From Saccharopolyspora erythraea NRRL 2338 (lineage in GTDB: Bacteria; Actinomycetota; Actinomycetes; Mycobacteriales; Pseudonocardiaceae): DNA of 64,000 nucleotides. The stretch covers positions 4,515,584-4,579,583 of the forward strand of contig NC_009142.1 in the NCBI RefSeq assembly GCF_000062885.1. Reading direction: 5' to 3'. Shown here piece after piece: positions 1-64,000 of this stretch. Below the pieces are notes generated by a model. That model saw only the letters and a program-made list of their open reading frames with translations, made no database searches and was not told the DNA's origin. Both the position numbers and the translations under genes were made by a program. Within the stretch, counting starts at the first letter, position 1, and each line of letters starts with the position of its first letter.

Positions 1-695
1 TTGCTCGTGACCTTCCCGGTCGGGTCGATGCGGTGGACCAGGTCGTAGGCCCGCCGGTGCGCCCGCACCACGTTGGCCTGCGCCCGGGGCAGCCGGAACA
101 CGTCGAGCGCGCCGATCTCCATCTCCCGCTGCAGGAAGATGACCGGCTCGTTGATGGTCACCCACAGCGCTCCGGCTCCCCGGTAGCGCTGCACGATCGC
201 TGCGCTGAAGGCGAGCCAGTCCTCGACCGTCCGGTCGTCGGTCCAGCCGCCCTGGTCGGCCACCCAGCCCGGGTGGACCCAGTGGTTGAGCGTGATCATC
301 GGCGTCATCCCGGCGTCGGTGATCCGACGCACCACGTCGTCGTAGTACGCGAGCTCCGCCTCGTCCCAGACCCCGGGGGCCGGTTGCACCCGGGCCCATT
401 CCACCCCGAACCGGTAGGTGTTGACGCCCATGTCCCTGGCCAGCCGGATGTCCTCGGGATAGCGGTGGCGGAAGTCGGCGGCGTCGGCGTACGGATCGAC
501 CTCGCCTCGACCCGCGCCGACGTACCTGGACCAGTTGCTGTCCGGGGGCGATCCCTCGGTCTGGTAACCGGACGACGCCACGCCCCAGTAGAACGACCGC
601 GACCAGCCCGCGGCGCTCGCGGGCGCCGTGCTCAGCGAGGAGACCAGCACGGCGACCAGACCCACGACCGCACTGCGGAAGACCAGACCCAACAT
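1..695 (-). CDS. Secreted family 1 glycoside hydrolase, 3' end cut by window edge
   Basis: I translated this frame by hand. It opens with MLGLVFRSAVVGLVAVLV and an AxA-type cleavage site (ASA-A), a clear signal peptide, so the enzyme is probably exported. The mature part starts with the GH1 hallmark FYWGVASSGYQTEG and contains VTINEPVI, the GH1 TxNEP motif carrying the acid/base Glu. The C-terminal half with the nucleophile Glu lies outside the window. GH1 enzymes hydrolyse beta-glycosides; the substrate cannot be told. The ATG at 693-695 has no good ribosome site, but no other start exists before the upstream in-frame stop at 729-731. It lies 60 bp downstream of the decayed dgoD-like gene and is co-directional with the rhamnose operon, so it may supply sugar from glycosides. 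Confidence 0.8.
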   Translation of the reverse strand, partial: MLGLVFRSAVVGLVAVLVSSLSTAPASAAGWSRSFYWGVASSGYQTEGSPPDSNWSRYVGAGRGEVDPYADAADFRHRYPEDIRLARDMGVNTYRFGVEWARVQPAPGVWDEAELAYYDDVVRRITDAGMTPMITLNHWVHPGWVADQGGWTDDRTVEDWLAFSAAIVQRYRGAGALWVTINEPVIFLQREMEIGALDVFRLPRAQANVVRAHRRAYDLVHRIDPTGKVTS

Positions 696-698
696 GTG

Positions 699-714
699 AA
701 AGAAATTTATCTTT
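699..714. promoter_or_regulatory. Small AT-rich inverted repeat before the GH1 gene
   Basis: AAAGA (699-703) and TCTTT (710-714) form a perfect inverted repeat around an AT-rich spacer, directly upstream of the GH1 start in very GC-rich DNA. This looks like a small operator or promoter element. No regulator can be assigned. Confidence 0.3.
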
Positions 715-757
715 GTCGGCGGCTCCGATCAACGGCGCATCGGGTTCCCCGACGACC

Positions 758-1582
758 TCACCACTCGGTCGGCGACCCGTCGTGGCGCCAGACGGGGTTG
801 CGCCAGCGGTGCCCGGCCTCCGCCGCGCGCTCGACCGCCTTCTCGTCGACCTCGATGCCCAGGCCCGGCGCTCGACGTGGCCGTCCTGGTAGCGGAATAC
901 CGACCGGTCGACGAGGTGGTCCAGCAGGTCCGAGCCGCGGTTGGAGTGGATGCCCGGGCTCCGCCTCGATCAGCAGGTTCGGCGTCGCGAAGCCGAGTTG
1001 CAGGCCGGCCGCCAGGGCGATCGGCCCAAGCGGACAGTGCGGTGCGACCGAGACGTCGTAGGCCTCTGCCATGGCCGCGATCCGCCGCCCCTCCGAGATA
1101 CCCCCGGCGTGCGAGAGGTCCGGCTGCACGACCGCGATCCCCTTGTCCAGCACGCGTTTGAAGTCCCAATCGCGGTGAACCCCGCTGCCTTGCGCTCCGG
1201 CGCCGACTCGGCCAGGTCCGACGGTTCGTCGCCGCCGATCCAGCTGTAGACGCGGACGTGCCCGCCGAGCAGCTGGTGGACCGGCACGTCCAGCGCCTTG
1301 CCCGCGATGTCCCACAGCGCCAGGTCGATCCCGGCGACGGCGCCGGAGAGCACCGGCCCGCCCCGGTAGAAGCCGCCTTGGTGAGCCACTGCCAGTGGTC
1401 CTCGATGCGCAGCGGGTCCTCGCCCACCAGGTAGTCGGCGAGCTCGTCGACCGCCGCGGCCACCGTGTGCGCCCGGCCCTCGACCACCGGTTCTCCTCAG
1501 CCCGTGAGGCCCTCGTCGGTGTCGATCCGCAGGAAGCACCACCGCGGCGGGACAGGTAGGTGCGCAGCGATGTGAACTTCAC
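758..1582 (-). pseudogene. dgoD: Decayed galactonate/sugar-acid dehydratase (enolase superfamily, DgoD-like)
   Basis: Stitching three minus-strand frames recovers a DgoD-like protein: [10 protein letters not shown], then [14 protein letters not shown], then [20 protein letters not shown], then [20 protein letters not shown], then [20 protein letters not shown], ending [10 protein letters not shown]. Defects visible: a frameshift after residue 10; TGA at 1497-1499 where the family has Trp (GWGEP); another frameshift near 1380; a junction near 1155-1175 that skips about 105 family residues, including the metal-binding acidic residues of the barrel; and further frame changes near 900-960. D-galactonate dehydratase makes 2-keto-3-deoxygalactonate; here it cannot function. 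It sits 65 bp after rhaB, so it was probably the last step of a sugar-acid branch of the operon. Start taken as GTG 1582. Confidence 0.85.
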
Positions 1583-1647
1583 CGATGCTGCTCCAATGTG
1601 GCACGGACGGGCGGAATTCTGTGCGCCCGCCGGCACCGCTCGCACCC

Positions 1648-3105
1648 TCATCCCAGTCCTACCCGTGCCGCGGCGGAGGCCCACTCGCTCTCGCCGCCGC
1701 GCGGGCGGTAGTGGCGGAGCCGCTGCGTCCGGGCGACCAGCCGCCTGCCGGCGGCCAGGTCGGCGACGGCTCCGCTCGCCCGTGCCTGCACGAGCAGGTT
1801 GCCCAGCGCCGTTGCCTCGGTGGGACCCGCGACGACCGGCACGCCGCAGGCATCGGCGGTGAGCTGGCACAGCAGCTCGATCCGGCTGCCGCCGCCGACG
1901 AGGTGGACGACGTCGAAGCCGCGTCCGCTGAGCCGCGCCGCTTCGCGCAGGGTGGCGCGGTGGGCCATGGCGAGGCTTTCCAGCACGCACCGCGTGACCG
2001 CGGCCGGGTCGGCGGGTGGGCGCTGTCCGGTGCGCGCGCACTGCTCGGCGATCGCCGAGGGCATGTCGGCGGGCGCGAGCAAGGCGGGAGCGGTCGCGTC
2101 GACCAATGCCGCGAACGGGGCGGCCTCGGCGGCCTGCGCCAGCAGTTGCGGCTCGTCCACGACACGGCCCTGGCGCCGCCAACTGCGGACGCACTCGTGC
2201 AGCAGCCACAGCCCCATGGTGTTGCGCAGGTACCGGACGGTGCCGTCGACGCCGAGCTCGTTGGTGAAGTTCGCCGCGCGGGACTCCTCGGTGAGCACCG
2301 GCCCGTCCAGTTCCAGGCCCGCCGGCGACCAGGTTCCGCAGGAGACGTAGGCGAACCGGTCCGCGCTTGCCGGTACGGCCGCCACGGCCGAGGCGGTGTC
2401 GTGCGATGCCACCACGGTCACCGGCAGTCCGCCGGCGACGCCCGCCTCGCTCGCCACCCCGTCCCGCACGTGTCCCGCCGGTTCTCCCGGCGCGCGCAGC
2501 GCGGGGAACAGCCGGGACGGCAGGCCGAGCCGGTCCAGCAGCGGCCGCGACCACGACCGGCTGGTGGCGTCGAACAGGCCGGTCGTTGAGGCGTTGGTGA
2601 TCTCGGCCCCGACCTCACCGGTGAGCCAGTAGACCAGCAGGTCCGGTACCAGCAGTAGCGTCTCGGCGCGGTCCCAGTGGGCGCTGCGCGCGGCGGCCGC
2701 GAGCTGGTAGACGGTGTTGATCGGCAGGCGTTGCAGTCCGCAGATCCGGTAGTGCTCGGCGTCGTCGACGCGCGCCCGCACCGCCTCGGCGCCGCGCACC
2801 CCGCGCTCGTCCCGGTAGTGGTACGGGTTGCCGAGCAGCACGCCGTCACCGTCGAGCAGGCCGAAGTCGACCGCCCAGCCGTCGATGCCCACCGATGCGA
2901 GTGCGTGCGGCTGCGCGAGGCGCAGCCCGCCGAGCACTTCGCGGTACAGGCCCAGCACGTCCCAGTGCAGACCGTCGGCCAGCCGGACCGGGTTGTTGGC
3001 GAACCTGTGCACCTCGTGCAGATCGAGCTCCCCGGCCCCGAAACGGCCGACGATCACGCGGCCGCTGGAGGCGCCGAGGTCCACCGCCGCGAAAGTCCGC
3101 TCCAC
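1648..3105 (-). CDS. rhaB: L-rhamnulokinase
   Basis: A 485-residue FGGY-type carbohydrate kinase. The N-terminus FAAVDLGASSGRVIVG is the ATP/phosphate-binding strand of RhaB, followed by FANNPVRLADGLHWDV and GIDGWAVDFGLLD, both characteristic of rhamnulokinases. VGGGSRIELLCQLTAD near residue 400 is the FGGY C-terminal signature. RhaB phosphorylates L-rhamnulose to L-rhamnulose-1-phosphate in the cytosol. It starts at a GTG with a GAAGGG ribosome site and lies 18 bp after rhaEW, completing isomerase, aldolase and kinase in one operon. Assignment is secure from motifs and context. Confidence 0.95.
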   Translation of the reverse strand: MERTFAAVDLGASSGRVIVGRFGAGELDLHEVHRFANNPVRLADGLHWDVLGLYREVLGGLRLAQPHALASVGIDGWAVDFGLLDGDGVLLGNPYHYRDERGVRGAEAVRARVDDAEHYRICGLQRLPINTVYQLAAAARSAHWDRAETLLLVPDLLVYWLTGEVGAEITNASTTGLFDATSRSWSRPLLDRLGLPSRLFPALRAPGEPAGHVRDGVASEAGVAGGLPVTVVASHDTASAVAAVPASADRFAYVSCGTWSPAGLELDGPVLTEESRAANFTNELGVDGTVRYLRNTMGLWLLHECVRSWRRQGRVVDEPQLLAQAAEAAPFAALVDATAPALLAPADMPSAIAEQCARTGQRPPADPAAVTRCVLESLAMAHRATLREAARLSGRGFDVVHLVGGGSRIELLCQLTADACGVPVVAGPTEATALGNLLVQARASGAVADLAAGRRLVARTQRLRHYRPRGGESEWASAAARVGLG

Positions 3106-3123
3106 AACGAGCCCTTCCGCGCG

Positions 3124-5184
3124 TCAGCGCAGGAACGCCGCGGGAACGCCGGCGTCCACCGGCACGTGCGTTCCGGTCGTGTGCGACAGGTCGCCCGCGA
3201 CCAGCGCGAAAACGGCGTTGGCGACGTGTTCGGGCAGGACTTCGCGCTTCAGCAGCGTCCGCTGCGCGTAGAACTCGCCCAGCTTCTCCTCCTCGACCCC
3301 GTACAGCGCCGCTCGCTGGGCGCCCCACCCGCCGCCGAAGATGCCCGACCCGCGCACGACGCCGTCGGGGTTGATGCCGTTGACCCTGATGCCGTGCGCG
3401 CCGAGCTCGGCCGCCAGCAGCCGCACCTGGTGCGCCTGGTTCGCCTTCGCCGCACTGTAGGCGAGGTTGTTCGGGCCGGCGAAGACGCCGTTCTTGCTGG
3501 CGATGTAGACGATGTCGCCGCCGACGCCCTGCGCGATGAGCATCCGCGCGGCCTCCCGGGCGACCAGGAAGGAACCCCGGGCCATCACGTCGTGCTGGCG
3601 GTCCCAGTCCGCGACGGTGGTCTCCAGCAGCGGTTTGGACAGCGAGAGCCCGGCGTTGTTGACCACCAGGTCCACACCGCCGAAGGTCCGCGCCGCCACG
3701 GCGAAGGCCTCGGCGACCTCGTCCTGGTCGGTGACGTCGGCGCGCACCGGCACCGCGCGGCCGGGCCCGCCGAGCTCGGCCGCCGCCGCTGCCGCCGACT
3801 CGGCGTCGATGTCGGCCAGCACGACGCAGGCGCCCTCGGCCGCCAGGCGCCCGGCGGTCGCCTTCCCGATGCCCGAGCCCGCGCCGGTGACCAGCGCGAT
3901 CCGGCCCGTCAGCGGCCGGGGCCGTGGGCGGCGCCGGAGCTTGGCCTCCTCCAGCGCCCAGTACTCGATGCGGAACTTCTCGGCCTCGTCGATCGGCCGG
4001 TAGCGCGACACCGCCTCCGCGCCGCGCATCACCTCGATGGCGTTGCGGTAGAACTCCCCCGCCACGCGCGCGGTCTGGTGGTCGGTACCGAAGGAGAACA
4101 TGCCGACGCCCGGGACCAGCACGATCGCCGGGTCCGCTCCGCGCATCGCCGGTGTGTCGTCGGTGGCGTAGCGCTCGTAGTACGCCCGGTACTCCCGGCG
4201 GTAGTCCGCGTGCAGTTCCTTCAACCTCTCGACGACCTCGTCGAGCGGTGTCGCGGGGAGCAGGTCGAGCACCAGGGGGCGGATCTTGGTGCGCAGGAAG
4301 TGGTCCGGACACGACGTGCCGAGGGCGGCCAGCCTGCGGTGCTCGCCGCGGGAGAGGAAGTCCAGCACCTGCTCGTCGTCGCAGTAGTCGCCGACCTGGC
4401 GGCGGTCGGTGGAGGCCAGGCCGCGGATCACCGGCGCCAGCTCGGCCGCGCGCGAGTGCCGTTGCGCCGCGGGCAGCGCCCGGTACTCATCCACGACCGG
4501 CCCGAACGGCTCCGCTCCGCCGCGTTCGCTCAGGAACCGCTGCGCGGTGCGGATGATCCACAGCGAGTTGCGCTCGCACTCCTCGCTGGTCGCTCCCCAC
4601 GCGGTGATCCCGTGCCCGCCGAGGATGACACCGACCGCGTGCGGGTGGGCGCGCCGCACCTCGGCGATGTCGGTGCCCAGCTGGAAACCCGGACGCCGCC
4701 AGGGAACCCACACCACCGCGTCGCCGAAGCACTCCCGGGTCAGCTCCGGGCCGTCGACGGCGGTCGCCAGCGCGATGCCGGAGTCGGGGTGCAGGTGGTC
4801 GACGTGCTCGGCTTCGACCAGGCCGTGCATCGCGGTGTCGATGGACGGCGCGGCGCCGCCCTTGCCGTGCAGGCAGTGGTCGAGCAGGCCGACCATCTCG
4901 TCCTCGCGCTCCACGCCCGGATAGACATCCGCGAGCGCACGCAGGCGCTCCACGCGCAGCACCGACAGCCCGTCCTCGGTGAGGGTGGAGAGATCACCGC
5001 CGGAGCCCTTGACCCACATCACGGTCTCCTGCTCACCCGTCACCGGGTCCGCGACCGCACCCTTGGCCGAGACGTTGCCACCGGCGTAGTTGGTGTTCCT
5101 GCGGTCCGCGCCCAACCGGTGGGCGCGCCCGAGAAGGCTCGCGACCTCGGGGTTTTCGGTTGTGACGTCCGGGGTTGCAGTCAT
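3124..5184 (-). CDS. rhaEW: Bifunctional rhamnulose-1-phosphate aldolase / lactaldehyde dehydrogenase
   Basis: A 686-residue fusion. Residues about 1-400 are a class II aldolase/adducin domain (MWVKGSGGDLSTL, GHGITAWG metal site). Residues about 430-686 are a short-chain dehydrogenase with VTGAGSGIGKATAGRL, NNAGLS and the YSAAKANQ catalytic Tyr/Lys. Such fusions cleave L-rhamnulose-1-phosphate to DHAP and L-lactaldehyde and oxidise the aldehyde to L-lactate. I chose ATG 5184 (MTATPDV), preceded by AAAGGCGGAC, rather than the longer frame from 5250, because it has the better ribosome site and leaves 53 bp to rhaI. It lies between rhaI and rhaB in one operon. Confidence 0.94.
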   Translation of the reverse strand: MTATPDVTTENPEVASLLGRAHRLGADRRNTNYAGGNVSAKGAVADPVTGEQETVMWVKGSGGDLSTLTEDGLSVLRVERLRALADVYPGVEREDEMVGLLDHCLHGKGGAAPSIDTAMHGLVEAEHVDHLHPDSGIALATAVDGPELTRECFGDAVVWVPWRRPGFQLGTDIAEVRRAHPHAVGVILGGHGITAWGATSEECERNSLWIIRTAQRFLSERGGAEPFGPVVDEYRALPAAQRHSRAAELAPVIRGLASTDRRQVGDYCDDEQVLDFLSRGEHRRLAALGTSCPDHFLRTKIRPLVLDLLPATPLDEVVERLKELHADYRREYRAYYERYATDDTPAMRGADPAIVLVPGVGMFSFGTDHQTARVAGEFYRNAIEVMRGAEAVSRYRPIDEAEKFRIEYWALEEAKLRRRPRPRPLTGRIALVTGAGSGIGKATAGRLAAEGACVVLADIDAESAAAAAAELGGPGRAVPVRADVTDQDEVAEAFAVAARTFGGVDLVVNNAGLSLSKPLLETTVADWDRQHDVMARGSFLVAREAARMLIAQGVGGDIVYIASKNGVFAGPNNLAYSAAKANQAHQVRLLAAELGAHGIRVNGINPDGVVRGSGIFGGGWGAQRAALYGVEEEKLGEFYAQRTLLKREVLPEHVANAVFALVAGDLSHTTGTHVPVDAGVPAAFLR

Positions 5185-5237
5185 GTCCGCCTTTCCACGC
5201 GCCGCCGGTTCCCGGCCATCGCGCTCGGTTCCCTCGT

Positions 5238-6401
5238 TCACGCGCCCCATCCCGCCTGCGCCCCGCCGACCCGCTCGGCGGCGATCCGCTTGCCGTAACC
5301 GCTGCGGTGGTAAGCCGCCACCGGGTCCGGGTCGAGGCCCATGTCGGCGCGGATCTCGGCCAGCAGTGGGCGCACGTCGGTGTTGTAGGCGTCCATCAGC
5401 ACCGCGTTGGCGGTGAGCACGTCACCCTCGCGCTGTGCCCGCGACAGGGCGTCGGCGTCGACCAGCAACGCCTTGGCGGTCGCTTCCTGCACGTTGAGCA
5501 CCGAGCGGATCATCGCCGGGACCTTCGGCTCGATGTTGTGGCACTGGTCGAGCATGAACGCGACACCGGCGTCCTCCAGCGCGCCGGCCCGCACGATCTC
5601 GTGCGTGATCCGGAAGAGCTGGAACGGGTCGGCGGCACCTGCCATCAGGTCGTCGTCGGCGTAGAAGCGGCTGTTGAAGTGGAACCCGCCGAGCTTCCCC
5701 CGGCTCAGCAGCAGCGCCACGATGAACTCGATGTTGGTGCCCGGGGCGTGGTGCCCGGTGTCGACCAGGACCTGTGCGCCGTCACCGAGTTCCACGCAGT
5801 GCGCGTAGGCGGTGCCCCAGTCGGGCACGTCGGTGGCGTAGAAGGCGGGCTCGAAGAACTTGTACTCCAGCAACATCCGCCGCCCGGGGCCGAGCCGGTC
5901 GCGCACAGCCACCAGCGCCTCGGCCAGCCGGTCCTGCCGCGCGGGAATCGAGTCCTGGCCCGGGTAGTTCAACCCGTCGGCGAACCACAGGCTCAAGGTG
6001 CGAGACCCGGTCTCCTCCATGATCTCGACGCACTCGAGCAGGTGCGCCAAGGCCTTCGCCCGCACCGCCGGGTCCGGGTTGCACACGCTGCCGAGCCGGT
6101 AGTCGTCCTCCTGGAAGACGTTCGGGTTGATCGCACCGAGCTCGATCCCGAGCTCACCCGCGTACGCACGCAACTCGGCGTAGTCGTCGACGCGGTCCCA
6201 CGGGATGTGCAGCGCGACGCTCGGGGCGACTCCGGTGCGGGCGTGCACCTGGGCGGCGTCCTCGATCTTCTCGAACGCGTCGCGCGGCACGCCTTCCTGC
6301 GCGAATACCTTGAACCTGGTACCGGAGTTCCCGTAGGCCCACGACGGCGTCTCGATCCTCTGCGACTTCAACGCCGCCTTCACGGCGGGAGATGCGGACA
6401 T
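5238..6401 (-). CDS. rhaI: L-rhamnose isomerase
   Basis: 387 residues from ATG 6401 ([20 protein letters not shown]), with a GGAG ribosome site. The TIM-barrel metal and substrate motifs of the RhaI branch are present: [65 protein letters not shown] and [14 protein letters not shown]. The enzyme converts L-rhamnose to L-rhamnulose in the cytosol. It is the first gene of the minus-strand rhamnose operon, divergent from a sugar MFS transporter across a 406-bp promoter region. It belongs to the Pseudomonas/Bacillus type rather than the E. coli RhaA type. Confidence 0.94.
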
Positions 6402-6807
6402 TCGTGCTGGCTCCAGACAACGCTTTCCCAGGACCGCCGACGGCCGCACCGGCGCCTCTGACGACTCGATGGGCGGACGGCGAACGAACTTTAAAACGTT
6501 TAATCCGGAGCAGGCTAACGCTGCGGCGATGCGAGCGTCAACACGAAGGCCGGCATACGCCCGAATGCGAAGACCCTGCCACCCATACAGCCCACGACAC
6601 CGCTACATCGAACGCTTTTCCGCGCCATATTCGACCGAAAACGAGCCTCGAACGGGTTGACGACCCGCGCAAGCATGCCTACCTTCCCAAAGCTATAAAT
6701 CGTTTCACAGGTGTGGCGATACCGTCTTCGGTGGTAGACCCACCGCGGCGGCGCCACCGCCGCGACCGGAGCCGCTCCCCCGCCGGTACCCGAGCGAAGG
6801 ACAACGC
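6402..6807. promoter_or_regulatory. Divergent promoter region of rhamnose operon and transporter
   Basis: A 406-bp region without a gene between rhaI (minus) and the MFS gene (plus). It holds two LacI-like half-palindromes: TTAAAACGTTTAA at 6491-6503, centred on AAACGTTT, near the rhaI side, and TAAATCGTTTCA at 6695-6706 near the transporter side. LacI-family operators often have a central CG flanked by A/T. The regulator gene is not in the window. Confidence 0.55.
6491..6503. promoter_or_regulatory. Candidate LacI-family operator (rhaI side)
   Basis: TTAAAACGTTTAA contains the perfect 8-bp palindrome AAACGTTT and stands out in GC-rich surroundings. It lies 90 bp upstream of the rhaI start, a sensible operator position. 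Confidence 0.45.
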
Positions 6808-8136
6808 ATGACCGGATCGTCCGACAACGCCGTCCATCCGGACCAGACCGCGCCACCCGCGCAGCAGTGGAAGTGGTCGTTCGTGGCCGCGATGGCCGGC
6901 TACATCGACGCCGGGTCGATCGTGGCCGGCTCCGTCGCTCTCGGCTCCTGGGTGTCGCACTACGGGCTCTCCGACAGCACCATCGGCCTGCTGGGAGCGT
7001 TGAGCCCCAACGCGATCTCCGCAGGCATCGGCGCACTGGTCGGCGGATACGTCTGCGACCGATACGGGCGCAAGAAGATCTATGCCTACGACCTGCTGCT
7101 GTACATGTTCGGCACCCTGCTCATCGTCTTCGCCGCCGACGTCTGGATGGTCTTCACCGGCTACGTCCTGGTCGGCCTGGCCGTGGGTGCCGACATCCCG
7201 GCGTCGTGGAGCCTGATCACCGAGTTCTCGCCCGCCCGGCGACGCGGCAGGCTCGGCGGGCTGGCCCAGGTGCTGTGGTCGCTGGGTCCGGTCGTGACGT
7301 TGCTGCTCGGTCTCCTCCTGCAACCGCTGGGGATGCTGGGCGTCCGGCTGCTGTTCGCGCACCTGTTCGTCGTCGCGCTGGTGACGTGGTGGATGCGCCA
7401 CGGTGTCGGCGAATCGGCCCGGTGGGAGCGCGAATCCCGCGCCACGGCAGGCACTTCGCATCCCCTGCGGGCGCTGCGCCTGCTGCTGTCCGGTCGCGGG
7501 CTGACCGCGGTGCTGGTGCTCACCGGCATGTACGGCGTCTGGAACCTCTTCGCAGGCACCAACGGCTTCTACACCCCGTACCTGCTCGAGGCGATCGGCG
7601 ACCAGAGCGAGGCTGCGAGCGTCGGTCTGCAGTGCCTCTACTTCCTGCTGGTGGCCGCGTTCACCGCGCTGGTGTTCATGCCGCTCAACGACCGCGTGAA
7701 CCGGCGGGTGATGTTCGCGGTGTCGAGCCTGGTGCAGCTGGCCGGCGTGCTGCTGCTCGCCTTCCTCCCGCTGAGCTCGTCGGTGGCGCTCGGCTACATG
7801 GTCGCCATCGGCATCGGCGGCGGGTTCGGCGCGCAGCACTTCTTCCAGCTCTGGTCGGGCGAGCTGTTCCCCACCAGGCTGCGCAGCACCGCGCAGGGAC
7901 TCATGTTCGCCGTCGTGCGCATCGGCCTGGGCTTCTGGAGCCTGTTCGTACCGGCCGTCAGCGCCACCGGGTTCCACAACCTGGCGCTCATCCTCGCCGG
8001 TTTCCTCGTGGTCTCCGGGCTCATCGGGACCCTCTTCGGCCCGAAGACCGAAGGGCTCGCCCTGGAGGAGATCGAGGCGCGGCACGGGTGGAGCGGCGAC
8101 ACCGCATCACCTCGGGCGGCGCCGACCGCCGACTGA
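6808..8136 (+). CDS. MFS sugar transporter, probable L-rhamnose permease
   Basis: 442 residues with about 12 hydrophobic segments in the sugar-porter/SP arrangement of the major facilitator superfamily. GGYVCDRYGRKKIY is the loop 2-3 motif (GxxxDRxGRR/K), and PARRRGRLGG resembles the conserved loop after TM4-5. The N-terminal about 20 residues are hydrophilic. The gene is divergent from rhaI and shares its promoter region, so uptake of L-rhamnose by proton symport is the likely role. Substrate assignment rests on context only. It converges on helR with 44 bp between stops. Confidence 0.85.
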   Translation: MTGSSDNAVHPDQTAPPAQQWKWSFVAAMAGYIDAGSIVAGSVALGSWVSHYGLSDSTIGLLGALSPNAISAGIGALVGGYVCDRYGRKKIYAYDLLLYMFGTLLIVFAADVWMVFTGYVLVGLAVGADIPASWSLITEFSPARRRGRLGGLAQVLWSLGPVVTLLLGLLLQPLGMLGVRLLFAHLFVVALVTWWMRHGVGESARWERESRATAGTSHPLRALRLLLSGRGLTAVLVLTGMYGVWNLFAGTNGFYTPYLLEAIGDQSEAASVGLQCLYFLLVAAFTALVFMPLNDRVNRRVMFAVSSLVQLAGVLLLAFLPLSSSVALGYMVAIGIGGGFGAQHFFQLWSGELFPTRLRSTAQGLMFAVVRIGLGFWSLFVPAVSATGFHNLALILAGFLVVSGLIGTLFGPKTEGLALEEIEARHGWSGDTASPRAAPTAD

Positions 8137-8180
8137 GGACACGGGGTGGGGTCCCGCCCACACCCCTGCCTCCACTACGA

Positions 8181-10388
8181 CTACCTTCGGTCCCCGGTCC
8201 GGGCGGGTGTCCCGGTTTCGGCGAGTCCCGCCAGGGCCCGCGGCAACGGACCCTGGTGCAGGACGCCGAGCCGTTGGGTGGCGCGGGTGAGGGCGACGTA
8301 GAGCTCGGCCGCGCCACGCGGGCCGTCGGCGAGGATCCGCTCCGGTTCCACGACCAGGACGGCGTCGAACTCCAGCCCCTTCGTCTCCGACGCCGCCACG
8401 GCGCCCGGCACACCCGGTGGCCCGATCACGACGCTGGTGCCTTCGCGACCGGCTTCGTCCCGCACGAACTCCTCGATGGCCGCGGGCAGGTCGTCCTCGG
8501 TGACCTGCCTGGACCACGGCCGGACCCCGCACGCGCGGACCGACTCCGGTGGCTGCACCCCGGGGGCGAACTCGGCGAGCAGCGCGGCGGCGACGGTCAT
8601 GATCTCCGCCGGAGTGCGGTAGTTCACCGACAGCGACCGGTAGACCCAGCGGCCGGGCACGTACGGCTCCAGCATCGCGCCCCACGCCGTCGCTCCGGCC
8701 ACCGACCGGCGTTGCGCGAGGTCGCCCACCACCGTGAAGGACCGGTTCGGACAGCGCCGCACGAGCACCCGCCAGTCCATTTCGGACAGTTCCTGGGCCT
8801 CGTCGACCACGACGTGCCGGTAGGTCCAGTCCCGGTCCGCTGCGGCCCGCTCGGCGAGCTCGCGGGTGTCCTGCTCGACGAAGCGGTCCGCGAGGTCCTC
8901 GGCGTGGAGCAGGTCCGTGGCGAACAGGTGGTCCTCGTCGTCCATCGAGTCCTGGCGGGCGACGAGGATGTCCATCACGCCTGCGGCGTACTCGGCCTCG
9001 GCCTCCCGCTGCCGCTCGGCGGCCTGCTCGGCGGACTTCTCAGCCGCCTTGTCGCGGCCCAGCAGGTCGACCAGCTCGTCGAGCAACGGGACGTCCGGCA
9101 CCGTCCAGGCGTCACCGTCGGCGCGCCACAGCGCCTCGTCGGCGCCTGCCGCCCGCAGCCGTTCCGGCGACGTGTACAGCGACGCCAGCAGCGCCTCCGG
9201 CGTCAGCATCGGCCAGAGCTCGTCGAGCGCGGCGGTGAACGTGTCGTTTTCCGCCAGCTCCGCGAGAAGGTCCGACCGCATCCGCTCCCACGCTTCGCGG
9301 TCCGACCGGGACAGCCAGCCCCGGCCGATCCGGCCGATCGCCCGTTCGGTGAGCACGTACGTGACGATCTCGGTGAACACCGCACGGGCCTCGTTGTGCG
9401 GCAGCCCGCTCGAGCGCGCCTCCTCCCTGGCCCACTCCGCGGTCTCGGCGTCGATCCGCACCGTGACGTCGCCCAGCTCGATCGGCACCGGCTGCTCCGG
9501 CAGCCGCTGCCGGTCCGCGATCGCCGCCGCGAGCACGTCCAGGATCTTCAGGGAGCCCTTGAGCCGCGCGGCTTCCGGGGTGTCGTCGGCGGTGACGCGC
9601 AGACCTGGCACGAAATCGCCGGTCGTCATGAACACCACGTCGGACTCACCCAGCGACGGCAGGACGCGGCTTATGTGGTTCAGCAACGCCGGGTTGGGAC
9701 CGACCACGAGCACGCCGTGGCGTTGCATCCGCTCCCGCTGGGTGTAGAGCAGGTACGCGACGCGGTGCAGCGCCACCACGGTCTTGCCGGTGCCGGGACC
9801 GCCCTCGATCACCAGCACCCCGGGGTGGTCGAGCCGGATGATCCGGTCCTGCTCGGCCTGGATCGTCGCCACGATGTCGCGCATCCCCTCACCGCGCGGC
9901 GCGTTGACCGCCGCGAGCAGGGCCGCGTCCCCCCGGTCGGCACCGCCGGGCAGGCCGAACACCTCGTCGGTGAAGTCGACCACCTGCCGCCCGCGGGTGT
10001 GGAACTGCCGGCGCCGGCGCATGTCCTCCGGGGATACGGCGGTGGCGACGTAGAACGCGCGCGCCGCCGGCGCCCGCCAGTCCAGCAGCACCGCTTCGTA
10101 CTCGTTCTCCTCGTCGAAGAGGCCGATCCGGCCGATGTATCGCCGTTCGTCCGAGAGGGTGTCCAACCGGCCGAAGCACAGCCCGTTGTCCGCCACGTCC
10201 AGCCGCTTCGCCTCTCTGGCCAGGGCGCGCACCTCGACGTCCCGTTCCACGGGTGTCGCACCGTCCCCCCGCAACGCCGCGTCGTACGCACCCTTCACCC
10301 GCGCCCGCTCGGCGTCGAGCCGCGCGTAGAGCCCGGCCACGTAGCCGCGCTCGGACCGCAATTCGCCTTCGTACTCCTGGGTTGACAC
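8181..10388 (-). CDS. helR: HelR/HelD-type RNA polymerase-recycling helicase-like ATPase
   Basis: 735 residues from GTG 10388 (VSTQEYEGEL, ribosome site GGTGAGGGG). It is a UvrD-like superfamily 1 ATPase with an N-terminal coiled-coil arm (residues about 1-60), Walker A IEGGPGTGKTVVALHRVAYL near 205, a long inserted helical domain (about 300-480), VVDEAQELSEMDW (Walker B) and SVNYRTPAEIM near the end. HelR proteins pry stalled RNA polymerase off DNA and, in actinomycetes, protect it from rifamycins. The RAE-like palindrome about 175 bp upstream supports a rifamycin-inducible HelR rather than a housekeeping HelD. It is flanked by unrelated genes. Confidence 0.9.
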   Translation of the reverse strand: MSTQEYEGELRSERGYVAGLYARLDAERARVKGAYDAALRGDGATPVERDVEVRALAREAKRLDVADNGLCFGRLDTLSDERRYIGRIGLFDEENEYEAVLLDWRAPAARAFYVATAVSPEDMRRRRQFHTRGRQVVDFTDEVFGLPGGADRGDAALLAAVNAPRGEGMRDIVATIQAEQDRIIRLDHPGVLVIEGGPGTGKTVVALHRVAYLLYTQRERMQRHGVLVVGPNPALLNHISRVLPSLGESDVVFMTTGDFVPGLRVTADDTPEAARLKGSLKILDVLAAAIADRQRLPEQPVPIELGDVTVRIDAETAEWAREEARSSGLPHNEARAVFTEIVTYVLTERAIGRIGRGWLSRSDREAWERMRSDLLAELAENDTFTAALDELWPMLTPEALLASLYTSPERLRAAGADEALWRADGDAWTVPDVPLLDELVDLLGRDKAAEKSAEQAAERQREAEAEYAAGVMDILVARQDSMDDEDHLFATDLLHAEDLADRFVEQDTRELAERAAADRDWTYRHVVVDEAQELSEMDWRVLVRRCPNRSFTVVGDLAQRRSVAGATAWGAMLEPYVPGRWVYRSLSVNYRTPAEIMTVAAALLAEFAPGVQPPESVRACGVRPWSRQVTEDDLPAAIEEFVRDEAGREGTSVVIGPPGVPGAVAASETKGLEFDAVLVVEPERILADGPRGAAELYVALTRATQRLGVLHQGPLPRALAGLAETGTPARTGDRR

Positions 10389-10562
10389 GTGCCCCTCACC
10401 GCGGCTTGTTGCCGATCTTCGTCGTTGTCCACGTCCGGTGCTTTCCCCGGCCGGACATTCGCGCGTGTTTCCCGCCGTCAGTTCCCAGACCGGCCGCACA
10501 CGCCCTGCGCGACTCCCGTTTTCGCAGGTCCTGGCTTCGGCTGGCGATTCTGCGGCATACCC

Positions 10563-10582
10563 GGGGTCTTGCCGCAAGCCCC
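10563..10582 (-). promoter_or_regulatory. Rifamycin-associated element (RAE) upstream of helR
   Basis: On the minus strand the sequence reads GGGGCTTGCGGCAAGACCCC, an inverted repeat with CTTGC/GCAAG arms. The published RAE, as I remember it, is GGGGCTTGCGGCAAGGCCC, which differs at one base. A TATAGC hexamer lies just upstream of it on the same strand and could be the -10. RAE marks rifamycin-responsive resistance genes in actinobacteria, matching its position ahead of helR. Confidence 0.8.
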
Positions 10583-10998
10583 CCGGTGCGCTATACGTTG
10601 AGAGTGGCGGGGAGCCACTCCCTTTCCCGGCATCGCCGGCCCTTCTCCACGGTCAAGCCGGTCTCGCGCTCCCGACTCCTCGAAAGTGGACAGACGTTCC
10701 AGCGGCGGTGTTCCGTCCGCCCGCGCCGGAACCGGCGAACCTGTCGCGGCACCGGGCTCTTTGGCAGATACCGGCCCGGGCGCCGCTCGTTCCGAACGCG
10801 CCGCTCCCGACTCCGGCAACTAGTTGTCAATCCGCGTACCGGCCGCGCGTGCCCACCTACCTTGTGCGGAGTCGGCGGCACCACCGAGCCTGGCCGCGCC
10901 CGCACCACGGCCGCGACCGCGCTCGGCCGCGGCGGCCCGGTCACATCGGCGCCGCCGGTGACGACCGACCCGGTACTGGATCGACCGATTGGAACCCG
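10583..10998. other. Non-coding stretch between RAE and IS701-like gene
   Basis: About 415 bp with no convincing gene; plus-strand frames here have low-quality arginine/proline-rich translations. It should contain the helR promoter and the promoter of the plus-strand IS701-like gene. I see no inverted-repeat ends of an insertion sequence. Confidence 0.4.
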
Positions 10999-12156
10999 AT
11001 GCCGCACATGGGTGCCCCGCTGCCGAGGTCCGCGTCCCCGATGCCGCGGGAGGCGGTGCTCACCGAACTCTGCGACTCCCTGTTCGCGCCGCTGCCGCGC
11101 AGCGACCAGCGCAGCAAGGGCGTCCAGTACGTGCGCGGGCTGCTCTCGGCGTCGGGCCGCAAGTCGATCCGCAACATCGCGGCGGCGACCGGTGGCGCCG
11201 CGTCCGAACAGGGGCTGCACCACTTCGTCAGCAGCTCGACGTGGGACTGGGCGCCGGTGCGCCACGCCCTGGCCCGCCACGTGGTCCGCACCCGGCCGCC
11301 GCAGGCGTGGGTGGTGCGACCGGTGGTGATCCCCAAGACCGGACGCCATTCGGTCGGCGTCGAACGGCGGTTCTTCCCCAGCGCGGGCCGGGTGCTCAAC
11401 GCCCAGCAGGCGGTGGGCGTCTGGGCCGCCTCCGACGCCCGGTGCGATCCCGTGGAATGGCGGCTGCACCTCTCCGAGCGGTGGCTCCTCGACGCCGCCC
11501 GGCGTGCGCGTGCGGCGATCCCGCGGGAGATCGAGCCGGAGACGCTCGGCGACTGCACCATCGCGGCCTACCTGACCGCGATGTCCCGCGGCGGACTCCC
11601 CAGGCTGCCGGTGGTCTCCGACGGGCGCGACACCGACCCGTTCGCCATGACGCGGGCGTTGCAGATGACCGGAACGCCGTCGCTGACCCGGATCGCCGGG
11701 TCGCTCCCGCTGGTGGTGACCGACCCGACCGCGGCACTGCGCGGCGTGGAGCCGCGTTCGGCCCAGCAGATCGCCAACGCGGCGAAGGCCAGGCGCCGGC
11801 CCGCCGCGGGCACCACGCTGGCCGCCGGTGTGCGGGTCAGGATGCCCGGTGGCGCGGGGCGCTTCCAGCGCGACGACCTCCTGCTGCTGGCCGTCGGCGA
11901 GGTCGGCGCCCCCTGGGCGGCCGAGCTGTGGCTGACCGACCTCGTCGACGTGGTGCCCTCGGAACTGCTGCGGTTGAGCCGGCTGCTGCGCCGGGCGGAG
12001 TCGGACTTCACCGACATCACCGAGCAGGTCGGCATCATGGACTTCGCCGGTCAGTCCTTCGACGGCTGGCATCGGCACGCGACGCTCTCCTCGATGGCGC
12101 ACGCGGCCACCGCGTTGGACGACCGCGGCAGGAGCGCGCTCACCTGCGCGTCGTGA
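10999..12156 (+). CDS. IS701-like transposase-derived protein, catalytic Asp lost
   Basis: 385 residues from ATG 10999 (GGAA six bases upstream); the frame stays open further upstream but with poor codon quality. It resembles IS701-family proteins: YVRGLLSASGRKSIRNIA, LHHFVSSSTWDWAPVRHAL and VEWRLHLSERWLLD. Where active family members have a DDTG(F/W) motif with the first catalytic Asp, this one reads VVIPKTGRHS, so the DDE triad looks broken. No terminal inverted repeats or target duplication were found. Similar solitary IS701-like proteins recur in actinomycete antibiotic clusters, possibly as regulators; that role is inference. Confidence 0.7.
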   Translation: MPHMGAPLPRSASPMPREAVLTELCDSLFAPLPRSDQRSKGVQYVRGLLSASGRKSIRNIAAATGGAASEQGLHHFVSSSTWDWAPVRHALARHVVRTRPPQAWVVRPVVIPKTGRHSVGVERRFFPSAGRVLNAQQAVGVWAASDARCDPVEWRLHLSERWLLDAARRARAAIPREIEPETLGDCTIAAYLTAMSRGGLPRLPVVSDGRDTDPFAMTRALQMTGTPSLTRIAGSLPLVVTDPTAALRGVEPRSAQQIANAAKARRRPAAGTTLAAGVRVRMPGGAGRFQRDDLLLLAVGEVGAPWAAELWLTDLVDVVPSELLRLSRLLRRAESDFTDITEQVGIMDFAGQSFDGWHRHATLSSMAHAATALDDRGRSALTCAS

Positions 12157-12270
12157 ACCGCGTCACCACCGGCCACGTTCACCGGAACGGTCCACCAGCA
12201 CGAGTAGCACCAGCGTGCGCGGCGTGGAGCAGGGCCGTCGCGGTCGGGCGGCCTCCCTATACTCGCGATC

Positions 12271-13104
12271 ATGCCGGTCGAGCAGCACGTTCCAACACCG
12301 CTCACAGACGACGCCCGCCAGAAGCTCGCCGCGGACGCCGCCGTCCTCCGCGACCTGCACGTCCCGAAGCGCCCGCTGGTCCTGCCCAACGCCTGGGACG
12401 CCGTCACCGCGAGGCTGGTCGAGGAGGCGGGGTTCCCCGCGGTGGCGACCACCAGCCACGCGGTGGCCGAGTCGCTGGGCTTCGACGACGGCGAGACCGC
12501 GCCGCCCGCGGAGATGCTCGCGGCCGCGCGACGCGTCTCACGGGCGGTTTCGGTCCCCGTGACGGTGGATTGCGAGTCCGGCTACGGCCTGCCCGCGCCG
12601 GAGCTGGTCGCCCGGCTGCTGTCCGCGGGCGCGGCGGGGTGCAACCTGGAGGACACCGACCACCGCACCGGCGGGCTGGCCGAGCCCGGCTCCCACGCGG
12701 AGCGGCTGACCGAGGTTCGCGCGGCCGCCGACGAGGCCGGCGTCCCGCTGGTGATCAACGCGCGAGTTGACGTCTTCCTCCGGGCCGCGCTCACCGGCGA
12801 TTCCCGCCCGGGTCCCGAACTGGTCGGCGAAGCCCTCGAACGCGGCCGGGCCTACCTGGCCGCCGGTGCCGACTGCGTCTTCCCCATCATGGCCGGCGAT
12901 CCCGAGACCATCGGCAGGCTGGTCGCGGGACTCGACGGTCCGGTCAACGTCCTGCACAAACCGGACGGCCCCGCGCTGTCGACGCTCGCCGAGCTCGGCG
13001 TGAGCCGGGTGTCGCTGGGGCCCGGGCTGTTCCGGGCAGCCGGGAACTGGCTCCGCGGCGAGCTGCGGAGCCTGGCGGAGAGCGTGCGCGAATCGGTCGG
13101 CTGA
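12271..13104 (+). CDS. PEP mutase/isocitrate lyase-family enzyme
   Basis: 277 residues forming one TIM barrel of the ICL/PEPM superfamily. Recognisable pieces are LVLPNAWDAVTARLVEEAGF, TVDCESGYG (metal-binding D-E region), GCNLEDTDH and VINARVDVFL. The family cleaves or rearranges C-C or C-P bonds of 2-hydroxy-dicarboxylates or phosphoenolpyruvate. This member lacks the KKCGH motif of true isocitrate lyases and the EDKxxPK loop of PEP mutase, and no phosphonate genes are nearby, so a lyase of unknown substrate is the safest call. It ends at a strong terminator hairpin. Confidence 0.8.
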   Translation: MPVEQHVPTPLTDDARQKLAADAAVLRDLHVPKRPLVLPNAWDAVTARLVEEAGFPAVATTSHAVAESLGFDDGETAPPAEMLAAARRVSRAVSVPVTVDCESGYGLPAPELVARLLSAGAAGCNLEDTDHRTGGLAEPGSHAERLTEVRAAADEAGVPLVINARVDVFLRAALTGDSRPGPELVGEALERGRAYLAAGADCVFPIMAGDPETIGRLVAGLDGPVNVLHKPDGPALSTLAELGVSRVSLGPGLFRAAGNWLRGELRSLAESVRESVG

Positions 13105-13114
13105 GCCGCGTGCT

Positions 13115-13144
13115 CCGGTCGCCAGGCCGGGTCCTGGCGACCGG
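13115..13144. terminator. Bidirectional terminator hairpin
   Basis: Perfect 12-bp arms, CCGGTCGCCAGG (13115-13126) and CCTGGCGACCGG (13133-13144), around a 6-nt loop. It sits between the convergent PEP-mutase-family and SARP genes and could stop transcription from both sides. Confidence 0.75.
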
Positions 13145-13148
13145 GCCC

Positions 13149-13907
13149 TCATGAGGCGAGTTCGCCGTCGCCGACGAGGATGGAGCGCTGCAGCTCCTGC
13201 AGTCCCCGGTTGGGTTCCAGCCCCAGCTCGCGGTTGAGGGTCTCCCGCGCGTCGTTGTAGACGCGCAGGGCGTCGGCCCGGCGTCCGCGCTGGTAGAGGG
13301 TGATCATGAGCTGCCGGTAGAACTCCTCGTGCAGCGGGTGTTCGGCGATCAGCATCCGCAGCAGTCCCACCAGCTCCTGGTGCCGGCCGAGGGCGATCCC
13401 GGTGGAGACCACCGCTTCCAGGCACTCCAGCCGCGCCTCCTCCAGCCAGGTGGAGTACCTGCTGATGATCGGCCCGCCCCGCATCTCTCCGAGCACCGGC
13501 CCGCGCCACAGCGACAGCGCGGACTGGAAGGACGTCGACGCCTCCTCGTAGCGCTGCATCCGCATGCACACCCGGCCCTTGTCCATCAGCCGCTGGAAGG
13601 CGTGCACGTCGAGGGCGCCGGGACCGACGTGGAGCACGTAGCCCGGCGACCTGGTGGTGATCGGGCTGCTCTCCTGGCCGAACCTGCCGAGGAACTTGCG
13701 AAGCTGCGAGACGTAGACGTAGATCCCGTCGACGGCCCGCCGGGGCGGGTCGTCGCCCCAGATCTCGGTGACGAGCTGGTCGACCGAGACCACCTGGTTC
13801 GCCCGGAACAGCAGGGACGCCAGCACCAATTCCACGTGCCGGGAATTGACCGGGACATCACCTCCCCGGTCCACGACCCGCAACGGTCCTAGCATTCTGT
13901 ACCGCAA
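13149..13907 (-). CDS. SARP-family pathway activator
   Basis: About 252 residues: an OmpR-type winged-helix DNA-binding domain (residues 1-95, YRMLGPLRVVD, VVSVDQLVTEIWGDDPPRRA, YVYVSQLRKFLG) followed by a bacterial transcriptional activation domain (about 100-250, LWRGPVLGEM, HPLHEEFYRQLMITLYQRGR, GLEPNRGLQELQ). This is the minimal SARP layout of ActII-ORF4/DnrI relatives, which bind direct repeats and recruit polymerase to antibiotic promoters. The start is uncertain: TTG 13907 gives the family N-terminus, ATG 13895 is shorter and GTG 13952 is longer. Its position at the cluster edge, divergent from a LuxR regulator, suggests it switches on cluster genes. Confidence 0.9.
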   Translation of the reverse strand: MRYRMLGPLRVVDRGGDVPVNSRHVELVLASLLFRANQVVSVDQLVTEIWGDDPPRRAVDGIYVYVSQLRKFLGRFGQESSPITTRSPGYVLHVGPGALDVHAFQRLMDKGRVCMRMQRYEEASTSFQSALSLWRGPVLGEMRGGPIISRYSTWLEEARLECLEAVVSTGIALGRHQELVGLLRMLIAEHPLHEEFYRQLMITLYQRGRRADALRVYNDARETLNRELGLEPNRGLQELQRSILVGDGELAS

Positions 13908-14599
13908 ACTTCCTGACCCCCAGAGCAAGCGATAGTTGGCCGACACGGACACATGCGCGACCGGACTCCTCGCAGAGTTCGATTGTGTACCACCTCCAAT
14001 CGTGCAAGCGCAACAGTCGCGAGCATTCGGAGCAGCCGGTTGGCGCCGTCTGGTTCAGCAGCACCGCGAATCAGCTCGGCCGTGCAACGAGATTGGACAC
14101 AGCCGTGATTCCCGCGACCCTCCGGAGGCTGGGCCGGCGCGCCGGAAGTCGTTGCGGTTGCACGCATCCGAGCCTCGGGGGAAACGGACAAATACCGACG
14201 TGACACCGCCGGACGGGCGCCGCACACCCCCGGTGTCCGGCTTCACAAAAAATACTCCCAATTCGGCTGACGAACCGCTTCCGCGCTTCGCGGCGCGGTC
14301 GGACACCAGCGCCCTCGCAGCACCATTCCGCCGCATAAGAACCATTTTAGATTCGCATTAGGTGGTGCGGAGACAATGAGCGGCGCCAACTCCCGCAGCC
14401 CGGAGGGCAATGGCATGGGTCCGCAACGACGCACGCGTGTTGCATTTCCGACGCATTCCTGCCGCACCGCGGCCGGATCGCACGCGTCGCCCGCGGTCTT
14501 GTGATGCCCGCGCCGCGGCGGTCGTCCACCGGTCGGCGCAGCCCTACCGCGGACGGGAGTCCGGCAGGAACACGTTCCGAACGCATGGGGGTTAGAACC
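13908..14599. promoter_or_regulatory. Divergent SARP/LuxR promoter region
   Basis: About 690 bp without a supported gene. Two AT-richer patches stand out, CACAAAAAATACTCCCAATT around 14244-14264 and ACCATTTTAGATTCGCATTA around 14341-14360, the latter with a plausible -10 (TTAGAT). These probably hold the promoters of the SARP and LuxR genes. I could not find clear heptamer repeats of a SARP site. Confidence 0.4.
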
Positions 14600-15415
14600 G
14601 TGAGCACACTGGAACAACCGCGGACGCGGCGCAGACCGGCCCTGCGCGAGCTGCTGCACCACGCCGAGAAGATGGCCGAGATCGCCGTCGCCCTGCACGA
14701 GGACCACCGCACCCCCGCCGCCCCGCCGGTCGGGCCGCCGGAGTCGCCGGAGCTGGTGGTCGCCAAGCTGATCCACCAGGCCGGGCACCGCGCGGTCTCG
14801 GTGCGGACGAGCTGCCCGGGCTGGCCCGCGTCCGGCGAGTCCGAGCTGTTCCACCACCTGCAGACCGAGCTGCTCGAGCGCGGTGCGGCGATGCGCCTGC
14901 TGGTCGGCACCGGCGCGGGCGCCGACGTGGCGGGCCTGCGCGGCCTGGCCGACTCCGGGGCGCAGGTCCGGATGTCCTCCGGCGAGCTGCCCGTCATGAC
15001 GATCGTGGACGGCCGGACCTGCCTGCTGGGCTCCGCGGGGGAGCACGGGCGCGTCCAGCTCAGGGTCGTCCACGAACCCGCGGCCGTGCGGGCGTTGCAG
15101 GCCCTCCACGACACGACGTGGACGCACGGGTTCGGGATCGAGGCGCTGCGGCATGTGGACATCGACTGGGACGACGAGTCGGTGACCCGCCAGGTGCTGC
15201 GCCTGATGGGAGCCGGCTACACCGACGAAACCGCCGCGCGCAAGCTCAACCTCTCGGTCCGCACCTACCGCAGGCACATCGCCCACCTGATGGCGCGGCT
15301 CAGGGCGAAGTCGCGTTTCCAGGCCGGTGTGCTGGTGTCGGCGCTGGGACTGATCGAGCCCGAGAACCTCGGTGCCGGCGCCGCCGGTCCGAGGGCCGTA
15401 CCTCCCGGACGCTGA
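14600..15415 (+). CDS. LuxR-type regulator with TrmB/PLD-like N-terminal domain
   Basis: 271 residues from GTG 14600 (VSTLEQPR), with GGGG about 10 bp upstream; ATG 14585 is the alternative. The C-terminal about 60 residues are a LuxR/GerE helix-turn-helix: VTRQVLRLMGAGYTDETAAR, KLNLSVRTYRRHIAHLMARL. The middle (residues 60-170) resembles TrmB/phospholipase-D-like sensor domains: FHHLQTELLERGAAMRLLVG, then GAQVRMSSGELPVMTIVDGR. There is no receiver phosphorylation site. This architecture is common in pathway-specific regulators of actinomycete clusters. It is divergent from the SARP gene and converges on the carboxylate reductase genes. Confidence 0.85.
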   Translation: MSTLEQPRTRRRPALRELLHHAEKMAEIAVALHEDHRTPAAPPVGPPESPELVVAKLIHQAGHRAVSVRTSCPGWPASGESELFHHLQTELLERGAAMRLLVGTGAGADVAGLRGLADSGAQVRMSSGELPVMTIVDGRTCLLGSAGEHGRVQLRVVHEPAAVRALQALHDTTWTHGFGIEALRHVDIDWDDESVTRQVLRLMGAGYTDETAARKLNLSVRTYRRHIAHLMARLRAKSRFQAGVLVSALGLIEPENLGAGAAGPRAVPPGR

Positions 15416-15431
15416 CACCGGCGGCCTGCGC

Positions 15432-16811
15432 TCACGCGGGCGCCTCGAAGGTCAGGATCCGCTTCTCGGCCATGAGCAGCCTGGTCAACGGCGGCTCGGG
15501 CAGCCAGAAGTGCCTGGCCCACGGCGGCGCGGCGCCTGCGATGACCTCGCCCACGGTCGGGTCCGCCGCTGCCGCGGCGAGCAGCCCCTCGTCTTCGGCG
15601 AGGAAGGTGAGGAACAGCGAACGCGTCAGCGGGACCACGCCGTCCACCGGACGCCACCGCGCCACGGTGACGAACGGGTAGTCCATCTCGGTGCCCACCG
15701 CCGGGTGCGACGGGTCCGAGGTGGACAGCACCACCGGACGCACCGCGAAGGAACCGTCCGGCAGCTCCAGCAGCGGACCCCCGCCGTAGCCGGGGCTGCT
15801 GTGGTCGGTCATCCCGGCGCCCAGCTCGGCGTAGCGGACGCGCAACCGCTCGGCGGCACGCGCCGGGACGACCGGCACCTGCGCCGCGTCGCTGGTGACG
15901 ACCTCGGCGCGGCGCTCGGCCAGCAGCTCCGCCAGGGAGTCCGCGAGCGCGGCGGGATCGCCGGTGGTGAGGATGACCGAGGCGCAGTCGCAGCGCACCC
16001 CGGCCTTGCCCGCGACCGACTCGGCCAGGAACTCCAGCTCACCGGCGCTCGGCTCGTGGTCGATGAACACCTTGCTGCGGCCGTCGCCGTGCACCTGGAC
16101 GTTGCGCAGCGCCCGCCAGGAGCTGACCTTCTCCTCCGGCCCGAACATCACCGACCGGTCCGCCTCGCGCACCAGCATGCGGGCCATGCCCTCGTCGCCC
16201 GGCAACAGCGTGACCTTATGCTTCGGCATCCCGGCGCCCAGCAGTGCGCCCGCGAGGCGCCGCGCGGTGAACGGGTCGCGCAGGCCCGGCCGGACCAGCA
16301 CGCTGTAGCCCAGCGACAGCGCGCGCAGCCACACCTCGTTGGGTTCCTGGTGCTTGCCCATCGCCACCACGGAGGCGAAGACCCGTCCGGCCGGCGTCAG
16401 CTCCACCCGGCCTCCCGGGACCACGGTCGCCGCCGGGAAGTCCCGCTCGTTGATGCGCCTGATGTCCCGCATGGAGCCTGCGATGTCGCGCAGCCCGGCC
16501 CTCGCCACCGAAATCGGCAGCCCGGCCGCCAGTGCGACGCGCTCCAGGTAGTGCCGCGGCGACTCGCCGAGCACGTCACCGTGCTCGAAGGCGTCCGCGG
16601 CGCGCACGAACAGTTCGGCGCCTGGAGCGACACCGTCGGCGCTCGCCCGCACCTCGTTGAGGGCGAGCCTGGCCAGCAGCCGCGGCGCCAGCCGCACCTC
16701 GGCCAGCGCGGAGCCGTCGACGCCGGCCAGCGAGCCGACGTCCTGGCTCAGGTGCGTGCGGCCGGCGATCAGCGGGTTCACGGTCAGGATTCCGCGGTTC
16801 CCGCTGCCCAC
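15432..16811 (-). CDS. LuxC/EhpG-like acyl (carboxylate) reductase
   Basis: 459 residues from GTG 16811, one base after the stop of the LuxE-like gene and using GAGGAGG inside it, so the two are translationally coupled. It matches the LuxC acyl-CoA reductase branch of the aldehyde dehydrogenase superfamily; VRCDCASVILTTGDP contains the likely thioester Cys. LuxC proteins reduce an enzyme-bound acyl group with NADPH to the aldehyde. With the adjacent adenylating partner the pair mirrors EhpF/EhpG of phenazine (griseoluteic acid) biosynthesis, which reduce an aromatic carboxylic acid. An aromatic rather than fatty substrate is inferred from the adjoining DAHP synthase. Confidence 0.82.
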   Translation of the reverse strand: MGSGNRGILTVNPLIAGRTHLSQDVGSLAGVDGSALAEVRLAPRLLARLALNEVRASADGVAPGAELFVRAADAFEHGDVLGESPRHYLERVALAAGLPISVARAGLRDIAGSMRDIRRINERDFPAATVVPGGRVELTPAGRVFASVVAMGKHQEPNEVWLRALSLGYSVLVRPGLRDPFTARRLAGALLGAGMPKHKVTLLPGDEGMARMLVREADRSVMFGPEEKVSSWRALRNVQVHGDGRSKVFIDHEPSAGELEFLAESVAGKAGVRCDCASVILTTGDPAALADSLAELLAERRAEVVTSDAAQVPVVPARAAERLRVRYAELGAGMTDHSSPGYGGGPLLELPDGSFAVRPVVLSTSDPSHPAVGTEMDYPFVTVARWRPVDGVVPLTRSLFLTFLAEDEGLLAAAAADPTVGEVIAGAAPPWARHFWLPEPPLTRLLMAEKRILTFEAPA

Positions 16812-16812
16812 C

Positions 16813-17889
16813 TCAGAGCACCTCCTCGGCGAACGGCCCACCGCCGACCGCGGCCACCGAGGCGATGCCGTCGACGTCGTCTCCCGGCAACGGCGGCACC
16901 CGCAGCGCGGTGTCGCGGCCGAGCAGGTTGGGCAGGAACGCCTCGCGCGTCAGCAGGTGCCGGAGCACGCGACCGCGCTGCCCGTAGCCGACGGGCTCGC
17001 GGCTCGCGGCGTCGACGACCTGGATGACCGATGCCGGGTGGTACGGGCGGAACACGCACGGCCGCTCGGGACCGGACTCGCACGCGCGCTCCGCGGCGAT
17101 GCCCATCACCGTGTCGCCGTACCAACCCGAGATCGCCGCCGCCGGGAACATGGTGCGCAGCAGCGACATGGTCTCGTTGCTGCCCGCGGTGCCCACCCAC
17201 AGCAGCCCCCGCAACCGCTCGGCGAGCGTCTCGTAGACCTGCGGGCGCGCGCAGAGCTCGTCGACGAGGTGCAGGGGCACCGACGCGCAGCGGACGTCCT
17301 GGGTCAGCACCACCGCCTCGATCTGGTCGAGCAGGTGCTCGACGTAGTCGTCGGCGGTTTCCTGCTGACCGGTCGCCACCAGCTTGGCCAGCCAGCGGGG
17401 ATCCATGTCCACGGTGAAGCACAACCCGCCGCGCCGCGCCGCGAGGTAGCGCACCGCGCGACCGACGACGTGCGGGCCGCTCGGCCCGACGTGCAGCCAG
17501 TTCACCCCCTCGGGAAACCCGTGCTCGTCGAGGACCCCGCTGCACCAGTCGACGTTGTCCTCGACGGCTCCGGCATCGACGCGCCGGTAGGGACGCCCGC
17601 TCGTGCCACCGGAGTCGAAGACCTCCAGCCTCCTTCCGGCCATGCCGCGGGGAATCAGGTCCTCCGCGGGAACGCCCCGCAGTTCCCGGCACAGGTCGGG
17701 GAAGCGGACCAGGTCGGCGAGGCCGGCGATGTCGCGGCGCGGATCGAAGTCCAGAAACCCCGCCCTGGACAGCCAGAACGGCGAGCCGGTGGCGGGATCG
17801 AAGTGCCAGTCCAGCACGTCACGCAGGTGCGTCCGCGTCTCGACGGCGAATCCCGGGCCCGCGCCCGGAGCCGTCCGTGGTGATGTCAT
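16813..17889 (-). CDS. LuxE/EhpF-like acyl-adenylating enzyme
   Basis: 358 residues from ATG 17889 (MTSPRTAPG). It belongs to the LuxE/PaaK-like adenylate-forming enzymes: EVFDSGGTSGRPYRRVDAGA is the phosphate-binding loop, LLWVGTAGSNETMSLLRTMF and ISGWYGDTVMG cover the A5-like region, and GQRGRVLRHLL is near the hinge. The C-terminal lid is short, as in LuxE and EhpF. The expected reaction is ATP activation of a carboxylic acid and transfer to the LuxC-like partner. A weak GAGAGCGG precedes the start. It lies 243 bp after the DAHP synthase gene and may share its transcript. Confidence 0.8.
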   Translation of the reverse strand: MTSPRTAPGAGPGFAVETRTHLRDVLDWHFDPATGSPFWLSRAGFLDFDPRRDIAGLADLVRFPDLCRELRGVPAEDLIPRGMAGRRLEVFDSGGTSGRPYRRVDAGAVEDNVDWCSGVLDEHGFPEGVNWLHVGPSGPHVVGRAVRYLAARRGGLCFTVDMDPRWLAKLVATGQQETADDYVEHLLDQIEAVVLTQDVRCASVPLHLVDELCARPQVYETLAERLRGLLWVGTAGSNETMSLLRTMFPAAAISGWYGDTVMGIAAERACESGPERPCVFRPYHPASVIQVVDAASREPVGYGQRGRVLRHLLTREAFLPNLLGRDTALRVPPLPGDDVDGIASVAAVGGGPFAEEVL

Positions 17890-18131
17890 CGTCGTCCGCT
17901 CTCGTCGTTGGTCGAGGCCAGCCCGCGCCGCGCGAGGCCGGGCCGCGCTGGTCGACGGGTCCTGGGTGCGGCGGGTGAGCCAGGCGCGCACCGCGGCGGG
18001 AGGACCGGCTGACCGGCGTTCTCCCGGTCCGACGATTCGGGAGCCGACCGTACCTCCTCCGGAGGTCAGCCGGGGTCCACGTGCAGGAACCTGTCTCCCG
18101 ACGGGAATTCGCTCGGCACCGAACAGCGCAT

Positions 18132-19490
18132 TCATGCACCCCGGTACATCTCGGCGAGCCGGAAGGCCAGGTCGAGCGCCTGGGAGCGGTTCAGGCGCGG
18201 GTCGCAGGCGGTGCGGTAGCGCTCGGGCAGGTCGTCGGGGCCGATGTCGTCGCCACCGCCGAGGCACTCGGTCACGTCGTCGCCGGTGAGCTCCAGGTGG
18301 ACGCCGCCGGGATGGGTGCCCAGCGCGCGGTGCACCTCCAGGAACCCGCGGAGCTCGTCGAGCACGTCGTCGAAGCGGCGCGTCTTGTACCCGTTCGCGG
18401 CCTCGAAGGTGTTGCCGTGCATGGGATCGCACACCCACACCACCGGTGCGCCGGCGGCGGTCACCTTCTCGACCAGGGCCGGCAGCTCGGCGCGCACCCG
18501 CTGCGCCCCCATCCGCGTGATCAGCGTGAGCCTGCCGGGTTCCCGGTGCGGGTCGAGCTTGTCGATCAGGGCGAGCACCTCGTCGGGTTCGGCCGCCGCC
18601 GAGAGCTTGATCCCGATCGGGTTGCGGATCCTGGAAGCGAACTCGACGTGGGCCCCGTCGATCCGCCGCGTCCGCTCGCCGATCCACACCATGTGCCCCG
18701 ACAGGTCGTAGGCTTCGCCCGGACGGCCGCCGCCGTGCGTCAGCGCGCTCTCGTACTCCAGGACCAGCGCCTCGTGGCTGGTGAAGAACTCGGTCTCGCC
18801 GACCGTTTCCGGCGCGGCGCCGAGCGACCGCATGAACCCGAGCGCCGCGCCGATCTCCTCCCACAACCGCTGGTAGTGCTTGCCGGAGGGCGACGCCGAC
18901 ACGAACTCCTCGTTCCAGCCGTGCACCCTGCGCAGGTCGCTCCTGCCACCACCGCCGAAGGCCCGCAGCACGTTGAGCGTGGCCATCGAGGAGTGGTACA
19001 TCCGCAGGAGCCGCTCCGGGTCGGGCGTGCGCGCCTGCTCGCCGAACTCCGGTCCGTTGACCGAGTCGCCCCGGTACGACGGCAGGGTTCTGCCGTCACG
19101 GGTCTCGGTGGGGCTGGAGCGCGGCTTGGAGTACTGGCCCGCGATGCGGCCGACCTTCACCACCGGCGCGGCGCAGGCGTAGCCGATGACCAGCGCCATC
19201 TGGGCCAGCGTGCGCAGCTTGGCGCGGACCTGCGCGGGCGAGACCCCGTCGAAGGTCTCCGCGCAGTCCCCGCCCTGGAGCAGGAAGCCGCCGCCGCGGG
19301 CGACCACCGCCAGCCGGGAGCGCAGCCGGTCGCACTCCGACGGGAACACCAGGGGCGGTGCGGCGCGCAGCTCGTCCACCACGCGGCGCAGCCCGACCGG
19401 GTCCGGCCAGTCCGGTTGCTGCGCGGCAGGCATGCTCCGCCACGACTCGGCGTCGAGTTCGGCGGCGAGGTGCGAATCTGCGACAGTCAT
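18132..19490 (-). CDS. Class II 3-deoxy-D-arabino-heptulosonate 7-phosphate synthase
   Basis: 452 residues, the usual length of plant-type (AroA-II) DAHP synthases, from ATG 19490 with AGGGCGG upstream. Motifs run throughout: FLLQGGDCAETFDG, VVKVGRIAGQYSKPRSSPTE, YRGDSVNG, TSHEALVLEYE, GHMVWIGERTR, ITRMGAQRVR, VWVCDPMHGNT and HLELTGDDVTECLGG. The enzyme joins PEP and erythrose-4-phosphate at the entry to the shikimate pathway. A cluster-borne copy usually boosts precursor supply for aromatic building blocks, as PhzC does for phenazines. The downstream LuxE/LuxC pair suggests an aromatic acid that is then reduced. Confidence 0.95.
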   Translation of the reverse strand: MTVADSHLAAELDAESWRSMPAAQQPDWPDPVGLRRVVDELRAAPPLVFPSECDRLRSRLAVVARGGGFLLQGGDCAETFDGVSPAQVRAKLRTLAQMALVIGYACAAPVVKVGRIAGQYSKPRSSPTETRDGRTLPSYRGDSVNGPEFGEQARTPDPERLLRMYHSSMATLNVLRAFGGGGRSDLRRVHGWNEEFVSASPSGKHYQRLWEEIGAALGFMRSLGAAPETVGETEFFTSHEALVLEYESALTHGGGRPGEAYDLSGHMVWIGERTRRIDGAHVEFASRIRNPIGIKLSAAAEPDEVLALIDKLDPHREPGRLTLITRMGAQRVRAELPALVEKVTAAGAPVVWVCDPMHGNTFEAANGYKTRRFDDVLDELRGFLEVHRALGTHPGGVHLELTGDDVTECLGGGDDIGPDDLPERYRTACDPRLNRSQALDLAFRLAEMYRGA

Positions 19491-20010
19491 TTTCCGCCCT
19501 TGGTCTGACCGGTCCGGACCTTGTGTGTCGACCCGGGCTCGCGCGGTCCCGCCGACCCGTCCCGGTTTCCGGTGGTGCGGGCGTTCGTGGGGCGAGGGCG
19601 GCGTCGACCCCGCACCGGCGGCGAGCGGCCGCCGGTCCGGTTCCCGGGCTCGGACGAACGCGTTCGGTCGTCCGCCGGAGCCGATGTGGTCCATCGGATC
19701 TTGCAACGATTCAGCCGTCGCACGACGCCGTTGACAGCTTGTTGCCGCTTGTTGCCGCATCGCGCTTCCGGCGGTCCGGCGCCGGCGGCTGCACTGCCGG
19801 ACTGTCCCCCGAACTCGCCCGAACCACCGAGAAGTAGGCACGGGGAACGGAATTGGCCAACGCATGACCCAAACAAGTCCTTTTCGTGACCTGCTGCGTT
19901 GGTGGCTCGCTCTAGAGTGTTGCTTTCCACAGGAGACGCCGGCCGGTCACCTTCCGTTCGTTCCTCCGCACGGCGGGACCGGTCGGCTACCCGACAGAAG
20001 AGGCCACGCC
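19491..20010. promoter_or_regulatory. Divergent region between DAHP synthase and hydrolase
   Basis: 520 bp with no convincing gene. It contains one member of the CTAGAG operator family at 19912-19928 close to the hydrolase. I see no other repeat of note. Confidence 0.45.
19912..19928 (+). promoter_or_regulatory. Cluster operator site a (partial)
   Basis: CTAGAGTGTTGCTTTCC shares its first 13 bases with the perfect site upstream of the thiamine-diphosphate enzyme (CTAGAGTGTTGCTCTAG). It lies about 80 bp upstream of the alpha/beta hydrolase start. The right arm is degenerate. Confidence 0.55.
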
Positions 20011-20832
20011 ATGTCCCACATCGCCATCGACGGCCGCAGGCTCCACTACGAACTCGCGGGCAGCGGTCAGCCGGTCGTGCTCGTGCACGGTTCGTGGGAC
20101 GACCGTTCCGGCTGGGACCCGCTGGTGCCCCAGCTCTCCTCCCGGCTGCACGTCCTGCGCTACGACCGGCGTGGCCACGGCCGCAGCGACGGCGGCACAG
20201 CCGTCCGGCCCCTCAGCGAGGACGTCGAGGACCTCGCCCGGCTGCTCCGGGATCTCGACCACGGGCCCGCCCACGTCGTGGGGCACTCCTACGGCGCCAC
20301 CGTCGCGCTGCTGCTGGCCGCACGGCATCCGCGGCTGTGCAGCGGGCTGACGGTGCACGAGCCGCCGCTGTTCGGAATGCTGGCCGGCACCCCGCACAAC
20401 GCCGAGTTCGACGAGGTGCGCGAACGCGCGGCCAAGGTCGCCGAGCTGCTCGGCGCGGATGAACGGGAGGCCGCCGCGCGGATGTTCATCGACGAGGTCG
20501 GGTTCGGCCCCGGTACCTGGGACCTCGAGCTCGACGCCCGGCGCCGTAGCACCTTCACGACGCATGGGCCGGTGTGGCTGGCCCGGATGGCCGACCCGGA
20601 GCCGCCCACGCTGCGCGCCGAGCACTTCTCCGGGATCAGCGCGCCCGTGCTGCTGACCCGGGGTGACCGCGGACTGCCCTGGTACCGGCCGATCATCGAC
20701 CTGCTGGCCGATGCCGTTCCCGGTGCCAGGAAGAGGACGTTGCGCGGCTGCGGGCACGCGCCGCAGACCACGCACCCGCAGGAGTACGCCGCCATCGTCA
20801 CCGGTGAGGCAACCGCCCCCGTCGAACACTGA
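20011..20832 (+). CDS. Alpha/beta hydrolase
   Basis: 273 residues from ATG 20011 (AGAGG ribosome site). Classical alpha/beta hydrolase fold: VVLVHGSWDDRSGWD (oxyanion HG), YDRRGHGRSDGG, the nucleophile elbow VVGHSYGATVA (Ser about 95), LTRGDRGLPWY, and a late His in RGCGHAPQTTHP. Such enzymes hydrolyse esters, lactones or thioesters; the substrate is unknown. A CTAGAG operator-like site upstream ties it to the cluster regulon. It converges on the flavin oxidase across a strong terminator. Confidence 0.85.
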   Translation: MSHIAIDGRRLHYELAGSGQPVVLVHGSWDDRSGWDPLVPQLSSRLHVLRYDRRGHGRSDGGTAVRPLSEDVEDLARLLRDLDHGPAHVVGHSYGATVALLLAARHPRLCSGLTVHEPPLFGMLAGTPHNAEFDEVRERAAKVAELLGADEREAAARMFIDEVGFGPGTWDLELDARRRSTFTTHGPVWLARMADPEPPTLRAEHFSGISAPVLLTRGDRGLPWYRPIIDLLADAVPGARKRTLRGCGHAPQTTHPQEYAAIVTGEATAPVEH

Positions 20833-20851
20833 CACCCGCGGCATCTCCGTA

Positions 20852-20889
20852 CAGGTTGCCACCGCGCCATGCGATGCGGTGGCAACCTG
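20852..20889. terminator. Bidirectional terminator hairpin
   Basis: Perfect 14-bp arms CAGGTTGCCACCGC (20852-20865) and GCGGTGGCAACCTG (20876-20889) enclose a 10-nt loop between two convergent genes. A second, imperfect stem (GTGAG...CTCAC) follows at about 20900-20945. Confidence 0.8.
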
Positions 20890-20958
20890 GTGCCGGGTCG
20901 TGAGCCTTCGGGATCGTGCTGTGGCAAGCCGAAAGACTCACGCCGTGGCAGGGTGGCG

Positions 20959-22263
20959 TCAGATGACCGGCTGAGCGGACTTGGCGAGCCTGCGCACCAG
21001 CGCGTCGGCCACCTGGTAGCCGTTCTCGATGGCCCCCTCAAGGTCCGGGTGCCAGCTGCTGCGGTCGGCCCCGGCGAAGTGGACCAGGCCGTGCGGGCGC
21101 TTCAGGTGCGGGCCGTGCGCGGTGAGCTGCCCCGGAGCGAACGCCAGGTAGCTGCCCTCCGACAACGGGTCCGCGGCCCACCGCTTCGCCTCGGTGTACA
21201 GGCGCGGCCGCTTCAGCTCGAAGACGTCGGCCAGGTCCTCGAAGAGCACCTGCACGTCGAGGTCCGCGGAGTCGCCGGTCGCGAACCCGGTGGCCACGCG
21301 TCGGCCCCGCAGCCACGCCGCGGGCAGTGGCGCTCCGCCGATCAGAACCCGGTGCTTGACCTCCACCGGTTCCTGGCTCACGGCGATCAGCTTCGTGGCC
21401 CGTCCGAAGCGCAGCGCGCCGTAAAGCGCCTGCTGCTGCGGGTCCAGGGGCGGGTCGAACTCCAGCGAACCGGCCTTCGACACCGGCACCGCGACCACCG
21501 CAGCGCGGGCCTCCCAGCACTGGTGCGGATCGGCGTGCACGGCGACCTTCTCGCCGTCCTGGACGACCCGGTTCACCGGCGTGCCCAGCACCACCTGGCC
21601 GCGCAGCCGCTCCCGCAACCGGATCGACAGCTGCTGCGTGCCCTCGGCGATCTGCAGCGAGAGACCGTCGCGCAGCGTCGGCAGGATGCCTCCGGCGCGG
21701 TGCACCCACCACGCCACCTGCAGCAGGGAGAGCCGGTCGGCGGGCACCGTGGAGAAGCTCGCGAACCCGGAGTCGAGGAGGCCGCGGGCGTGGCCGTGCA
21801 CGTGCATCCGGTCCAGCCAGGAGGACCAGGACTGCTCGTCGAGCTCGGCCGCGCGGGGAGCCGTCCACGGCGCGACCGGCGGGACTCCGCCGGCCATGCG
21901 CTTCAGCTCACGCAGCGCGCGCAGCGCCGCCGGCGCCTCCGACGGGCGGATTCCCGGCACGCGCGACACCCGCGCACCCCCACCGGTCCGCCACATCACC
22001 GGCGCCACGCCGTGGAACGCGGAAGTCCGCACGGTCAGCCCGAGCTGACGCGCCAGCCCGCGCACGTGGTGGTGGTGCGGACCGAAGTTCTCCGCGCCGA
22101 GCTCCACGACCTCCCCGTCCACGACGCGCGAGCGGGTGTGCCCGCCCACCTCGTCGGAAGCCTCGACGGTCAACGTCGTCAGCCCGGCCTGCTCCAGGTT
22201 CCACGCGGCGCTCAGACCGGCCAGCCCGGCGCCCACGACGACGACATCGACGACGTCGGCCAT
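20959..22263 (-). CDS. FAD-dependent amine oxidase-type oxidoreductase
   Basis: 434 residues starting VDVVVVGAGLAGLSAAWNLE, the Rossmann FAD motif, then VEASDEVGGHTRSRVVDG, typical of flavin amine oxidases and phytoene-desaturase relatives. HFAGADRSSWHPDLEGAIEN near the C-terminus matches the FAD-contacting amine oxidase signature. Such enzymes oxidise C-N bonds or desaturate rings. In this cluster a PigB-like role, oxidising a pyrroline to a pyrrole, is an attractive inference, although PigB is longer and carries membrane helices. It has its own operator-like promoter (site b) and ends at the terminator hairpin. Confidence 0.85.
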   Translation of the reverse strand: MADVVDVVVVGAGLAGLSAAWNLEQAGLTTLTVEASDEVGGHTRSRVVDGEVVELGAENFGPHHHHVRGLARQLGLTVRTSAFHGVAPVMWRTGGGARVSRVPGIRPSEAPAALRALRELKRMAGGVPPVAPWTAPRAAELDEQSWSSWLDRMHVHGHARGLLDSGFASFSTVPADRLSLLQVAWWVHRAGGILPTLRDGLSLQIAEGTQQLSIRLRERLRGQVVLGTPVNRVVQDGEKVAVHADPHQCWEARAAVVAVPVSKAGSLEFDPPLDPQQQALYGALRFGRATKLIAVSQEPVEVKHRVLIGGAPLPAAWLRGRRVATGFATGDSADLDVQVLFEDLADVFELKRPRLYTEAKRWAADPLSEGSYLAFAPGQLTAHGPHLKRPHGLVHFAGADRSSWHPDLEGAIENGYQVADALVRRLAKSAQPVI

Positions 22264-22379
22264 CGTCCACCACCTCTCCGCGGATCGTGGCGGCGCCGCC
22301 GGCGCGAACGGGCGCTGCGAACGGGCCCGGCACGGCGGACGGCAGCCGCCTCAACAAGTCGCCCCACTGTAGTTCTGCT

Positions 22380-22396
22380 TTAGTTCTGTGGTCTAG
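22380..22396 (-). promoter_or_regulatory. Cluster operator site b, flavin oxidase promoter
   Basis: Minus strand CTAGACCACAGAACTAA, followed by TACAGT beginning exactly 25 bases after the site start (plus-strand 22366-22371). The same arrangement occurs at sites d and h. It lies about 120 bp upstream of the amine oxidase start. Confidence 0.65.
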
Positions 22397-22431
22397 TCGA
22401 TTGGACTGGATCATCTTCCGGACAGCGGGTT

Positions 22432-23445
22432 TCAGGCTGCCATGGTCGGGTCTTCGACCTCCCACACCGCGCAGCGCTGCGATGCCAGCCAGTCCAGCGC
22501 GCGGCCGGTCCCGTGTCCGGCGATCGACACCCGGAACCGCCCGACGAGGGTGCCCGCAACCGGGACGACACCACCGCTGAGGTAGGTCATCGCGATGCCG
22601 AACCTGCTGACCGCCAGCGGCAGGAGCGAGCCCACCGCCGCATACCCGACGAGCACGACGTCCACGAGACACGCATCGCCCGGCAGCCCGGCGCGCAGCG
22701 GCCCCGCGACGGCCGGAGCCGCGACCGGGTCCAGCAGCAGCTCCGCGGTCCGGCTGCGCCGCCTGGCCAGCAGTTCGAGCACCGGGCCGCTCTCCAGCAC
22801 CCGCCCGCCGTCGAGGACGACGACGTCGTCGCAGAGGCGGCGGACCACCTCCGAGTCGTCGGTGGCCAGCACCACGGTGAGCCCGAGCTCGCCGCGGACC
22901 CGGTCCAGCACGGTCGCCAGCGCGCCCCCGCCGCCGGAGCCGACGTGCTCGTCGACGTCGTCGAGCACCAGCACCGACGCCCCCGCGGCGAGCGCCTGGG
23001 CGACCTGCAACCGGCGCAGCTGCTCCGGGCGCAGCTGGAACAGGCTCGCGTGCGACTCCGCCCGCAGGCCGGTCAGCTCGAGCAGTTCGGCCACCCGCAC
23101 CTGCCGCGCGACGCGGTCGAAACCCGCCAGCTCGAACGGCCGGGCGATGTTGCCCGCCACCGTGCACTCGTGCAGCAACGCATCGCTTTCCGGCACGAAG
23201 CCGACAGGTCTGCGCGCACCGCGTCTTCGGCCGCGCCGCAGCGCCACCGGACGGCCCGAGACGGTGACGCGGCCGGAGTCGGCCACGTCGAGCCCGGCCA
23301 GGCAGCGCAGCAGCGAGGTCTTGCCCGAACCCGCCGGCCCGAAGACGCCGCAGATCGTCGCGGGCCTGGCGCGCAGCTCGACCCCGTCGAGCGCGGGCTC
23401 CGCCCGGTGCGGATGGGTCTTGCAGAGGTTCTCGACCGCGAGCAC
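22432..23445 (-). CDS. Degenerate MetN-like ABC ATPase with NIL domain
   Basis: 337 residues from GTG 23445 (VLAVENLCKTHP, GGGGGAG ribosome site). Residues 1-230 are an ABC ATPase with an intact Walker A (FGPAGSGKTSLLRCL). The signature LSGGQ is replaced by LRPEQ, the Walker B catalytic Glu is Asp (LVLDDVDEHV), and the H-loop His is missing (VVLATDDSEVV where MetN has ITHE). Residues about 255-337 are a NIL ligand-binding domain like that of methionine importers. No permease or binding protein is nearby. It probably binds but barely hydrolyses ATP; a regulatory or sensing role is conceivable. It has its own operator-like site c. Confidence 0.75.
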   Translation of the reverse strand: MLAVENLCKTHPHRAEPALDGVELRARPATICGVFGPAGSGKTSLLRCLAGLDVADSGRVTVSGRPVALRRGRRRGARRPVGFVPESDALLHECTVAGNIARPFELAGFDRVARQVRVAELLELTGLRAESHASLFQLRPEQLRRLQVAQALAAGASVLVLDDVDEHVGSGGGGALATVLDRVRGELGLTVVLATDDSEVVRRLCDDVVVLDGGRVLESGPVLELLARRRSRTAELLLDPVAAPAVAGPLRAGLPGDACLVDVVLVGYAAVGSLLPLAVSRFGIAMTYLSGGVVPVAGTLVGRFRVSIAGHGTGRALDWLASQRCAVWEVEDPTMAA

Positions 23446-23583
23446 AGCAACTCCCCCGGAAAAAGGCCGCACACCGGACGCGACGACGACCCGCTCCCGC
23501 ACCGGCGGGGCAGGTGACCACCACACCGCACGGGAACCCGCGGGCCTGCGCCCGGAGAAATCCCAGCGAATGTGAGTACTACT

Positions 23584-23600
23584 TCAGAGCTTCGCTCTAG
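23584..23600 (-). promoter_or_regulatory. Cluster operator site c
   Basis: Minus strand CTAGAGCGAAGCTCTGA; the left arm is perfect and the right arm CTCTGA is near CTCTAG. It lies about 140 bp upstream of the MetN-like start, followed on that strand by TACTCA 22 bases after the site start. Confidence 0.65.
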
Positions 23601-23608
23601 CCATATAC

Positions 23609-23637
23609 GCATCAGCGTGCTGTTATCGATCTGATGC
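23609..23637. repeat. Inverted repeat GCATCAG-N15-CTGATGC
   Basis: Perfect 7-bp arms at 23609-23615 and 23631-23637 in an AT-rich patch between divergent operator sites c and d. It could be the site of another regulator, for example the MarR protein encoded at 25914, but this motif was not seen elsewhere. Confidence 0.5.
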
Positions 23638-23762
23638 TTTCCGAATATGCCACGAACGGCCAACCGAAGCGAACACCCGCCACCGGCGGGCGACGCACCG
23701 GCGCCACGGCGGGACGAGGCCGACCGCGGACCGGCTCCCCCGCCGGGCGCACGCACCGCGAA

Positions 23763-23779
23763 CTAGACCACCGCCCTAG
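23763..23779 (+). promoter_or_regulatory. Cluster operator site d, MFS promoter
   Basis: CTAGACCACCGCCCTAG, a 17-bp palindrome-like site, with TACAGT at 23788-23793 as probable -10, exactly 25 bases from the site start. It lies 81 bp before the MFS gene. Confidence 0.7.
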
Positions 23780-23860
23780 ACCCTGGCTACAGTCCGGTGC
23801 CGGCGGCAGCCGCCTCCCGGCCACCTCCACCAACCCCGCCGCCGCGAGACGAGGACCGGC

Positions 23861-25075
23861 ATGACCACACACGAAGGGGGCCGGGGCGGACCGACGCGCG
23901 CGACCGGCCCGATGATCTTCATCCTCACCCTGGCGATGGCGCTGCCGATGCTGCTGCTCTACGCCATCGGCGTGCTGGGTCCCGTGCTCGTCTCCGACCT
24001 CCGGATCAGCCGCTCGACGCTGGGATCGCTGACGGCGGTGTGCTTCGCCGTGGCGGCCGTGCTGTCGCTGTGGGCCGGCCAGGGAGTCGGCCGGATCGGC
24101 GCCCGCAATGCCACGATCGCGCTGTTCGGCGTCGTGGCGCTGTCCTTCGGGCTGATCTCGGTGAGCACGAGCTTCGCGATGCTGGTGGTGGGCGTGGCGC
24201 TGTGCGGACTCGCCCAGGCGCTGGCCAACCCGGCCACCAACAAGGTCATCGCGCTGCACGTCGCACCCGAACGCCGAGGCTCGGTGGTGGGCGCCAAGCA
24301 GTCCGGGGTGCAGCTGGCCGCCCTGGTCGCCGGTGCCGCGCTGCCCACCGCCGCCGTCCTGCTGGGGTGGCGGGGCGCGCTGGCGCTGGTGATCCCGCTC
24401 TCCCTGGTCGCGCTGGCGGTGTCCTGGTCGGTCATCCCCGGCGAGCAGGCCGCACCGCGGGCGGCGGGGTGGTCGAAGCTGGTCCGCCCCAACGCCAAGC
24501 TGCGCTGGCTGATGCTCTACCAGCTCTTCCTGGGCGCCGGACTCGCCGCGTTCACCACGTTCCTGCCGCTCTACGCCACCGAACAGCTCGCGACCGGCGA
24601 GCGGCAGGCCGCGCTGATGATCGCCGGTTTCGGCATCGCGGGCATCGTCGCCCGGATCGGCTGGACCTCCCTGGCGGGCAAGCTCGCCGAGCCGCACGGG
24701 CTCCTGCTCGGGCTCGCGCTCGCCGCGGCGGTGTTCGTCGGCGCGGTGTGGGCCAGCGGCTGGTTCGGGCTGCTACCCGCCTGGATCGGCAGCATCGGGA
24801 TCGGGGCGACGGCGGTCGCCGCCAACGCCGTGTGCATGCTCGCGGTCGTGCGCGACCGCTCGTACGGCCAGGTCACCCACGCGTCGGCGCTGGCGTCGCT
24901 GGCCTTCTTCTCCGGTTTCGTGGTGAGCCCGCCGCTGGTCGGCGCGGTCGCCGACGCGGCGGGCGGGCTCGGCTCCGCGTGGCCCGTCCTGGCGCTGGAG
25001 CTGGTGCTGGCGGGCGGCTGCGCGGTCGGCCTGCGACGGGCTTCGGTCGCGGTGCGGGCCGGGGACGCCCGGTGA
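23861..25075 (+). CDS. MFS transporter, probable product or precursor transporter
   Basis: 404 residues with 12 predicted hydrophobic segments and an MFS fold similar to CynX/NNP-like and multidrug transporters. GQGVGRIGARNATIALFGVV occupies the loop 2-3 position, and NPATNKVIALHVAPERRGSV the region around TM4-5. It starts at ATG 23861 with GAGGACC upstream and overlaps the next gene by four bases (GTGA), so it is coupled to a thioesterase. It carries cluster operator site d. Direction and substrate of transport cannot be told. Confidence 0.85.
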   Translation: MTTHEGGRGGPTRATGPMIFILTLAMALPMLLLYAIGVLGPVLVSDLRISRSTLGSLTAVCFAVAAVLSLWAGQGVGRIGARNATIALFGVVALSFGLISVSTSFAMLVVGVALCGLAQALANPATNKVIALHVAPERRGSVVGAKQSGVQLAALVAGAALPTAAVLLGWRGALALVIPLSLVALAVSWSVIPGEQAAPRAAGWSKLVRPNAKLRWLMLYQLFLGAGLAAFTTFLPLYATEQLATGERQAALMIAGFGIAGIVARIGWTSLAGKLAEPHGLLLGLALAAAVFVGAVWASGWFGLLPAWIGSIGIGATAVAANAVCMLAVVRDRSYGQVTHASALASLAFFSGFVVSPPLVGAVADAAGGLGSAWPVLALELVLAGGCAVGLRRASVAVRAGDAR

Positions 25076-25842
25076 GCGCCGCTCCGGCGTGGTCGCCCGG
25101 TCCGGCCTGCGAGAGCTGGCAGGCGGCGGCAACGGCGGCCGGACCGTGGTCACCGGACCGCGTGCACGGAGGCGCGGTCAACGCGCTGCTCGGACACCTG
25201 CTCGGCGCGGTCGCGGCGGACTCGCGGGGTGAGCTCGTCCGCGTGACCGTCGACCTGCTGCGTCCGGTCCCGCTCGAACCCCTGACCGCGCGGACGCACC
25301 TCCTGCGCGACGGGCGGCGCTACTCGGTGGCCGACGCGACGCTGTGCGCCGGTACGCCCGTGGCCCGCGCCGCGGCGCTGTTCGCCGTCCGGGACCAGGC
25401 CGGCGAGCGCACCGCCGAGTCGTCACCACCGCTCACACCGCCGGAGAAGTGCCTCCCGCACCACGAGCACGTGGCGTGGCCGTCGTTCAACGGGCAACAC
25501 CTGCAGATCCGCTTCGATCCGGACCCGCCGGACGGGTTCGCCGCGGTGGCGTGGGTCCGCCCGCGCACGCCCCTGGTCGCCGGCTGCGCGCCGGTCTGCG
25601 GGGTGCTCGCGGCGTCGGACCTGCTCACCGGGCTCAGCGGTGGCATCGGAGCCGACGACCGCGCCGCGCTCAACGTCGACAGCACGGTGCACCTCGAACG
25701 GTCGCCCCGGCCGGGGTGGATCGGCATCGCGGCGCACCCCCTCGTGCGGCGGTCCGGCGCCCCGGTCGCCGAAGGCATCGTCCACGACGAGCACGGCAGG
25801 GTGGGGTCGGTGCGCCAGAGCACCGTGCTGGTCCCGGTGTGA
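25072..25842 (+). CDS. TesB-like thioesterase-superfamily protein
   Basis: 256 residues from GTG 25072, overlapping the MFS stop as GTGA. The sequence fits the double-hotdog acyl-CoA thioesterase fold: PDRVHGGAVNALLGHLLGAV at the N-terminus, LVRVTVDLLRPVPLEPLTAR, and NVDSTVHLERSPRPGWIGI in the second hotdog. Family members hydrolyse acyl-CoA or act on acyl carriers; this could release or edit an acyl intermediate. The co-transcribed MFS gene suggests both act on the same compound. Its stop codon lies inside a 20-bp tandem repeat. Confidence 0.75.
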   Translation: MSAAPAWSPGPACESWQAAATAAGPWSPDRVHGGAVNALLGHLLGAVAADSRGELVRVTVDLLRPVPLEPLTARTHLLRDGRRYSVADATLCAGTPVARAAALFAVRDQAGERTAESSPPLTPPEKCLPHHEHVAWPSFNGQHLQIRFDPDPPDGFAAVAWVRPRTPLVAGCAPVCGVLAASDLLTGLSGGIGADDRAALNVDSTVHLERSPRPGWIGIAAHPLVRRSGAPVAEGIVHDEHGRVGSVRQSTVLVPV

Positions 25843-25895
25843 TCGGGCTGGGCCTTGTGTGATCGGGCTGGGCCCGGTGTGGTCGGTCTGGGCCC
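25836..25895. repeat. Three tandem 20-bp units at the convergent gene end
   Basis: Three consecutive 20-bp units, each close to GGTGTGATCGGGCTGGGCCC, at 25836-25855, 25856-25875 and 25876-25895. The thioesterase TGA is in the first unit. It may be a slippage product; a terminator role between convergent genes is possible but no strong hairpin is evident. Confidence 0.75.
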
Positions 25896-25913
25896 GTGCC
25901 CGCCCGCACGGGC

Positions 25914-26408
25914 TCAACCGGCCGAACCGGCCTCCACCTCGGGATGCTGCGTCCTGGTCGCGTTGCCCAGCACGTTGATCAGCAGGGTGCGCATCTCCCG
26001 GCGCCGCCGCTCGGGCACCCCGGCCATGAGGTCCTGCTCCAGCTCCGCGGCGATCTCCTGGGCGTCGGCGATCAGCTCCTCGCCGCGCTCGGTCACCACC
26101 AGCACGTTGCGCCGCCGGTCGCCGGGGTCCCGGCGCCGCTCGACCAGTCCGCGGTCCTCCAGGTCGTCGACGACGGAGACCACCGAACTCGGCTCGACCT
26201 CGAGGCAGCCCGCGAGGAACTGCTGGGTGCACTGCTCGGGGTGCAGGTGCAGCACGCTCAGCACCGAGTAGTGGCGCGGCCGGACGTCGAGGCGCTCCAG
26301 GCGCGAGCGGAACAGCTCGGTCGACAGGGTGCCGGCCTTGGCCAGCAGGAATCCGATGTTGTCGGCGATCCAGGGCGGCGCGGCGTCCCGGTCACTGTTC
26401 TTGGCCAC
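25914..26408 (-). CDS. MarR-family regulator
   Basis: 164 residues from GTG 26408 (TGAGGT ribosome site). The winged helix-turn-helix is clear: RPRHYSVLSVLHLHPEQCTQ, LAGCLEVEPSSVVSVVDDLE, and the wing RGLVERRRDPGDRRRNVLVV. MarR dimers sense small phenolic or lipophilic ligands and repress adjacent efflux genes. It is divergent from the 14-TM exporter gene, which is its most likely target. The minus-strand promoter contains TATAGT just ahead of the start, implying a very short leader. Confidence 0.9.
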   Translation of the reverse strand: MAKNSDRDAAPPWIADNIGFLLAKAGTLSTELFRSRLERLDVRPRHYSVLSVLHLHPEQCTQQFLAGCLEVEPSSVVSVVDDLEDRGLVERRRDPGDRRRNVLVVTERGEELIADAQEIAAELEQDLMAGVPERRRREMRTLLINVLGNATRTQHPEVEAGSAG

Positions 26409-26587
26409 ACCTCACTATAGCCGACCTGCGACAACGACTACCAGACAACACAGTTCACCTGCTGAACGAATTTCGGCGTCCGCGACGAGGCGGGGCCCTC
26501 ATCTCGCAGGCCACGCCCGCCTTCCACGCAGAACAGGGAGGCGACGTCGGCGAGCGACCGCTCGAGCACAGCTGTCCACCAGCACTC

Positions 26588-26615
26588 TTGCCAACTAGAT
26601 GCCGCGCCCTATTAT
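26588..26615 (+). promoter_or_regulatory. Exporter promoter with operator-like site e
   Basis: TTGCCA (26588-26593), a 16-bp spacer and TATTAT (26610-26615) form a good housekeeping-type promoter. The spacer includes CTAGATGCCGCGCCCTA (26595-26611), a weak member of the CTAGAG operator family. A strong AGGAGG ribosome site follows before ATG 26644. Confidence 0.6.
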
Positions 26616-26643
26616 TGTGTTGCCTAACTGTTCAGGAGGTAAA

Positions 26644-28029
26644 ATGAATCCGTCGCTGCGGTGGTGGGCGCTGACCCTGGTCGTGGCCGCCGAGTTCGTG
26701 GTGTTCCTCGACATCGCGATCGTCAACGTCGCCCTGCCCACGATGCGCACCGATCTCGACCTGGGCGCGGGCGAGGTGTCGCTGGTCGTCGACTCCTACC
26801 AGGTCATCTTCGGGGGCCTGCTGCTCGTAGGCGGCCGGATCGCCGACTTCTTCGGGCGCAAACGCGTCTTCCTGCTCGGCTTCGGGATCTTCACCATCGC
26901 CTCGCTCGGCGCCGGACTGGCCACCAGCGGTGCGCTGCTGATCGCCAGTCGCGCGGTGCAGGGCCTGGGCGCGGCGCTGCTGGTGCCCGCGACGACCGCG
27001 CTGATCGTCGCCGTCTTCCAGGACGAGCGCGAGCGCTCCAAGGCTTTCGGGATCTGGGGCGCGATGCGCGCGGGCGGAGCTTCCTCGGGTGCGGCGCTCG
27101 GCGGCCTCATCACCCAGGCGCTGGGCTGGGAATGGGTCTTCCTGATCAACGTGCCGATCGGGATCGCCGTCCTGCTCGCGGGTCCCGCACTGCTGCCGCA
27201 CCTCGACTCCGACCCCGGTGCCCGCCCCGGTTTCGTCGGCGCCCTGCTGGGAACCGGCGGTCTCCTGGTCCTCAGCGCCGCCTTCGTGGAAGCGCCCAGC
27301 GCGGGGTGGACCGACCCGCTGACGCTCGGGCTCACCGCGGCGGGCGTGCTGCTGCTCGTGCTGTTCACCGTGCTGCAGGCGCGTTCGAGCAACAAGCTCG
27401 TCCCGGGCCGGGTCCTCACCCGCACAGTGGTGGCCACGACCACGGTCAGCCTGCTCTACGGCGCCTCGCACATCCCGCTGTTCCTCCTGCTCTCCTTCTA
27501 CCTGCAGAACAGCCTCCGGTACGAGCCGCTGCTCGCGGGCGCCGCGATGCTGCCGGTCGGCCTCGTCGTCATGGCCTCCTCCGCGACCCTGGTACCCCGC
27601 CTGATGAGCCGGTTCGGCGCGCGCCACACGCTGCTGCTCGGCCTCGGACTGCTCGCGGTCGCGCTGCTCGCGCTCGCCAGGGCACCGCACGACGGCGGCT
27701 CGTACTTCGTGGACGTGCTGCCCGCCGGCGTGGTGGCCGCCGTCGGACTGTCGTGCTGCTTCTCCGGCGTCACCGTGCCCGCGGTCGAGTCCGTGGCCGA
27801 TCAGGACACCGGCATCGCCTCCGGTCTGGTCAACAGCGCGCAGCGGATCGGCAGCGGCCTGGGCGTGGCAGTCCTGCTGCCGCTGCCGGCGGCCGGATTC
27901 AACCCGCAGACCACCGCGCTCGTCGGCGCGGCGGTGTTCGCGGCACTCGGGGCACTCGTGGCGATGACCGCGATTCCTCCCAAGCGCGCCGAGATCTCCG
28001 AGGTCAGGCAAGCTGAATCGGCGCGCTAG
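26644..28029 (+). CDS. 14-TM DHA2-family drug exporter
   Basis: 461 residues from ATG 26644 with a perfect AGGAGG. The protein has about 14 hydrophobic segments and the EmrB/QacA layout: FLDIAIVNVALPTMRTDL (motif D1 region), GGRIADFFGRKRVFLLG (motif A), and RAVQGLGAALLVPATTALIV (motif B). DHA2 pumps expel antibiotics by proton antiport and commonly give self-resistance in producers. It is divergent from marR, suggesting product-inducible export. Confidence 0.92.
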   Translation: MNPSLRWWALTLVVAAEFVVFLDIAIVNVALPTMRTDLDLGAGEVSLVVDSYQVIFGGLLLVGGRIADFFGRKRVFLLGFGIFTIASLGAGLATSGALLIASRAVQGLGAALLVPATTALIVAVFQDERERSKAFGIWGAMRAGGASSGAALGGLITQALGWEWVFLINVPIGIAVLLAGPALLPHLDSDPGARPGFVGALLGTGGLLVLSAAFVEAPSAGWTDPLTLGLTAAGVLLLVLFTVLQARSSNKLVPGRVLTRTVVATTTVSLLYGASHIPLFLLLSFYLQNSLRYEPLLAGAAMLPVGLVVMASSATLVPRLMSRFGARHTLLLGLGLLAVALLALARAPHDGGSYFVDVLPAGVVAAVGLSCCFSGVTVPAVESVADQDTGIASGLVNSAQRIGSGLGVAVLLPLPAAGFNPQTTALVGAAVFAALGALVAMTAIPPKRAEISEVRQAESAR

Positions 28030-28053
28030 CACCGGGCCGGCCATTGACGGTTT

Positions 28054-28070
28054 CTGTAGTGCTGCTCTAG
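28054..28070 (+). promoter_or_regulatory. Cluster operator site f with -35 element
   Basis: CTGTAGTGCTGCTCTAG (28054-28070) keeps the right arm CTCTAG. TTGACG at 28044-28049 with TAGTGT 18 bases later is a plausible promoter overlapping the site. It serves the class V aminotransferase gene that starts at 28228. Confidence 0.6.
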
Positions 28071-28227
28071 TGTTCGGCTCGCATAGCTGCCGACCGGACG
28101 CGGCTCGTGGCGGAAACGTCCACAACGGCGCGGAGTACGCCGCCGCGGTCGGAGGCTGACGTGGCCGTGGCAGCGCTCCCGCCGCCACGGCCGCACCTCC
28201 ACGGCCGGTCCGACCTGAGGAGAAGGC

Positions 28228-29607
28228 GTGCCACACGCTCGCGGTCCGCGTGCCGACATCAGCCCACTGCCCGCCGTCATCGGGGCCGACCTGCGCGTGC
28301 CGGTGGTCTCCGGCGATCTCGTGCCCCATGCCAACCTCGACCACGCCGCCACCACACCGTGCCTGCGCCGCGTCCACGACGCGGTGCGCGACGTGCTGCC
28401 GTGGTACGCCAGCGTGCACCGCGGCGCGGGATTCGCGTCCCGGGTGAGCAGCCGCGCCTACGAGCAGGCGCGCGACTCGCTGCGCCGGTTCGCTGGAGCA
28501 TCTGCCGACTCGGAGGTGCTGTTCACCCGCAACACCACCGACGCGCTCAACCTGCTCGCGCGCTGCCTTCCGCCGGGCACCGCGGTGCTGCGCTTCGACA
28601 CCGAGCACCACGCGGCACTGCTGCCGTGGGCTCCGGACTCCGTGGTGGGCCTGGGGATGCCGGACTCACCGGAGGCCGCCGCGCGGCTGCTGTCGGCGGC
28701 GTTGCGCAGACTCCCCGCGGGACCGAAGCTGGTCGTGCTCACCGGCGCGTCCAACGTCACCGGCGAGTTGTGGCCGGTGGCCGAGCTCGCCGAGATCGCG
28801 CGCAGGCACGGCGCGCGGACCGTGCTGGACGCCGCCCAGCTCGCACCGCACCGCCCGCTGAGCATGACCGGGTGGCAGGTCGACTGGGTCGCGCTCTCCG
28901 GTCACAAGATGTACGCGCCCTTCGGCGCGGGCGCACTCGTCGGCTCTCCGGAGTGGCTCGCCGACGCCCAGCCCTACCTGGTCGGCGGCGGTGCGACGGC
29001 CAACGTCACCGCCAACTCCGCCGACAGCGCGCACGTGACGTGGTGCGGCCTGCCCGCCCGGCACGAGGCCGGTTCCCCGAACGTGGTCGGCGCCCACGCG
29101 CTGGCGGCCGCGTGCGACGAGCTGACCGAACTGGGCTGGGACTTCGTCACCGCGCACGAGCAGGCTCTCGTCGACCGGCTGCGCGAAGGGCTGGCGGCGC
29201 TGCCCGGCGTGCGGCCGCTGTCCATGTGGCCCGGCAGGCCGGGCGTGGGCGTGGTCTCCTTCGCCATCGATCCGCACGCCGGCAAGACCACCGACGCGGA
29301 CCTGCTCGCCGCCGCGCTGTCGGCGGAGCACGGCGTCAGTGTGCGCAGCGGGTTGTTCTGCGCGCACATGCTCACCAGGCGCCTGATGTCGCGGACAGGA
29401 GCCGAGCCGGGCCCCGCGCTGCGCGCGAGCGTGGGACTCGACACCACCACCGAGCACGTCGACCGGCTGCTCGCGGGACTGGAGCGACTGCTGCTCGACG
29501 GCCCCGGTGCCCACTACCGGCTGCTGGACGGCCGGTGGGCACCCGACCCCGACCCCCGCCCCTTCCCGACCTTCCTCGGCGAAGCCGAGCTGCCCGCGCT
29601 CGCCTGA
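28228..29607 (+). CDS. Class V PLP enzyme, cysteine desulfurase/selenocysteine lyase-like
   Basis: 459 residues from GTG 28228 (AGGAGAAGG ribosome site). Motifs of the NifS/CsdA group are visible: HANLDHAATTPCLRRVHDAV, FTRNTTDALNLLARCLPPG, VLDAAQLAPH (PLP-contacting Asp/Gln), and WVALSGHKMYAPFGAGALVG with the Schiff-base Lys. SVRSGLFCAH near residue 380 matches the mobile loop with the catalytic Cys of cysteine desulfurases. It could supply sulfur or catalyse a C-N or C-S bond change on a pathway intermediate. No sulfur-relay partner is beside it. The last about 35 residues extend beyond the fold. Confidence 0.85.
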   Translation: MPHARGPRADISPLPAVIGADLRVPVVSGDLVPHANLDHAATTPCLRRVHDAVRDVLPWYASVHRGAGFASRVSSRAYEQARDSLRRFAGASADSEVLFTRNTTDALNLLARCLPPGTAVLRFDTEHHAALLPWAPDSVVGLGMPDSPEAAARLLSAALRRLPAGPKLVVLTGASNVTGELWPVAELAEIARRHGARTVLDAAQLAPHRPLSMTGWQVDWVALSGHKMYAPFGAGALVGSPEWLADAQPYLVGGGATANVTANSADSAHVTWCGLPARHEAGSPNVVGAHALAAACDELTELGWDFVTAHEQALVDRLREGLAALPGVRPLSMWPGRPGVGVVSFAIDPHAGKTTDADLLAAALSAEHGVSVRSGLFCAHMLTRRLMSRTGAEPGPALRASVGLDTTTEHVDRLLAGLERLLLDGPGAHYRLLDGRWAPDPDPRPFPTFLGEAELPALA

Positions 29608-29948
29608 CCCGCTCGACGGCGACGGCACGAGGCGTCGATGACCCGCCGCACCCGAGCGGATCGGCCGCAAGCGGCCGAATGGCCGAATGCCCGAGAACCG
29701 GAGACCGAAGACCGGGACTCCATGATTTTGCCGACGCAATCAGAACACGCGAAGCGCTTTCGGAGAATTGGCGGAATTCGAAGATCTCACCTCTCCCTGA
29801 TTCCCTCGAATGCCGGTTGCGCGCTAACCTCGGTCCCGAGCTCACAGCCATCGACGGACCACCCGGAGCCGCGCCGCGAAGCGCCGGCTCCGAGTCGCGC
29901 GCTCTGGGCGATGTTTCCGCTGAGGCCATTGATCATCTTGGGGGTTTC
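29608..29948. other. Gap upstream of the A-fragment/methyltransferase gene
   Basis: 341 bp, locally less GC-rich around 29720-29840. Frames are open but of poor quality. It probably holds a promoter; TAACCT at about 29833 is a possible -10. If the next gene starts earlier than I chose, for instance at ATG 29680, part of this region would be coding. Confidence 0.35.
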
Positions 29949-31445
29949 GTGCGACCGGGACACGTGTCGTTATCCACCGGCGCTTCATCCAGCACCGAGG
30001 CGTCTCGTATTTCCGAGGTGCTGCGCGGGCACGAGGGCGTTCGCGATGTCTTCGTCTTGCCGAACACCATGTTCCCGCAGACGGGAGCGGGCCTGGTCGC
30101 CTACGTCGTCCCCGAGGTCGCCCCGGACGACCACCGCCGCGCAGTGCGCCACGGCTACACCGCCATCGCCGACAAGATCACAGCCGATTCCCGCGGGCGG
30201 GAATCGGGAACCGACTGTGACGAGCGCAACTCCCACCTCGTGGCGAAAAGCGTTCTCGAGCTGGCATGCGGAAGTGGCCGAGAACGCTTGGCCCGCGCGA
30301 TCGGCGCCGAACACTATTTTGGTTTAGACCTATCTTTCGTTGCGCTCAGCGATGTGGGAGCCGCGGCACGCCGCGGCGGACTCGGGCACGTCGAGCTCAC
30401 CCTCGGCGACACCATCGACGCCGAACTGTTCGAGGGCGACGATTTCGAGCTGGTGGTGTGCGATTCGCCCGTGCACCGCTTCCCCGACGCCGAGTACCTG
30501 CGCCGCGCCCTGACCGCCGCGCTCGCGGCCACCGGGCCCGGTGGCCGGGTGCACTTCGGCGGCATCCGGGATCTCCCGCTGGTGCGGGCCATGCACGCCG
30601 CATCGGTCGTGTCCGGCGCGCCAGACGACGTGGCGGGCTCGATCCTGGAGGAGCGGTGGCGGCGGCAGCTGTCCGAACAGGACGAGCTCCTGGTGGACGC
30701 GCGCTGGTTCCGGGACTTCCCCGGCGCCGCGCACGTCGAGGTGCGGCCGCGCCCGGCCGACTCCCGCGAGTCGGCGGCCCCGTTCTCCTTCGACGTCGTC
30801 GCCTGGCGCGACGGCACGCGCCGCACCGTCGAGGTGCCCACCTGGCTGCACTGGTCGGTCGACGCCCGGGACCGGGCCGCCGCGATGCTGGCCGACCGCG
30901 TCGAGGCGCTGGGGTTGCGCAGGGTCCCGCGCGCCGGTGTCGCGGGCGCGGTCAAGATCGCCCGGGTGCTGGAAAGCCGCACCGGCACCCCGGCTGGCGA
31001 GCTCCGGATGCTGGCGGCCGAAGTCGACGCCGCCGCCGTCCGTCCCGAGCACCTGGCGGCGCTGGGTGCGCGCTACGGCTACGACTGCCGCTTCAGCCGG
31101 GCCGGCGGGTGGCCGGACGGCGAGCTGGACGTGGCGTTCGTGCGGCGATCCGACGACCAGGCCCCCGGGTCCGCACCACTGCCGCGGTTCCCGTTCGGCG
31201 AGCTAGGAGACCGGGCCCCTGCCAACGATCCCGTCCACCACAGCCTTCTCGCCGAGGCCAGGGCGTGGCTGGTGCCCGAACTGCGCCGGCACGCCGCCAA
31301 GGCGTTGCCCGCCCACCAGCGGCCACTGGTCCACCACGTCGTCGCCGAGCTCCCCCGCACCGAGCACGGGGCGGTGGACCTGGCGATGCTTCCGGCTCCG
31401 GACGAGACGCCCGGCCTCGGCCTGCTGGACCGCACCGCCATCTGA
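29949..31445 (+). CDS. Stand-alone NRPS adenylation C-terminal lobe with embedded methyltransferase
   Basis: About 498 residues from GTG 29949 (GGGGG upstream). Residues 1-60 resemble the A8 region after the adenylation core: EASRISEVLRGHEGVRDVFV then TGAGLVAYVVPE. Residues about 90-400 are an SAM-dependent methyltransferase (SVLELACGSGRERLARAIG, FELVVCDSPVHRFPDAEYLR). The end, LRRHAAKALPAHQRPL with TEHGAVDLAMLP, corresponds to the A9-A10 tail but with Asp-Leu where A10 usually has NGKVDR. This is what an interrupted A domain with M inserted after A8 looks like, minus its N-terminal catalytic core and any carrier domain. Methylation in trans is plausible; adenylation is not. Confidence 0.7.
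   Translation: MRPGHVSLSTGASSSTEASRISEVLRGHEGVRDVFVLPNTMFPQTGAGLVAYVVPEVAPDDHRRAVRHGYTAIADKITADSRGRESGTDCDERNSHLVAKSVLELACGSGRERLARAIGAEHYFGLDLSFVALSDVGAAARRGGLGHVELTLGDTIDAELFEGDDFELVVCDSPVHRFPDAEYLRRALTAALAATGPGGRVHFGGIRDLPLVRAMHAASVVSGAPDDVAGSILEERWRRQLSEQDELLVDARWFRDFPGAAHVEVRPRPADSRESAAPFSFDVVAWRDGTRRTVEVPTWLHWSVDARDRAAAMLADRVEALGLRRVPRAGVAGAVKIARVLESRTGTPAGELRMLAAEVDAAAVRPEHLAALGARYGYDCRFSRAGGWPDGELDVAFVRRSDDQAPGSAPLPRFPFGELGDRAPANDPVHHSLLAEARAWLVPELRRHAAKALPAHQRPLVHHVVAELPRTEHGAVDLAMLPAPDETPGLGLLDRTAI
30184..30207. repeat. Perfect 11-bp-arm palindrome inside the A/M gene
   Basis: Arms CCGATTCCCGC (30184-30194) and GCGGGAATCGG (30197-30207) flank two G residues. It lies exactly in the linker between the adenylation fragment and the methyltransferase, so it could mark the domain insertion junction. 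Confidence 0.55.
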
Positions 31446-31452
31446 CGTCCGG

Positions 31453-31483
31453 GCCCGGCCGCCTGGTGCGCAGGCGGCCGGGC
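31453..31483. terminator. Strong bidirectional hairpin
   Basis: 13-bp perfect arms GCCCGGCCGCCTG and CAGGCGGCCGGGC with a 5-nt loop, 7 bp after the A/M gene stop and between convergent genes. There is no U tract, as is usual in actinomycetes. Confidence 0.8.
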
Positions 31484-31598
31484 GCCGTCGGCGTCCGCGA
31501 TGTCCCCTGGCGGACATCCGTGCTGTTCGCGATCGCGGTGTCGGAAGGCGGTTCCGCCCCCCACCCCCCACCGGCATGCGAGGTGAAAAGACAGGCAC

Positions 31599-32819
31599 TC
31601 AGGCCGGTGCGGCGAAATCGTCCACCGGGTCGGTGAAGTCGAACCCGTCGGAATCGGCGTAGGTCTTCAGGATGCGCGGTGCCATCTGGCTGATCTGGAC
31701 CTCGTCGGCGCCGTCGTAGATGCGAGTGGACCGGGCCGCCCGGTACATCACCGACAGCGGTGTGTCGTCGCACAGACCCTCCGCGCCGTGGACCTGAACG
31801 GCGCGGTCCAGCACCGCGACCGCGGTGCGGGAGGCGGCCAGCTTGGCCACGCCGAGGTCGACGTGCAGCCGCCCCTGGTCGATGCGCGCCGCGGCCCTGC
31901 GCACCAGCGCCCGCGCGGCGCTGATCTCGGCGTAGCTGTCGGCCACGTGCTGGCCCAGCAACTGCTTGTCGGCCAGGTGACCGCCCTGCACCCGGCGCGA
32001 GCGCAGGCGCCGGCACATCAGGTCGAACCCGCGCTGGGCCTGGCCGAGCCAGTGCATCGACCGAACCGTCCTGGCCAGTCCGAGCCGCTGCTGCACCACC
32101 GCCAGTCCGGCGCCGCGCTCACCGACGACGTGGCTGTGCGGGACCTGCACGTCGCGCAGCTCCACCTCGCACTGCCCGGTGAAGTGCCCCAGCACCGGCA
32201 GCTCGCGGACGATGCCGAAGCCGGTCGCGTCGGTGGGCACGACGACGAGCGAGAACGCGTCCTTGGGGTGCTTGCCGAGGCCCTCGCTGCGCGCCATCAC
32301 CGTCATGAACGTGGCGCGGTCGGCGTTGGAGATGAACCACTTGCGCCCGCGCACGGTGCACCGGTCCGGCTCGAAGCGCACCTCGGTGGTGAAGCCGGAG
32401 ACCTCCGAGCCGGTCTTGCCCGGCTCGGTCATCCCGTAGCTGGGCACCGCCTCCCCGCGCACCGTCGGCAGCAGGAAGCGCTCCCGCACCTGCGGGGTGG
32501 CGAACCGGTCGAGCATGTGCACGTCCACCACGGTCTCGGCACCGAACACGGCGGGCCCGTAGAACGAGCGGCCCTCCTGCTCGGCCACCAGCAGATAGCT
32601 CGTCAGCGGCAGGCCCGCCCCTCCCAGCGAGGCGGGGTAGCCGATGCCCCACAGGCCCTGGCTGCGGGCCTTGCTCTGCAACTCGACGAGCAGCTCCGCG
32701 CACACCTCGCGGCTGGCGAACATCTCCGGCTCGGCCGGTACCACGTGGGTGTCGACGAACTCCCGGACGCGTCGCGCCAGTTCCCGCGCCCTGCCCGGCG
32801 CGTTCGGTTCCGCGGTCAT
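31599..32819 (-). CDS. Acyl-CoA dehydrogenase
   Basis: 406 residues with the full acyl-CoA dehydrogenase fold: SYGMTEPGKTGSEVSGFTTE (FAD/substrate loop after the helical N-domain), KWFISNADRATFMTVMARSE (middle beta domain) and YRAARSTRIYDGADEVQISQ, where YDGADEV replaces the common YEGTxEI. It introduces an alpha,beta double bond into an acyl thioester using FAD. It is last in a three-gene operon after the CoA-transferase and CoA-ligase, so it probably desaturates the acyl group they activate. A 12-bp gap separates it from the ligase. Confidence 0.92.
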   Translation of the reverse strand: MTAEPNAPGRARELARRVREFVDTHVVPAEPEMFASREVCAELLVELQSKARSQGLWGIGYPASLGGAGLPLTSYLLVAEQEGRSFYGPAVFGAETVVDVHMLDRFATPQVRERFLLPTVRGEAVPSYGMTEPGKTGSEVSGFTTEVRFEPDRCTVRGRKWFISNADRATFMTVMARSEGLGKHPKDAFSLVVVPTDATGFGIVRELPVLGHFTGQCEVELRDVQVPHSHVVGERGAGLAVVQQRLGLARTVRSMHWLGQAQRGFDLMCRRLRSRRVQGGHLADKQLLGQHVADSYAEISAARALVRRAAARIDQGRLHVDLGVAKLAASRTAVAVLDRAVQVHGAEGLCDDTPLSVMYRAARSTRIYDGADEVQISQMAPRILKTYADSDGFDFTDPVDDFAAPA

Positions 32820-32831
32820 GGCTCTCCTCCC

Positions 32832-34487
32832 TCAGACCCGGGCCGGCTCGTCGCCGCGGGTGGCCGTGAACACCTCGGTGGCCTGCTGCGCGAGCGCGCG
32901 CTTGTCGACCTTGCCCGCCGGCGTGAGGGGGAAGGCGTCCATCTCCAGCAGCACCTCCGGGAACTTGCGCGGCTCCAGGCCCTGCACGCGCAGGAACTCG
33001 GCCAGCTCCGCCACGTCGGGCACCGCGGCGCCCGGTACCGCGACCAGGCAGGCGGCGATGCGCTGCCCGAGGTCCGGGCACGGCACCGGCACGCACGCCA
33101 CGCTCAGCACCGACGGGTGCGCGGCGATGACGCCCTCGACCTGCGCGGGACTGATGTTGGAGCCGCCGCGGATGATGATGTCGCGTTTGCGACCGCTGAG
33201 GCGCAGCCGCCCGACCGGGTCGATCACGCCCAGGTCGCCAGTGCGGGCCCAGCCGTCCGGGGTCCGGTAGCGCTCGTTGAGCTCGGGCGCGTTGACGTAG
33301 CACATCGGCGACATCGGGCCGCGGGCCAGCACCTCGCCGACCTCACCCGGCGGCAGGTCCGCGCCCGAGTCGTCGACGATGCGGATGCTGCACACCGACG
33401 GGTTGGGCACGCCGACCGTCGTCTTCGCCGCATGCGGCGGGTCGTCGAGGCCGTTGTGGCAGTTCACCCCGTCCGCGGAACCGTAGAGGTTGATCAGGGT
33501 GCAGCCGAAGTCGGCCACGCAGCGGTCGACCGTCTGCGGGTCGATCAGCGAACCGCCGGTGATCAGCGCCTGCAGCGACGAGGTGTCGGTACCGGCGAAC
33601 TCCGGGCTGCCGATCATCCGCTGGAACATCGTCGGCACGCCCGCCAGGTGGGTGGGCCGGTGCTCACCGATGGCCCGCAACGCCTGGACGGGGTCGAACT
33701 TGCGTTGCAGCACCAGGGATCCGCCCAGCGCGCACAGCACGCCGAAGGTGCAGCAGGACCCGAACGACGAACCGAGCGGGATCAGGAACATGGCGCGCAT
33801 CGGCCGGCCCGGCCGCTGCAACCGCTTCAGGAACTGCCCCCGGCCACCGATGAGGGCGTTGTGCGAGTAGGCCACGATCTTCGGCTCGGACTCGGTGCCC
33901 GAGGAAACCAGGTACCGCACCGCGGTGTCGGGATCCGGGCTCGGCAGGTCGTCCAGATCGGCCGGCTCGGTCGCGAGCAGCTCGTCCACTGTGGTCGGAG
34001 CTTCCGCACCGTGGACCACGACGTGGCGCAGGTGCGGCAGTTCCGGCCGCAGCTCCGCCATGGTGGCGGCGAGGTCGACGTCGCCGTAGCGGGCGGGGAT
34101 GACGGTCACGACGGCACCGGAGCGGCGCAGCAGGGAGAGGACGTCGCGATGGCCGCGCCCGGTCGGGAAGGGCAGGACGGTCGCCCCCAGCGCCGCGGTC
34201 GCCAGCTCCACCGCGCACGCCAGCGCGGAGTTCGGCAGCTGGCAGGCCACTACCTCGCCGGCGCGCACGCCCAGGCCGCGCAGTCCCGCCGCCAGCCGCA
34301 GCGCCTTCTCCCGCAGTTGCGAGTAGTTCGTCACGCCGTCGTCGTCGAAGACCGCGGGCTGGTCGGGTTGCACGGCGGCCTTGCCCAGGAAGAGGTCGAA
34401 CACCGCCGCGCCGGGGTAGATGCCCTCCTCCGACCACAGGCGGCGCAGGTGCTGCGGTACGAGGTCTGGCAACGGCTGAGTGCTCAC
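32832..34487 (-). CDS. Acyl-CoA/acyl-ACP ligase (AMP-forming)
   Basis: 551 residues from GTG 34487, overlapping the CoA-transferase stop as GTGA, with GGAGG upstream. Adenylate-forming motifs: YLVSSGTESEPKIVAYSHNA (A3 loop, unusual TES in place of TTG), INLYGSADGVNCHN (A5), WARTGDLGVIDPVGRLRLSG (A7), RKRDIIIRGGSNISPAQVEG (A8) and LTPAGKVDKRAL (A10 with catalytic Lys). It activates a carboxylic acid with ATP. The substrate is not deducible, but a fatty or aryl acid feeding the following dehydrogenase fits. Confidence 0.9.
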   Translation of the reverse strand: MSTQPLPDLVPQHLRRLWSEEGIYPGAAVFDLFLGKAAVQPDQPAVFDDDGVTNYSQLREKALRLAAGLRGLGVRAGEVVACQLPNSALACAVELATAALGATVLPFPTGRGHRDVLSLLRRSGAVVTVIPARYGDVDLAATMAELRPELPHLRHVVVHGAEAPTTVDELLATEPADLDDLPSPDPDTAVRYLVSSGTESEPKIVAYSHNALIGGRGQFLKRLQRPGRPMRAMFLIPLGSSFGSCCTFGVLCALGGSLVLQRKFDPVQALRAIGEHRPTHLAGVPTMFQRMIGSPEFAGTDTSSLQALITGGSLIDPQTVDRCVADFGCTLINLYGSADGVNCHNGLDDPPHAAKTTVGVPNPSVCSIRIVDDSGADLPPGEVGEVLARGPMSPMCYVNAPELNERYRTPDGWARTGDLGVIDPVGRLRLSGRKRDIIIRGGSNISPAQVEGVIAAHPSVLSVACVPVPCPDLGQRIAACLVAVPGAAVPDVAELAEFLRVQGLEPRKFPEVLLEMDAFPLTPAGKVDKRALAQQATEVFTATRGDEPARV

Positions 34488-36385
34488 TGGAACCTCCAAG
34501 GAGAAGCGACCACAGCGCAACCGTGGTGCTGGAATACGTCTGCGAAGTCCTCGCGTCGCGGCAGGTCGGCGAGGTCGATCTCGACCTGGGCGGCGGGCAC
34601 CGCGTGGCGACCGAGCACCCGCTCCCACTCGTGGGCCGGCCGCGCGGCCAGCGCGGTCCGCAGCCTCTCGGTCAGGTCCGCCGGCCGTGTTCCCGGCGCC
34701 GGCGCCAGACCGGTCGCGGCGGTCAGGCGCTCGACCTCCTCCTCGTCGGCGCAGACCGCGAGCAGTCCGTCGGCGGTCCGGAAAACCTCGTCCAGTGCGG
34801 TGGATTCGGGGTTCGCCCCGGCGAGCCGCTCCGCCAGCAACGTCGTCGCGGCCGACAGCAACGACGTGTCGACGCGGCAGCCCGAGCCGTTGCGCCGCAC
34901 CGAGACGAGGCCGGCGAGGACTCCCTCGGCCGCGACGAAACCGCCGAGCACGTCCAGCAGCGTCATCAGCGACGGGTGCCGGTCCTCGCCGTCGGGCGTG
35001 ACGGCGTCTGCGACACCGGCGTGCGCCTGCACCATGAAGTCGGTGCCCAGCGGCGGCCGCTCCCCCAGCGCGCTGCCCCAGCCGGAGGCGTAGGCGTACA
35101 CCAGCCGCGGGTTGACCTCGTGCATGTGCTCGGCGTCCAGGCCGAACTGGGCGGCCTTGCCCGGCGCCCAGTTGTGCAGGAAGACGTCGGCGTCGCGGAC
35201 CAGCTCCAGCACCGACCGCTGCCCGGCGGGGTCCTTGATGTCGATCTCGACGATGCGCTTGGCGTGGTTGAGCGCGACGAACCGGGCCGAGACATCCCCC
35301 GCCATGGGCGGGATCCCGCGCAGCGGGTCGCCGCCCGGCGGCTCGATGCGGATGATCTCGGCGCCCAGCAGCGACAGCAGCCGGGTGGCCATCGGGCCCT
35401 GCACCCGCCGGGAGGACTCCACGATCCGCATGCCGGCGAGCGGGAGCTCCCCTGCCGACAGCCGATCGGAGTGCGCGGCCGGCTCAGCCGGGACCGCAGC
35501 GGGGGCGAACTCCCACGGCGCACCGCTTCCACGGGAGGGCCACAGGTCCGGGTCCGCGCGGCGCTCGGCCACCGTCCGGACCCGGCACACGCTCATCCCG
35601 GCCCGCTCGGCGATCTCGGTGATGCCCGCGAAGTCGTGCTCTCCCAGTGCCTCGGCGAGCCCGGGGGCCAACGGGCTGACCGCGCCGGGATAGCGCAGCA
35701 CGAACGGGCGCCAGCTCCGGCTGACCGCCTCGATCGGCGCGCCGATCTCGGCCCAGAACCGCTGCCACGGCTCGACGTCCAGGGCCTCCAGCTCGAAGAG
35801 CACCCCGTCGGACGAGGCGAACGGCGGACGCGGCCTGCCGTCCTGCGCTCCCGGCAGCAGCTTCTCGGCGTCCTCGGAGGCGCTGGCCGCACCGATGTAC
35901 TGCGCGACGGACATGACCGCCGCGTGCTCGAGCGCCAACTCGACAGCACCGACCGGCGCTCCCCGCAGCCGGGCGAGGGTCGCGGCGAGCACACCCTGCA
36001 CCGCGGTGACACCGGCCAGCACCGACGCGTAGTCCACGCCTATGCGGCGGACGGCGGGTTCGGCGCGGCTGTGCACCGACATCAGACCGCAGCGGGCCTG
36101 CGCGGTGCTTTCGCGGAACACGCGGTCCGGGTCGGTTCCGCAGGCCCCGCGCAACCGCAGCTCGACGGAGCCGTCCGGGCCGGAGAGCGTGGTGACGCCG
36201 GGATCGCACTGCGCGGCGGCAGCTCTGCCGGCGCCGAGCAGGCCGAGGTGCGCGTCGATCAGGCGCTGCGTCACCCCGAAACCGGTCGGAGAGTCGTCGC
36301 CGCGCGCGTACTGCATGCCCGAAAGCGGGCCGTGGTCGAACGGAGCAAGTTCCTGCACCGCGTTGAGGAACGGGCCTGCGGTCAC
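34484..36385 (-). CDS. CaiB/BaiF (class III) CoA-transferase, double-domain
   Basis: 633 residues, about 1.5 times a normal class III CoA-transferase. The C-terminal half (about 310-633) is the recognisable FRC/CaiB domain: LPLAGMRIVESSRRVQGPMA, LLGAEIIRIEPPGGDPLRG, DADVFLHNWAPGKAAQFGLD, GTDFMVQAHAGVADAV and LMTLLDVLGGFVAAEGVLAG with the expected Asp. The N-terminal half (about 90-300) looks like a second, degenerate copy. Such enzymes move CoA between carboxylates. It is first in the operon with the ligase and dehydrogenase, driven by operator site g. Confidence 0.85.
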   Translation of the reverse strand: MTAGPFLNAVQELAPFDHGPLSGMQYARGDDSPTGFGVTQRLIDAHLGLLGAGRAAAAQCDPGVTTLSGPDGSVELRLRGACGTDPDRVFRESTAQARCGLMSVHSRAEPAVRRIGVDYASVLAGVTAVQGVLAATLARLRGAPVGAVELALEHAAVMSVAQYIGAASASEDAEKLLPGAQDGRPRPPFASSDGVLFELEALDVEPWQRFWAEIGAPIEAVSRSWRPFVLRYPGAVSPLAPGLAEALGEHDFAGITEIAERAGMSVCRVRTVAERRADPDLWPSRGSGAPWEFAPAAVPAEPAAHSDRLSAGELPLAGMRIVESSRRVQGPMATRLLSLLGAEIIRIEPPGGDPLRGIPPMAGDVSARFVALNHAKRIVEIDIKDPAGQRSVLELVRDADVFLHNWAPGKAAQFGLDAEHMHEVNPRLVYAYASGWGSALGERPPLGTDFMVQAHAGVADAVTPDGEDRHPSLMTLLDVLGGFVAAEGVLAGLVSVRRNGSGCRVDTSLLSAATTLLAERLAGANPESTALDEVFRTADGLLAVCADEEEVERLTAATGLAPAPGTRPADLTERLRTALAARPAHEWERVLGRHAVPAAQVEIDLADLPRREDFADVFQHHGCAVVASPWRFQ

Positions 36386-36515
36386 GCGGTTACCTCCCCA
36401 GCAAAGGAAATCCGGTCCCCAGTGGATACGGAAAACGGCGGCCGTACCGGTGTCGGCCGATCGGTGCCTGCGCGGGCGTCCCGCGCCCTCGGCGAACCGC
36501 GCTGGGAGTAGAGCA

Positions 36516-36532
36516 CTAGAGTTGCGGTCTAG
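36516..36532 (-). promoter_or_regulatory. Cluster operator site g
   Basis: CTAGAGTTGCGGTCTAG on the plus strand, a 17-bp palindrome with one arm mismatch (CTAGAG/GTCTAG), 131 bp upstream of the CoA-transferase start. On the minus strand TACTCC follows 22 bases after the site start, the same geometry as site c. Confidence 0.7.
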
Positions 36533-36657
36533 TCAAGCAACGCCGTGACCAGCTCGCTCGTTCGCCTCCGCCGGAACTCTCGCCGATTACGACGTCTGGA
36601 CCCCGGGGCCTGCGCCGGATCCGGGCGCACGGTCCGGTCACGAGTGGGTCAAACCAA

Positions 36658-36688
36658 CTGGACCACCGCGTTGGAGCACCACTACAGT
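36658..36688 (+). promoter_or_regulatory. Cluster operator site h and -10 of the GH88-like gene
   Basis: CTGGACCACCGCGTTGG (36658-36674) followed by TACAGT at 36683-36688. The flanks (AACT-GACCACCGC, CTACAGTCCG) match the promoter of site d closely. The GH88-like gene begins 44 bp after the hexamer. Confidence 0.6.
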
Positions 36689-36731
36689 CCGTCGGCGGGG
36701 GAACGCCGATACCGGGGGGGGATGGTGAGCG

Positions 36732-37775
36732 ATGGCCGGCTACGAGCGGGCGCTGGAGCGATCACTGCTCGGGGTGAACACGACGCTGGAGGAGGTCGGC
36801 GACCGGTTCCCGATGTTCGCGCGGCATCCCGGCGGCACCTGGACCACGTCTCGCCGGGGTTCGTGGACCGGCGGCTTCTGGGTGGGCCTGCTGTGGTTGC
36901 GCGCCGCCGTCACCGGCGAACGGGAGCACCTGCGGGCGGCATCGGACTGGACGGAGTCGCTGCTGCCGCGCGCCGACGACTCGACGTCGACCAGGGCCAT
37001 GACGTTCTGGTACGGCGCGGCGCTCGGGCACCTGCTCACCGGCGACGCACGCGCCGCCGAGGTCGCGCACATCGGCGCCAAGGCGCTCGCGGCGGACTTC
37101 CGGCCCGAGCTGGGCATCATCCCGATGGGCACGGCGCTCGGTACCGGGGAGCACGGGCTGCGCGAGTCCTTCGTGGACCCGTTGGCCGCGCTCGTGCGGC
37201 TGCTGCCGTGGTCCGACGGCGCCCACACCGCCCTGGCCCGCGCCCACCTCGACGAGCACGTCCGGCTCTGCCTCGCCGCCGACGGCGCGGTGTCGGCGCA
37301 TCTGCGCTGGGACGACGCGACTTCTCGGCTCCGCCCCGAGCCGCGACCAGGCACCTGGTCGCGGGGACAGGCGTGGGCACTGCTGGGCCTCGCCGAGGCC
37401 GCGACGGAACTGGACGGCGCGTACCTGCCGCTCGCGCACTCGGTCGCCGAGCACTGGCTCAGAACCCGGCCGCACCAGCCGCCACCGGACCGCACGGATG
37501 GCCCACCGGCCGAACCCGACACCTCCGCGGCGGCGATCAGCGCCTACGCGCTGATCACGCTCGGCCGCGGGTGCGAGTCCGGCCGGCGCTACCGGGACTT
37601 CGCGATGGCCACCGTCGACGCGCTGGTCGACGAGCACCTCACCGGGTCCGGGGCGCTGCTGCACGGCAGCTACCGCACCGGGCCGGACGGCACCGAGTCC
37701 GTGGAGACGGTGTGGGGGAACTTCTTCCTCACCCTCGCACTGGCACAGCTCACCGGAGCGGTCGGTCCGCTGTGA
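36732..37775 (+). CDS. GH88/unsaturated glucuronyl hydrolase-like protein
   Basis: 347 residues forming an alpha6/alpha6 barrel of the GH88/GH105 type: FARHPGGTWTTSRRGSWTGG and FWVGLLWLRAAVTGE near the N-terminus, TFWYGAALGHLLTGD in the middle, GTWSRGQAWALLGLAEA and EPDTSAAAISAYALITLG later, matching the repeated helix hairpins. Known members hydrate unsaturated uronyl groups of oligosaccharides. No polysaccharide lyase is nearby, and the promoter shares the cluster operator, so a role on a glycosylated or vinyl-ether-like intermediate is conceivable. Catalytic Asp positions were not verified. Confidence 0.75.
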   Translation: MAGYERALERSLLGVNTTLEEVGDRFPMFARHPGGTWTTSRRGSWTGGFWVGLLWLRAAVTGEREHLRAASDWTESLLPRADDSTSTRAMTFWYGAALGHLLTGDARAAEVAHIGAKALAADFRPELGIIPMGTALGTGEHGLRESFVDPLAALVRLLPWSDGAHTALARAHLDEHVRLCLAADGAVSAHLRWDDATSRLRPEPRPGTWSRGQAWALLGLAEAATELDGAYLPLAHSVAEHWLRTRPHQPPPDRTDGPPAEPDTSAAAISAYALITLGRGCESGRRYRDFAMATVDALVDEHLTGSGALLHGSYRTGPDGTESVETVWGNFFLTLALAQLTGAVGPL

Positions 37776-37836
37776 CGACCACCGGCGCGACTCCCCCCGC
37801 TCCCGATGCCGTCCGCGGTCGGCGCAGCCCGGACAC

Positions 37837-38442
37837 TCAGCTCAGGAGGTGGAAGCGCAGGGTGCTCACAGCCCAGCGCTCCCACTCCGGAACCGACCAA
37901 CCGCGGTCGACCACGAGCAGCTCGAACACCTCCGGCCCCAGGATCGTGAACGAGATGTCCACGGCGCGCTGCAACGTCAGCCCCTTCGGCAGCGCGTGCT
38001 TCTTGCGCAGCGCCAGCAGGAAACGGCGTTGCACGATGCGGCGCTGCTCCTGGTTGTTGGACCACAGCTCGGCGACGGTCGGGTCGGTGTCGGAGGCCCT
38101 GGACAGCACGTTGAGCAGCGAGGCCACCCGCCGGTAGACCTTGGCGGTCCCCTTCACCTGGAGCTCGAGGTGGCGGACCGGGTCGGGCTCCTCGATCACC
38201 TCGCGCACCCAGGCCCGCTCCAGGGTGGGCACCGGCTCGTCGTCACCGGCCACGGTCAGGTCGATCAGCCGCTTGAGGATGTTGGTCTTGTTCTGGAAGG
38301 TGAAATACACCGTCTGGACCGCGACACCCGCCTTCTTGGCGATCATGTCCATAGTGGCGCTGGAGTACCCGCGCTCGACGAACAGGACCAGCGCAGCGTC
38401 GAGGATCTTGTCAGCGGCACCCTTAGCCTTCTTCGCGGCCAT
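37837..38442 (-). CDS. TetR-family repressor, candidate master regulator of the cluster
   Basis: 201 residues from ATG 38442 (AAGGAG ribosome site). The N-terminal helix-turn-helix is typical: ADKILDAALVLFVERGYSSA, TMDMIAKKAGVAVQTVYFTF and NKTNILKRLIDLT. The C-terminal ligand domain (60-201) is unassigned. It is divergent from the thiamine-diphosphate enzyme gene, whose promoter holds the only perfect CTAGAG-N5-CTCTAG palindrome; TetR dimers often bind such palindromes in the intergenic region beside their own gene. That link is inference, but it makes this protein the best candidate to control the eight or nine related sites. Confidence 0.9.
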   Translation of the reverse strand: MAAKKAKGAADKILDAALVLFVERGYSSATMDMIAKKAGVAVQTVYFTFQNKTNILKRLIDLTVAGDDEPVPTLERAWVREVIEEPDPVRHLELQVKGTAKVYRRVASLLNVLSRASDTDPTVAELWSNNQEQRRIVQRRFLLALRKKHALPKGLTLQRAVDISFTILGPEVFELLVVDRGWSVPEWERWAVSTLRFHLLS

Positions 38443-38932
38443 GTGGCTCCTTGCGTCGCGCCGGATCGGGAGGGGGGAGGAGGTGGACATCAATCTAACT
38501 CACCGTCATGGATGAACGGGGCCGACACCCGGCCCCGCGCGGCCCGGTGCGATCACTGGCCAGTGCGTTCCTACTCCGCGAGACGGTGCATGTGGAAGAG
38601 CCCGCCGGACGCCCGATGACCGGGATCGACGTCCTTCCCACCGCGCGCGGTGCTCCCGCGCTCCGGCGCCTGCGGCCGTGAGCCGGGATCGGCAGCAGGC
38701 GCGCGGTCACGCTCGGTGGTCGCGCACTTTCGGTCCGCATCGGACCCGGACGCGCCACGAGTACATGGCTTCGGCTTTCTGAATCGATTCACTGGTGAGC
38801 CCATGCAGGTGACTTCCCGGCCGCGGCGGCACCCCGCCCGATCGGCCCACCAGAGTGCTTGACTAGAGTGTTGCTCTAGTGCTTTGGTAACGACATCCGT
38901 GGTCGTGCCCGAACCGAAGGAGAGGCCGCCGC
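38443..38932. promoter_or_regulatory. tetR/thiamine-diphosphate enzyme divergent region
   Basis: 490 bp with no supported gene. Operator site i is near the right end. A second AT-rich patch, GCTTTCTGAATCGATTCACT around 38772-38791, contains the near-palindrome TGAATCGATTCA and could be part of the tetR promoter. Confidence 0.5.
38863..38879 (+). promoter_or_regulatory. Cluster operator site i (perfect palindrome)
   Basis: CTAGAGTGTTGCTCTAG: perfect 6-bp arms with a 5-bp spacer, 54 bp before the start of the thiamine-diphosphate enzyme gene. A TTGACT hexamer (38859-38864) overlaps its left edge, as expected of a repressor site blocking -35. Confidence 0.75.
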
Positions 38933-41356
38933 ATGGCCGTTGAGCACGACTCGCAGGCACCTTCGCGCCGCCTGCTCCTCGCGGTGGTCGCCGACGACGC
39001 CCGTTCCGACTCCGCCGAATCGGCATCCGCCGCGCTGGAGCACCTGACCGGAGCACCCGGCCCGGCCCCGCAATCCGCGCAACTGCACGAGGTGGTCCGC
39101 CGGGCGCGCAGGTTCCTCGGCCGCGCGGTGCCCGAGGCCGAGCCCGCGCTCGTCGTCGCCGACTCGCTGGACGACCTGGCCGCGAAGCTGGCTGCCGACC
39201 CGGACCCGCGGCCGGCGACGCTGACCCTGCTGGTGCTCGACCACCGCGAGTTCCGGGACTCGGCGATCGCGGCGGCGGCCCGCGTCGAGGAGCGGCTGGC
39301 CAAGCTCACCGCCGCCCTGCCCGAGCGGGTGAGCTTCGCCCCCTCCCCCGCCACCGTCCAGCTGCACACCGATCCACCCGCGCAGGCCCGCATCGGCCTC
39401 GGGCGGTTCGCGCCGCGCTGGCCGGCCCCGGCGCGGTGGGCCGCCGTGGCCGACCTGGTCTGCTCGTTCACCGACTCGGTGCAGCTGGAGCAGATGTCGC
39501 GGCTGCATATCCCGGCACCGCCGACGACGCTGGCCACCGCGATCGCCCGATTCCTCGACGAACGGGCCGGCACCGCCTGGGGGCTGCACTGCTACACCGG
39601 CTCGGTCGTCGCGCGCGCGATCGACGACCTGGAGCGCCATGCCTCCGCGAACGGGAATCCCGTGCTGCGGGGGCCGAGCGAGCACAGCCTGGCGTGCGCG
39701 ATGCACGCGCGCTGGCAGCTCGACGGCGCTCCCGGGCTGGTCGTGGTGACCAGCGGGATGATCGACGAGTTCCGGGGGACGCTGGCCAACCTGCGTTCGT
39801 CGCGGGCGAAGGGCTTCATCCTGTGCGCCGACTCCAAGCCCGGCCAGTGGTACCCGTTCCAGGGCACCATCACCGCCGCGGAGGACTCCCGCGAGGTGGC
39901 CCGGGCCCGAGGGCTGCAGGTGGTGCACATCGAACACACCTCCCGGATGGCCGAGGGGCTGGCCGCCGCCTTCGCCGCGTACGACGCCGGGCAGGGCCCG
40001 GTCGTGCTGTTCGCGACCAAGGAAGTTCTCGACAGCGCCAAACCCGTCGCGATCAACCGCGGGGAGCCCGCTCCCGCGCGGGCGTCGGCGGTGGTGCCGG
40101 GCTTCGACGAACTGCTGCGGCTACTCGAAGGCGAACCCGTCCGGCTGCTGTGCCAGCCCGGTGCGCTGCGCCCCGGGGCCGCCGACGCGTTGCGGGAGCT
40201 CGCGCGCCGGACGGGGCTGGCACTGGCCGACTCGCTGACGCAGCCGGGCGTGGTTTCCCGCTACCACGGGGGAAACCACGTTCCGGAGTACCTCGGAACC
40301 ATGAGCCTGTACGGAACATCACCGCGGGTCCACGAGTTCCTGCACCACGACGACCGCCCGCGTCCTGCCGACGAGCAGGCGCTGCTGTTCCTCGGCAGCC
40401 GGATCGAGGAGATCGACACCCCGCTCTCGCCCCGCAACCTCCAGCGGTCCCGGATCGTGCAGGTGGCCGAGGACACCGGCGACCACGCGCCGTTCACCGA
40501 CCTCGGCCTGGCCTGCCCGGCCCCGGATCTGCTCACCGCACTCCTGGAGCGCGTCGAGGTCGATCCCGCCGTGCTGGCGGCGCGGCGTGCGGCGATCGAG
40601 TCCACGAGGGACTCCTTCTCCGACGTCGTCGGGCTGGTGCCGGCGCTGCCGATGACCCCGAACTACTTCTTCCGGCAGCTGCACGACGTCCTCGACGAGC
40701 TCATCCGCGAACGCGGCTACCGCTACACCGGTGTCTACGACGTCGGGCGAGCCGGACTCTCTGCGGTCTGCGACCTGCCGAGGACCGGCCCCGGGTTCTC
40801 CGGCTGGGCCGGGCGGGCGCTGATGGGCGACGCGCTGCAGTCGGTGCCCGCGATCGCGCTCACCCGCGACGACAACGTGCTGGCCTTCGTCGGCGACGGC
40901 GCGTGGGCGATGGTGCCCGACATCCTGCCGACGCTGGTGCAGCAGATCGCGGCCGACGGCCGCCCGCACCGCGGCAACCTCACGGTCTTCCGGTGCGTCA
41001 ACGGCGGCCACTCCATCATCCGCACCTACCGGGAAGCGCACCGCCCGTCCGCGGTCAGCGCGCAGACCGGCGTGCTGAGCTTCGTCGACGAGGACTGGAC
41101 CCGGCGCGTCGACGACGTCACCGTCCGCCACCGGCGGATCATCTCCGCCGAGCCCGGCGAGCTGGCGGCTCTGCTGGCCGAGCCGGCGGCCATCAACCTC
41201 TGCACGGTCCAGCTGGCGCACAACAACGAGGGTGACGGCCTCGGGCTGGCCGGCCTCGGGTGGCAGCGCGACGTCCTCTCCGAACGCGGCCTGGCGTTCA
41301 CCGCGTCGAACCGACGGCCCGCGCGGCCGGACAGTCCGATGAGGACAGACGCATGA
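38933..41356 (+). CDS. Thiamine-diphosphate-dependent enzyme, PigD-like
   Basis: 807 residues from ATG 38933 (AAGGAGAGG). After an N-terminal extension (about 1-190) come a PYR domain with a candidate catalytic Glu in GPSEHSLACAMHARW (about 248), a central TH3-like domain (about 400-520, RLLCQPGALRPGAADAL) and a PP domain with the ThDP/metal motif FVGDGAWAMVPDILPTLVQQ (Gly-Asp-Gly about 653) ending at VNGG (about 688). It belongs with acetolactate synthase-like enzymes but is much longer. PigD, of similar size and also next to a PigE, adds an acetyl unit from pyruvate to an enoyl acceptor. Adjacency to the PigE-like gene supports the same Stetter-type reaction; other C-C ligations are possible. 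Confidence 0.82.
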   Translation: MAVEHDSQAPSRRLLLAVVADDARSDSAESASAALEHLTGAPGPAPQSAQLHEVVRRARRFLGRAVPEAEPALVVADSLDDLAAKLAADPDPRPATLTLLVLDHREFRDSAIAAAARVEERLAKLTAALPERVSFAPSPATVQLHTDPPAQARIGLGRFAPRWPAPARWAAVADLVCSFTDSVQLEQMSRLHIPAPPTTLATAIARFLDERAGTAWGLHCYTGSVVARAIDDLERHASANGNPVLRGPSEHSLACAMHARWQLDGAPGLVVVTSGMIDEFRGTLANLRSSRAKGFILCADSKPGQWYPFQGTITAAEDSREVARARGLQVVHIEHTSRMAEGLAAAFAAYDAGQGPVVLFATKEVLDSAKPVAINRGEPAPARASAVVPGFDELLRLLEGEPVRLLCQPGALRPGAADALRELARRTGLALADSLTQPGVVSRYHGGNHVPEYLGTMSLYGTSPRVHEFLHHDDRPRPADEQALLFLGSRIEEIDTPLSPRNLQRSRIVQVAEDTGDHAPFTDLGLACPAPDLLTALLERVEVDPAVLAARRAAIESTRDSFSDVVGLVPALPMTPNYFFRQLHDVLDELIRERGYRYTGVYDVGRAGLSAVCDLPRTGPGFSGWAGRALMGDALQSVPAIALTRDDNVLAFVGDGAWAMVPDILPTLVQQIAADGRPHRGNLTVFRCVNGGHSIIRTYREAHRPSAVSAQTGVLSFVDEDWTRRVDDVTVRHRRIISAEPGELAALLAEPAAINLCTVQLAHNNEGDGLGLAGLGWQRDVLSERGLAFTASNRRPARPDSPMRTDA

Positions 41357-41402
41357 GCGGTTGCCGCGGCCGACCGCGACTTCGCGCCGATTGGAGAAGC
41401 TG

Positions 41403-43877
41403 GTGAAGTTCGGTTTCCTCGCGCACCCGGTGAACACCGGGCAGCGCAACTACGTACGCGCGGCGGCACTGCTGTCGAGCATGGCGGACGAGCGGACCGG
41501 TCGCGCACCGTCCGGCGCCGCGCGGCACACCGTGCCCATGCCGATGTTCGGGACCGTGGTCTCGGCCACCGGCCACCGCTGCGAAGGCGACCTGCGGTAC
41601 CTGCCCCACACCGCCGAGGACCTGCTGCGGCGCGCGACCGACGCCGTCGACCACGTCGTCGCCCAGGTCGAGGACCTGCGGCGCGCGGGTGCTCAGCTGG
41701 TGGGGCTGGGCGGGGCGACCTCGATCGTCGGCAACCGCGGTCTCACCACGCAGCGACGCGTCGACGTGCCGCTGACCAGCGGGAACTCCCTGACCACGTA
41801 CTCGGCGCACGAGTTGCTGCGCACGGTCATCGCGCGGCTGGGCCGGCGTCCGTCCGACGTCGAGGTCGGCATCGTCGGCTTCCCCGGTGCGATCGGCCTG
41901 GCGATGGCCAGGCTGCTGCTCGACGACGGCTGCCGGCTGCACCTGGTGCACCGCAAGGGCCGGATGCGACCCGAGCAGCTGCTGGACGAGCTGCCCGCCG
42001 CCGCGCACGACCGGGTCACCATCGGCGACGACGTCGCCGAATGCCTGCGGCGCACACGCCTGATCGTGGCGGCCTCGTCGGCGGGCGGCCTCATCGACTG
42101 CGACGACCTGCGACCCGGCTCGGTCGTGGTCGACGTCGCGCTGCCCCGCGACGTGCGGCGTCCCGTTCGCGAGCGCCGCGACGTGCTCGTGCTGGACGGC
42201 GGCCTGGTCTCGGCTTCCGACGCGGTGGTGCTCGACGGAATGGAGCTGGCTACCAGCGAACAGATCAACGGCTGCCTGGCCGAGACCGTCGTGCTCGCCC
42301 TCGAGGAGCGCGCCGAGTCGTTCAGCCTCGGCCGGGAGCTCGACCCCGGACGCGTGCGCGAGATCGGCGAACTCGCCCGGCGGCACGGCTTCCTGCCGAG
42401 CGCGCCGTCGAGCTGGGGCCGGCTCGTCAGGCTCGACCGCATCGACGAGCTGCCCGGCTGGTCCGCCGAGCGGCCGGACCCGGCCGAGTCGACCAGGCGC
42501 CGCTTCCGCGACAACGTCAACCCGCCGCTGGCCGGCTTCTACGCGGTGCACGGCATGGACCGCGTGTTCACCCGCGGCAGCGGCAGCACGCTGACCACCG
42601 CCGACGGCGTGGAGTACCTGGACTTCATCGGCGGCTACGGCAGCCTGAACGTCGGGCACAACCACCCCGCGGTCACCGCCGCGGTCGGGCAGTTCCTGAC
42701 GGCCGGAGAGCCCACGTTCGTCCAGTACGCCTCCATCCCCCACCGGACCGCCGAGCTTGCCGAGCGGCTGTGCGAGATCGCGCCGGGCGGGATGCGGCGG
42801 GCGTTCTTCGGCAACTCCGGAGCGGAGGCGGTCGAGGCGGCGCTGAAGCTGGCCAGGGCCGCCACCGGCCGCACCCGCTTCGTGCACGCCGAGAACAGCT
42901 ACCACGGCAAGACCTTCGGGGCGCTGTCGGTGACCGGCCGCGACCACTACCGCGACCCGTTCCGGCCGATGGTGCCCGACTGCGTGGGCGTGCCCTTCGG
43001 CGACGAGAACGCCCTGCGCGAAGCGATCGCGGGTGCGGCGGCGTTCATCGTCGAGCCCGTGCAGGGCGAGGGCGGCGTGGTTCTCCCGCCGCCCGGCTAC
43101 CTCACCGCGGCGCAGCGGATCTGCCGCGAGGCGGGCGCGGTGTTCATCGTGGACGAGATCCAGACCGGGCTGGGGCGCACCGGTGCGATGTTCGCCTGCG
43201 AGCACGAGGGCGTCGAACCCGACGTGCTGTGCCTGGCGAAGTCGCTGTCGGGCGGGCTGGTCCCGATCGCCGCGACGCTGTCCACCGCCGAGGTGTGGGA
43301 CGCCGCCTACGGGTCGTCGTCGGGCTCGCTGCTGCACACCTCCACCTTCGGCGGCGGCAACCTCGCCTCGGTGGCCGCGCTGGCGACTCTGGACCTGATC
43401 GAGTCGGAGAAGCTGGCGGCGCGCGCCGAGGTGATGGGTCGGCGCCTGCGCGACGCGCTGACCGAGGCGTGCGCGCCGTTCGAGTTCGTGGGCGAGGTCC
43501 GCGGCATCGGGCTGATGAACGCGATCGCCTTCGACGCCCGCTACGACGGGGCCGTGCGCACCGCGGTCGAGGACATGGCCTCGCGGTTGCCGGGTGACTT
43601 CCGGGCGATCGCCGAGCTCCTGCCCGACCCGGTGCGGGAGGTGCTGCGGCAGGCAGGCTCCAGCGTCGAGACCGCGCTCGGCGACCTGCTGTGCCTGCGC
43701 TTCGTGGCCGCGATGGGCCGCGACCACCGGATCCTCACCTTCGTCACCGCCAACCGCAACCAGGTCGTGCGCCTCCAGCCGCCGCTGGTGGTCACCGAGG
43801 CCGAGATCGACCGGTTCGCCGAATCCGCCCGCGCGGTCTGCGAAACCGCAACGGGCATCCACAACAACTGGGAGTGA
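41403..43877 (+). CDS. PigE-like fused acyl-thioester reductase and class III aminotransferase
   Basis: 824 residues from GTG 41403 (VKFGFLAHPV, GGAG upstream). Residues 1-340 are an AAR-like acyl-ACP reductase: LVGLGGATSIVGNRG, VPLTSGNSLTTYSAHELL, Rossmann VGIVGFPGAIGLAMA (about 157) and INGCLAETVVLALEE with the thioester Cys (about 290). Residues about 360-824 are a class III aminotransferase: FFGNSGAEAVEAALKLARA, IVDEIQTGLGRTG, CLAKSLSGGLVPIAA with the PLP Lys (about 613), and TFGGGNLASVAAL. The order and both domains match Serratia PigE and tambjamine TamH, which turn an acyl thioester into an aldehyde and then an amine. It is two bases ahead of the ACP gene. Confidence 0.92.
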   Translation: MKFGFLAHPVNTGQRNYVRAAALLSSMADERTGRAPSGAARHTVPMPMFGTVVSATGHRCEGDLRYLPHTAEDLLRRATDAVDHVVAQVEDLRRAGAQLVGLGGATSIVGNRGLTTQRRVDVPLTSGNSLTTYSAHELLRTVIARLGRRPSDVEVGIVGFPGAIGLAMARLLLDDGCRLHLVHRKGRMRPEQLLDELPAAAHDRVTIGDDVAECLRRTRLIVAASSAGGLIDCDDLRPGSVVVDVALPRDVRRPVRERRDVLVLDGGLVSASDAVVLDGMELATSEQINGCLAETVVLALEERAESFSLGRELDPGRVREIGELARRHGFLPSAPSSWGRLVRLDRIDELPGWSAERPDPAESTRRRFRDNVNPPLAGFYAVHGMDRVFTRGSGSTLTTADGVEYLDFIGGYGSLNVGHNHPAVTAAVGQFLTAGEPTFVQYASIPHRTAELAERLCEIAPGGMRRAFFGNSGAEAVEAALKLARAATGRTRFVHAENSYHGKTFGALSVTGRDHYRDPFRPMVPDCVGVPFGDENALREAIAGAAAFIVEPVQGEGGVVLPPPGYLTAAQRICREAGAVFIVDEIQTGLGRTGAMFACEHEGVEPDVLCLAKSLSGGLVPIAATLSTAEVWDAAYGSSSGSLLHTSTFGGGNLASVAALATLDLIESEKLAARAEVMGRRLRDALTEACAPFEFVGEVRGIGLMNAIAFDARYDGAVRTAVEDMASRLPGDFRAIAELLPDPVREVLRQAGSSVETALGDLLCLRFVAAMGRDHRILTFVTANRNQVVRLQPPLVVTEAEIDRFAESARAVCETATGIHNNWE

Positions 43878-43879
43878 TC

Positions 43880-44167
43880 ATGGACCGCAAGGAGATCTTC
43901 GAGCGCATCGAGCAGGTGCTGGCCGAGCAGCTGGGCATCCCCGCCGAGCAGATCACCGAGGAGGCCGACCTGCGCGAGGACCTCGGCATGGACTCGCTGG
44001 ACCTGGTCGAGCTGGTCAGCGCGCTGGAGGACGAGGTCGGCATGCGCGTGGAGCAGAGCCAGCTGGAGGGCATCGAGACCGTCGGGCACGTCATGGAGCT
44101 GACGCTGGACCTCGTCGCCCGGCTGGCCACCGCCTCGGCCGCCGACAAGCCGGAAGCGGCGTCGTGA
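43880..44167 (+). CDS. Acyl carrier protein
   Basis: 95 residues from ATG 43880 (GGGAG ribosome site). A free-standing type II ACP: IFERIEQVLAEQLGIPAEQI, then LREDLGMDSLDLVELVSALE with the phosphopantetheine Ser in DSL (about residue 38), and EDEVGMRVEQSQLEGIETVG. It lies two bases after the reductase-aminotransferase and overlaps the ketosynthase start as GTGA, so these three are tightly coupled. It is the probable carrier of the acyl substrate of the reductase domain. Confidence 0.95.
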   Translation: MDRKEIFERIEQVLAEQLGIPAEQITEEADLREDLGMDSLDLVELVSALEDEVGMRVEQSQLEGIETVGHVMELTLDLVARLATASAADKPEAAS

Positions 44168-45405
44168 CCGGCCTGCACGAGGTCGTCGTGACCGGCATGG
44201 GCGTGGTCAGCCCGCTGGGGGTCGGCACCGAGCAGTTCCACGCCAACCAGCAGCTCGGCCGCAGCGCCGTCCGGCGCGTCACCGCCTACGACCCGGGCGA
44301 CGACCCGGTGCGCATCGCGGCCGAGGTGGACCTGCCCGAGCAGTTCCAGTTCACCCGGCGCGACCAGCTGCGCACCGACCGGTGCACGCAGCTGGCGATC
44401 GTCGCCGCCCGGCTGGGCGTCGAGGAGGCCAAGCTCGACCTCGCCGCGTCCGACACCTCGCGCATCGGCGTGGTCATCGGCTCCGGCATGGGCGGCGTGG
44501 GGACCTGGGAGCGCAACTGCCTGGCCCTGCACGAGTCGGGGGTGCGGGCGATGCGCACCAAGACCGTCCCGATGTCGATGATCAACGACCCGTCGGCGTC
44601 CATCGCGATCCGCTACGGCACCACCGGCCCCTGCACGACGGTCACCACCGCCTGCGCCTCGGGCGCCGACGCACTGGTGGCGGCGGCGCAGATGATCCGC
44701 CTCGGCGAGGCCGACGTGGTGCTGGCGGGCGGCGCCGAGGCGCCGCTGTCGCGCAGCGTCCTGGCCGGCTTCGCGCGCCTCGGCGCGCTGTCGGAGGACA
44801 ACGACGCGCCCGAGAGCGCGTGCCGTCCGTTCAGCGCCGACCGGACGGGCTTCGTCATGGGCGAAGGCGCGGCCGTGCTGGTCCTGGAGTCCGCCGAGCA
44901 CGCCACCGCGCGCGGCGCGCAGGTGCGGGCGCGGATGGCCGGCTACGGGCGCTCCGCCGACGCCTACCACGTGACGATGCCGCACCCCGAGGCCGCCGGC
45001 GCGCGGGCCGCCATCGTCGCGGCGCTGCGCGACGCCGGTGCCCAGCCGTCCGACGTCGACTTCGTCAACGCCCACGGCACCGGCACCGCCCTCAACGACC
45101 ACGCCGAAGCCCTCGCCATGCGCGCGGTGTTCGGCACCGGCGTGGAGCGGATCCCGGTCACCGCGACCAAGTCGCTCACCGGGCACTCGCTCGGCGCGGC
45201 GGGGGCGGTCGAGGCCGTGGCCACCGTGCAGGCGGTGTCCAGCGGGGTCATCCCGCCCACGGCCAACCTCCGGGTGCCCGATCCCGAGCTCGGCATCGAC
45301 GTGGTCCACGGCGGGCCGCGCGAGGCGCGCATCAACCTGGCGCTGTCGAACTCGTTCGCCTTCGGCGGGCACAACGTCGTGCTCGCCTTCGCCCCACCCC
45401 TGTAG
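44164..45405 (+). CDS. FabF-type beta-ketoacyl-ACP synthase II
   Basis: 413 residues from GTG 44164. All active-site elements are present: TTVTTACASGADALVAAAQ (Cys), [19 protein letters not shown] (His), TATKSLTGHSLGAAGAVEAV (Lys/His) and LALSNSFAFGGHNVVLAFA (His). It condenses malonyl-ACP with an acyl primer, so it extends a chain on the adjacent ACP. No ketoreductase, malonyl transferase or enoyl reductase gene accompanies it, implying help from primary fatty acid synthesis. There is no chain-length-factor partner, so it is not an aromatic type II PKS. Confidence 0.95.
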   Translation: MTGLHEVVVTGMGVVSPLGVGTEQFHANQQLGRSAVRRVTAYDPGDDPVRIAAEVDLPEQFQFTRRDQLRTDRCTQLAIVAARLGVEEAKLDLAASDTSRIGVVIGSGMGGVGTWERNCLALHESGVRAMRTKTVPMSMINDPSASIAIRYGTTGPCTTVTTACASGADALVAAAQMIRLGEADVVLAGGAEAPLSRSVLAGFARLGALSEDNDAPESACRPFSADRTGFVMGEGAAVLVLESAEHATARGAQVRARMAGYGRSADAYHVTMPHPEAAGARAAIVAALRDAGAQPSDVDFVNAHGTGTALNDHAEALAMRAVFGTGVERIPVTATKSLTGHSLGAAGAVEAVATVQAVSSGVIPPTANLRVPDPELGIDVVHGGPREARINLALSNSFAFGGHNVVLAFAPPL

Positions 45406-45435
45406 CGCTCCGACGACACACCTCGAGGACCGGCC

Positions 45436-47643
45436 ATGACCGCAACGCCCATGCGATCGCAACAACAGCAGAAGCCGCCATTGCTGGCCCGGGTGGGCGC
45501 GGGAGCTGCACGCCGCTTCCGCGCGGTCCTCGTGCTGGCCGCACTCGTGTGCGGGGCGGCGCTGGCGCTCAGCGCCGGCGTCAACGACCAGCTCGCGGGC
45601 GGCGGCTACACGCCGTCGGACTCCGAGTCGGCGGTGGCGCAACGGACGCTGAGCGAGCGGTTCCAGGGCGGCACCCCGAACCTGGTGCTGGTGGCCGAGC
45701 CGGCGGCGGCGCTGGACGCCCCCGAGACAGTCGACGCGGCGCGGCGGTTGCAGCAGGCGGTGCGGGACTCCGGCAAGGCCGACTGGGTGCACTCGTTCTG
45801 GGAGACCGGCGACCCGGCGCTGGTCGCCCCGGACGGCCGCGCCGCGATGTTCGCGGTGCGCCTCAGCGGCGAGGAGGACCACGCGCAGCGCGCGTCGCGC
45901 GACCTGGTGCCCGAACTGCAGCGCGACTTCCCCGGACTGCGCCTGTCGGCCACCGGTGAGGCGCAGGTCAACGCCGAGGTCAACGAGCAGAGCCAGGTCG
46001 ACCTGGTGTGGGCCGAGCTGCTCGGCGCCCCGCTGGTCGGCCTGTTGCTGCTGCTGGTGTTCCGCACCCCGCTGGCGGCGCTGCTGCCGCTGGCGATCGG
46101 CGCCGTCTCGGTGACCCTCACGCTGGCGGTGCTGACGCTGCTGACCAAGGTCACCGACGTCTCGATGTTCGCCATGAACATCACCACCGCGCTGGGCTTC
46201 GGCCTCGCGGTGGACTACAGCCTGTTCATCGTCACCCGCTACCGCGAGGAGCTCGCCGCGGGCCGCACGATGGACGAGGCCATCGCCACCAGCACCGCCA
46301 AAGCCGGCCGCACCGTGCTGTTCTCCGCGGTGACCGTCGCGGTGTCGCTGGCCGCGCTCCTGGTCTTCCCGCTGTACTTCCTGCGGTCGCTGGCCTACGC
46401 GGCACTGCCGGTGGTGCTGATCGCGGGCATCGCGAGCATCGTCGTCCTGCCCGCGCTGCTGCGGCTGACCGGCCGGCACCTCGCGCGCTGGGACGTGCTG
46501 AGCCGGTTCATCGGACCACCTCGCACCGAAGGCCCGATGTGGCACCGGATCGCCACGTCGGTCATGCGGCGCCCGCTGCTCACGTCGCTGCCGGTGATCG
46601 CGCTGCTGCTGGTGTTCGCGATCCCCTTCGCCGACGTGCGGTTCGGGCTCACCGACGAACGCGTGCTGCCGCCCGACGCCGGGTCCCACCGCGCCGCCAC
46701 GATCGTCGACGAGCGGTTCCCGCAGGCCAAGCAGACCACTGTGGAGGTGCTGCTCACCGGCGCGGGATCGCAGGAGACGGAGCGCTACGCACAGGAGCTC
46801 TCGCAGCGCGAAGGCGTCACCGGTGTCCAGGCCCCCGGCGCGGTCTACGTCGAAGGCGCACCGGTCGCTCCGGGGCAGCCGGCGCGCACCAGCGACGAGA
46901 CCGCCTGGATCACGATGGCCGTCGACCACGAGCCCTACGACACCGCGGCCGAGGACCTGGTGCGCTCCGTGCGGGCGGCCCCGGCCCCCGGCGAGCTGGC
47001 CGTCGCCGGCGACACGGCCGTGCTGGTCGACACCAAGGCGAGCCTGCTGGAACGGCTCCCGGCCGCGCTGGCGCTGCTGGGCCTGAGCACCCTGGTGCTG
47101 CTGTTCCTGTTCACCGGCAGCGTGCTGATCCCGTTCAAGGCCATCCTGATGAACCTGCTCAGCCTGACGGCCAGCTTCGGTGCCGCGGTCTACGTGTTCC
47201 AGTACGGCAACCTGCGGTGGCTGGTCGGGGACTTCACCGTGACCGGGCACATCGAGGTCACCATCCCGGTGCTGATGTTCTGCATCGCGTTCGGGCTTTC
47301 GATGGACTACGAGGTCTTCCTGCTGTCCCGGATCCGCGAGCAGTACCTGATCGGCGGCCACAACGAGGAGGCGGTGGCCATCGGCCTGGAGCGCACCGGC
47401 CGCCTGGTCACCGCGGCGGCGGGCATCGTCGCGGCGGTGCTGCTGGTGCTGGCCACCTCGCAGCTCTCCATCCTCAAGCTGCTGGGCGTCGGGCTGACGC
47501 TGGCGGTGGTCGTCGACGCCGCGCTGGTGCGGGCGGTCATCGTGCCGGCGTTCATGCGGCTGATGGGCCGGGCCAACTGGTGGGCACCGCCCTTGCTGCG
47601 CCGGGTGCACCGCAGGATCGGGATCTCGGAGTCGGGGGACTGA
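45436..47643 (+). CDS. MMPL/RND-superfamily transporter
   Basis: 735 residues, from ATG 45436. Twelve transmembrane segments in the 1+5 / 1+5 pattern of actinobacterial MMPL proteins: an N-terminal helix (VLVLAALVCGAALALSAGV), a large extracellular domain (about 45-185), then LGFGLAVDYSLFIVTRYREE; the second half has FCIAFGLSMDYEVFLLSRIR. The DY-type Asp/Tyr pairs are the proton-relay residues. MMPL proteins export lipids or lipidic metabolites. Its position between ketosynthase and dehydratase suggests export of the fatty product of this operon. Confidence 0.93.
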   Translation: MTATPMRSQQQQKPPLLARVGAGAARRFRAVLVLAALVCGAALALSAGVNDQLAGGGYTPSDSESAVAQRTLSERFQGGTPNLVLVAEPAAALDAPETVDAARRLQQAVRDSGKADWVHSFWETGDPALVAPDGRAAMFAVRLSGEEDHAQRASRDLVPELQRDFPGLRLSATGEAQVNAEVNEQSQVDLVWAELLGAPLVGLLLLLVFRTPLAALLPLAIGAVSVTLTLAVLTLLTKVTDVSMFAMNITTALGFGLAVDYSLFIVTRYREELAAGRTMDEAIATSTAKAGRTVLFSAVTVAVSLAALLVFPLYFLRSLAYAALPVVLIAGIASIVVLPALLRLTGRHLARWDVLSRFIGPPRTEGPMWHRIATSVMRRPLLTSLPVIALLLVFAIPFADVRFGLTDERVLPPDAGSHRAATIVDERFPQAKQTTVEVLLTGAGSQETERYAQELSQREGVTGVQAPGAVYVEGAPVAPGQPARTSDETAWITMAVDHEPYDTAAEDLVRSVRAAPAPGELAVAGDTAVLVDTKASLLERLPAALALLGLSTLVLLFLFTGSVLIPFKAILMNLLSLTASFGAAVYVFQYGNLRWLVGDFTVTGHIEVTIPVLMFCIAFGLSMDYEVFLLSRIREQYLIGGHNEEAVAIGLERTGRLVTAAAGIVAAVLLVLATSQLSILKLLGVGLTLAVVVDAALVRAVIVPAFMRLMGRANWWAPPLLRRVHRRIGISESGD

Positions 47644-47644
47644 C

Positions 47645-48133
47645 GTGGAGATCGACCCCGCGGTCATCGGACGCTCGTACCCCGGCGTGGCACCGCATCC
47701 GGTCGGGGCGGGCGAGATCGCCCGCTTCGCCGACGCGATCGGCGACCCCCACCCGGCCTACCGCGACGCCGAGGCGGCGCGGGCGGCCGGGCACCCGGCG
47801 GTCGTGGCACCACCCACCTACCCGATCGTGCTGTGCGGGGCGGCGCTGGAACGACTCATGGCCGACCCCGAGCTCAACCCTGGCGGCCTGGCGATGGTGC
47901 ACCGGGGGCAGAGCTTCGACATCCGGCGCCCGATCCGCGCGGGCGACCACCTCCAGGTCACCCCCACCATCACCGGCCTGCGAGTACTCGCCGGCGTACC
48001 GGCGCTCACCGTCACCACGGATATCTCCACAGTGGACGGAGAACCGGTGTGCACGGCTACGTCGTCGGTCGCGCTGATCCCGGCCGATGCGGCGTCATCG
48101 GACGCGGTCGGGGCCGGATCCGGGTCGGCGTAG
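47645..48133 (+). CDS. MaoC/HadA-like dehydratase (hot-dog fold)
   Basis: 162 residues from GTG 47645, one base after the MMPL stop. It resembles the FAS1-DH/MaoC N-terminal family (HadA): EIARFADAIGDPHPAYRDAE, VVAPPTYPIVLCGAALERLM, LAMVHRGQSFDIRRPIRAGD and VTTDISTVDGEPVCTATSSV. It lacks the D-x4-H catalytic hydratase motif typical of MaoC proper, so, like mycobacterial HadA/HadC, it may need a partner or serve a binding role. It could supply the enoyl thioester acceptor for the thiamine enzyme. Confidence 0.82.
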   Translation: MEIDPAVIGRSYPGVAPHPVGAGEIARFADAIGDPHPAYRDAEAARAAGHPAVVAPPTYPIVLCGAALERLMADPELNPGGLAMVHRGQSFDIRRPIRAGDHLQVTPTITGLRVLAGVPALTVTTDISTVDGEPVCTATSSVALIPADAASSDAVGAGSGSA

Positions 48134-48360
48134 GCGGTGCCTTCGTTCGGTCTCGTCTGATGCTGCGCGCCCCGAGCGCGGCACTGGTGGTAGCTCCGTC
48201 TTCGACCAAACCGACGGCGGCGTCCGCTAGCGTCGACGGGAGTGAGAGCCGTGCACTTCCCCGCGTGCGGTTCCTCGCCAGACCACCGGCGTCCGCCGCA
48301 CCGCGACCGTGCGCGCGGCGCCTGGAGCAGTCCCGATGGACCCCAGGACATGGAGACGGC

Positions 48361-49323
48361 ATGAAGGCAGTCGCGATCCGGACGTTCGGACCTCCCGAGG
48401 GTCTAGCGGTCATCGACCTCCCCGCCCCGACCCCCGCTGCCGGGCAGGTGCTGATCGAAACCGAGGCGATCGGCGTCGGTGGGGTCGACGCCTTGATCCG
48501 CAGCGGTGCTCTCGCTTCCTACGGTTTCGAGGAAGGCCACATTCTCGGAAGTGAGGTGGCGGGCACCGTGACTGCAGTCGGCGACGGCGTCGCCGCGTCA
48601 TGGGTCGGCCGACGCGTGTGGGCGTTCACCGGCGTGGGCGGCGGCTACGTCGAAAGCGCGATCGCGCCGGTCGAGGAGGTCGTCCCCCTCCCGGCGAACA
48701 TCTCCCCCGCCGACGCGGTGACGCTCGGGAACTCCGGGGTGGTAGCCCATTTCGGCCTGGCCCACGCCCACTTCGTCCCTGGCGAGTCGGTGCTGGTGCG
48801 CGGCGCGGCGGGCAGCATCGGGATCACGACCGTCCAACTCGCGGCGCGGGGTGGTGCCGACGCGGTGGCGGTCACGACGTCGTCGGCCGAGCGCGGTGAT
48901 CGCCTGCGCGAGCTCGGCGCGACCCACGTGCTGGACCGCTCCGGCGACGGAGGTGAGGACGCTCCCGCGGGCTACGACGTCGTCATCGACATCATCGCCG
49001 GTGCGGACATGCCGGCGTTTTTCGACAAACTCAACCCGAACGGTCGTATGGTGGCTGTCGGCATAGTGGGAGGACCGCCGCCGGCGGGGTTCGGCATGCG
49101 GATGTTCGAGGCGTTCCGGAAGTCGATGTCGTTCGCCACCTTCAGCGCCGACACCGTCCCCGAACCCGGCCGGCGTGCCGTGAGGACCGAGCAGTTCGCT
49201 GCCGCAGGCCGTGGCGAGCTGCACACGGTGGTGCACGAGCTGCTGCCGTTGGAGCAAGCTGTGCTGGCGCACCAGAAGATGGACACCGGCGAGGTGTTCG
49301 GCAGGATCGTGCTGACACCGTGA
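48361..49323 (+). CDS. Zinc-independent quinone oxidoreductase-like MDR dehydrogenase
   Basis: 320 residues from ATG 48361. Medium-chain dehydrogenase/reductase fold without zinc ligands: KAVAIRTFGPPEGLAVIDLP, HILGSEVAGTVTAVGDGV, and the nucleotide-binding VLVRGAAGSIGITTVQLAA (AAxxG form). It is probably an NADPH-dependent quinone or enone reductase. A 227-bp gap separates it from the MaoC-like gene, so it is probably independently transcribed. A link to either biosynthetic locus is not evident. Confidence 0.85.
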   Translation: MKAVAIRTFGPPEGLAVIDLPAPTPAAGQVLIETEAIGVGGVDALIRSGALASYGFEEGHILGSEVAGTVTAVGDGVAASWVGRRVWAFTGVGGGYVESAIAPVEEVVPLPANISPADAVTLGNSGVVAHFGLAHAHFVPGESVLVRGAAGSIGITTVQLAARGGADAVAVTTSSAERGDRLRELGATHVLDRSGDGGEDAPAGYDVVIDIIAGADMPAFFDKLNPNGRMVAVGIVGGPPPAGFGMRMFEAFRKSMSFATFSADTVPEPGRRAVRTEQFAAAGRGELHTVVHELLPLEQAVLAHQKMDTGEVFGRIVLTP

Positions 49324-49410
49324 CCCCGATGGGCACTCACGATGTGAGTTGTCCTGGGGCGCTTCCGCGGTGCCGCCACCTCGCCGTGCGAACCACGCCC
49401 ACAACAGATG

Positions 49411-50886
49411 TCAGACGGTGGTCAGGTCGTCGAGCAGCGATCGTGCGGCGGTGAAGTCGGCCGGGCCGCCGGCGGCGGCGACGTAGGAGTCCGGGCGCAG
49501 CAGCACGAATCGCTCCCTCCGCCCGCCCAGCGCGAAGTGGGCTACCACGCCGGGCAGGTCGCCGGCCAGTTCCCGGCCGCGACGGGCGAGCTCGCAGTCC
49601 GGACCGCCCCAGGTGACGAGCTGGAAGCGTCCGGCGAGGCCGTCGTCGGGTTTGGGGAGCAGGTGCGGGTTGCGGGTGCCCGGCCGCGGTGACAGCCGCC
49701 AGGCCGACGACCAGTGGGCGTGGCGTTCCTCGCCGAGCAGCACGTCCGGGTAGCGGCTGCGCCAGCCCGCGAGCAGCGGCGCCCACCAGCGGTCCATCGC
49801 CCCGACCGCTTCCAGGCCGCCCCACACCACGTCGCGGACCCGCCGGGCCAGGGGTCCGGCCACCGCCTGCCGGGCCATCCGGCCGGTGGTGGCCAGGGTC
49901 TGGCGGATCGCGACCCGCCGTTCCGCCTCGTAGCTGCGCAGCACCACGGGGGCGAACCTGCCGTGGACCACACCGGCGAGCTTCCAGGCAAGGTTGCGGG
50001 CGTCCTGGATGCCGAGGTTCAGCCCCTGTCCGCCGATCGCGCTGTGGACGTGCGCCGCGTCCCCGAGTAGGAACGCACGGCCGGTGTGCAACGTGCCGGC
50101 CGCGCGCTCGTGGCTGACGAACGTGGACAGCGCGCGCAACTCGCCCACGCGCAGACCGCCGGGGCCGCGCTCGTCGAGCAGCCTCTGCACCTGCGCCGTG
50201 CTCACCTGCGTCCCTTCGGGGATGGCACCGGAGATCCGGAACTCGCCGCCGGGCAGCGGTGCCACCAGCACCACGCCGGTCTCACCGAGGAAGTAGTGGA
50301 TCGAGTCGCGGCCGATGTCGCCTTCGAGGCGTCCTTCGGCGAGCAGGAACGTGGTGGGCAGCTGCTCGCCTTCGAAGGGCACGCCGAGCTGTTCGCGGAC
50401 CTGGCTGCGCAGCCCGTCGGCGGCGATGAGCCAGTCCGCTTCGAAGTCGGTGGTCGTGCCGTCCGGGTGCAGCGCCGACGCCGCGACCGAGTCGTCGTGC
50501 TGGACGACCTTGGTGATCCGGATCCCGCGTTCGACCGCACCCCCGTACCGGACGAGCGCCTGCTCCAGCAGGGCGCTGGTCCGCTCCTGCGGCAGCAGCA
50601 GCGGGGCGTTCTCGGCGCCCAGCCCGACGCGCACCGTCCGGCCGGTGCCGAGGTGGTAGGACAATGCCTGGGGCTGCAGTCCCGTTTCGCGGGCGGTCGC
50701 GCCGACGCCGAGTTCGTCCAGCACCTCCAGTACCGGCGGCCACAGCAGGATGGCGCGCGATCCCGTGCCGGCCACCGGTTCGGAGTCCACGATGGTGACC
50801 TGGACCCCGAGCCGCCGGAGCTCCGCGGCGACCGCGAGCCCGCACGGCCCTGCTCCTACGACGAGAACGGTGTCGTGCTGCTTCAT
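49411..50886 (-). CDS. Class A flavin monooxygenase (aromatic hydroxylase type)
   Basis: 491 residues from ATG 50886 (GAGGAGA ribosome site). FAD motifs are complete: [36 protein letters not shown] (DG motif) and [20 protein letters not shown] (GD motif). The C-terminal thioredoxin-like extension (about 400-491) is that of phenol hydroxylase/TetX/Rox relatives. The start overlaps the PKS-thioesterase stop as ATGA, so it is translated with that PKS and most likely hydroxylates the released polyketide. Detoxification of an aromatic antibiotic is an alternative. Confidence 0.9.
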
Positions 50887-53800
50887 CGGGTCTCCTCGGC
50901 TGTGGTGGCCGTCAGCCACTCGTGGACGATCTCGGCGGTGCTCGTGGCGTGGTCCTCGAGCACGGTGAAGTGGTCGCCTGGCAGGACGGCACCGTGGTGC
51001 GGCTGGTGCCACTGGCGGTCAGGTGCGTCCTGCGGCGGTTCGGCCGCGTGCCCCAGCAGGACGGGCGCGCCGATCTCGGCGGGTTTCCAGTCCGACAGCA
51101 GGCGCAGGTAGCCGCCCATCGCGGTGAGGCGGGCGTCGTTGAGAGCGTCGAGGCCGGCCAGCCGGGCAAACATCCCGTCGAGCACCGCCGGTGTGAGGCC
51201 GGACCCCGGCGGGAAGGTGTCGATCAGCACGATCGCGGCGGGCCGCGCGCCGTCGCGTTCCAGCGCCGCCGCGACCGGGTGGGCGAGCAGTCCTCCGGAG
51301 GAGTAGCCGACGAGCGCGGCCGGAGCATCCCCGATCCTCGCCCGCACCGCGTGCGCTGCGGCGTCAACAAGTGCGTCGAGGTTCGCCGGCAACGGCTCGC
51401 CCGCCGCGAATCCCGGCAACGTCAGGGAGCAGACCGAGCGCCGGCCGCGCAACGCGGTGGCGAACCGCGCGTACTGGTGGGCCCCGGAGGTGGCGAGCAC
51501 GGACGGCAGGCAGACCAGCTCGGGACCCTCCCCGCCCTGCGCCAGTTCGGCCACACCCGGTGCCGCACCGGCATCGGCGGCGGAGTCGAACGCGGGACGC
51601 AACTTCGCGGCGGCCGACAGCAGCTCGACGAACTCCGCTGTCTTGCCAGAATCCCTGGCCTGCGCGTACATGGCGGAAATCGGGTCCGCCCGCGGCTCGG
51701 CGGCGTCTCCGACGAGTTCGCTCCTCAGGTACCGGGCGAGGTCGCCGGCCGTGCGGTGGTCGAACAGCGCCGACGCGGGCAGCCGGAGTCCGGTCGCGCC
51801 GCTGAGCCGGTTCCGCAGTTCGAGCGCGGTCAGCGAGTCGAAGCCCTGTTCCAGGAACCCCCGTTCGGGGTCGAGCTCCGACGGTGTGGCGTGCCCGAGA
51901 ACCGAGGCGGCCTGCGTCCGCACCAGGTCGACCAGCACGCGGTGCTGCTCCTCGACATCGAGCCCGATGAGCCGCGCCGAAAACCCGGTGGACTCGGTGG
52001 GCCCGTCCGCGACTTCGGGCCGGAACTCCGAGATCAGCGGGTGGTGGCCGGACGCGGCGTACGCGGAGGCGAAACGCTGCCAGTCCAGATCGGCGATGAC
52101 CACCTGCGAACGGCTGCGCGCGTACCGCAGTGCTGCGAGCGCGCGTGCCGGTGGGAGCAGGCGGATTCCACGTCCACCCAAGCGTTCGGCACGCGCCCGG
52201 TCGGTGTCGGGATCGGCGCCGTCGGCCCACGGCCCCCATGCGATCGCGGTCGCGGGCAACCCCTGCCCGCGCCGGAACCCGGCCAGCGCGTCCAGCGTCG
52301 CGCTCACCGCCGCGTACGCGCCCTGCCCCACCCCGCCGAACGTGCCGGCGACCGAGGAGAACAGCACGAACGCGGCCAGATCCGCTTCGAGAGTCAGCCC
52401 GTGCAGGTTCCAGGCCGCTTCGGCGCCGGCGCGAAACACCCGCTCGACTCGCTCCGCGCCGAGCGCGTCGAGCGGCGCCTCGTCGAGGACTCCGCCGGTG
52501 TGCACGACCGCGGTCAGCGGGTGCTCCTCCGGTATCGACGCAAACACCGCCGCCAGCGCTTCCCGATCTGCGGGATCGACTTCGGCGACCCGCACCCGCA
52601 CGCCCGCGGCGCCCAACTCGGCCACCAGGCCGTCGTCAGCCGATGCTCCCGGATCGACGGTGAGCAGCAGGCTTTCCACGCCGTTGGCGGCCAGCCACCG
52701 CGCGACGTGCGAACCCATCGGGCCGCAGCCGTCGGTCACCACCGTGGTACCCGACACCGGCCACGCGGTCTCCTGCTGTTCCCGCGTCCGGCCCCTGACC
52801 AACCGGCGAACGCGGAGTCCGGACGCGCGGACGGCGAACTGCTCCTCTCCCCGCGAATCCGCGAGAACCGAGCACAGCGACCGCAGCGCACCGTCGTCGG
52901 GCTCCGCGGGCAGGTCGACGAGTCCGCCCCACCGGCGCGGCTCCTCCAGCGCCACGGTCGAACCGAGGCCCCACACCGCCGCCTGGCGAGGGCGGACGAC
53001 GGGGTCCGATTCGTCGGCCGAGACCGCGCCGGAAGTGACCAACCACAGCGGCACGTCGACCGCCGACGTCGACAACTCCCGAACCAGCGCGAGGTTCGCC
53101 GCGAGCCCGGTGCACACCGCGGGATGCCGCGGATGCGGCCGGTCGTCCAGCCCCAGCAACGAAACCACGCCGCGCAGGTCGTCCTCGGCGAACCCGTCTG
53201 CGACCGACTCCGGGTCGAGGTCGTGCGCGGACAGCTCGACGCGGCGCACCCGTGCGCCGTGCCGTTCCATCGCCCGCACGCACTGCTCCGCCCGCACGGA
53301 CTCCACGGACGGGATGACGACGAGCCAGAAGCCGGACAGTCGGGGAGCGGCGTGGTCGCGCACGGGCTCCCAGACGACCCGGTACCGCCATGAGTCCACA
53401 GCGGACTTCTCCAGTCGTTCCCGGTTCCACGAAGCCAACGCCGCGGTCACCGGGGCGAGCTGCTCTTCGCCGACGTCGAGAACCTTCGTCAACGACGGCA
53501 GGTCCTGCCGGTCGACGGCCTCCCAGAACTCGATCTCCTCCGGGTCGCGGACATCCCGGTCCTCAGCGCGGCGGGGTTTGGGCCAGTACCGCTGGTGCTG
53601 GAACGCGTACGTGGGCAGGTCGATCCGGACGGCGCCCGTGCCCGCGTAGCTCGCGGACCAGTCCAGGTCGACGCCGCCCGCGAACGCCTCTCCCGCCGAC
53701 CGCAAGAACCTTGCCAGACCGCCCTCGTCGCGGCGCAGCGTCCCGGTGGCGATGACGCTCGCCCCCAGCTCGTCGGCCGTCTCCTGGACACCGGGCACCA

Positions 53801-56303
53801 GCACGGGGTGCGGGCTGACCTCGACGAAAGATCCGTAGCCCTGCCCGACCAGAGTGCGCACCGCTTGATCGAAGCGCACGGGTTCACGCAGGTTGCGATA
53901 CCAGTAAGCCGCGTCCAGCTCTTCGCCATCAAGCCACTCGGAAGACACCGTGGAGAAGAACGGAACCTCCGCAGACCGCGGGGCGATCCCGCCCAACGCC
54001 GCCGGCAACCGCTCGGCCAACGCCTCGACATGAACAGAATGCGACGCATAATCCACCGGAACCCGCCGACTACGCACCTCACGACCGGAGCACTCGGCCA
54101 GCAACTCCTCCACTACGTCGACATCACCGGACACCACGGTCGAAGACGGCCCGTTCACCACACCGACGGAGAGCCGATCACCGTGCGAGCGCACCATTTC
54201 CTCGACTTCGCTGACCGGCAGCGCGATGGAAGCCATCCCGCCCCGGCCCGCCAACACCTCGGCGATCAACCGGCTTCGAATGCACACCACACGCGCCGCA
54301 TCCCGCAACGACAACACACCCGCCACACACGCCGCCGCGATCTCACCCTGGCTATGACCCACCACCGCGCCAGGCCTGACACCATAGGACTCCCACAACG
54401 CCGCCAACGACACCATCACCGCAAACGACACCGGCTGAACAACATCAACCCGATCCAACGACGCCGCACCCACATCACCACGCAGAACGCCCAGCACCGA
54501 CCAATCGACGAACTCCGCCATCGCCGCCTCGCACTCCGCCAGCCGAGCCGCGAACACCTCCGACTCCGCCAGCAGGTCCAGGGCCATCCCCCGCCACTGC
54601 GCACCCTGACCCGGGAACACGAAAACCGTCCGGCCGGACGAGCCCGCGGCACCGCCCGGGCCGCGGCCCTCCGCCAACTCCGCGAGCTGAGCTGTGAACT
54701 CCTCCCGACTGGCACCCACCAGGACCGCACGGTGGTCGAGCACAGCGCGCGAGGCGAGGGAGAACCCGATGTCGGCGAGATCGGCGTTCTCGTCCGCCGC
54801 CGATGCCATCAGCCGCTGCGCGTACTCCGACAGAGCTTGCGGCGACTTGGCCGAGAGCACCCACGGGAGCACGGGCGCGCGGCCCTGCCGAGGATCTGTG
54901 GTCGGCGGCTCGGGTTCAGGAGCCTGTTCGACGAGCACGTGGGCGTTCGTGCCGCCGACGCCGAAGGCCGAAACACCCGCACGCCGGGGCCGGTCCGCCC
55001 CCGGCCAGCGGACATGCTCGGTGAGCAGTGAAACCGCACCTGACGACCAGTCCACTTCGGACGAGGGTTCGTCGACGTGCAAGGTCCTCGGCAGCACACC
55101 GGCCTGCATCGCCATGACCATCTTGATAACGCCGGCGACCCCGGCGGCGGCGCCGGAGTGCCCGATGTTGGACTTCACCGAACCCAGCCACAGCGGGTGG
55201 CCGGCAGGACGGTTCTGCCCGTAGGTGGCCAGCAACGCGTGCGCCTCGATCGGGTCGCCGAGGGGCGTGCCGGTGCCGTGGGCCTCGACCGCGTCCACCT
55301 CCGCCGACGACAGCCGCGCGGAGGTGAGCGCCTGGTGGATGACGCGCTCCTGCGACGGGCCGTTCGGCGCGGTCAAGCCGTTGCTCGCACCATCCTGGTT
55401 CACCGCCGAACCACGCACCACCGCCAACACCGGGTGCCCAAGCCGCCGAGCATCCGACAACCGCTCCACAACCAGCAGCCCGACACCCTCCGACCACGCC
55501 GTCCCGTCCGCCGCCGACGCGAAGGACTTGCACCGCCCGTCCGGCGCCAACCCCCGCTGACGGCTGAACTCCACGAACCCCGCGGGGGTGGACAGCACCG
55601 AGACCCCGCCGGCCAGCGCGAGCGAGCACTCGTCGCGGCGCAGCGACTGGCACGCCAGGTGCAGCGCGACCAGCGACGACGAGCAAGCGGTGTCGACCGT
55701 GACCGCCGGGCCCTCCAGCCCGTAGGTGTAGGAGATGCGGCCGGAGAGCACGCTCAGCGCGTTGCCGGTGAGCAGGTAGCCCTCGAGGTCCTCGCCCGCC
55801 GCGCTGACCAGCATGCCGTAGTCCTGCGTGCCGCTGCCGACGAAAACACCCGTCCGGCTGCCCTGCAGGCGGTGGACGTCGATCCCGGCGCGTTCGAACG
55901 CCTCCCACGACGTCTCCAGCAACAACCGCTGCTGCGGATCCATCGCCAACGCCTCACGCGGCGAAATCCCGAAGAACCCGGCATCGAACCCCGCCGCGTC
56001 ATGCAGGAAACCACCTTCCCGCACGTAACTCTTGCCCGCACGATCCGGATCCGGATCGAACAACCCCTCCACATCCCAACCCCGGTCACCGGGGAAGCCC
56101 GAGATCACGTCGCGGCCCTCGGCGACCACCCTCCACAGGTCCTCCGGGGAGCCCACCCCGCCCGGGTAGCGGCAGGCCATCCCCACCACCGCGATCGGTT
56201 CCGAGTCGCGCTCGTCGGCCTCCCGCATGCGCTGGCGCGCCTGGTGCAGGTCGACGGTGACCTTCTTGAGGTACTCGCGAAGGCGCTGGGCGTCGTCGGT
56301 CAT
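50883..56303 (-). CDS. Terminal modular PKS: KS-AT-KR-ACP-TE
   Basis: 1806 residues from ATG 56303. Docking helix (1-33), KS with [10 protein letters not shown] (Cys about 204), AT with VVGHSQGE (about 649), RVDVVQ and YASH (about 754), all methylmalonyl-type. No DH or ER. KR (about 1180-1400) has GCGPMG instead of a GTGxLG motif, LTVD in place of the NADPH-phosphate-binding SRxG, and Ser for Asn in YAAVS, so it may not reduce. ACP GFDSL (about 1488). TE with VGYSSGG (Ser about 1667), LIDTFPPG (Asp) and LPGDHFTVL (His), all intact. It is the last module of the line, releasing by lactonisation or hydrolysis, and is coupled to the flavin monooxygenase. Confidence 0.95.
54219..54633 (-). repeat. 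AT-domain block identical to 59072-59486
   Basis: 415 bp in the last-module AT that I read as identical to 59072-59486 in the upstream module. Outside it, 53857-54077 matches 58710-58930 with about three differences. Conserved KS blocks lie at almost the same offset (about 4850 bp). This indicates recent duplication or gene conversion between modules. Confidence 0.9.
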
Positions 56304-56305
56304 GG

Positions 56306-59300
56306 TCAGCTCAACTCCGTGTCGATGAAACGGAAGATCTCCTCGTCGCTGGCCGACCCGATCCGTTCGGCGGCCGACACCTCGCCGGTCGCCGGTGCCG
56401 GTGCCAGTTCGGTGACCAGTGCCTGCAACCGGGCGAGCACCCGGCGGCGCTCACCTTCGTCGTCGAGCGCGGAGACGGTGCCACGCAGGCGGTCCAGCTC
56501 CTCGTCCAACGAGCCCGCGGCGGACGCGGCGGGGGCGAGCTGCCGCAGCAGGTGCCCGGCCAGCCGCTCCGGCGTCGGGTGGTCGAAGACGGCGCTCGCG
56601 GTGAGCTTCGCTCCGGTGGCCGCGCCGAGGCGGTTTCGCAGTCCGACCGCGGCGAGCGAGTCGAAGCCGAGCTCGGTGAACGCCCTCCCTGCCGGCAACG
56701 CCTCCGCTGACGGGTGTCCTAGCACGGCCGCCACCTCGCGGCGTACCAGCTCGACGAGCCGGAGTTCGCGTTCGTCCTGGGGCAGTCCGGCCAGCAGGGC
56801 CGCGAACTCCTGTCCGCCTTCGGCAGCCTCGGCGTTCGCGGCGTCGAGCACGCGGCGCACTTCCGGCAGTTCCGCGAGCAGCGCGCTCGGCCGAGCCGCG
56901 TTGAAGGCCGGGGCGAACCGCTCCCAGTCCACGTCCACGACGGTGACCGCCGTGTCCCCGTGCAGAAGCGCGTCGCGCAGTGCGCCGAGTGTCCGTTCGG
57001 ACGGCATCGGGAGCACCCCGCGCCTGCGGAGCTGCTCGCGGCGTGCCTCTTCCGCGGCCTCGTCCTCGGCTCCCATGCCGGCGTCGGCCCACGGCCCCCA
57101 CGCGATCGAGGTGACCGGTCGTCCCAGCGCCCGCCGCCGGTCGGCGAGCGCGTCCAGAACCGCGTTCGCCGCGCCGTAGGCGCCCTGTTCGCTGCCACCC
57201 CAGACACCCGCGACCGACGAGAACAGCACGAACGCCGCCAGATCGGTGTCCAGCGTGAGCTCGTGCAGGTTGAGCGCGCCCCGCACCTTCGCCCGCGCGG
57301 TGGCGGCGAACTCCGCGGGCCCGGCCTCCAGCAGGGCACCGGCTCCCAGCACGCCGGCGGTGTGCACGACGGCGGTCAGCGGCCGGTCCGCGGGAATTCC
57401 GTCGAGCACGCTCGCCAGTGCGTCGCGGTCGGCCACATCGCACGCCGCCACCGTCACCGGCACGCCCAGCTCCGCCTCGAGCGCGGCGTGGTCGGCATCC
57501 GTGTCGTCGTCGACGGTGAGCACGAGGTGCTCCGCCCCCTGCTCCACGAGCCACGCCGCCACCCGCGCACCCATCGGTCCGGTGCCGTCGGTGACGAGCG
57601 CGGTGCCGCTCGTCCGCCACTCGCGGGTCACCGCGGTCTCCGCCAGCGGAGCTCGCACCAGCCGCCGTCCCATGACGCCCGGCTCGCGGATCGCCACCTG
57701 GTCTTCGGCACCGGCAGCGGCGAGAACCGCGCAGAGCCGGTCGGTCGCGTGCTCGCCGGCGTCGGCCGGGAGGTCGACGACACCGCCCCACTGCCGTGGC
57801 AGCTCCAGCGCGACCGTCCGTGCCAGGCCCCACACCGCGGCCTGGCCGAGGTCGCGGACCGGGTCGGCGTCGCCGGTGGAGACCGCGCCGGAGGTCAGCA
57901 GCCACAGCGGTGTGCCGGCAGCCGCGTCCGCGACCGCCTTGACCAGGGCAAGGTTCGCGGTGAGGCCGAGCGGTGCCGATGGGTGCAGCGGGTGCGTGCC
58001 CTCGGTGAGCGCGAGCAGCGACAGAATCCCGCCGCGTTCCCCTTCAGCGGCCAGCTCCGCGCTCAGGCTCGTGGCGTCGGCTTCCGCGGCGTCGACGACG
58101 ATGCGCGCGACCTGGGCGCCGCGTTGCTCCAACGACCGCGCGCACTGGTCGATCCAGGTCTTCACGGCCGGGTCGCTCGGCGCCACGACGAACCAGGTTC
58201 CGCGCAACCCCGCCGCGGGAGGTTCGGGCACCGGCCGCCAGGCGACGCGGTAGCGCCAGGAGTCCAGCACCGAGCGGTCCCGCTTCGCGCGCCGCCACGA
58301 CGAGAGCGCGGGCAGCGCGGAGGCGAGGGACTGCTCGCCGTCGAGGCCGAGCAGGTCGGTCAGCGCCTTCGGGTCACCGGCCTCCACCGCGTTCCAGAAG
58401 CCGGCGTCGCCGGAGTCCCTCGCGCCGTCGTCACCGCCGGCGGCCTCCAGCCAGAACCGCTCGTGCTGGAAGGCGTAGGTGGGCAGGTCGACCCAGCGCT
58501 CGGCACCGGTGAACGCCGGCGACCAGTCCACGTCGGCGCCGTGCACGTGGGCTTCGCCGACCGAACGCAGGAACCGGTCGAGCCCCCCTTCGTCCCTGCG
58601 CAGCGACCCGACGGCCCGCGCGTCCTCCGCGGTCTCGTCGATCGCGGGCACCAGCACGGGATGCGGGCTGACCTCGACGAAAAGACCGTGCCCGTCTTCG
58701 GCCACGCAGCGCACCGCTTGCTCGAAGCGCACGGGTTCACGCAGGTTGCGATACCAGTAAGCCGCGTCCAGCTCTTCGCCATCAAGCCACTCGGAAGACA
58801 CCGTGGAGAAGAACGGAACCTCCGCAGACCGCGGGGCAATTCCGCCCAACGCCGCCGGCAACCGCTCGGCCAACGCCTCGACATGAACAGAATGCGACGC
58901 ATAATCCACCGGAACCCGCCGACTACGCACACCGCGATCCGAGCACTCGGTCAGCAGCTCCTCCAAGGCATCGACATCACCGGAAACCACCGTTGACGAC
59001 GACCCGTTGGTGGCGGCCACCGTCACGCGCCCGTCGTAGCGCCGCACCATCTCGTCGGTCTCATCGACGGACAGCGCGATGGAAGCCATCCCGCCCCGGC
59101 CCGCCAACACCTCGGCGATCAACCGGCTTCGAATGCACACCACACGCGCCGCATCCCGCAACGACAACACACCCGCCACACACGCCGCCGCGATCTCACC
59201 CTGGCTATGACCCACCACCGCGCCAGGCCTGACACCATAGGACTCCCACAACGCCGCCAACGACACCATCACCGCAAACGACACCGGCTGAACAACATCA

Positions 59301-62300
59301 ACCCGATCCAACGACGCCGCACCCACATCACCACGCAGAACGCCCAGCACCGACCAATCGACGAACTCCGCCATCGCCGCCTCGCACTCCGCCAGCCGAG
59401 CCGCGAACACCTCCGACTCCGCCAGCAGGTCCAGGGCCATCCCCCGCCACTGCGCACCCTGACCCGGGAACACGAAAACCGTCCGGTCCACGGCATCGGC
59501 GGTTCCGGCGTCGCCGCGTCCGTCCGCCAACTCCGCGAGCTGAGCTGTGAACTCCTCGCGGTCGACGCCCACCAGGACGGCGCGGTGCTCCATCGTGGCC
59601 CTGCGCTCGGACAACGCCCGTCCGATGTCGGCCGGGTCGGCGTCGGTGGTGGCGAGCCAGGTCCGCAGTCGCGCCGCCTGCTCGCGCAGCGCGGGTGCGC
59701 TCCGGGCCGACAGCGGCCACGGGACCGCTGCGTTCGGTTTCTCGGGCCACTCCGCGGTCTTCTCCGCCGGTGCCTGTTCGAGCAACACGTGCGCGTTGGT
59801 GCCGCTGATGCCGAACGAGGACACCGCCGCGCGCAGCGGCCGGTCGTCGCCGGCCCAGTCGACCGGCTCGGTCAGCAACGACACGTCACCTGCCGACCAG
59901 TCCACGGCGGTAGACGGTTCGTCCACGTGCAGGGTCCGGGGAAGCACACCGGCGCGCATCGCCATGACCATCTTGACCACACCGGCGACCCCGGCGGCGG
60001 CTTGGGTGTGCCCGATGTTCGACTTGATCGAGCCCAGCCACAGCGGTCGGCCGGCGGGGCGGTCCTGCCCGTAGGTGGCCAGCAACGCCTGGGCCTCGAT
60101 CGGGTCGCCCAGCGCGGTTCCGGTGCCGTGGGCCTCGACCGCATCGACGTCCGCGGTGGACAGCCGGGCGTCGGTGAGCGCCTGCCGGATGACCCGCTCC
60201 TGCGAGGGACCGTTCGGCGCCGTCAAACCATTGCTCGCACCATCCTGGTTCACCGCACTACCACGGACCACCGCCAACACCGGATGTCCATTGCGCCGAG
60301 CATCCGACAGCCGCTCCACGACGAGCAGACCCACACCCTCCGACCACGCCGTCCCGTCCGCCGCCGACGCGAAGGACTTGCACCGCCCGTCCGGCGCCAA
60401 CCCCCGCTGACGGCTGAACTCCACGAAGGTGCCGGGAGTCGCCATGACGGTCACGCCACCGGCCAGCGCCAGGGAGCACTCCCCCTGCCGCAGCGCGCGC
60501 ACGGCCAGGTGCAGAGCGACCAGCGACGACGAGCACGCCGTGTCCACCGTGACCGCCGGGCCCTCCAAGCCGTAGGTGTAGGAAAGCCGGCCGGAGGCGA
60601 CGCTGCCCGCGGTGCCGGCGCCGAGGTATCCCTCCACCGACGCGGGCGTGGCGGGCAGCCGGGTGGCGTAGTCGTGGTACATCACGCCGACGAACACGCC
60701 GGTCTGGCTGTGGCGGAGTCCCGCGGGGTCGATCCCGGCCCGTTCGAACGCCTCCCACGAGGTCTCCAGCAGCAACCGCTGCTGCGGGTCCATCGCCAAC
60801 GCCTCACGCGGCGAAATCCCGAAGAACCCGGCATCGAACCCCGCCGCGTCATGCAGGAAACCGCCTTCCTTGACGTAGCTCTTGCCCGCGCGGTCCGGGT
60901 CCGGATCGAACAACCCCTCCACATCCCAACCCCGGTCACCGGGGAACGCCGAGATGCCGTCCTCGCCGTTGGCGACCAGCCGCCACAGGTCCTCCGGCGA
61001 CCGCACCCCGCCCGGGTACCGGCATCCGATTCCCACGATCGCGATGGGCTCGGTGTCCGCGGCCGCCGTGGTGGCGACCGGCCGGGCGCGCTCGGGGGCC
61101 GCGTCGGTCAGCCGCTGCCGGAGGTGCTCGGCGACCGCCGCCACCGTGGGGTGGTCGAAGGCGAGGGTGGCGGCCAACCGCACACCCGCCGTCCTGGTGA
61201 GGCGGTTGCGCAGCTCCACCGAGGTCAGCGAGTCGAAACCGAGATCGGTGAACGCGCGCTGAGCACCGATCGCCTCCGGTCTGTCGTGCCCGAGGCTGGC
61301 GGCGACAGCCGCGCGGACGGTGTCGACCAGCAGCCGGGTCTGCTCCGCCTCCCCGAGGCCCGCCAGCCGGGCCGCCAGCGTCGACGTCGTGGCGCGGTCG
61401 GGCCGCGGTGCGACCTTCACCAGGCCGCGCAGGAGTGGCGGGAGCTCGCCGGTTCGCGCCTGTTCGCGCAGGGCGGCGGTGTCGAGCCGCACCGGCGCCA
61501 GCAAGGCCCGGCCGGTGGCGGCGGCGGTGTCGAACAACCGCATACCCTCGGCCGGTTCCAGCGCGGACATGCCGAGCCGCCCGAGACGCTTGCGCGCCCC
61601 CTCGTCGAGCTCCCCGCTCATGCCGCCCGCCCACAGACCCCACGCCAGGGACTGCGCGGGCAACCCTTCGGCCCGCCGGTGCAGTGCCAGGGCGTCGAGG
61701 AAAGCGTTCGCGGCGGCGTAGTTTCCCTGTCCCGGGCTGCCCAGCATCCCGGCGGCGGACGAGAACAGCACGAACGCGGTCAGCGGCGCTTCGCGGGTCA
61801 GCTCGTGCAGGTTCCACGCGGCGTCGGCCTTCGACCGCAGGACGCGGTCGACCCTTGCGGTGGTCAGCGACTCCACCACACCGTCGTCCAGGATCCCGGC
61901 GGCGTGCACGACGCCGGTGAGCGGACGCTCGCCGGGAATGGCGTCCAGCAGTGCGGCCAGGGCCTCGCGGTCCGCCACGTCGCACGCCGCGATGGTCACC
62001 GTGGTGGCGCCGAGGCCGATCAGCTCCTCTTCCAGGGCATCGGCGCCGTCGGTTGCGCGTCCGCGACGACCGGCGAGCACGAGGTGGCGGACTCCGCGTT
62101 CGGCGACCAGGTGCCGGGCGACCTCCGCGCCCAGCGCGCCGAGGCCCCCGGTGATCAGCACGGTGCCGTCGTCGTCCCAGCGCGGTAGGCCGTCCGGTTC
62201 GGCGCGCTGCGCGCGGACCAGACGCGGCGTCATCACGACGTCACCGCGAAGAGCGACCTGCGGTTCTCCGGACGACACGGCGTTGAGCAGGGCCGTGCCC

Positions 62301-64000
62301 GGTGCGTCGTCCACGTCGAGCAGCCCGAAGCGTCCAGGGTTTTCCGACTGGGCGGACCGCACGAGGCCCCAGACCGACGCAGCGGCCATCTCCGGCACGT
62401 CCGCGCTGTCACGACTGGCGACCGCTCCTCGCGTCACGAGCACCAGCCGCGTCGCGTTGAACCGATCACCGGCCAGCCATGCCTGCAACAGCGCCAGTGC
62501 GCGGTGGGCGAGTTGCGCCGCGCCCGAAGCGGCGTCCGAAGCGTCCGACTGCATGGGAGCCAGGACAACCTCGGGCAGTTCGGCGGCAGCCACGGATTCG
62601 ACGTCCGGGTAGACCACGACCTCGGCCCCGGCCGCCCGCAGTTCCTCCGCGATCCCGTCGCCGTCACCGAGCACACCCACCGTGCCAGGCACCGCACCCG
62701 GCGCCGACTGGGTGGCCCACTCCACCGCGAACAACGCATCCGCGTCACCGGAGGAGGTGAGCAGCGACTCGGGAACCGGCCGCAGCACCAGCGATTCCAC
62801 CGATGCCACCGGCGCGCCGGTCTCGTCGTGGACGGCCAGCGAGGCGTTGCCGTCGCCGATGAGGTCGATCCGCACGCGCAGTGCCGTGGCCCCGGGCTCG
62901 TGCAGCGTCACGCCGCTCCACGAGAACGGCAGCCGCGGCTGATCGCCCTCCGCGCCGGAGGCGAGGACGTGCAGCGCCGCGTCCAGCAGCGCCGGGTTCA
63001 GGGCGAACCCGCCGGCCGGAGTTCGTTCGGACTCCGATGCGGCGACCTCGGCGAAGACCGTGGTGCCCCGCCGCTTCGCGCTGCGCAAACCGCGGAACGC
63101 GGGCCCGTATTCGAACCCGCGCTCGGCGAACACGTCGTAGAGGCTGTCGAGGTCGAGTTCCTCGCCGTCCTCCACCGGCCAGTCGTCGGCTTCGCCGGCA
63201 ACGTCGGCCACGGGCGCGATCGTCCCGCTCGCATGCCGCGTCCACGGGACGGCGAAAGCGGAGTCCGGCCGCGAGTAGCAGTCCAGCGCTCGCCTGCCGG
63301 ACTCGTCGGCGGGCCCCACCACGAGCTGGAGCGCGACCTTGCCGTGCTCGGGCAGCATCAGCGGGGCGTCGATGGTGAGCTCGGCCAGCCGGCCGCACCC
63401 GACTTCCGCGCCCGCGCGCAACGCGAGGTCGACGAAGGCGGTGCCGGGCAGCAGCACCCTGCCGGACACGACGTGGTCGCCGAGCCACGGGTGGCTCGCG
63501 ACCGAGAGGCGTCCGGTGAACAGGAACCCGTCCTCGTCGGCCATCGGCACCGCCGCGCCGAGCAACGGATGGCCGAGCGCGTCGAGCCCGGTCGAAGACG
63601 CGTCGGCGCTCGTGCTCGGCAGCCAGAACCGCCGCCGCTGGAAGGCGTAGGTCGGCAGCTCCACCCGCGCCGGCTCCCGGCCCGCGACGACGGCGGCCCA
63701 GTCCGGCTCGACCCCGTGGACGTGCAGCCGGGCGACGGCCTCCAGCAGGCTCGGGCCTTCGGCGCGGTCGCCGGGCGACAACGGCACGATCACCGCGTTC
63801 TCCGCGGCTTCCGGAAGGCAGTCCTGCGCCATCGCCGACAGCACCCCGCCCGGGCCGACCTCCGCGAACGCGGTGACGCCCGCCTCGGCGAGCCGGCGGA
63901 TGGCGGGCAGGAACCGCACGGCGCCCCGCAGGTGGCGCACCCAGTGCTCAGGAGCGGCGATCTCCTCTGCGCTGAGCACCTCGCCCGTCGCGGTGGACAC
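56306..64000 (-). CDS. Modular PKS, 5' part outside window: (AT)-DH-KR-ACP / KS-AT-KR-ACP
   Basis: 2564 residues visible. It begins in the C-terminal part of an AT, then DH with [10 protein letters not shown] and LLDAALHV (both catalytic motifs), KR1 with ITGGLGALG and LDD (B-type, active), and ACP1 GFDSL (about 922). Module two: KS with [10 protein letters not shown] (about 1150), AT with GHSQGE and YASH (methylmalonyl), KR2 with VTDGTGPMG, no LDD, Trp in GVWGG, and intact Tyr/Asn (YGAAN), so A-type if active; ACP2 GFDSL (about 2445). A C-terminal docking region ([19 protein letters not shown]) faces the docking helix of the next PKS, two bases downstream. The first module makes an alkene. 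Confidence 0.95.
59072..59486 (-). repeat. AT-domain block identical to 54219-54633
   Basis: Second copy of the 415-bp block, in the penultimate-module AT, encoding the region from the active-site Ser surroundings back to the N-terminal FPGQGAQW motif. It can recombine with the downstream copy and would complicate assembly. Confidence 0.9.

Follow-up and report, generated by a model that had tools for sequence, protein, structure and literature searches.

A PigD/PigE pair with its own carrier protein and ketosynthase in Saccharopolyspora erythraea: a possible orphan pyrroline pathway with linked thiocarboxylate formation

The window analysed here, a stretch of 64,000 nucleotides of Saccharopolyspora erythraea NRRL 2338 DNA, carries adjacent genes for a PigD-type thiamine-diphosphate (ThDP) enzyme and a PigE-type reductase-aminotransferase, followed by genes for an ACP, a FabF-type ketosynthase (KS), an MMPL protein and a HadA-like protein (Table 1). 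All six lie on the plus strand, exactly where the sequence-only reading had placed them. The genes within the extent it gave the locus, 38933-48133, are real; that extent is too narrow, since genes common to other PigD/PigE loci reach to about 23861. A left set of five genes encodes an MFS protein, a GH88-like protein, an acyl-CoA dehydrogenase, an acyl ligase and a two-domain type III CoA-transferase; some of these genes are found again next to PigD/PigE in Micromonospora and Streptomyces. A scan of 38300-39000 returned no promoter or terminator.

Table 1. Features of the locus, by position in the window
Feature	Coordinates	Strand	Basis or remark
MFS exporter, left-most gene common to PigDE and thioacid loci	23861..25075	+	
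DHA2-type MFS exporter, cluster membership uncertain	26599..28029	+	96% in G001, 45% in L043
SufS-family cysteine desulfurase homologue, possible sulfur donor	28228..29607	+	TIGR01979 237 bits, below cut-off 475
Acyl-CoA dehydrogenase family protein	31599..32819	-	Pfam
AMP-binding acyl ligase (PdtJ/PtmA3 position)	32832..34628	-	Pfam AMP-binding
Two-domain type III CoA-transferase (PdtI/PtmU4-like)	34484..36385	-	Pfam CoA_transf_3, two stretches
GH88-like protein	36732..37775	+	Pfam GH88 24.1 bits, below cut-off 26.6
TetR regulator, divergent from PigD gene	37837..38493	-	homologue in 7/14 actinomycete PigDE loci
PigD-type ThDP-dependent Stetter enzyme (predicted)	38933..41356	+	807 aa; NF053552 profile, tree, invariant residues
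PigE: N-terminal acyl-ACP reductase (AAR-like) domain and C-terminal class III aminotransferase	41403..43877	+	NF053554; ORF opens at 41361
Free acyl carrier protein	43880..44167	+	Pfam PP-binding
FabF-type ketosynthase	44164..45405	+	NCBIfam fabF, PRK07314
MMPL-family transporter, putative exporter	45436..47643	+	Pfam MMPL
HadA-like hot-dog protein	47645..48133	+	Tyr at His position of HadB-type half

The PigD-type gene (SACE_4130, by counting of locus tags) encodes a protein that scores 664.3 bits against the NCBIfam PigD profile NF053552; as this is below the curated cut-off of 950, the protein is PigD-like and lies outside the prodigiosin equivalog. Aligned over 619 residues, it and Serratia marcescens PigD are 40.5% identical. 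Glu250, for which we assume a role with ThDP, and the GDGA motif at residues 654-657 show no variation across 27 chosen PigD rows. The AlphaFold model (pLDDT 83.4) is assigned an acetolactate-synthase fold by Foldseek (E 5.6e-20), and its ThDP core appears, judging by secondary structure, to be preceded by some 165 N-terminal residues; a sequence search of solved structures returned none at E 0.01. In a tree made by a quick method and with long branches, 79 PigD rows (81, less the partial L022 and L104 with its interrupted frames) separate, at an SH-aLRT of 99, from ten further ThDP proteins that this genome encodes (14 were found, and four left out). Profile score, identity and tree placement bear out the proposed PigD-like identity, and the ten proteins fall outside the PigD clade, so that the grouping with acetolactate synthases, named earlier as part of what would defeat the proposal, is not what was found.

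This protein is probably SeAAS, an enzyme of S. erythraea reportedly 39% identical to PigD, a figure to set beside the identity measured here. Kasparyan et al. 2014 reportedly described SeAAS of S. erythraea as a Stetter enzyme in vitro, with no pathway attached. If the two are the same protein, its chemistry is already known. The SeAAS work is cited in PMC8341465 and PMC11848910; for PigD itself, the acceptor is a thioester (PMC8341465).

The next reading frame matches the NCBIfam PigE profile NF053554 at 1229.7 bits (cut-off 850) over model positions 1-835 of 837, in agreement with the earlier statement that it matches PigE over its whole length. Of the two profile searches suggested then, the PigE cut-off was thus passed and the PigD equivalog cut-off missed. 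The likely start is not the TTG at 41361 but the GTG at 41403, which stands behind a GGAG site, and the Serratia protein starts at the corresponding residue. Both the AAR-type active-site Cys and the PLP Lys are found; Cys305 and Lys627, numbered from 41361, do not vary in 71 rows (76, less L104, L107, L109, L110 and L111). Among solved structures the best match is 4ppm, and the AAR structure 6jzq was also matched. To our knowledge, the tambjamine enzyme TamH has no PigD partner. It is likewise a reductase-transaminase fusion acting on acyl-ACP, but with the domain order reversed relative to the PigE described here, according to the available part of PMC9594044, which also names 4ppm as PigE. 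In lysate, PigE reduced the thioester and then transaminated the product; once purified, it gave no product (PMC8341465).

Conservation was assessed in 74 loci fetched with, and therefore chosen by, the PigE N domain, with the best few candidates scored per genome in the genome searches, whose absences are accordingly not exhaustive. In 71 of the 74, PigD and PigE share a strand, with PigD immediately upstream, which argues that the pairing is not due to chance. The groups compared were 14 named actinomycete PigDE loci, 24 prodigiosin (PigB-bearing) loci, and 30 non-prodigiosin proteobacterial loci of a third clade. All 14 actinomycete loci keep the order PigD-PigE-ACP-KS, and the comparison with other actinomycete genomes proposed earlier hence finds the pair recurring. 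Furthermore, Ser39 of the DSL motif in the ACP, and Cys164, His304, Lys336 and His341 of the KS, are the same in all 15 actinomycete rows. With active sites intact and gene order kept, the idea of a type II ACP-KS pair dedicated to PigD/PigE is upheld. The KS falls slightly under the NCBIfam fabF cut-off (479 against 494 bits) and exceeds that of PRK07314 (465 against 387). MMPL homologues occur in half of the actinomycete loci (7/14). The gene for the supposed HadA-like dehydratase is present, but its product lacks the catalytic His found in HadB-type proteins; a homologue was found in G001 and in none of the 14 other actinomycete PigDE loci. No ketoreductase was found among the annotated cluster genes.

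Serratia PigB found no match in the window or its flanks, and three matches of 44-65 residues in the whole genome, none full length and none within the window. PigC, whose absence had been noted earlier, likewise has no match across the window and the 20-40 kb flanking it, so neither gene of the pair that marks a prodigiosin cluster was found there. With no PigB found, the predicted product is a 1-pyrroline whose ring would not be oxidised by the prodigiosin route. The locus shares with the PigD-PigE-PigB (MAP) branch of Serratia prodigiosin synthesis, which supplies one half of that red pigment, adjacent PigD and PigE genes in identical order and with identical catalytic residues; it differs in lacking PigB and PigC, in its dedicated ACP and KS, and in its separate PigD clade.

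Within the left set, the CoA-transferase directly adjoins the acyl ligase, a thioacid cassette calling for the two within two genes of each other and for a conserved Asp in the C-terminal domain. Asp449 aligns there with the Asp of GYDFVVQA in formyl-CoA transferase, used as reference instead of PtmU4; we take that Asp to be catalytic. The two genes may serve to attach sulfur to an acid group, giving a thiocarboxylate. In the available parts of the sources, an acyl-CoA synthetase with a two-domain type III CoA-transferase constitutes the thioacid cassette (PMC6006322), and such a pair is shared with thioplatensimycin, PDTC and thioquinolobactin (PMC6006322, PMC1779556), whereas the window has no ThiF-rhodanese or JAMM and its cassette adjoins PigD/PigE and a dehydrogenase. 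The ThiF-rhodanese of L053 as query found no match in the window, and no JAMM lies there, the genome's sole Prok-JAB match being far outside (C1:1326151); the PdtF (ThiF-rhodanese) and PdtG (JAMM) of a PDTC-type cluster are thus missing. The pdt cluster of P. fluorescens F113 is given as pdtCKPELMFGHIJON in the available part of PMC3570484. L053, a third-clade locus, has a ThiF-rhodanese gene (by Pfam); inspection by eye adds a JAMM-like protein and a ThiS-like one with a terminal GG.

The distribution of the left set is uneven. Among the named actinomycete loci, within the fetched 10 kb, ligase and dehydrogenase occur in two of 14 and the CoA-transferase in one. In Micromonospora (L039), genes for MMPL, CoA-transferase, ligase, dehydrogenase, PigD, PigE, ACP and KS are contiguous on one strand, and transferase, ligase and dehydrogenase lie beside PigDE in 25 of the 30 third-clade loci. 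The ligase is 51% identical to that of L039 and 49-56% to those of the 25; for the dehydrogenase the values are 48-52% in L039 and L045 and 30-49% in the 25, where L088 and L103 stand at about 30%. In a tree of the 41 CoA-transferases that passed a length filter, the window copy clusters with 25 proteobacterial PigDE-linked copies (98/99), and the PigDE-linked Micromonospora copy falls outside this group. Homologues of the left-most MFS protein occur in seven of 14 actinomycete loci (43-45%) and in 24 of the 30 third-clade ones (38-60%, with some truncated where the locus stops), and those of the GH88-like protein in one (L045) and 21, respectively; the 24 prodigiosin loci have neither. The SufS-like protein carries its Lys227 and Cys378 motifs, and its homologues among the loci searched are a 93% match in G001 and a 28% match in L075. 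Finally, five actinomycete loci without PigD/PigE (L161-L165) all hold MFS, transferase and ligase genes, and four of them the dehydrogenase and GH88-like genes.

The reading that we favor, tentatively and at slightly less than an even chance, is an orphan route to a pyrroline, coupled to the making of a thiocarboxylate and spanning about 23.9-48.1 kb of the window. The free ACP (or CoA) would carry an acyl chain in thioester linkage, and the KS would build or lengthen that chain, the cell lending at least part of the ketoreductase and dehydratase activity. PigD would add an acetyl unit from pyruvate to the beta carbon of an alpha,beta-enoyl thioester in a Stetter reaction, and PigE would reduce the thioester to the aldehyde and transaminate it. 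The resulting gamma-amino ketone would cyclise to a 2-methyl-3-substituted 1-pyrroline, without the prodigiosin-type oxidation. The divergent ligase, CoA-transferase and dehydrogenase would activate and desaturate a carboxylate and convert it to a thiocarboxylate, the sulfur coming from cysteine by way of the SufS-like protein or of sulfur carriers that the cell already has. The MFS and MMPL proteins would export the product, which is plausibly metal-binding.

This coupled pathway is supported by the PigE and PigD profile matches, the kept catalytic residues of PigE, ACP and KS, the published PigD and PigE chemistry, the gene order in the 14 actinomycete loci, the contiguity in L039, the 25 third-clade loci, the sulfur-transfer genes of L053, the ligase-transferase cassette and the SufS-like neighbour. 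It is weakened by the scarcity of ligase and dehydrogenase in actinomycete loci, by the left set standing alone in L161-L165, by the near absence of the SufS-like gene from the loci searched other than G001, by the lack of a ketoreductase and of the HadA-like catalytic His, and by the position of the Micromonospora transferase. The behavior of purified PigE, the PigD score, and the silence of the pke genes described below weaken it further.

In a simpler account, which is doubtful but deserves serious weight, PigD, PigE, ACP and KS make a 2-methyl-3-alkyl-1-pyrroline, and the MFS, GH88-like, dehydrogenase, ligase and CoA-transferase genes form an independent thioacid operon. L161-L165 suggest that the set may be just such a neighbour in S. 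erythraea, and the GH88-like gene accompanying the lone set in four of the five raises this account and lowers both the coupled pathway and the chelator considered next. Indeed, 12 of the 14 actinomycete loci have no ligase or dehydrogenase in range, and transferase, ligase and dehydrogenase lie on the opposite strand in the window. Set and PigDE nevertheless co-occur in two phyla: the genes are contiguous in L039, and each of the 25 third-clade cases has them in a single fetched locus.

It is also conceivable, if unlikely, that the locus makes a metal chelator, a 1-pyrroline or pyrrole bearing a thiocarboxylate, and that the dehydrogenase substitutes for PigB by oxidising the ring while it is a CoA thioester; the same scheme would then operate in pseudomonads. 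Such a route would join prodigiosin-type Stetter and reductive-amination chemistry to a PDTC-type thioacid cassette. PDTC itself was rejected as product, since ThiF-rhodanese is missing from the window and since, by our reasoning, one ring carbon beside N carries no substituent after PigE has acted, and dipicolinate has no such carbon. Nocarpyrroline A from Nocardiopsis was likewise rejected, being a nitrile-pyrroline with a proposed proline route in the available part of PMC9967698.

The genes from PigD to HadA form the left part of the S. erythraea pke cluster (SACE_4128-4145), whose published limits, by counting, end at the GH88-like gene and so exclude the transferase, ligase, dehydrogenase and MFS genes. 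These limits imply that PigD/PigE serve the modular pke polyketide synthase, providing a starter, a tailoring step or a macrolide amine unit; the adjacency, syntenic in G001, and type I PKS matches upstream in five Streptomyces loci (L044, L049, L052, L056, L091) are consistent with this. We consider it improbable, as both chain ends are occupied: PkeA1 has a KSQ domain for loading, and a thioesterase forms the end of PkeA4. In nine other actinomycete loci, moreover, PkeA4 matches only the locus's own KS within the fetched range, which is short in some. In the available parts of the sources, no pke product was detected in 50 media (PMC7752772) and no relevant expression was seen on arrays (PMC2206050).

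That the PigD-like enzyme is mainly an acyloin (2-hydroxy ketone) synthase, with PigE making a simple amine, is very improbable. PigD does add at the aldehyde carbon when given an aldehyde (PMC8341465, citing earlier work), the fold is that of acetolactate synthase, and seven actinomycete PigD relatives have no PigE in the fetched stretches; with thioesters and enones, however, PigD attacks the beta carbon (PMC8341465), and it stands beside the thioester reductase PigE in the 71 loci, albeit loci chosen by PigE. The earlier proposal that the flavin amine oxidase at 20959-22263 acts as PigB to give a pyrrole is scarcely credible, for this flavoprotein, some 17 kb away and syntenic in G001, resembles PigB over only 42-79 residues of its N-terminal FAD-binding motif, in five of the 24 PigB-bearing loci, and has no homologue in the 14 actinomycete PigDE loci; the PigB searches above also speak against it.

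The predicted combination of a pyrroline with a thiocarboxylate did not turn up in searches of an open-licence library, a scope that leaves out most subscription papers. From the comparison, PigD/PigE looks like a portable module for pyrrolines that three lineages use, only one of them for prodigiosin. For S. erythraea, whose genome is finished and for which genetic tools exist, the prediction offers a chemical handle on the pke cluster, whose product has eluded earlier searches, and it points to an undiscovered small molecule in the erythromycin producer.

The PigD-like, PigE, ACP, KS, MMPL and HadA-like genes are all present where the sequence-only reading had placed them, and its interpretation, an ACP-borne chain converted into a pyrroline or pyrrole, is partly supported and extended here, its PigB step excepted. 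In a profile search PigE scored above its curated cut-off (1229.7 vs 850), while the PigD-like protein scored below its own (664 vs 950). The AlphaFold model of the latter (pLDDT 83.4, pTM 0.82; 27-row alignment) predicts an acetolactate-synthase fold (E 5.6e-20, 15% identity), preceded by ~165 extra residues. A quick-method tree (89 rows, long branches) supports a distinction from true acetolactate synthases: ten ThDP proteins that this genome also encodes fall outside the PigD rows, the latter grouping as actinomycete, prodigiosin-type (26 rows; three with no PigC within the fetched range) and a third, non-prodigiosin proteobacterial clade (30 rows). SeAAS from S. erythraea, reportedly 39% identical to PigD, is said to have shown Stetter activity in work by Kasparyan in 2014; given the 40.5% identity to S. 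marcescens PigD measured here across 619 aligned residues, the PigD-like protein is probably SeAAS, and would then already have been assayed.

The N domain of PigE aligns with 4ppm and with acyl-ACP reductases from cyanobacteria, and Cys305 and Lys627 are invariant in the 71 rows retained of 76; KS Cys164/His304/His341 and ACP Ser39 are conserved in 15/15 rows. The HadA-like protein best matches the N-terminal half of fused hydratases, presumably the non-catalytic half, has a Tyr at the position of the other half's His, and would need a HadB-type partner. In Serratia, PigD acts on an enoyl thioester, whose beta carbon receives an acetyl from pyruvate; reduction of the thioester to an aldehyde and transamination of that aldehyde are both carried out by PigE. 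Product was obtained from PigE-containing lysates and none from purified PigE (PMC8341465). PMC12247030 treats PigD-like proteins as one subclass of ThDP decarboxylases.

Features of the locus (window coordinates; above 64000, right flank)
Feature	Position	Strand
Class II DAHP synthase	18132-19865	
Flavin amine oxidase	20959-22263	
MFS	23861-25075	
SufS-like desulfurase	28228-29607	
ORFs with methyltransferase-like stretch	29638-31636	
Acyl-CoA dehydrogenase	31599-32819	
AMP ligase	32832-34628	
Two-domain type III CoA-transferase	34484-36385	
GH88-like	36732-37775	
PigD-like	38933-41356	+
PigE	41403-43877	+
ACP	43880-44167	+
KS	44164-45405	+
MMPL	45436-47643	+
HadA-like	47645-48133	+
PKS	72414-82859	

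Scanning once with an alignment of the PigE N domain yielded 74 named loci, with PigD directly upstream of PigE in 71; the remaining three (L109-L111) are distant. The order PigD-PigE-ACP-KS is conserved in 14/14 actinomycete loci. PigC and PigB occur in 24 of the 74, and at stricter thresholds the ACP, KS, transferase, ligase and dehydrogenase of the window had no match in any of these 24; a cut-off of E 1e-10 brings up 23-26% matches to ligase or dehydrogenase in 11-12 of them, presumably through their own PigI and PigA. Own genome included, PigD family matches were found in 2/2 genomes of the genus, 3/397 of the order and 7/394 of the class (one weak), and PigE at E 1e-150 in 1/394 class genomes, its own. 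Seven actinomycete PigD proteins occur without PigE in the fetched stretch.

PigD homologues without PigE lie in L034-L038 (genus g120), L023 and L025, by eye near hydroxyacyl-CoA dehydrogenase-like and sugar-type genes, with 31-32% dehydrogenase matches in L025 and L034-L038. The distant PigE-N-domain proteins come from a Clostridia MAG (L109:10001-14257; full PigE length, 29%), another MAG (L110) and an Anammoxibacter MAG (L111), with ACP and KS matches and no PigD found in the same locus. Short VWDELKVWDEL-type repeat proteins lie 3' of PigD-PigE-ACP-KS in Streptomyces (L044:14370-14594, L049:14320-14526, L068:6298-6636), that of L044 without a Pfam match. In Serratia rubidaea (L104), the pigD and pigE frames are apparently interrupted in that assembly.

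Ligase plus two-domain transferase make up the thioacid cassette described in PMC6006322 and PMC1779556. In Micromonospora L039, transferase, ligase and dehydrogenase form an unbroken run ahead of PigD; Streptomyces caatingaensis L045 has part of the set, its fetched range ending there, and all three occur together in 25 of the 33 loci left beside the actinomycete and prodigiosin ones, all 25 within the third clade (25/30). In the transferase tree (41 rows) the window copy and its sister join 25 proteobacterial PigDE-linked copies (98/99), with one further long branch (L134) inside and the L039 copy outside. Homologues of the MFS occur in 7/14 actinomycete, 24/30 third-clade and 0/24 prodigiosin loci, and of the GH88-like gene in 1/14, 21/30 and 0/24. 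The SufS-like desulfurase is one of nine such matches genome-wide. The ORFs between it and the dehydrogenase are 90% identical in the syntenic relative G001 across most of their length, and the genome holds a second two-domain CoA-transferase with adjoining ligase (L144; G000:C1:3556982-3558496).

As a control, scoring of the best few candidates per genome across 296 class genomes (own included) found the transferase in at least 12 and the MFS in at least 9 of them, and both on one contig, <=3 kb apart, in at least six besides our own. In the five such loci fetched (L161-L165; L162 shortened by a contig end), MFS, transferase and ligase occur in 5/5, dehydrogenase and GH88-like gene in 4/5, and PigD and PigE in 0/5. 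The thioacid set is therefore not specific for PigD/PigE, and the coupling here rests on the gene order of other clusters. By eye, two of these sets lie near metal ABC transporter-like genes (L162:4443-11731, with binding protein, permease and ATPase; L165:4197-13830, with a single ATPase) and are possibly thiocarboxylate metallophore operons. In Pseudomonas flavescens, PigD/PigE lie within a siderophore-like cluster (L053:2063-20638) with AraC regulator, TonB receptor, O-methyltransferase, ThiF-rhodanese (Pfam), CoA-transferase, ligase, dehydrogenase, MFS and, by eye, JAMM-like and ThiS-like proteins; its gene order resembles the listed order of the F113 pdt cluster, in which pdtL/pdtM might correspond to PigD/PigE.

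The flanking PKS has 3481 aa, the length of SACE_4140 PkeA2 in PMC3359211. If genes are numbered backwards from it, allowing for one small gene in the 48133-49411 interval, the PigD-like gene would be SACE_4130 and the divergent TetR gene SACE_4129, in agreement with PMC3827479, which describes SACE_4129 as a TetR and gives the pke cluster as SACE_4128-4145. PMC2206050 reports no relevant pke expression in arrays; PMC7752772 reports pke activity in a producer strain, no product in 50 media, and a pkeA1-A4 deletion without evident effect on growth or morphology. With a KSQ (SAQSS) at the PkeA1 N-terminus and a thioesterase at the PkeA4 C-terminus, the PKS needs neither a pyrroline starter nor PigE for release. 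No PigB or PigC match was found within the window or its flanks, as had been proposed for PigC; the flavin amine oxidase, put forward as PigB, shares with PigB loci the FAD motif alone, and a genome-wide search with Serratia PigB brought up three matches, all outside the window, of 44-65 residues at E 1e-4 to 9e-4. The DAHP synthase scores 675 bits, above cut-off.

The enzyme pair is of an already known kind; searches of an open-licence literature library did not bring up its coupling to ACP-KS and to a thioacid set.
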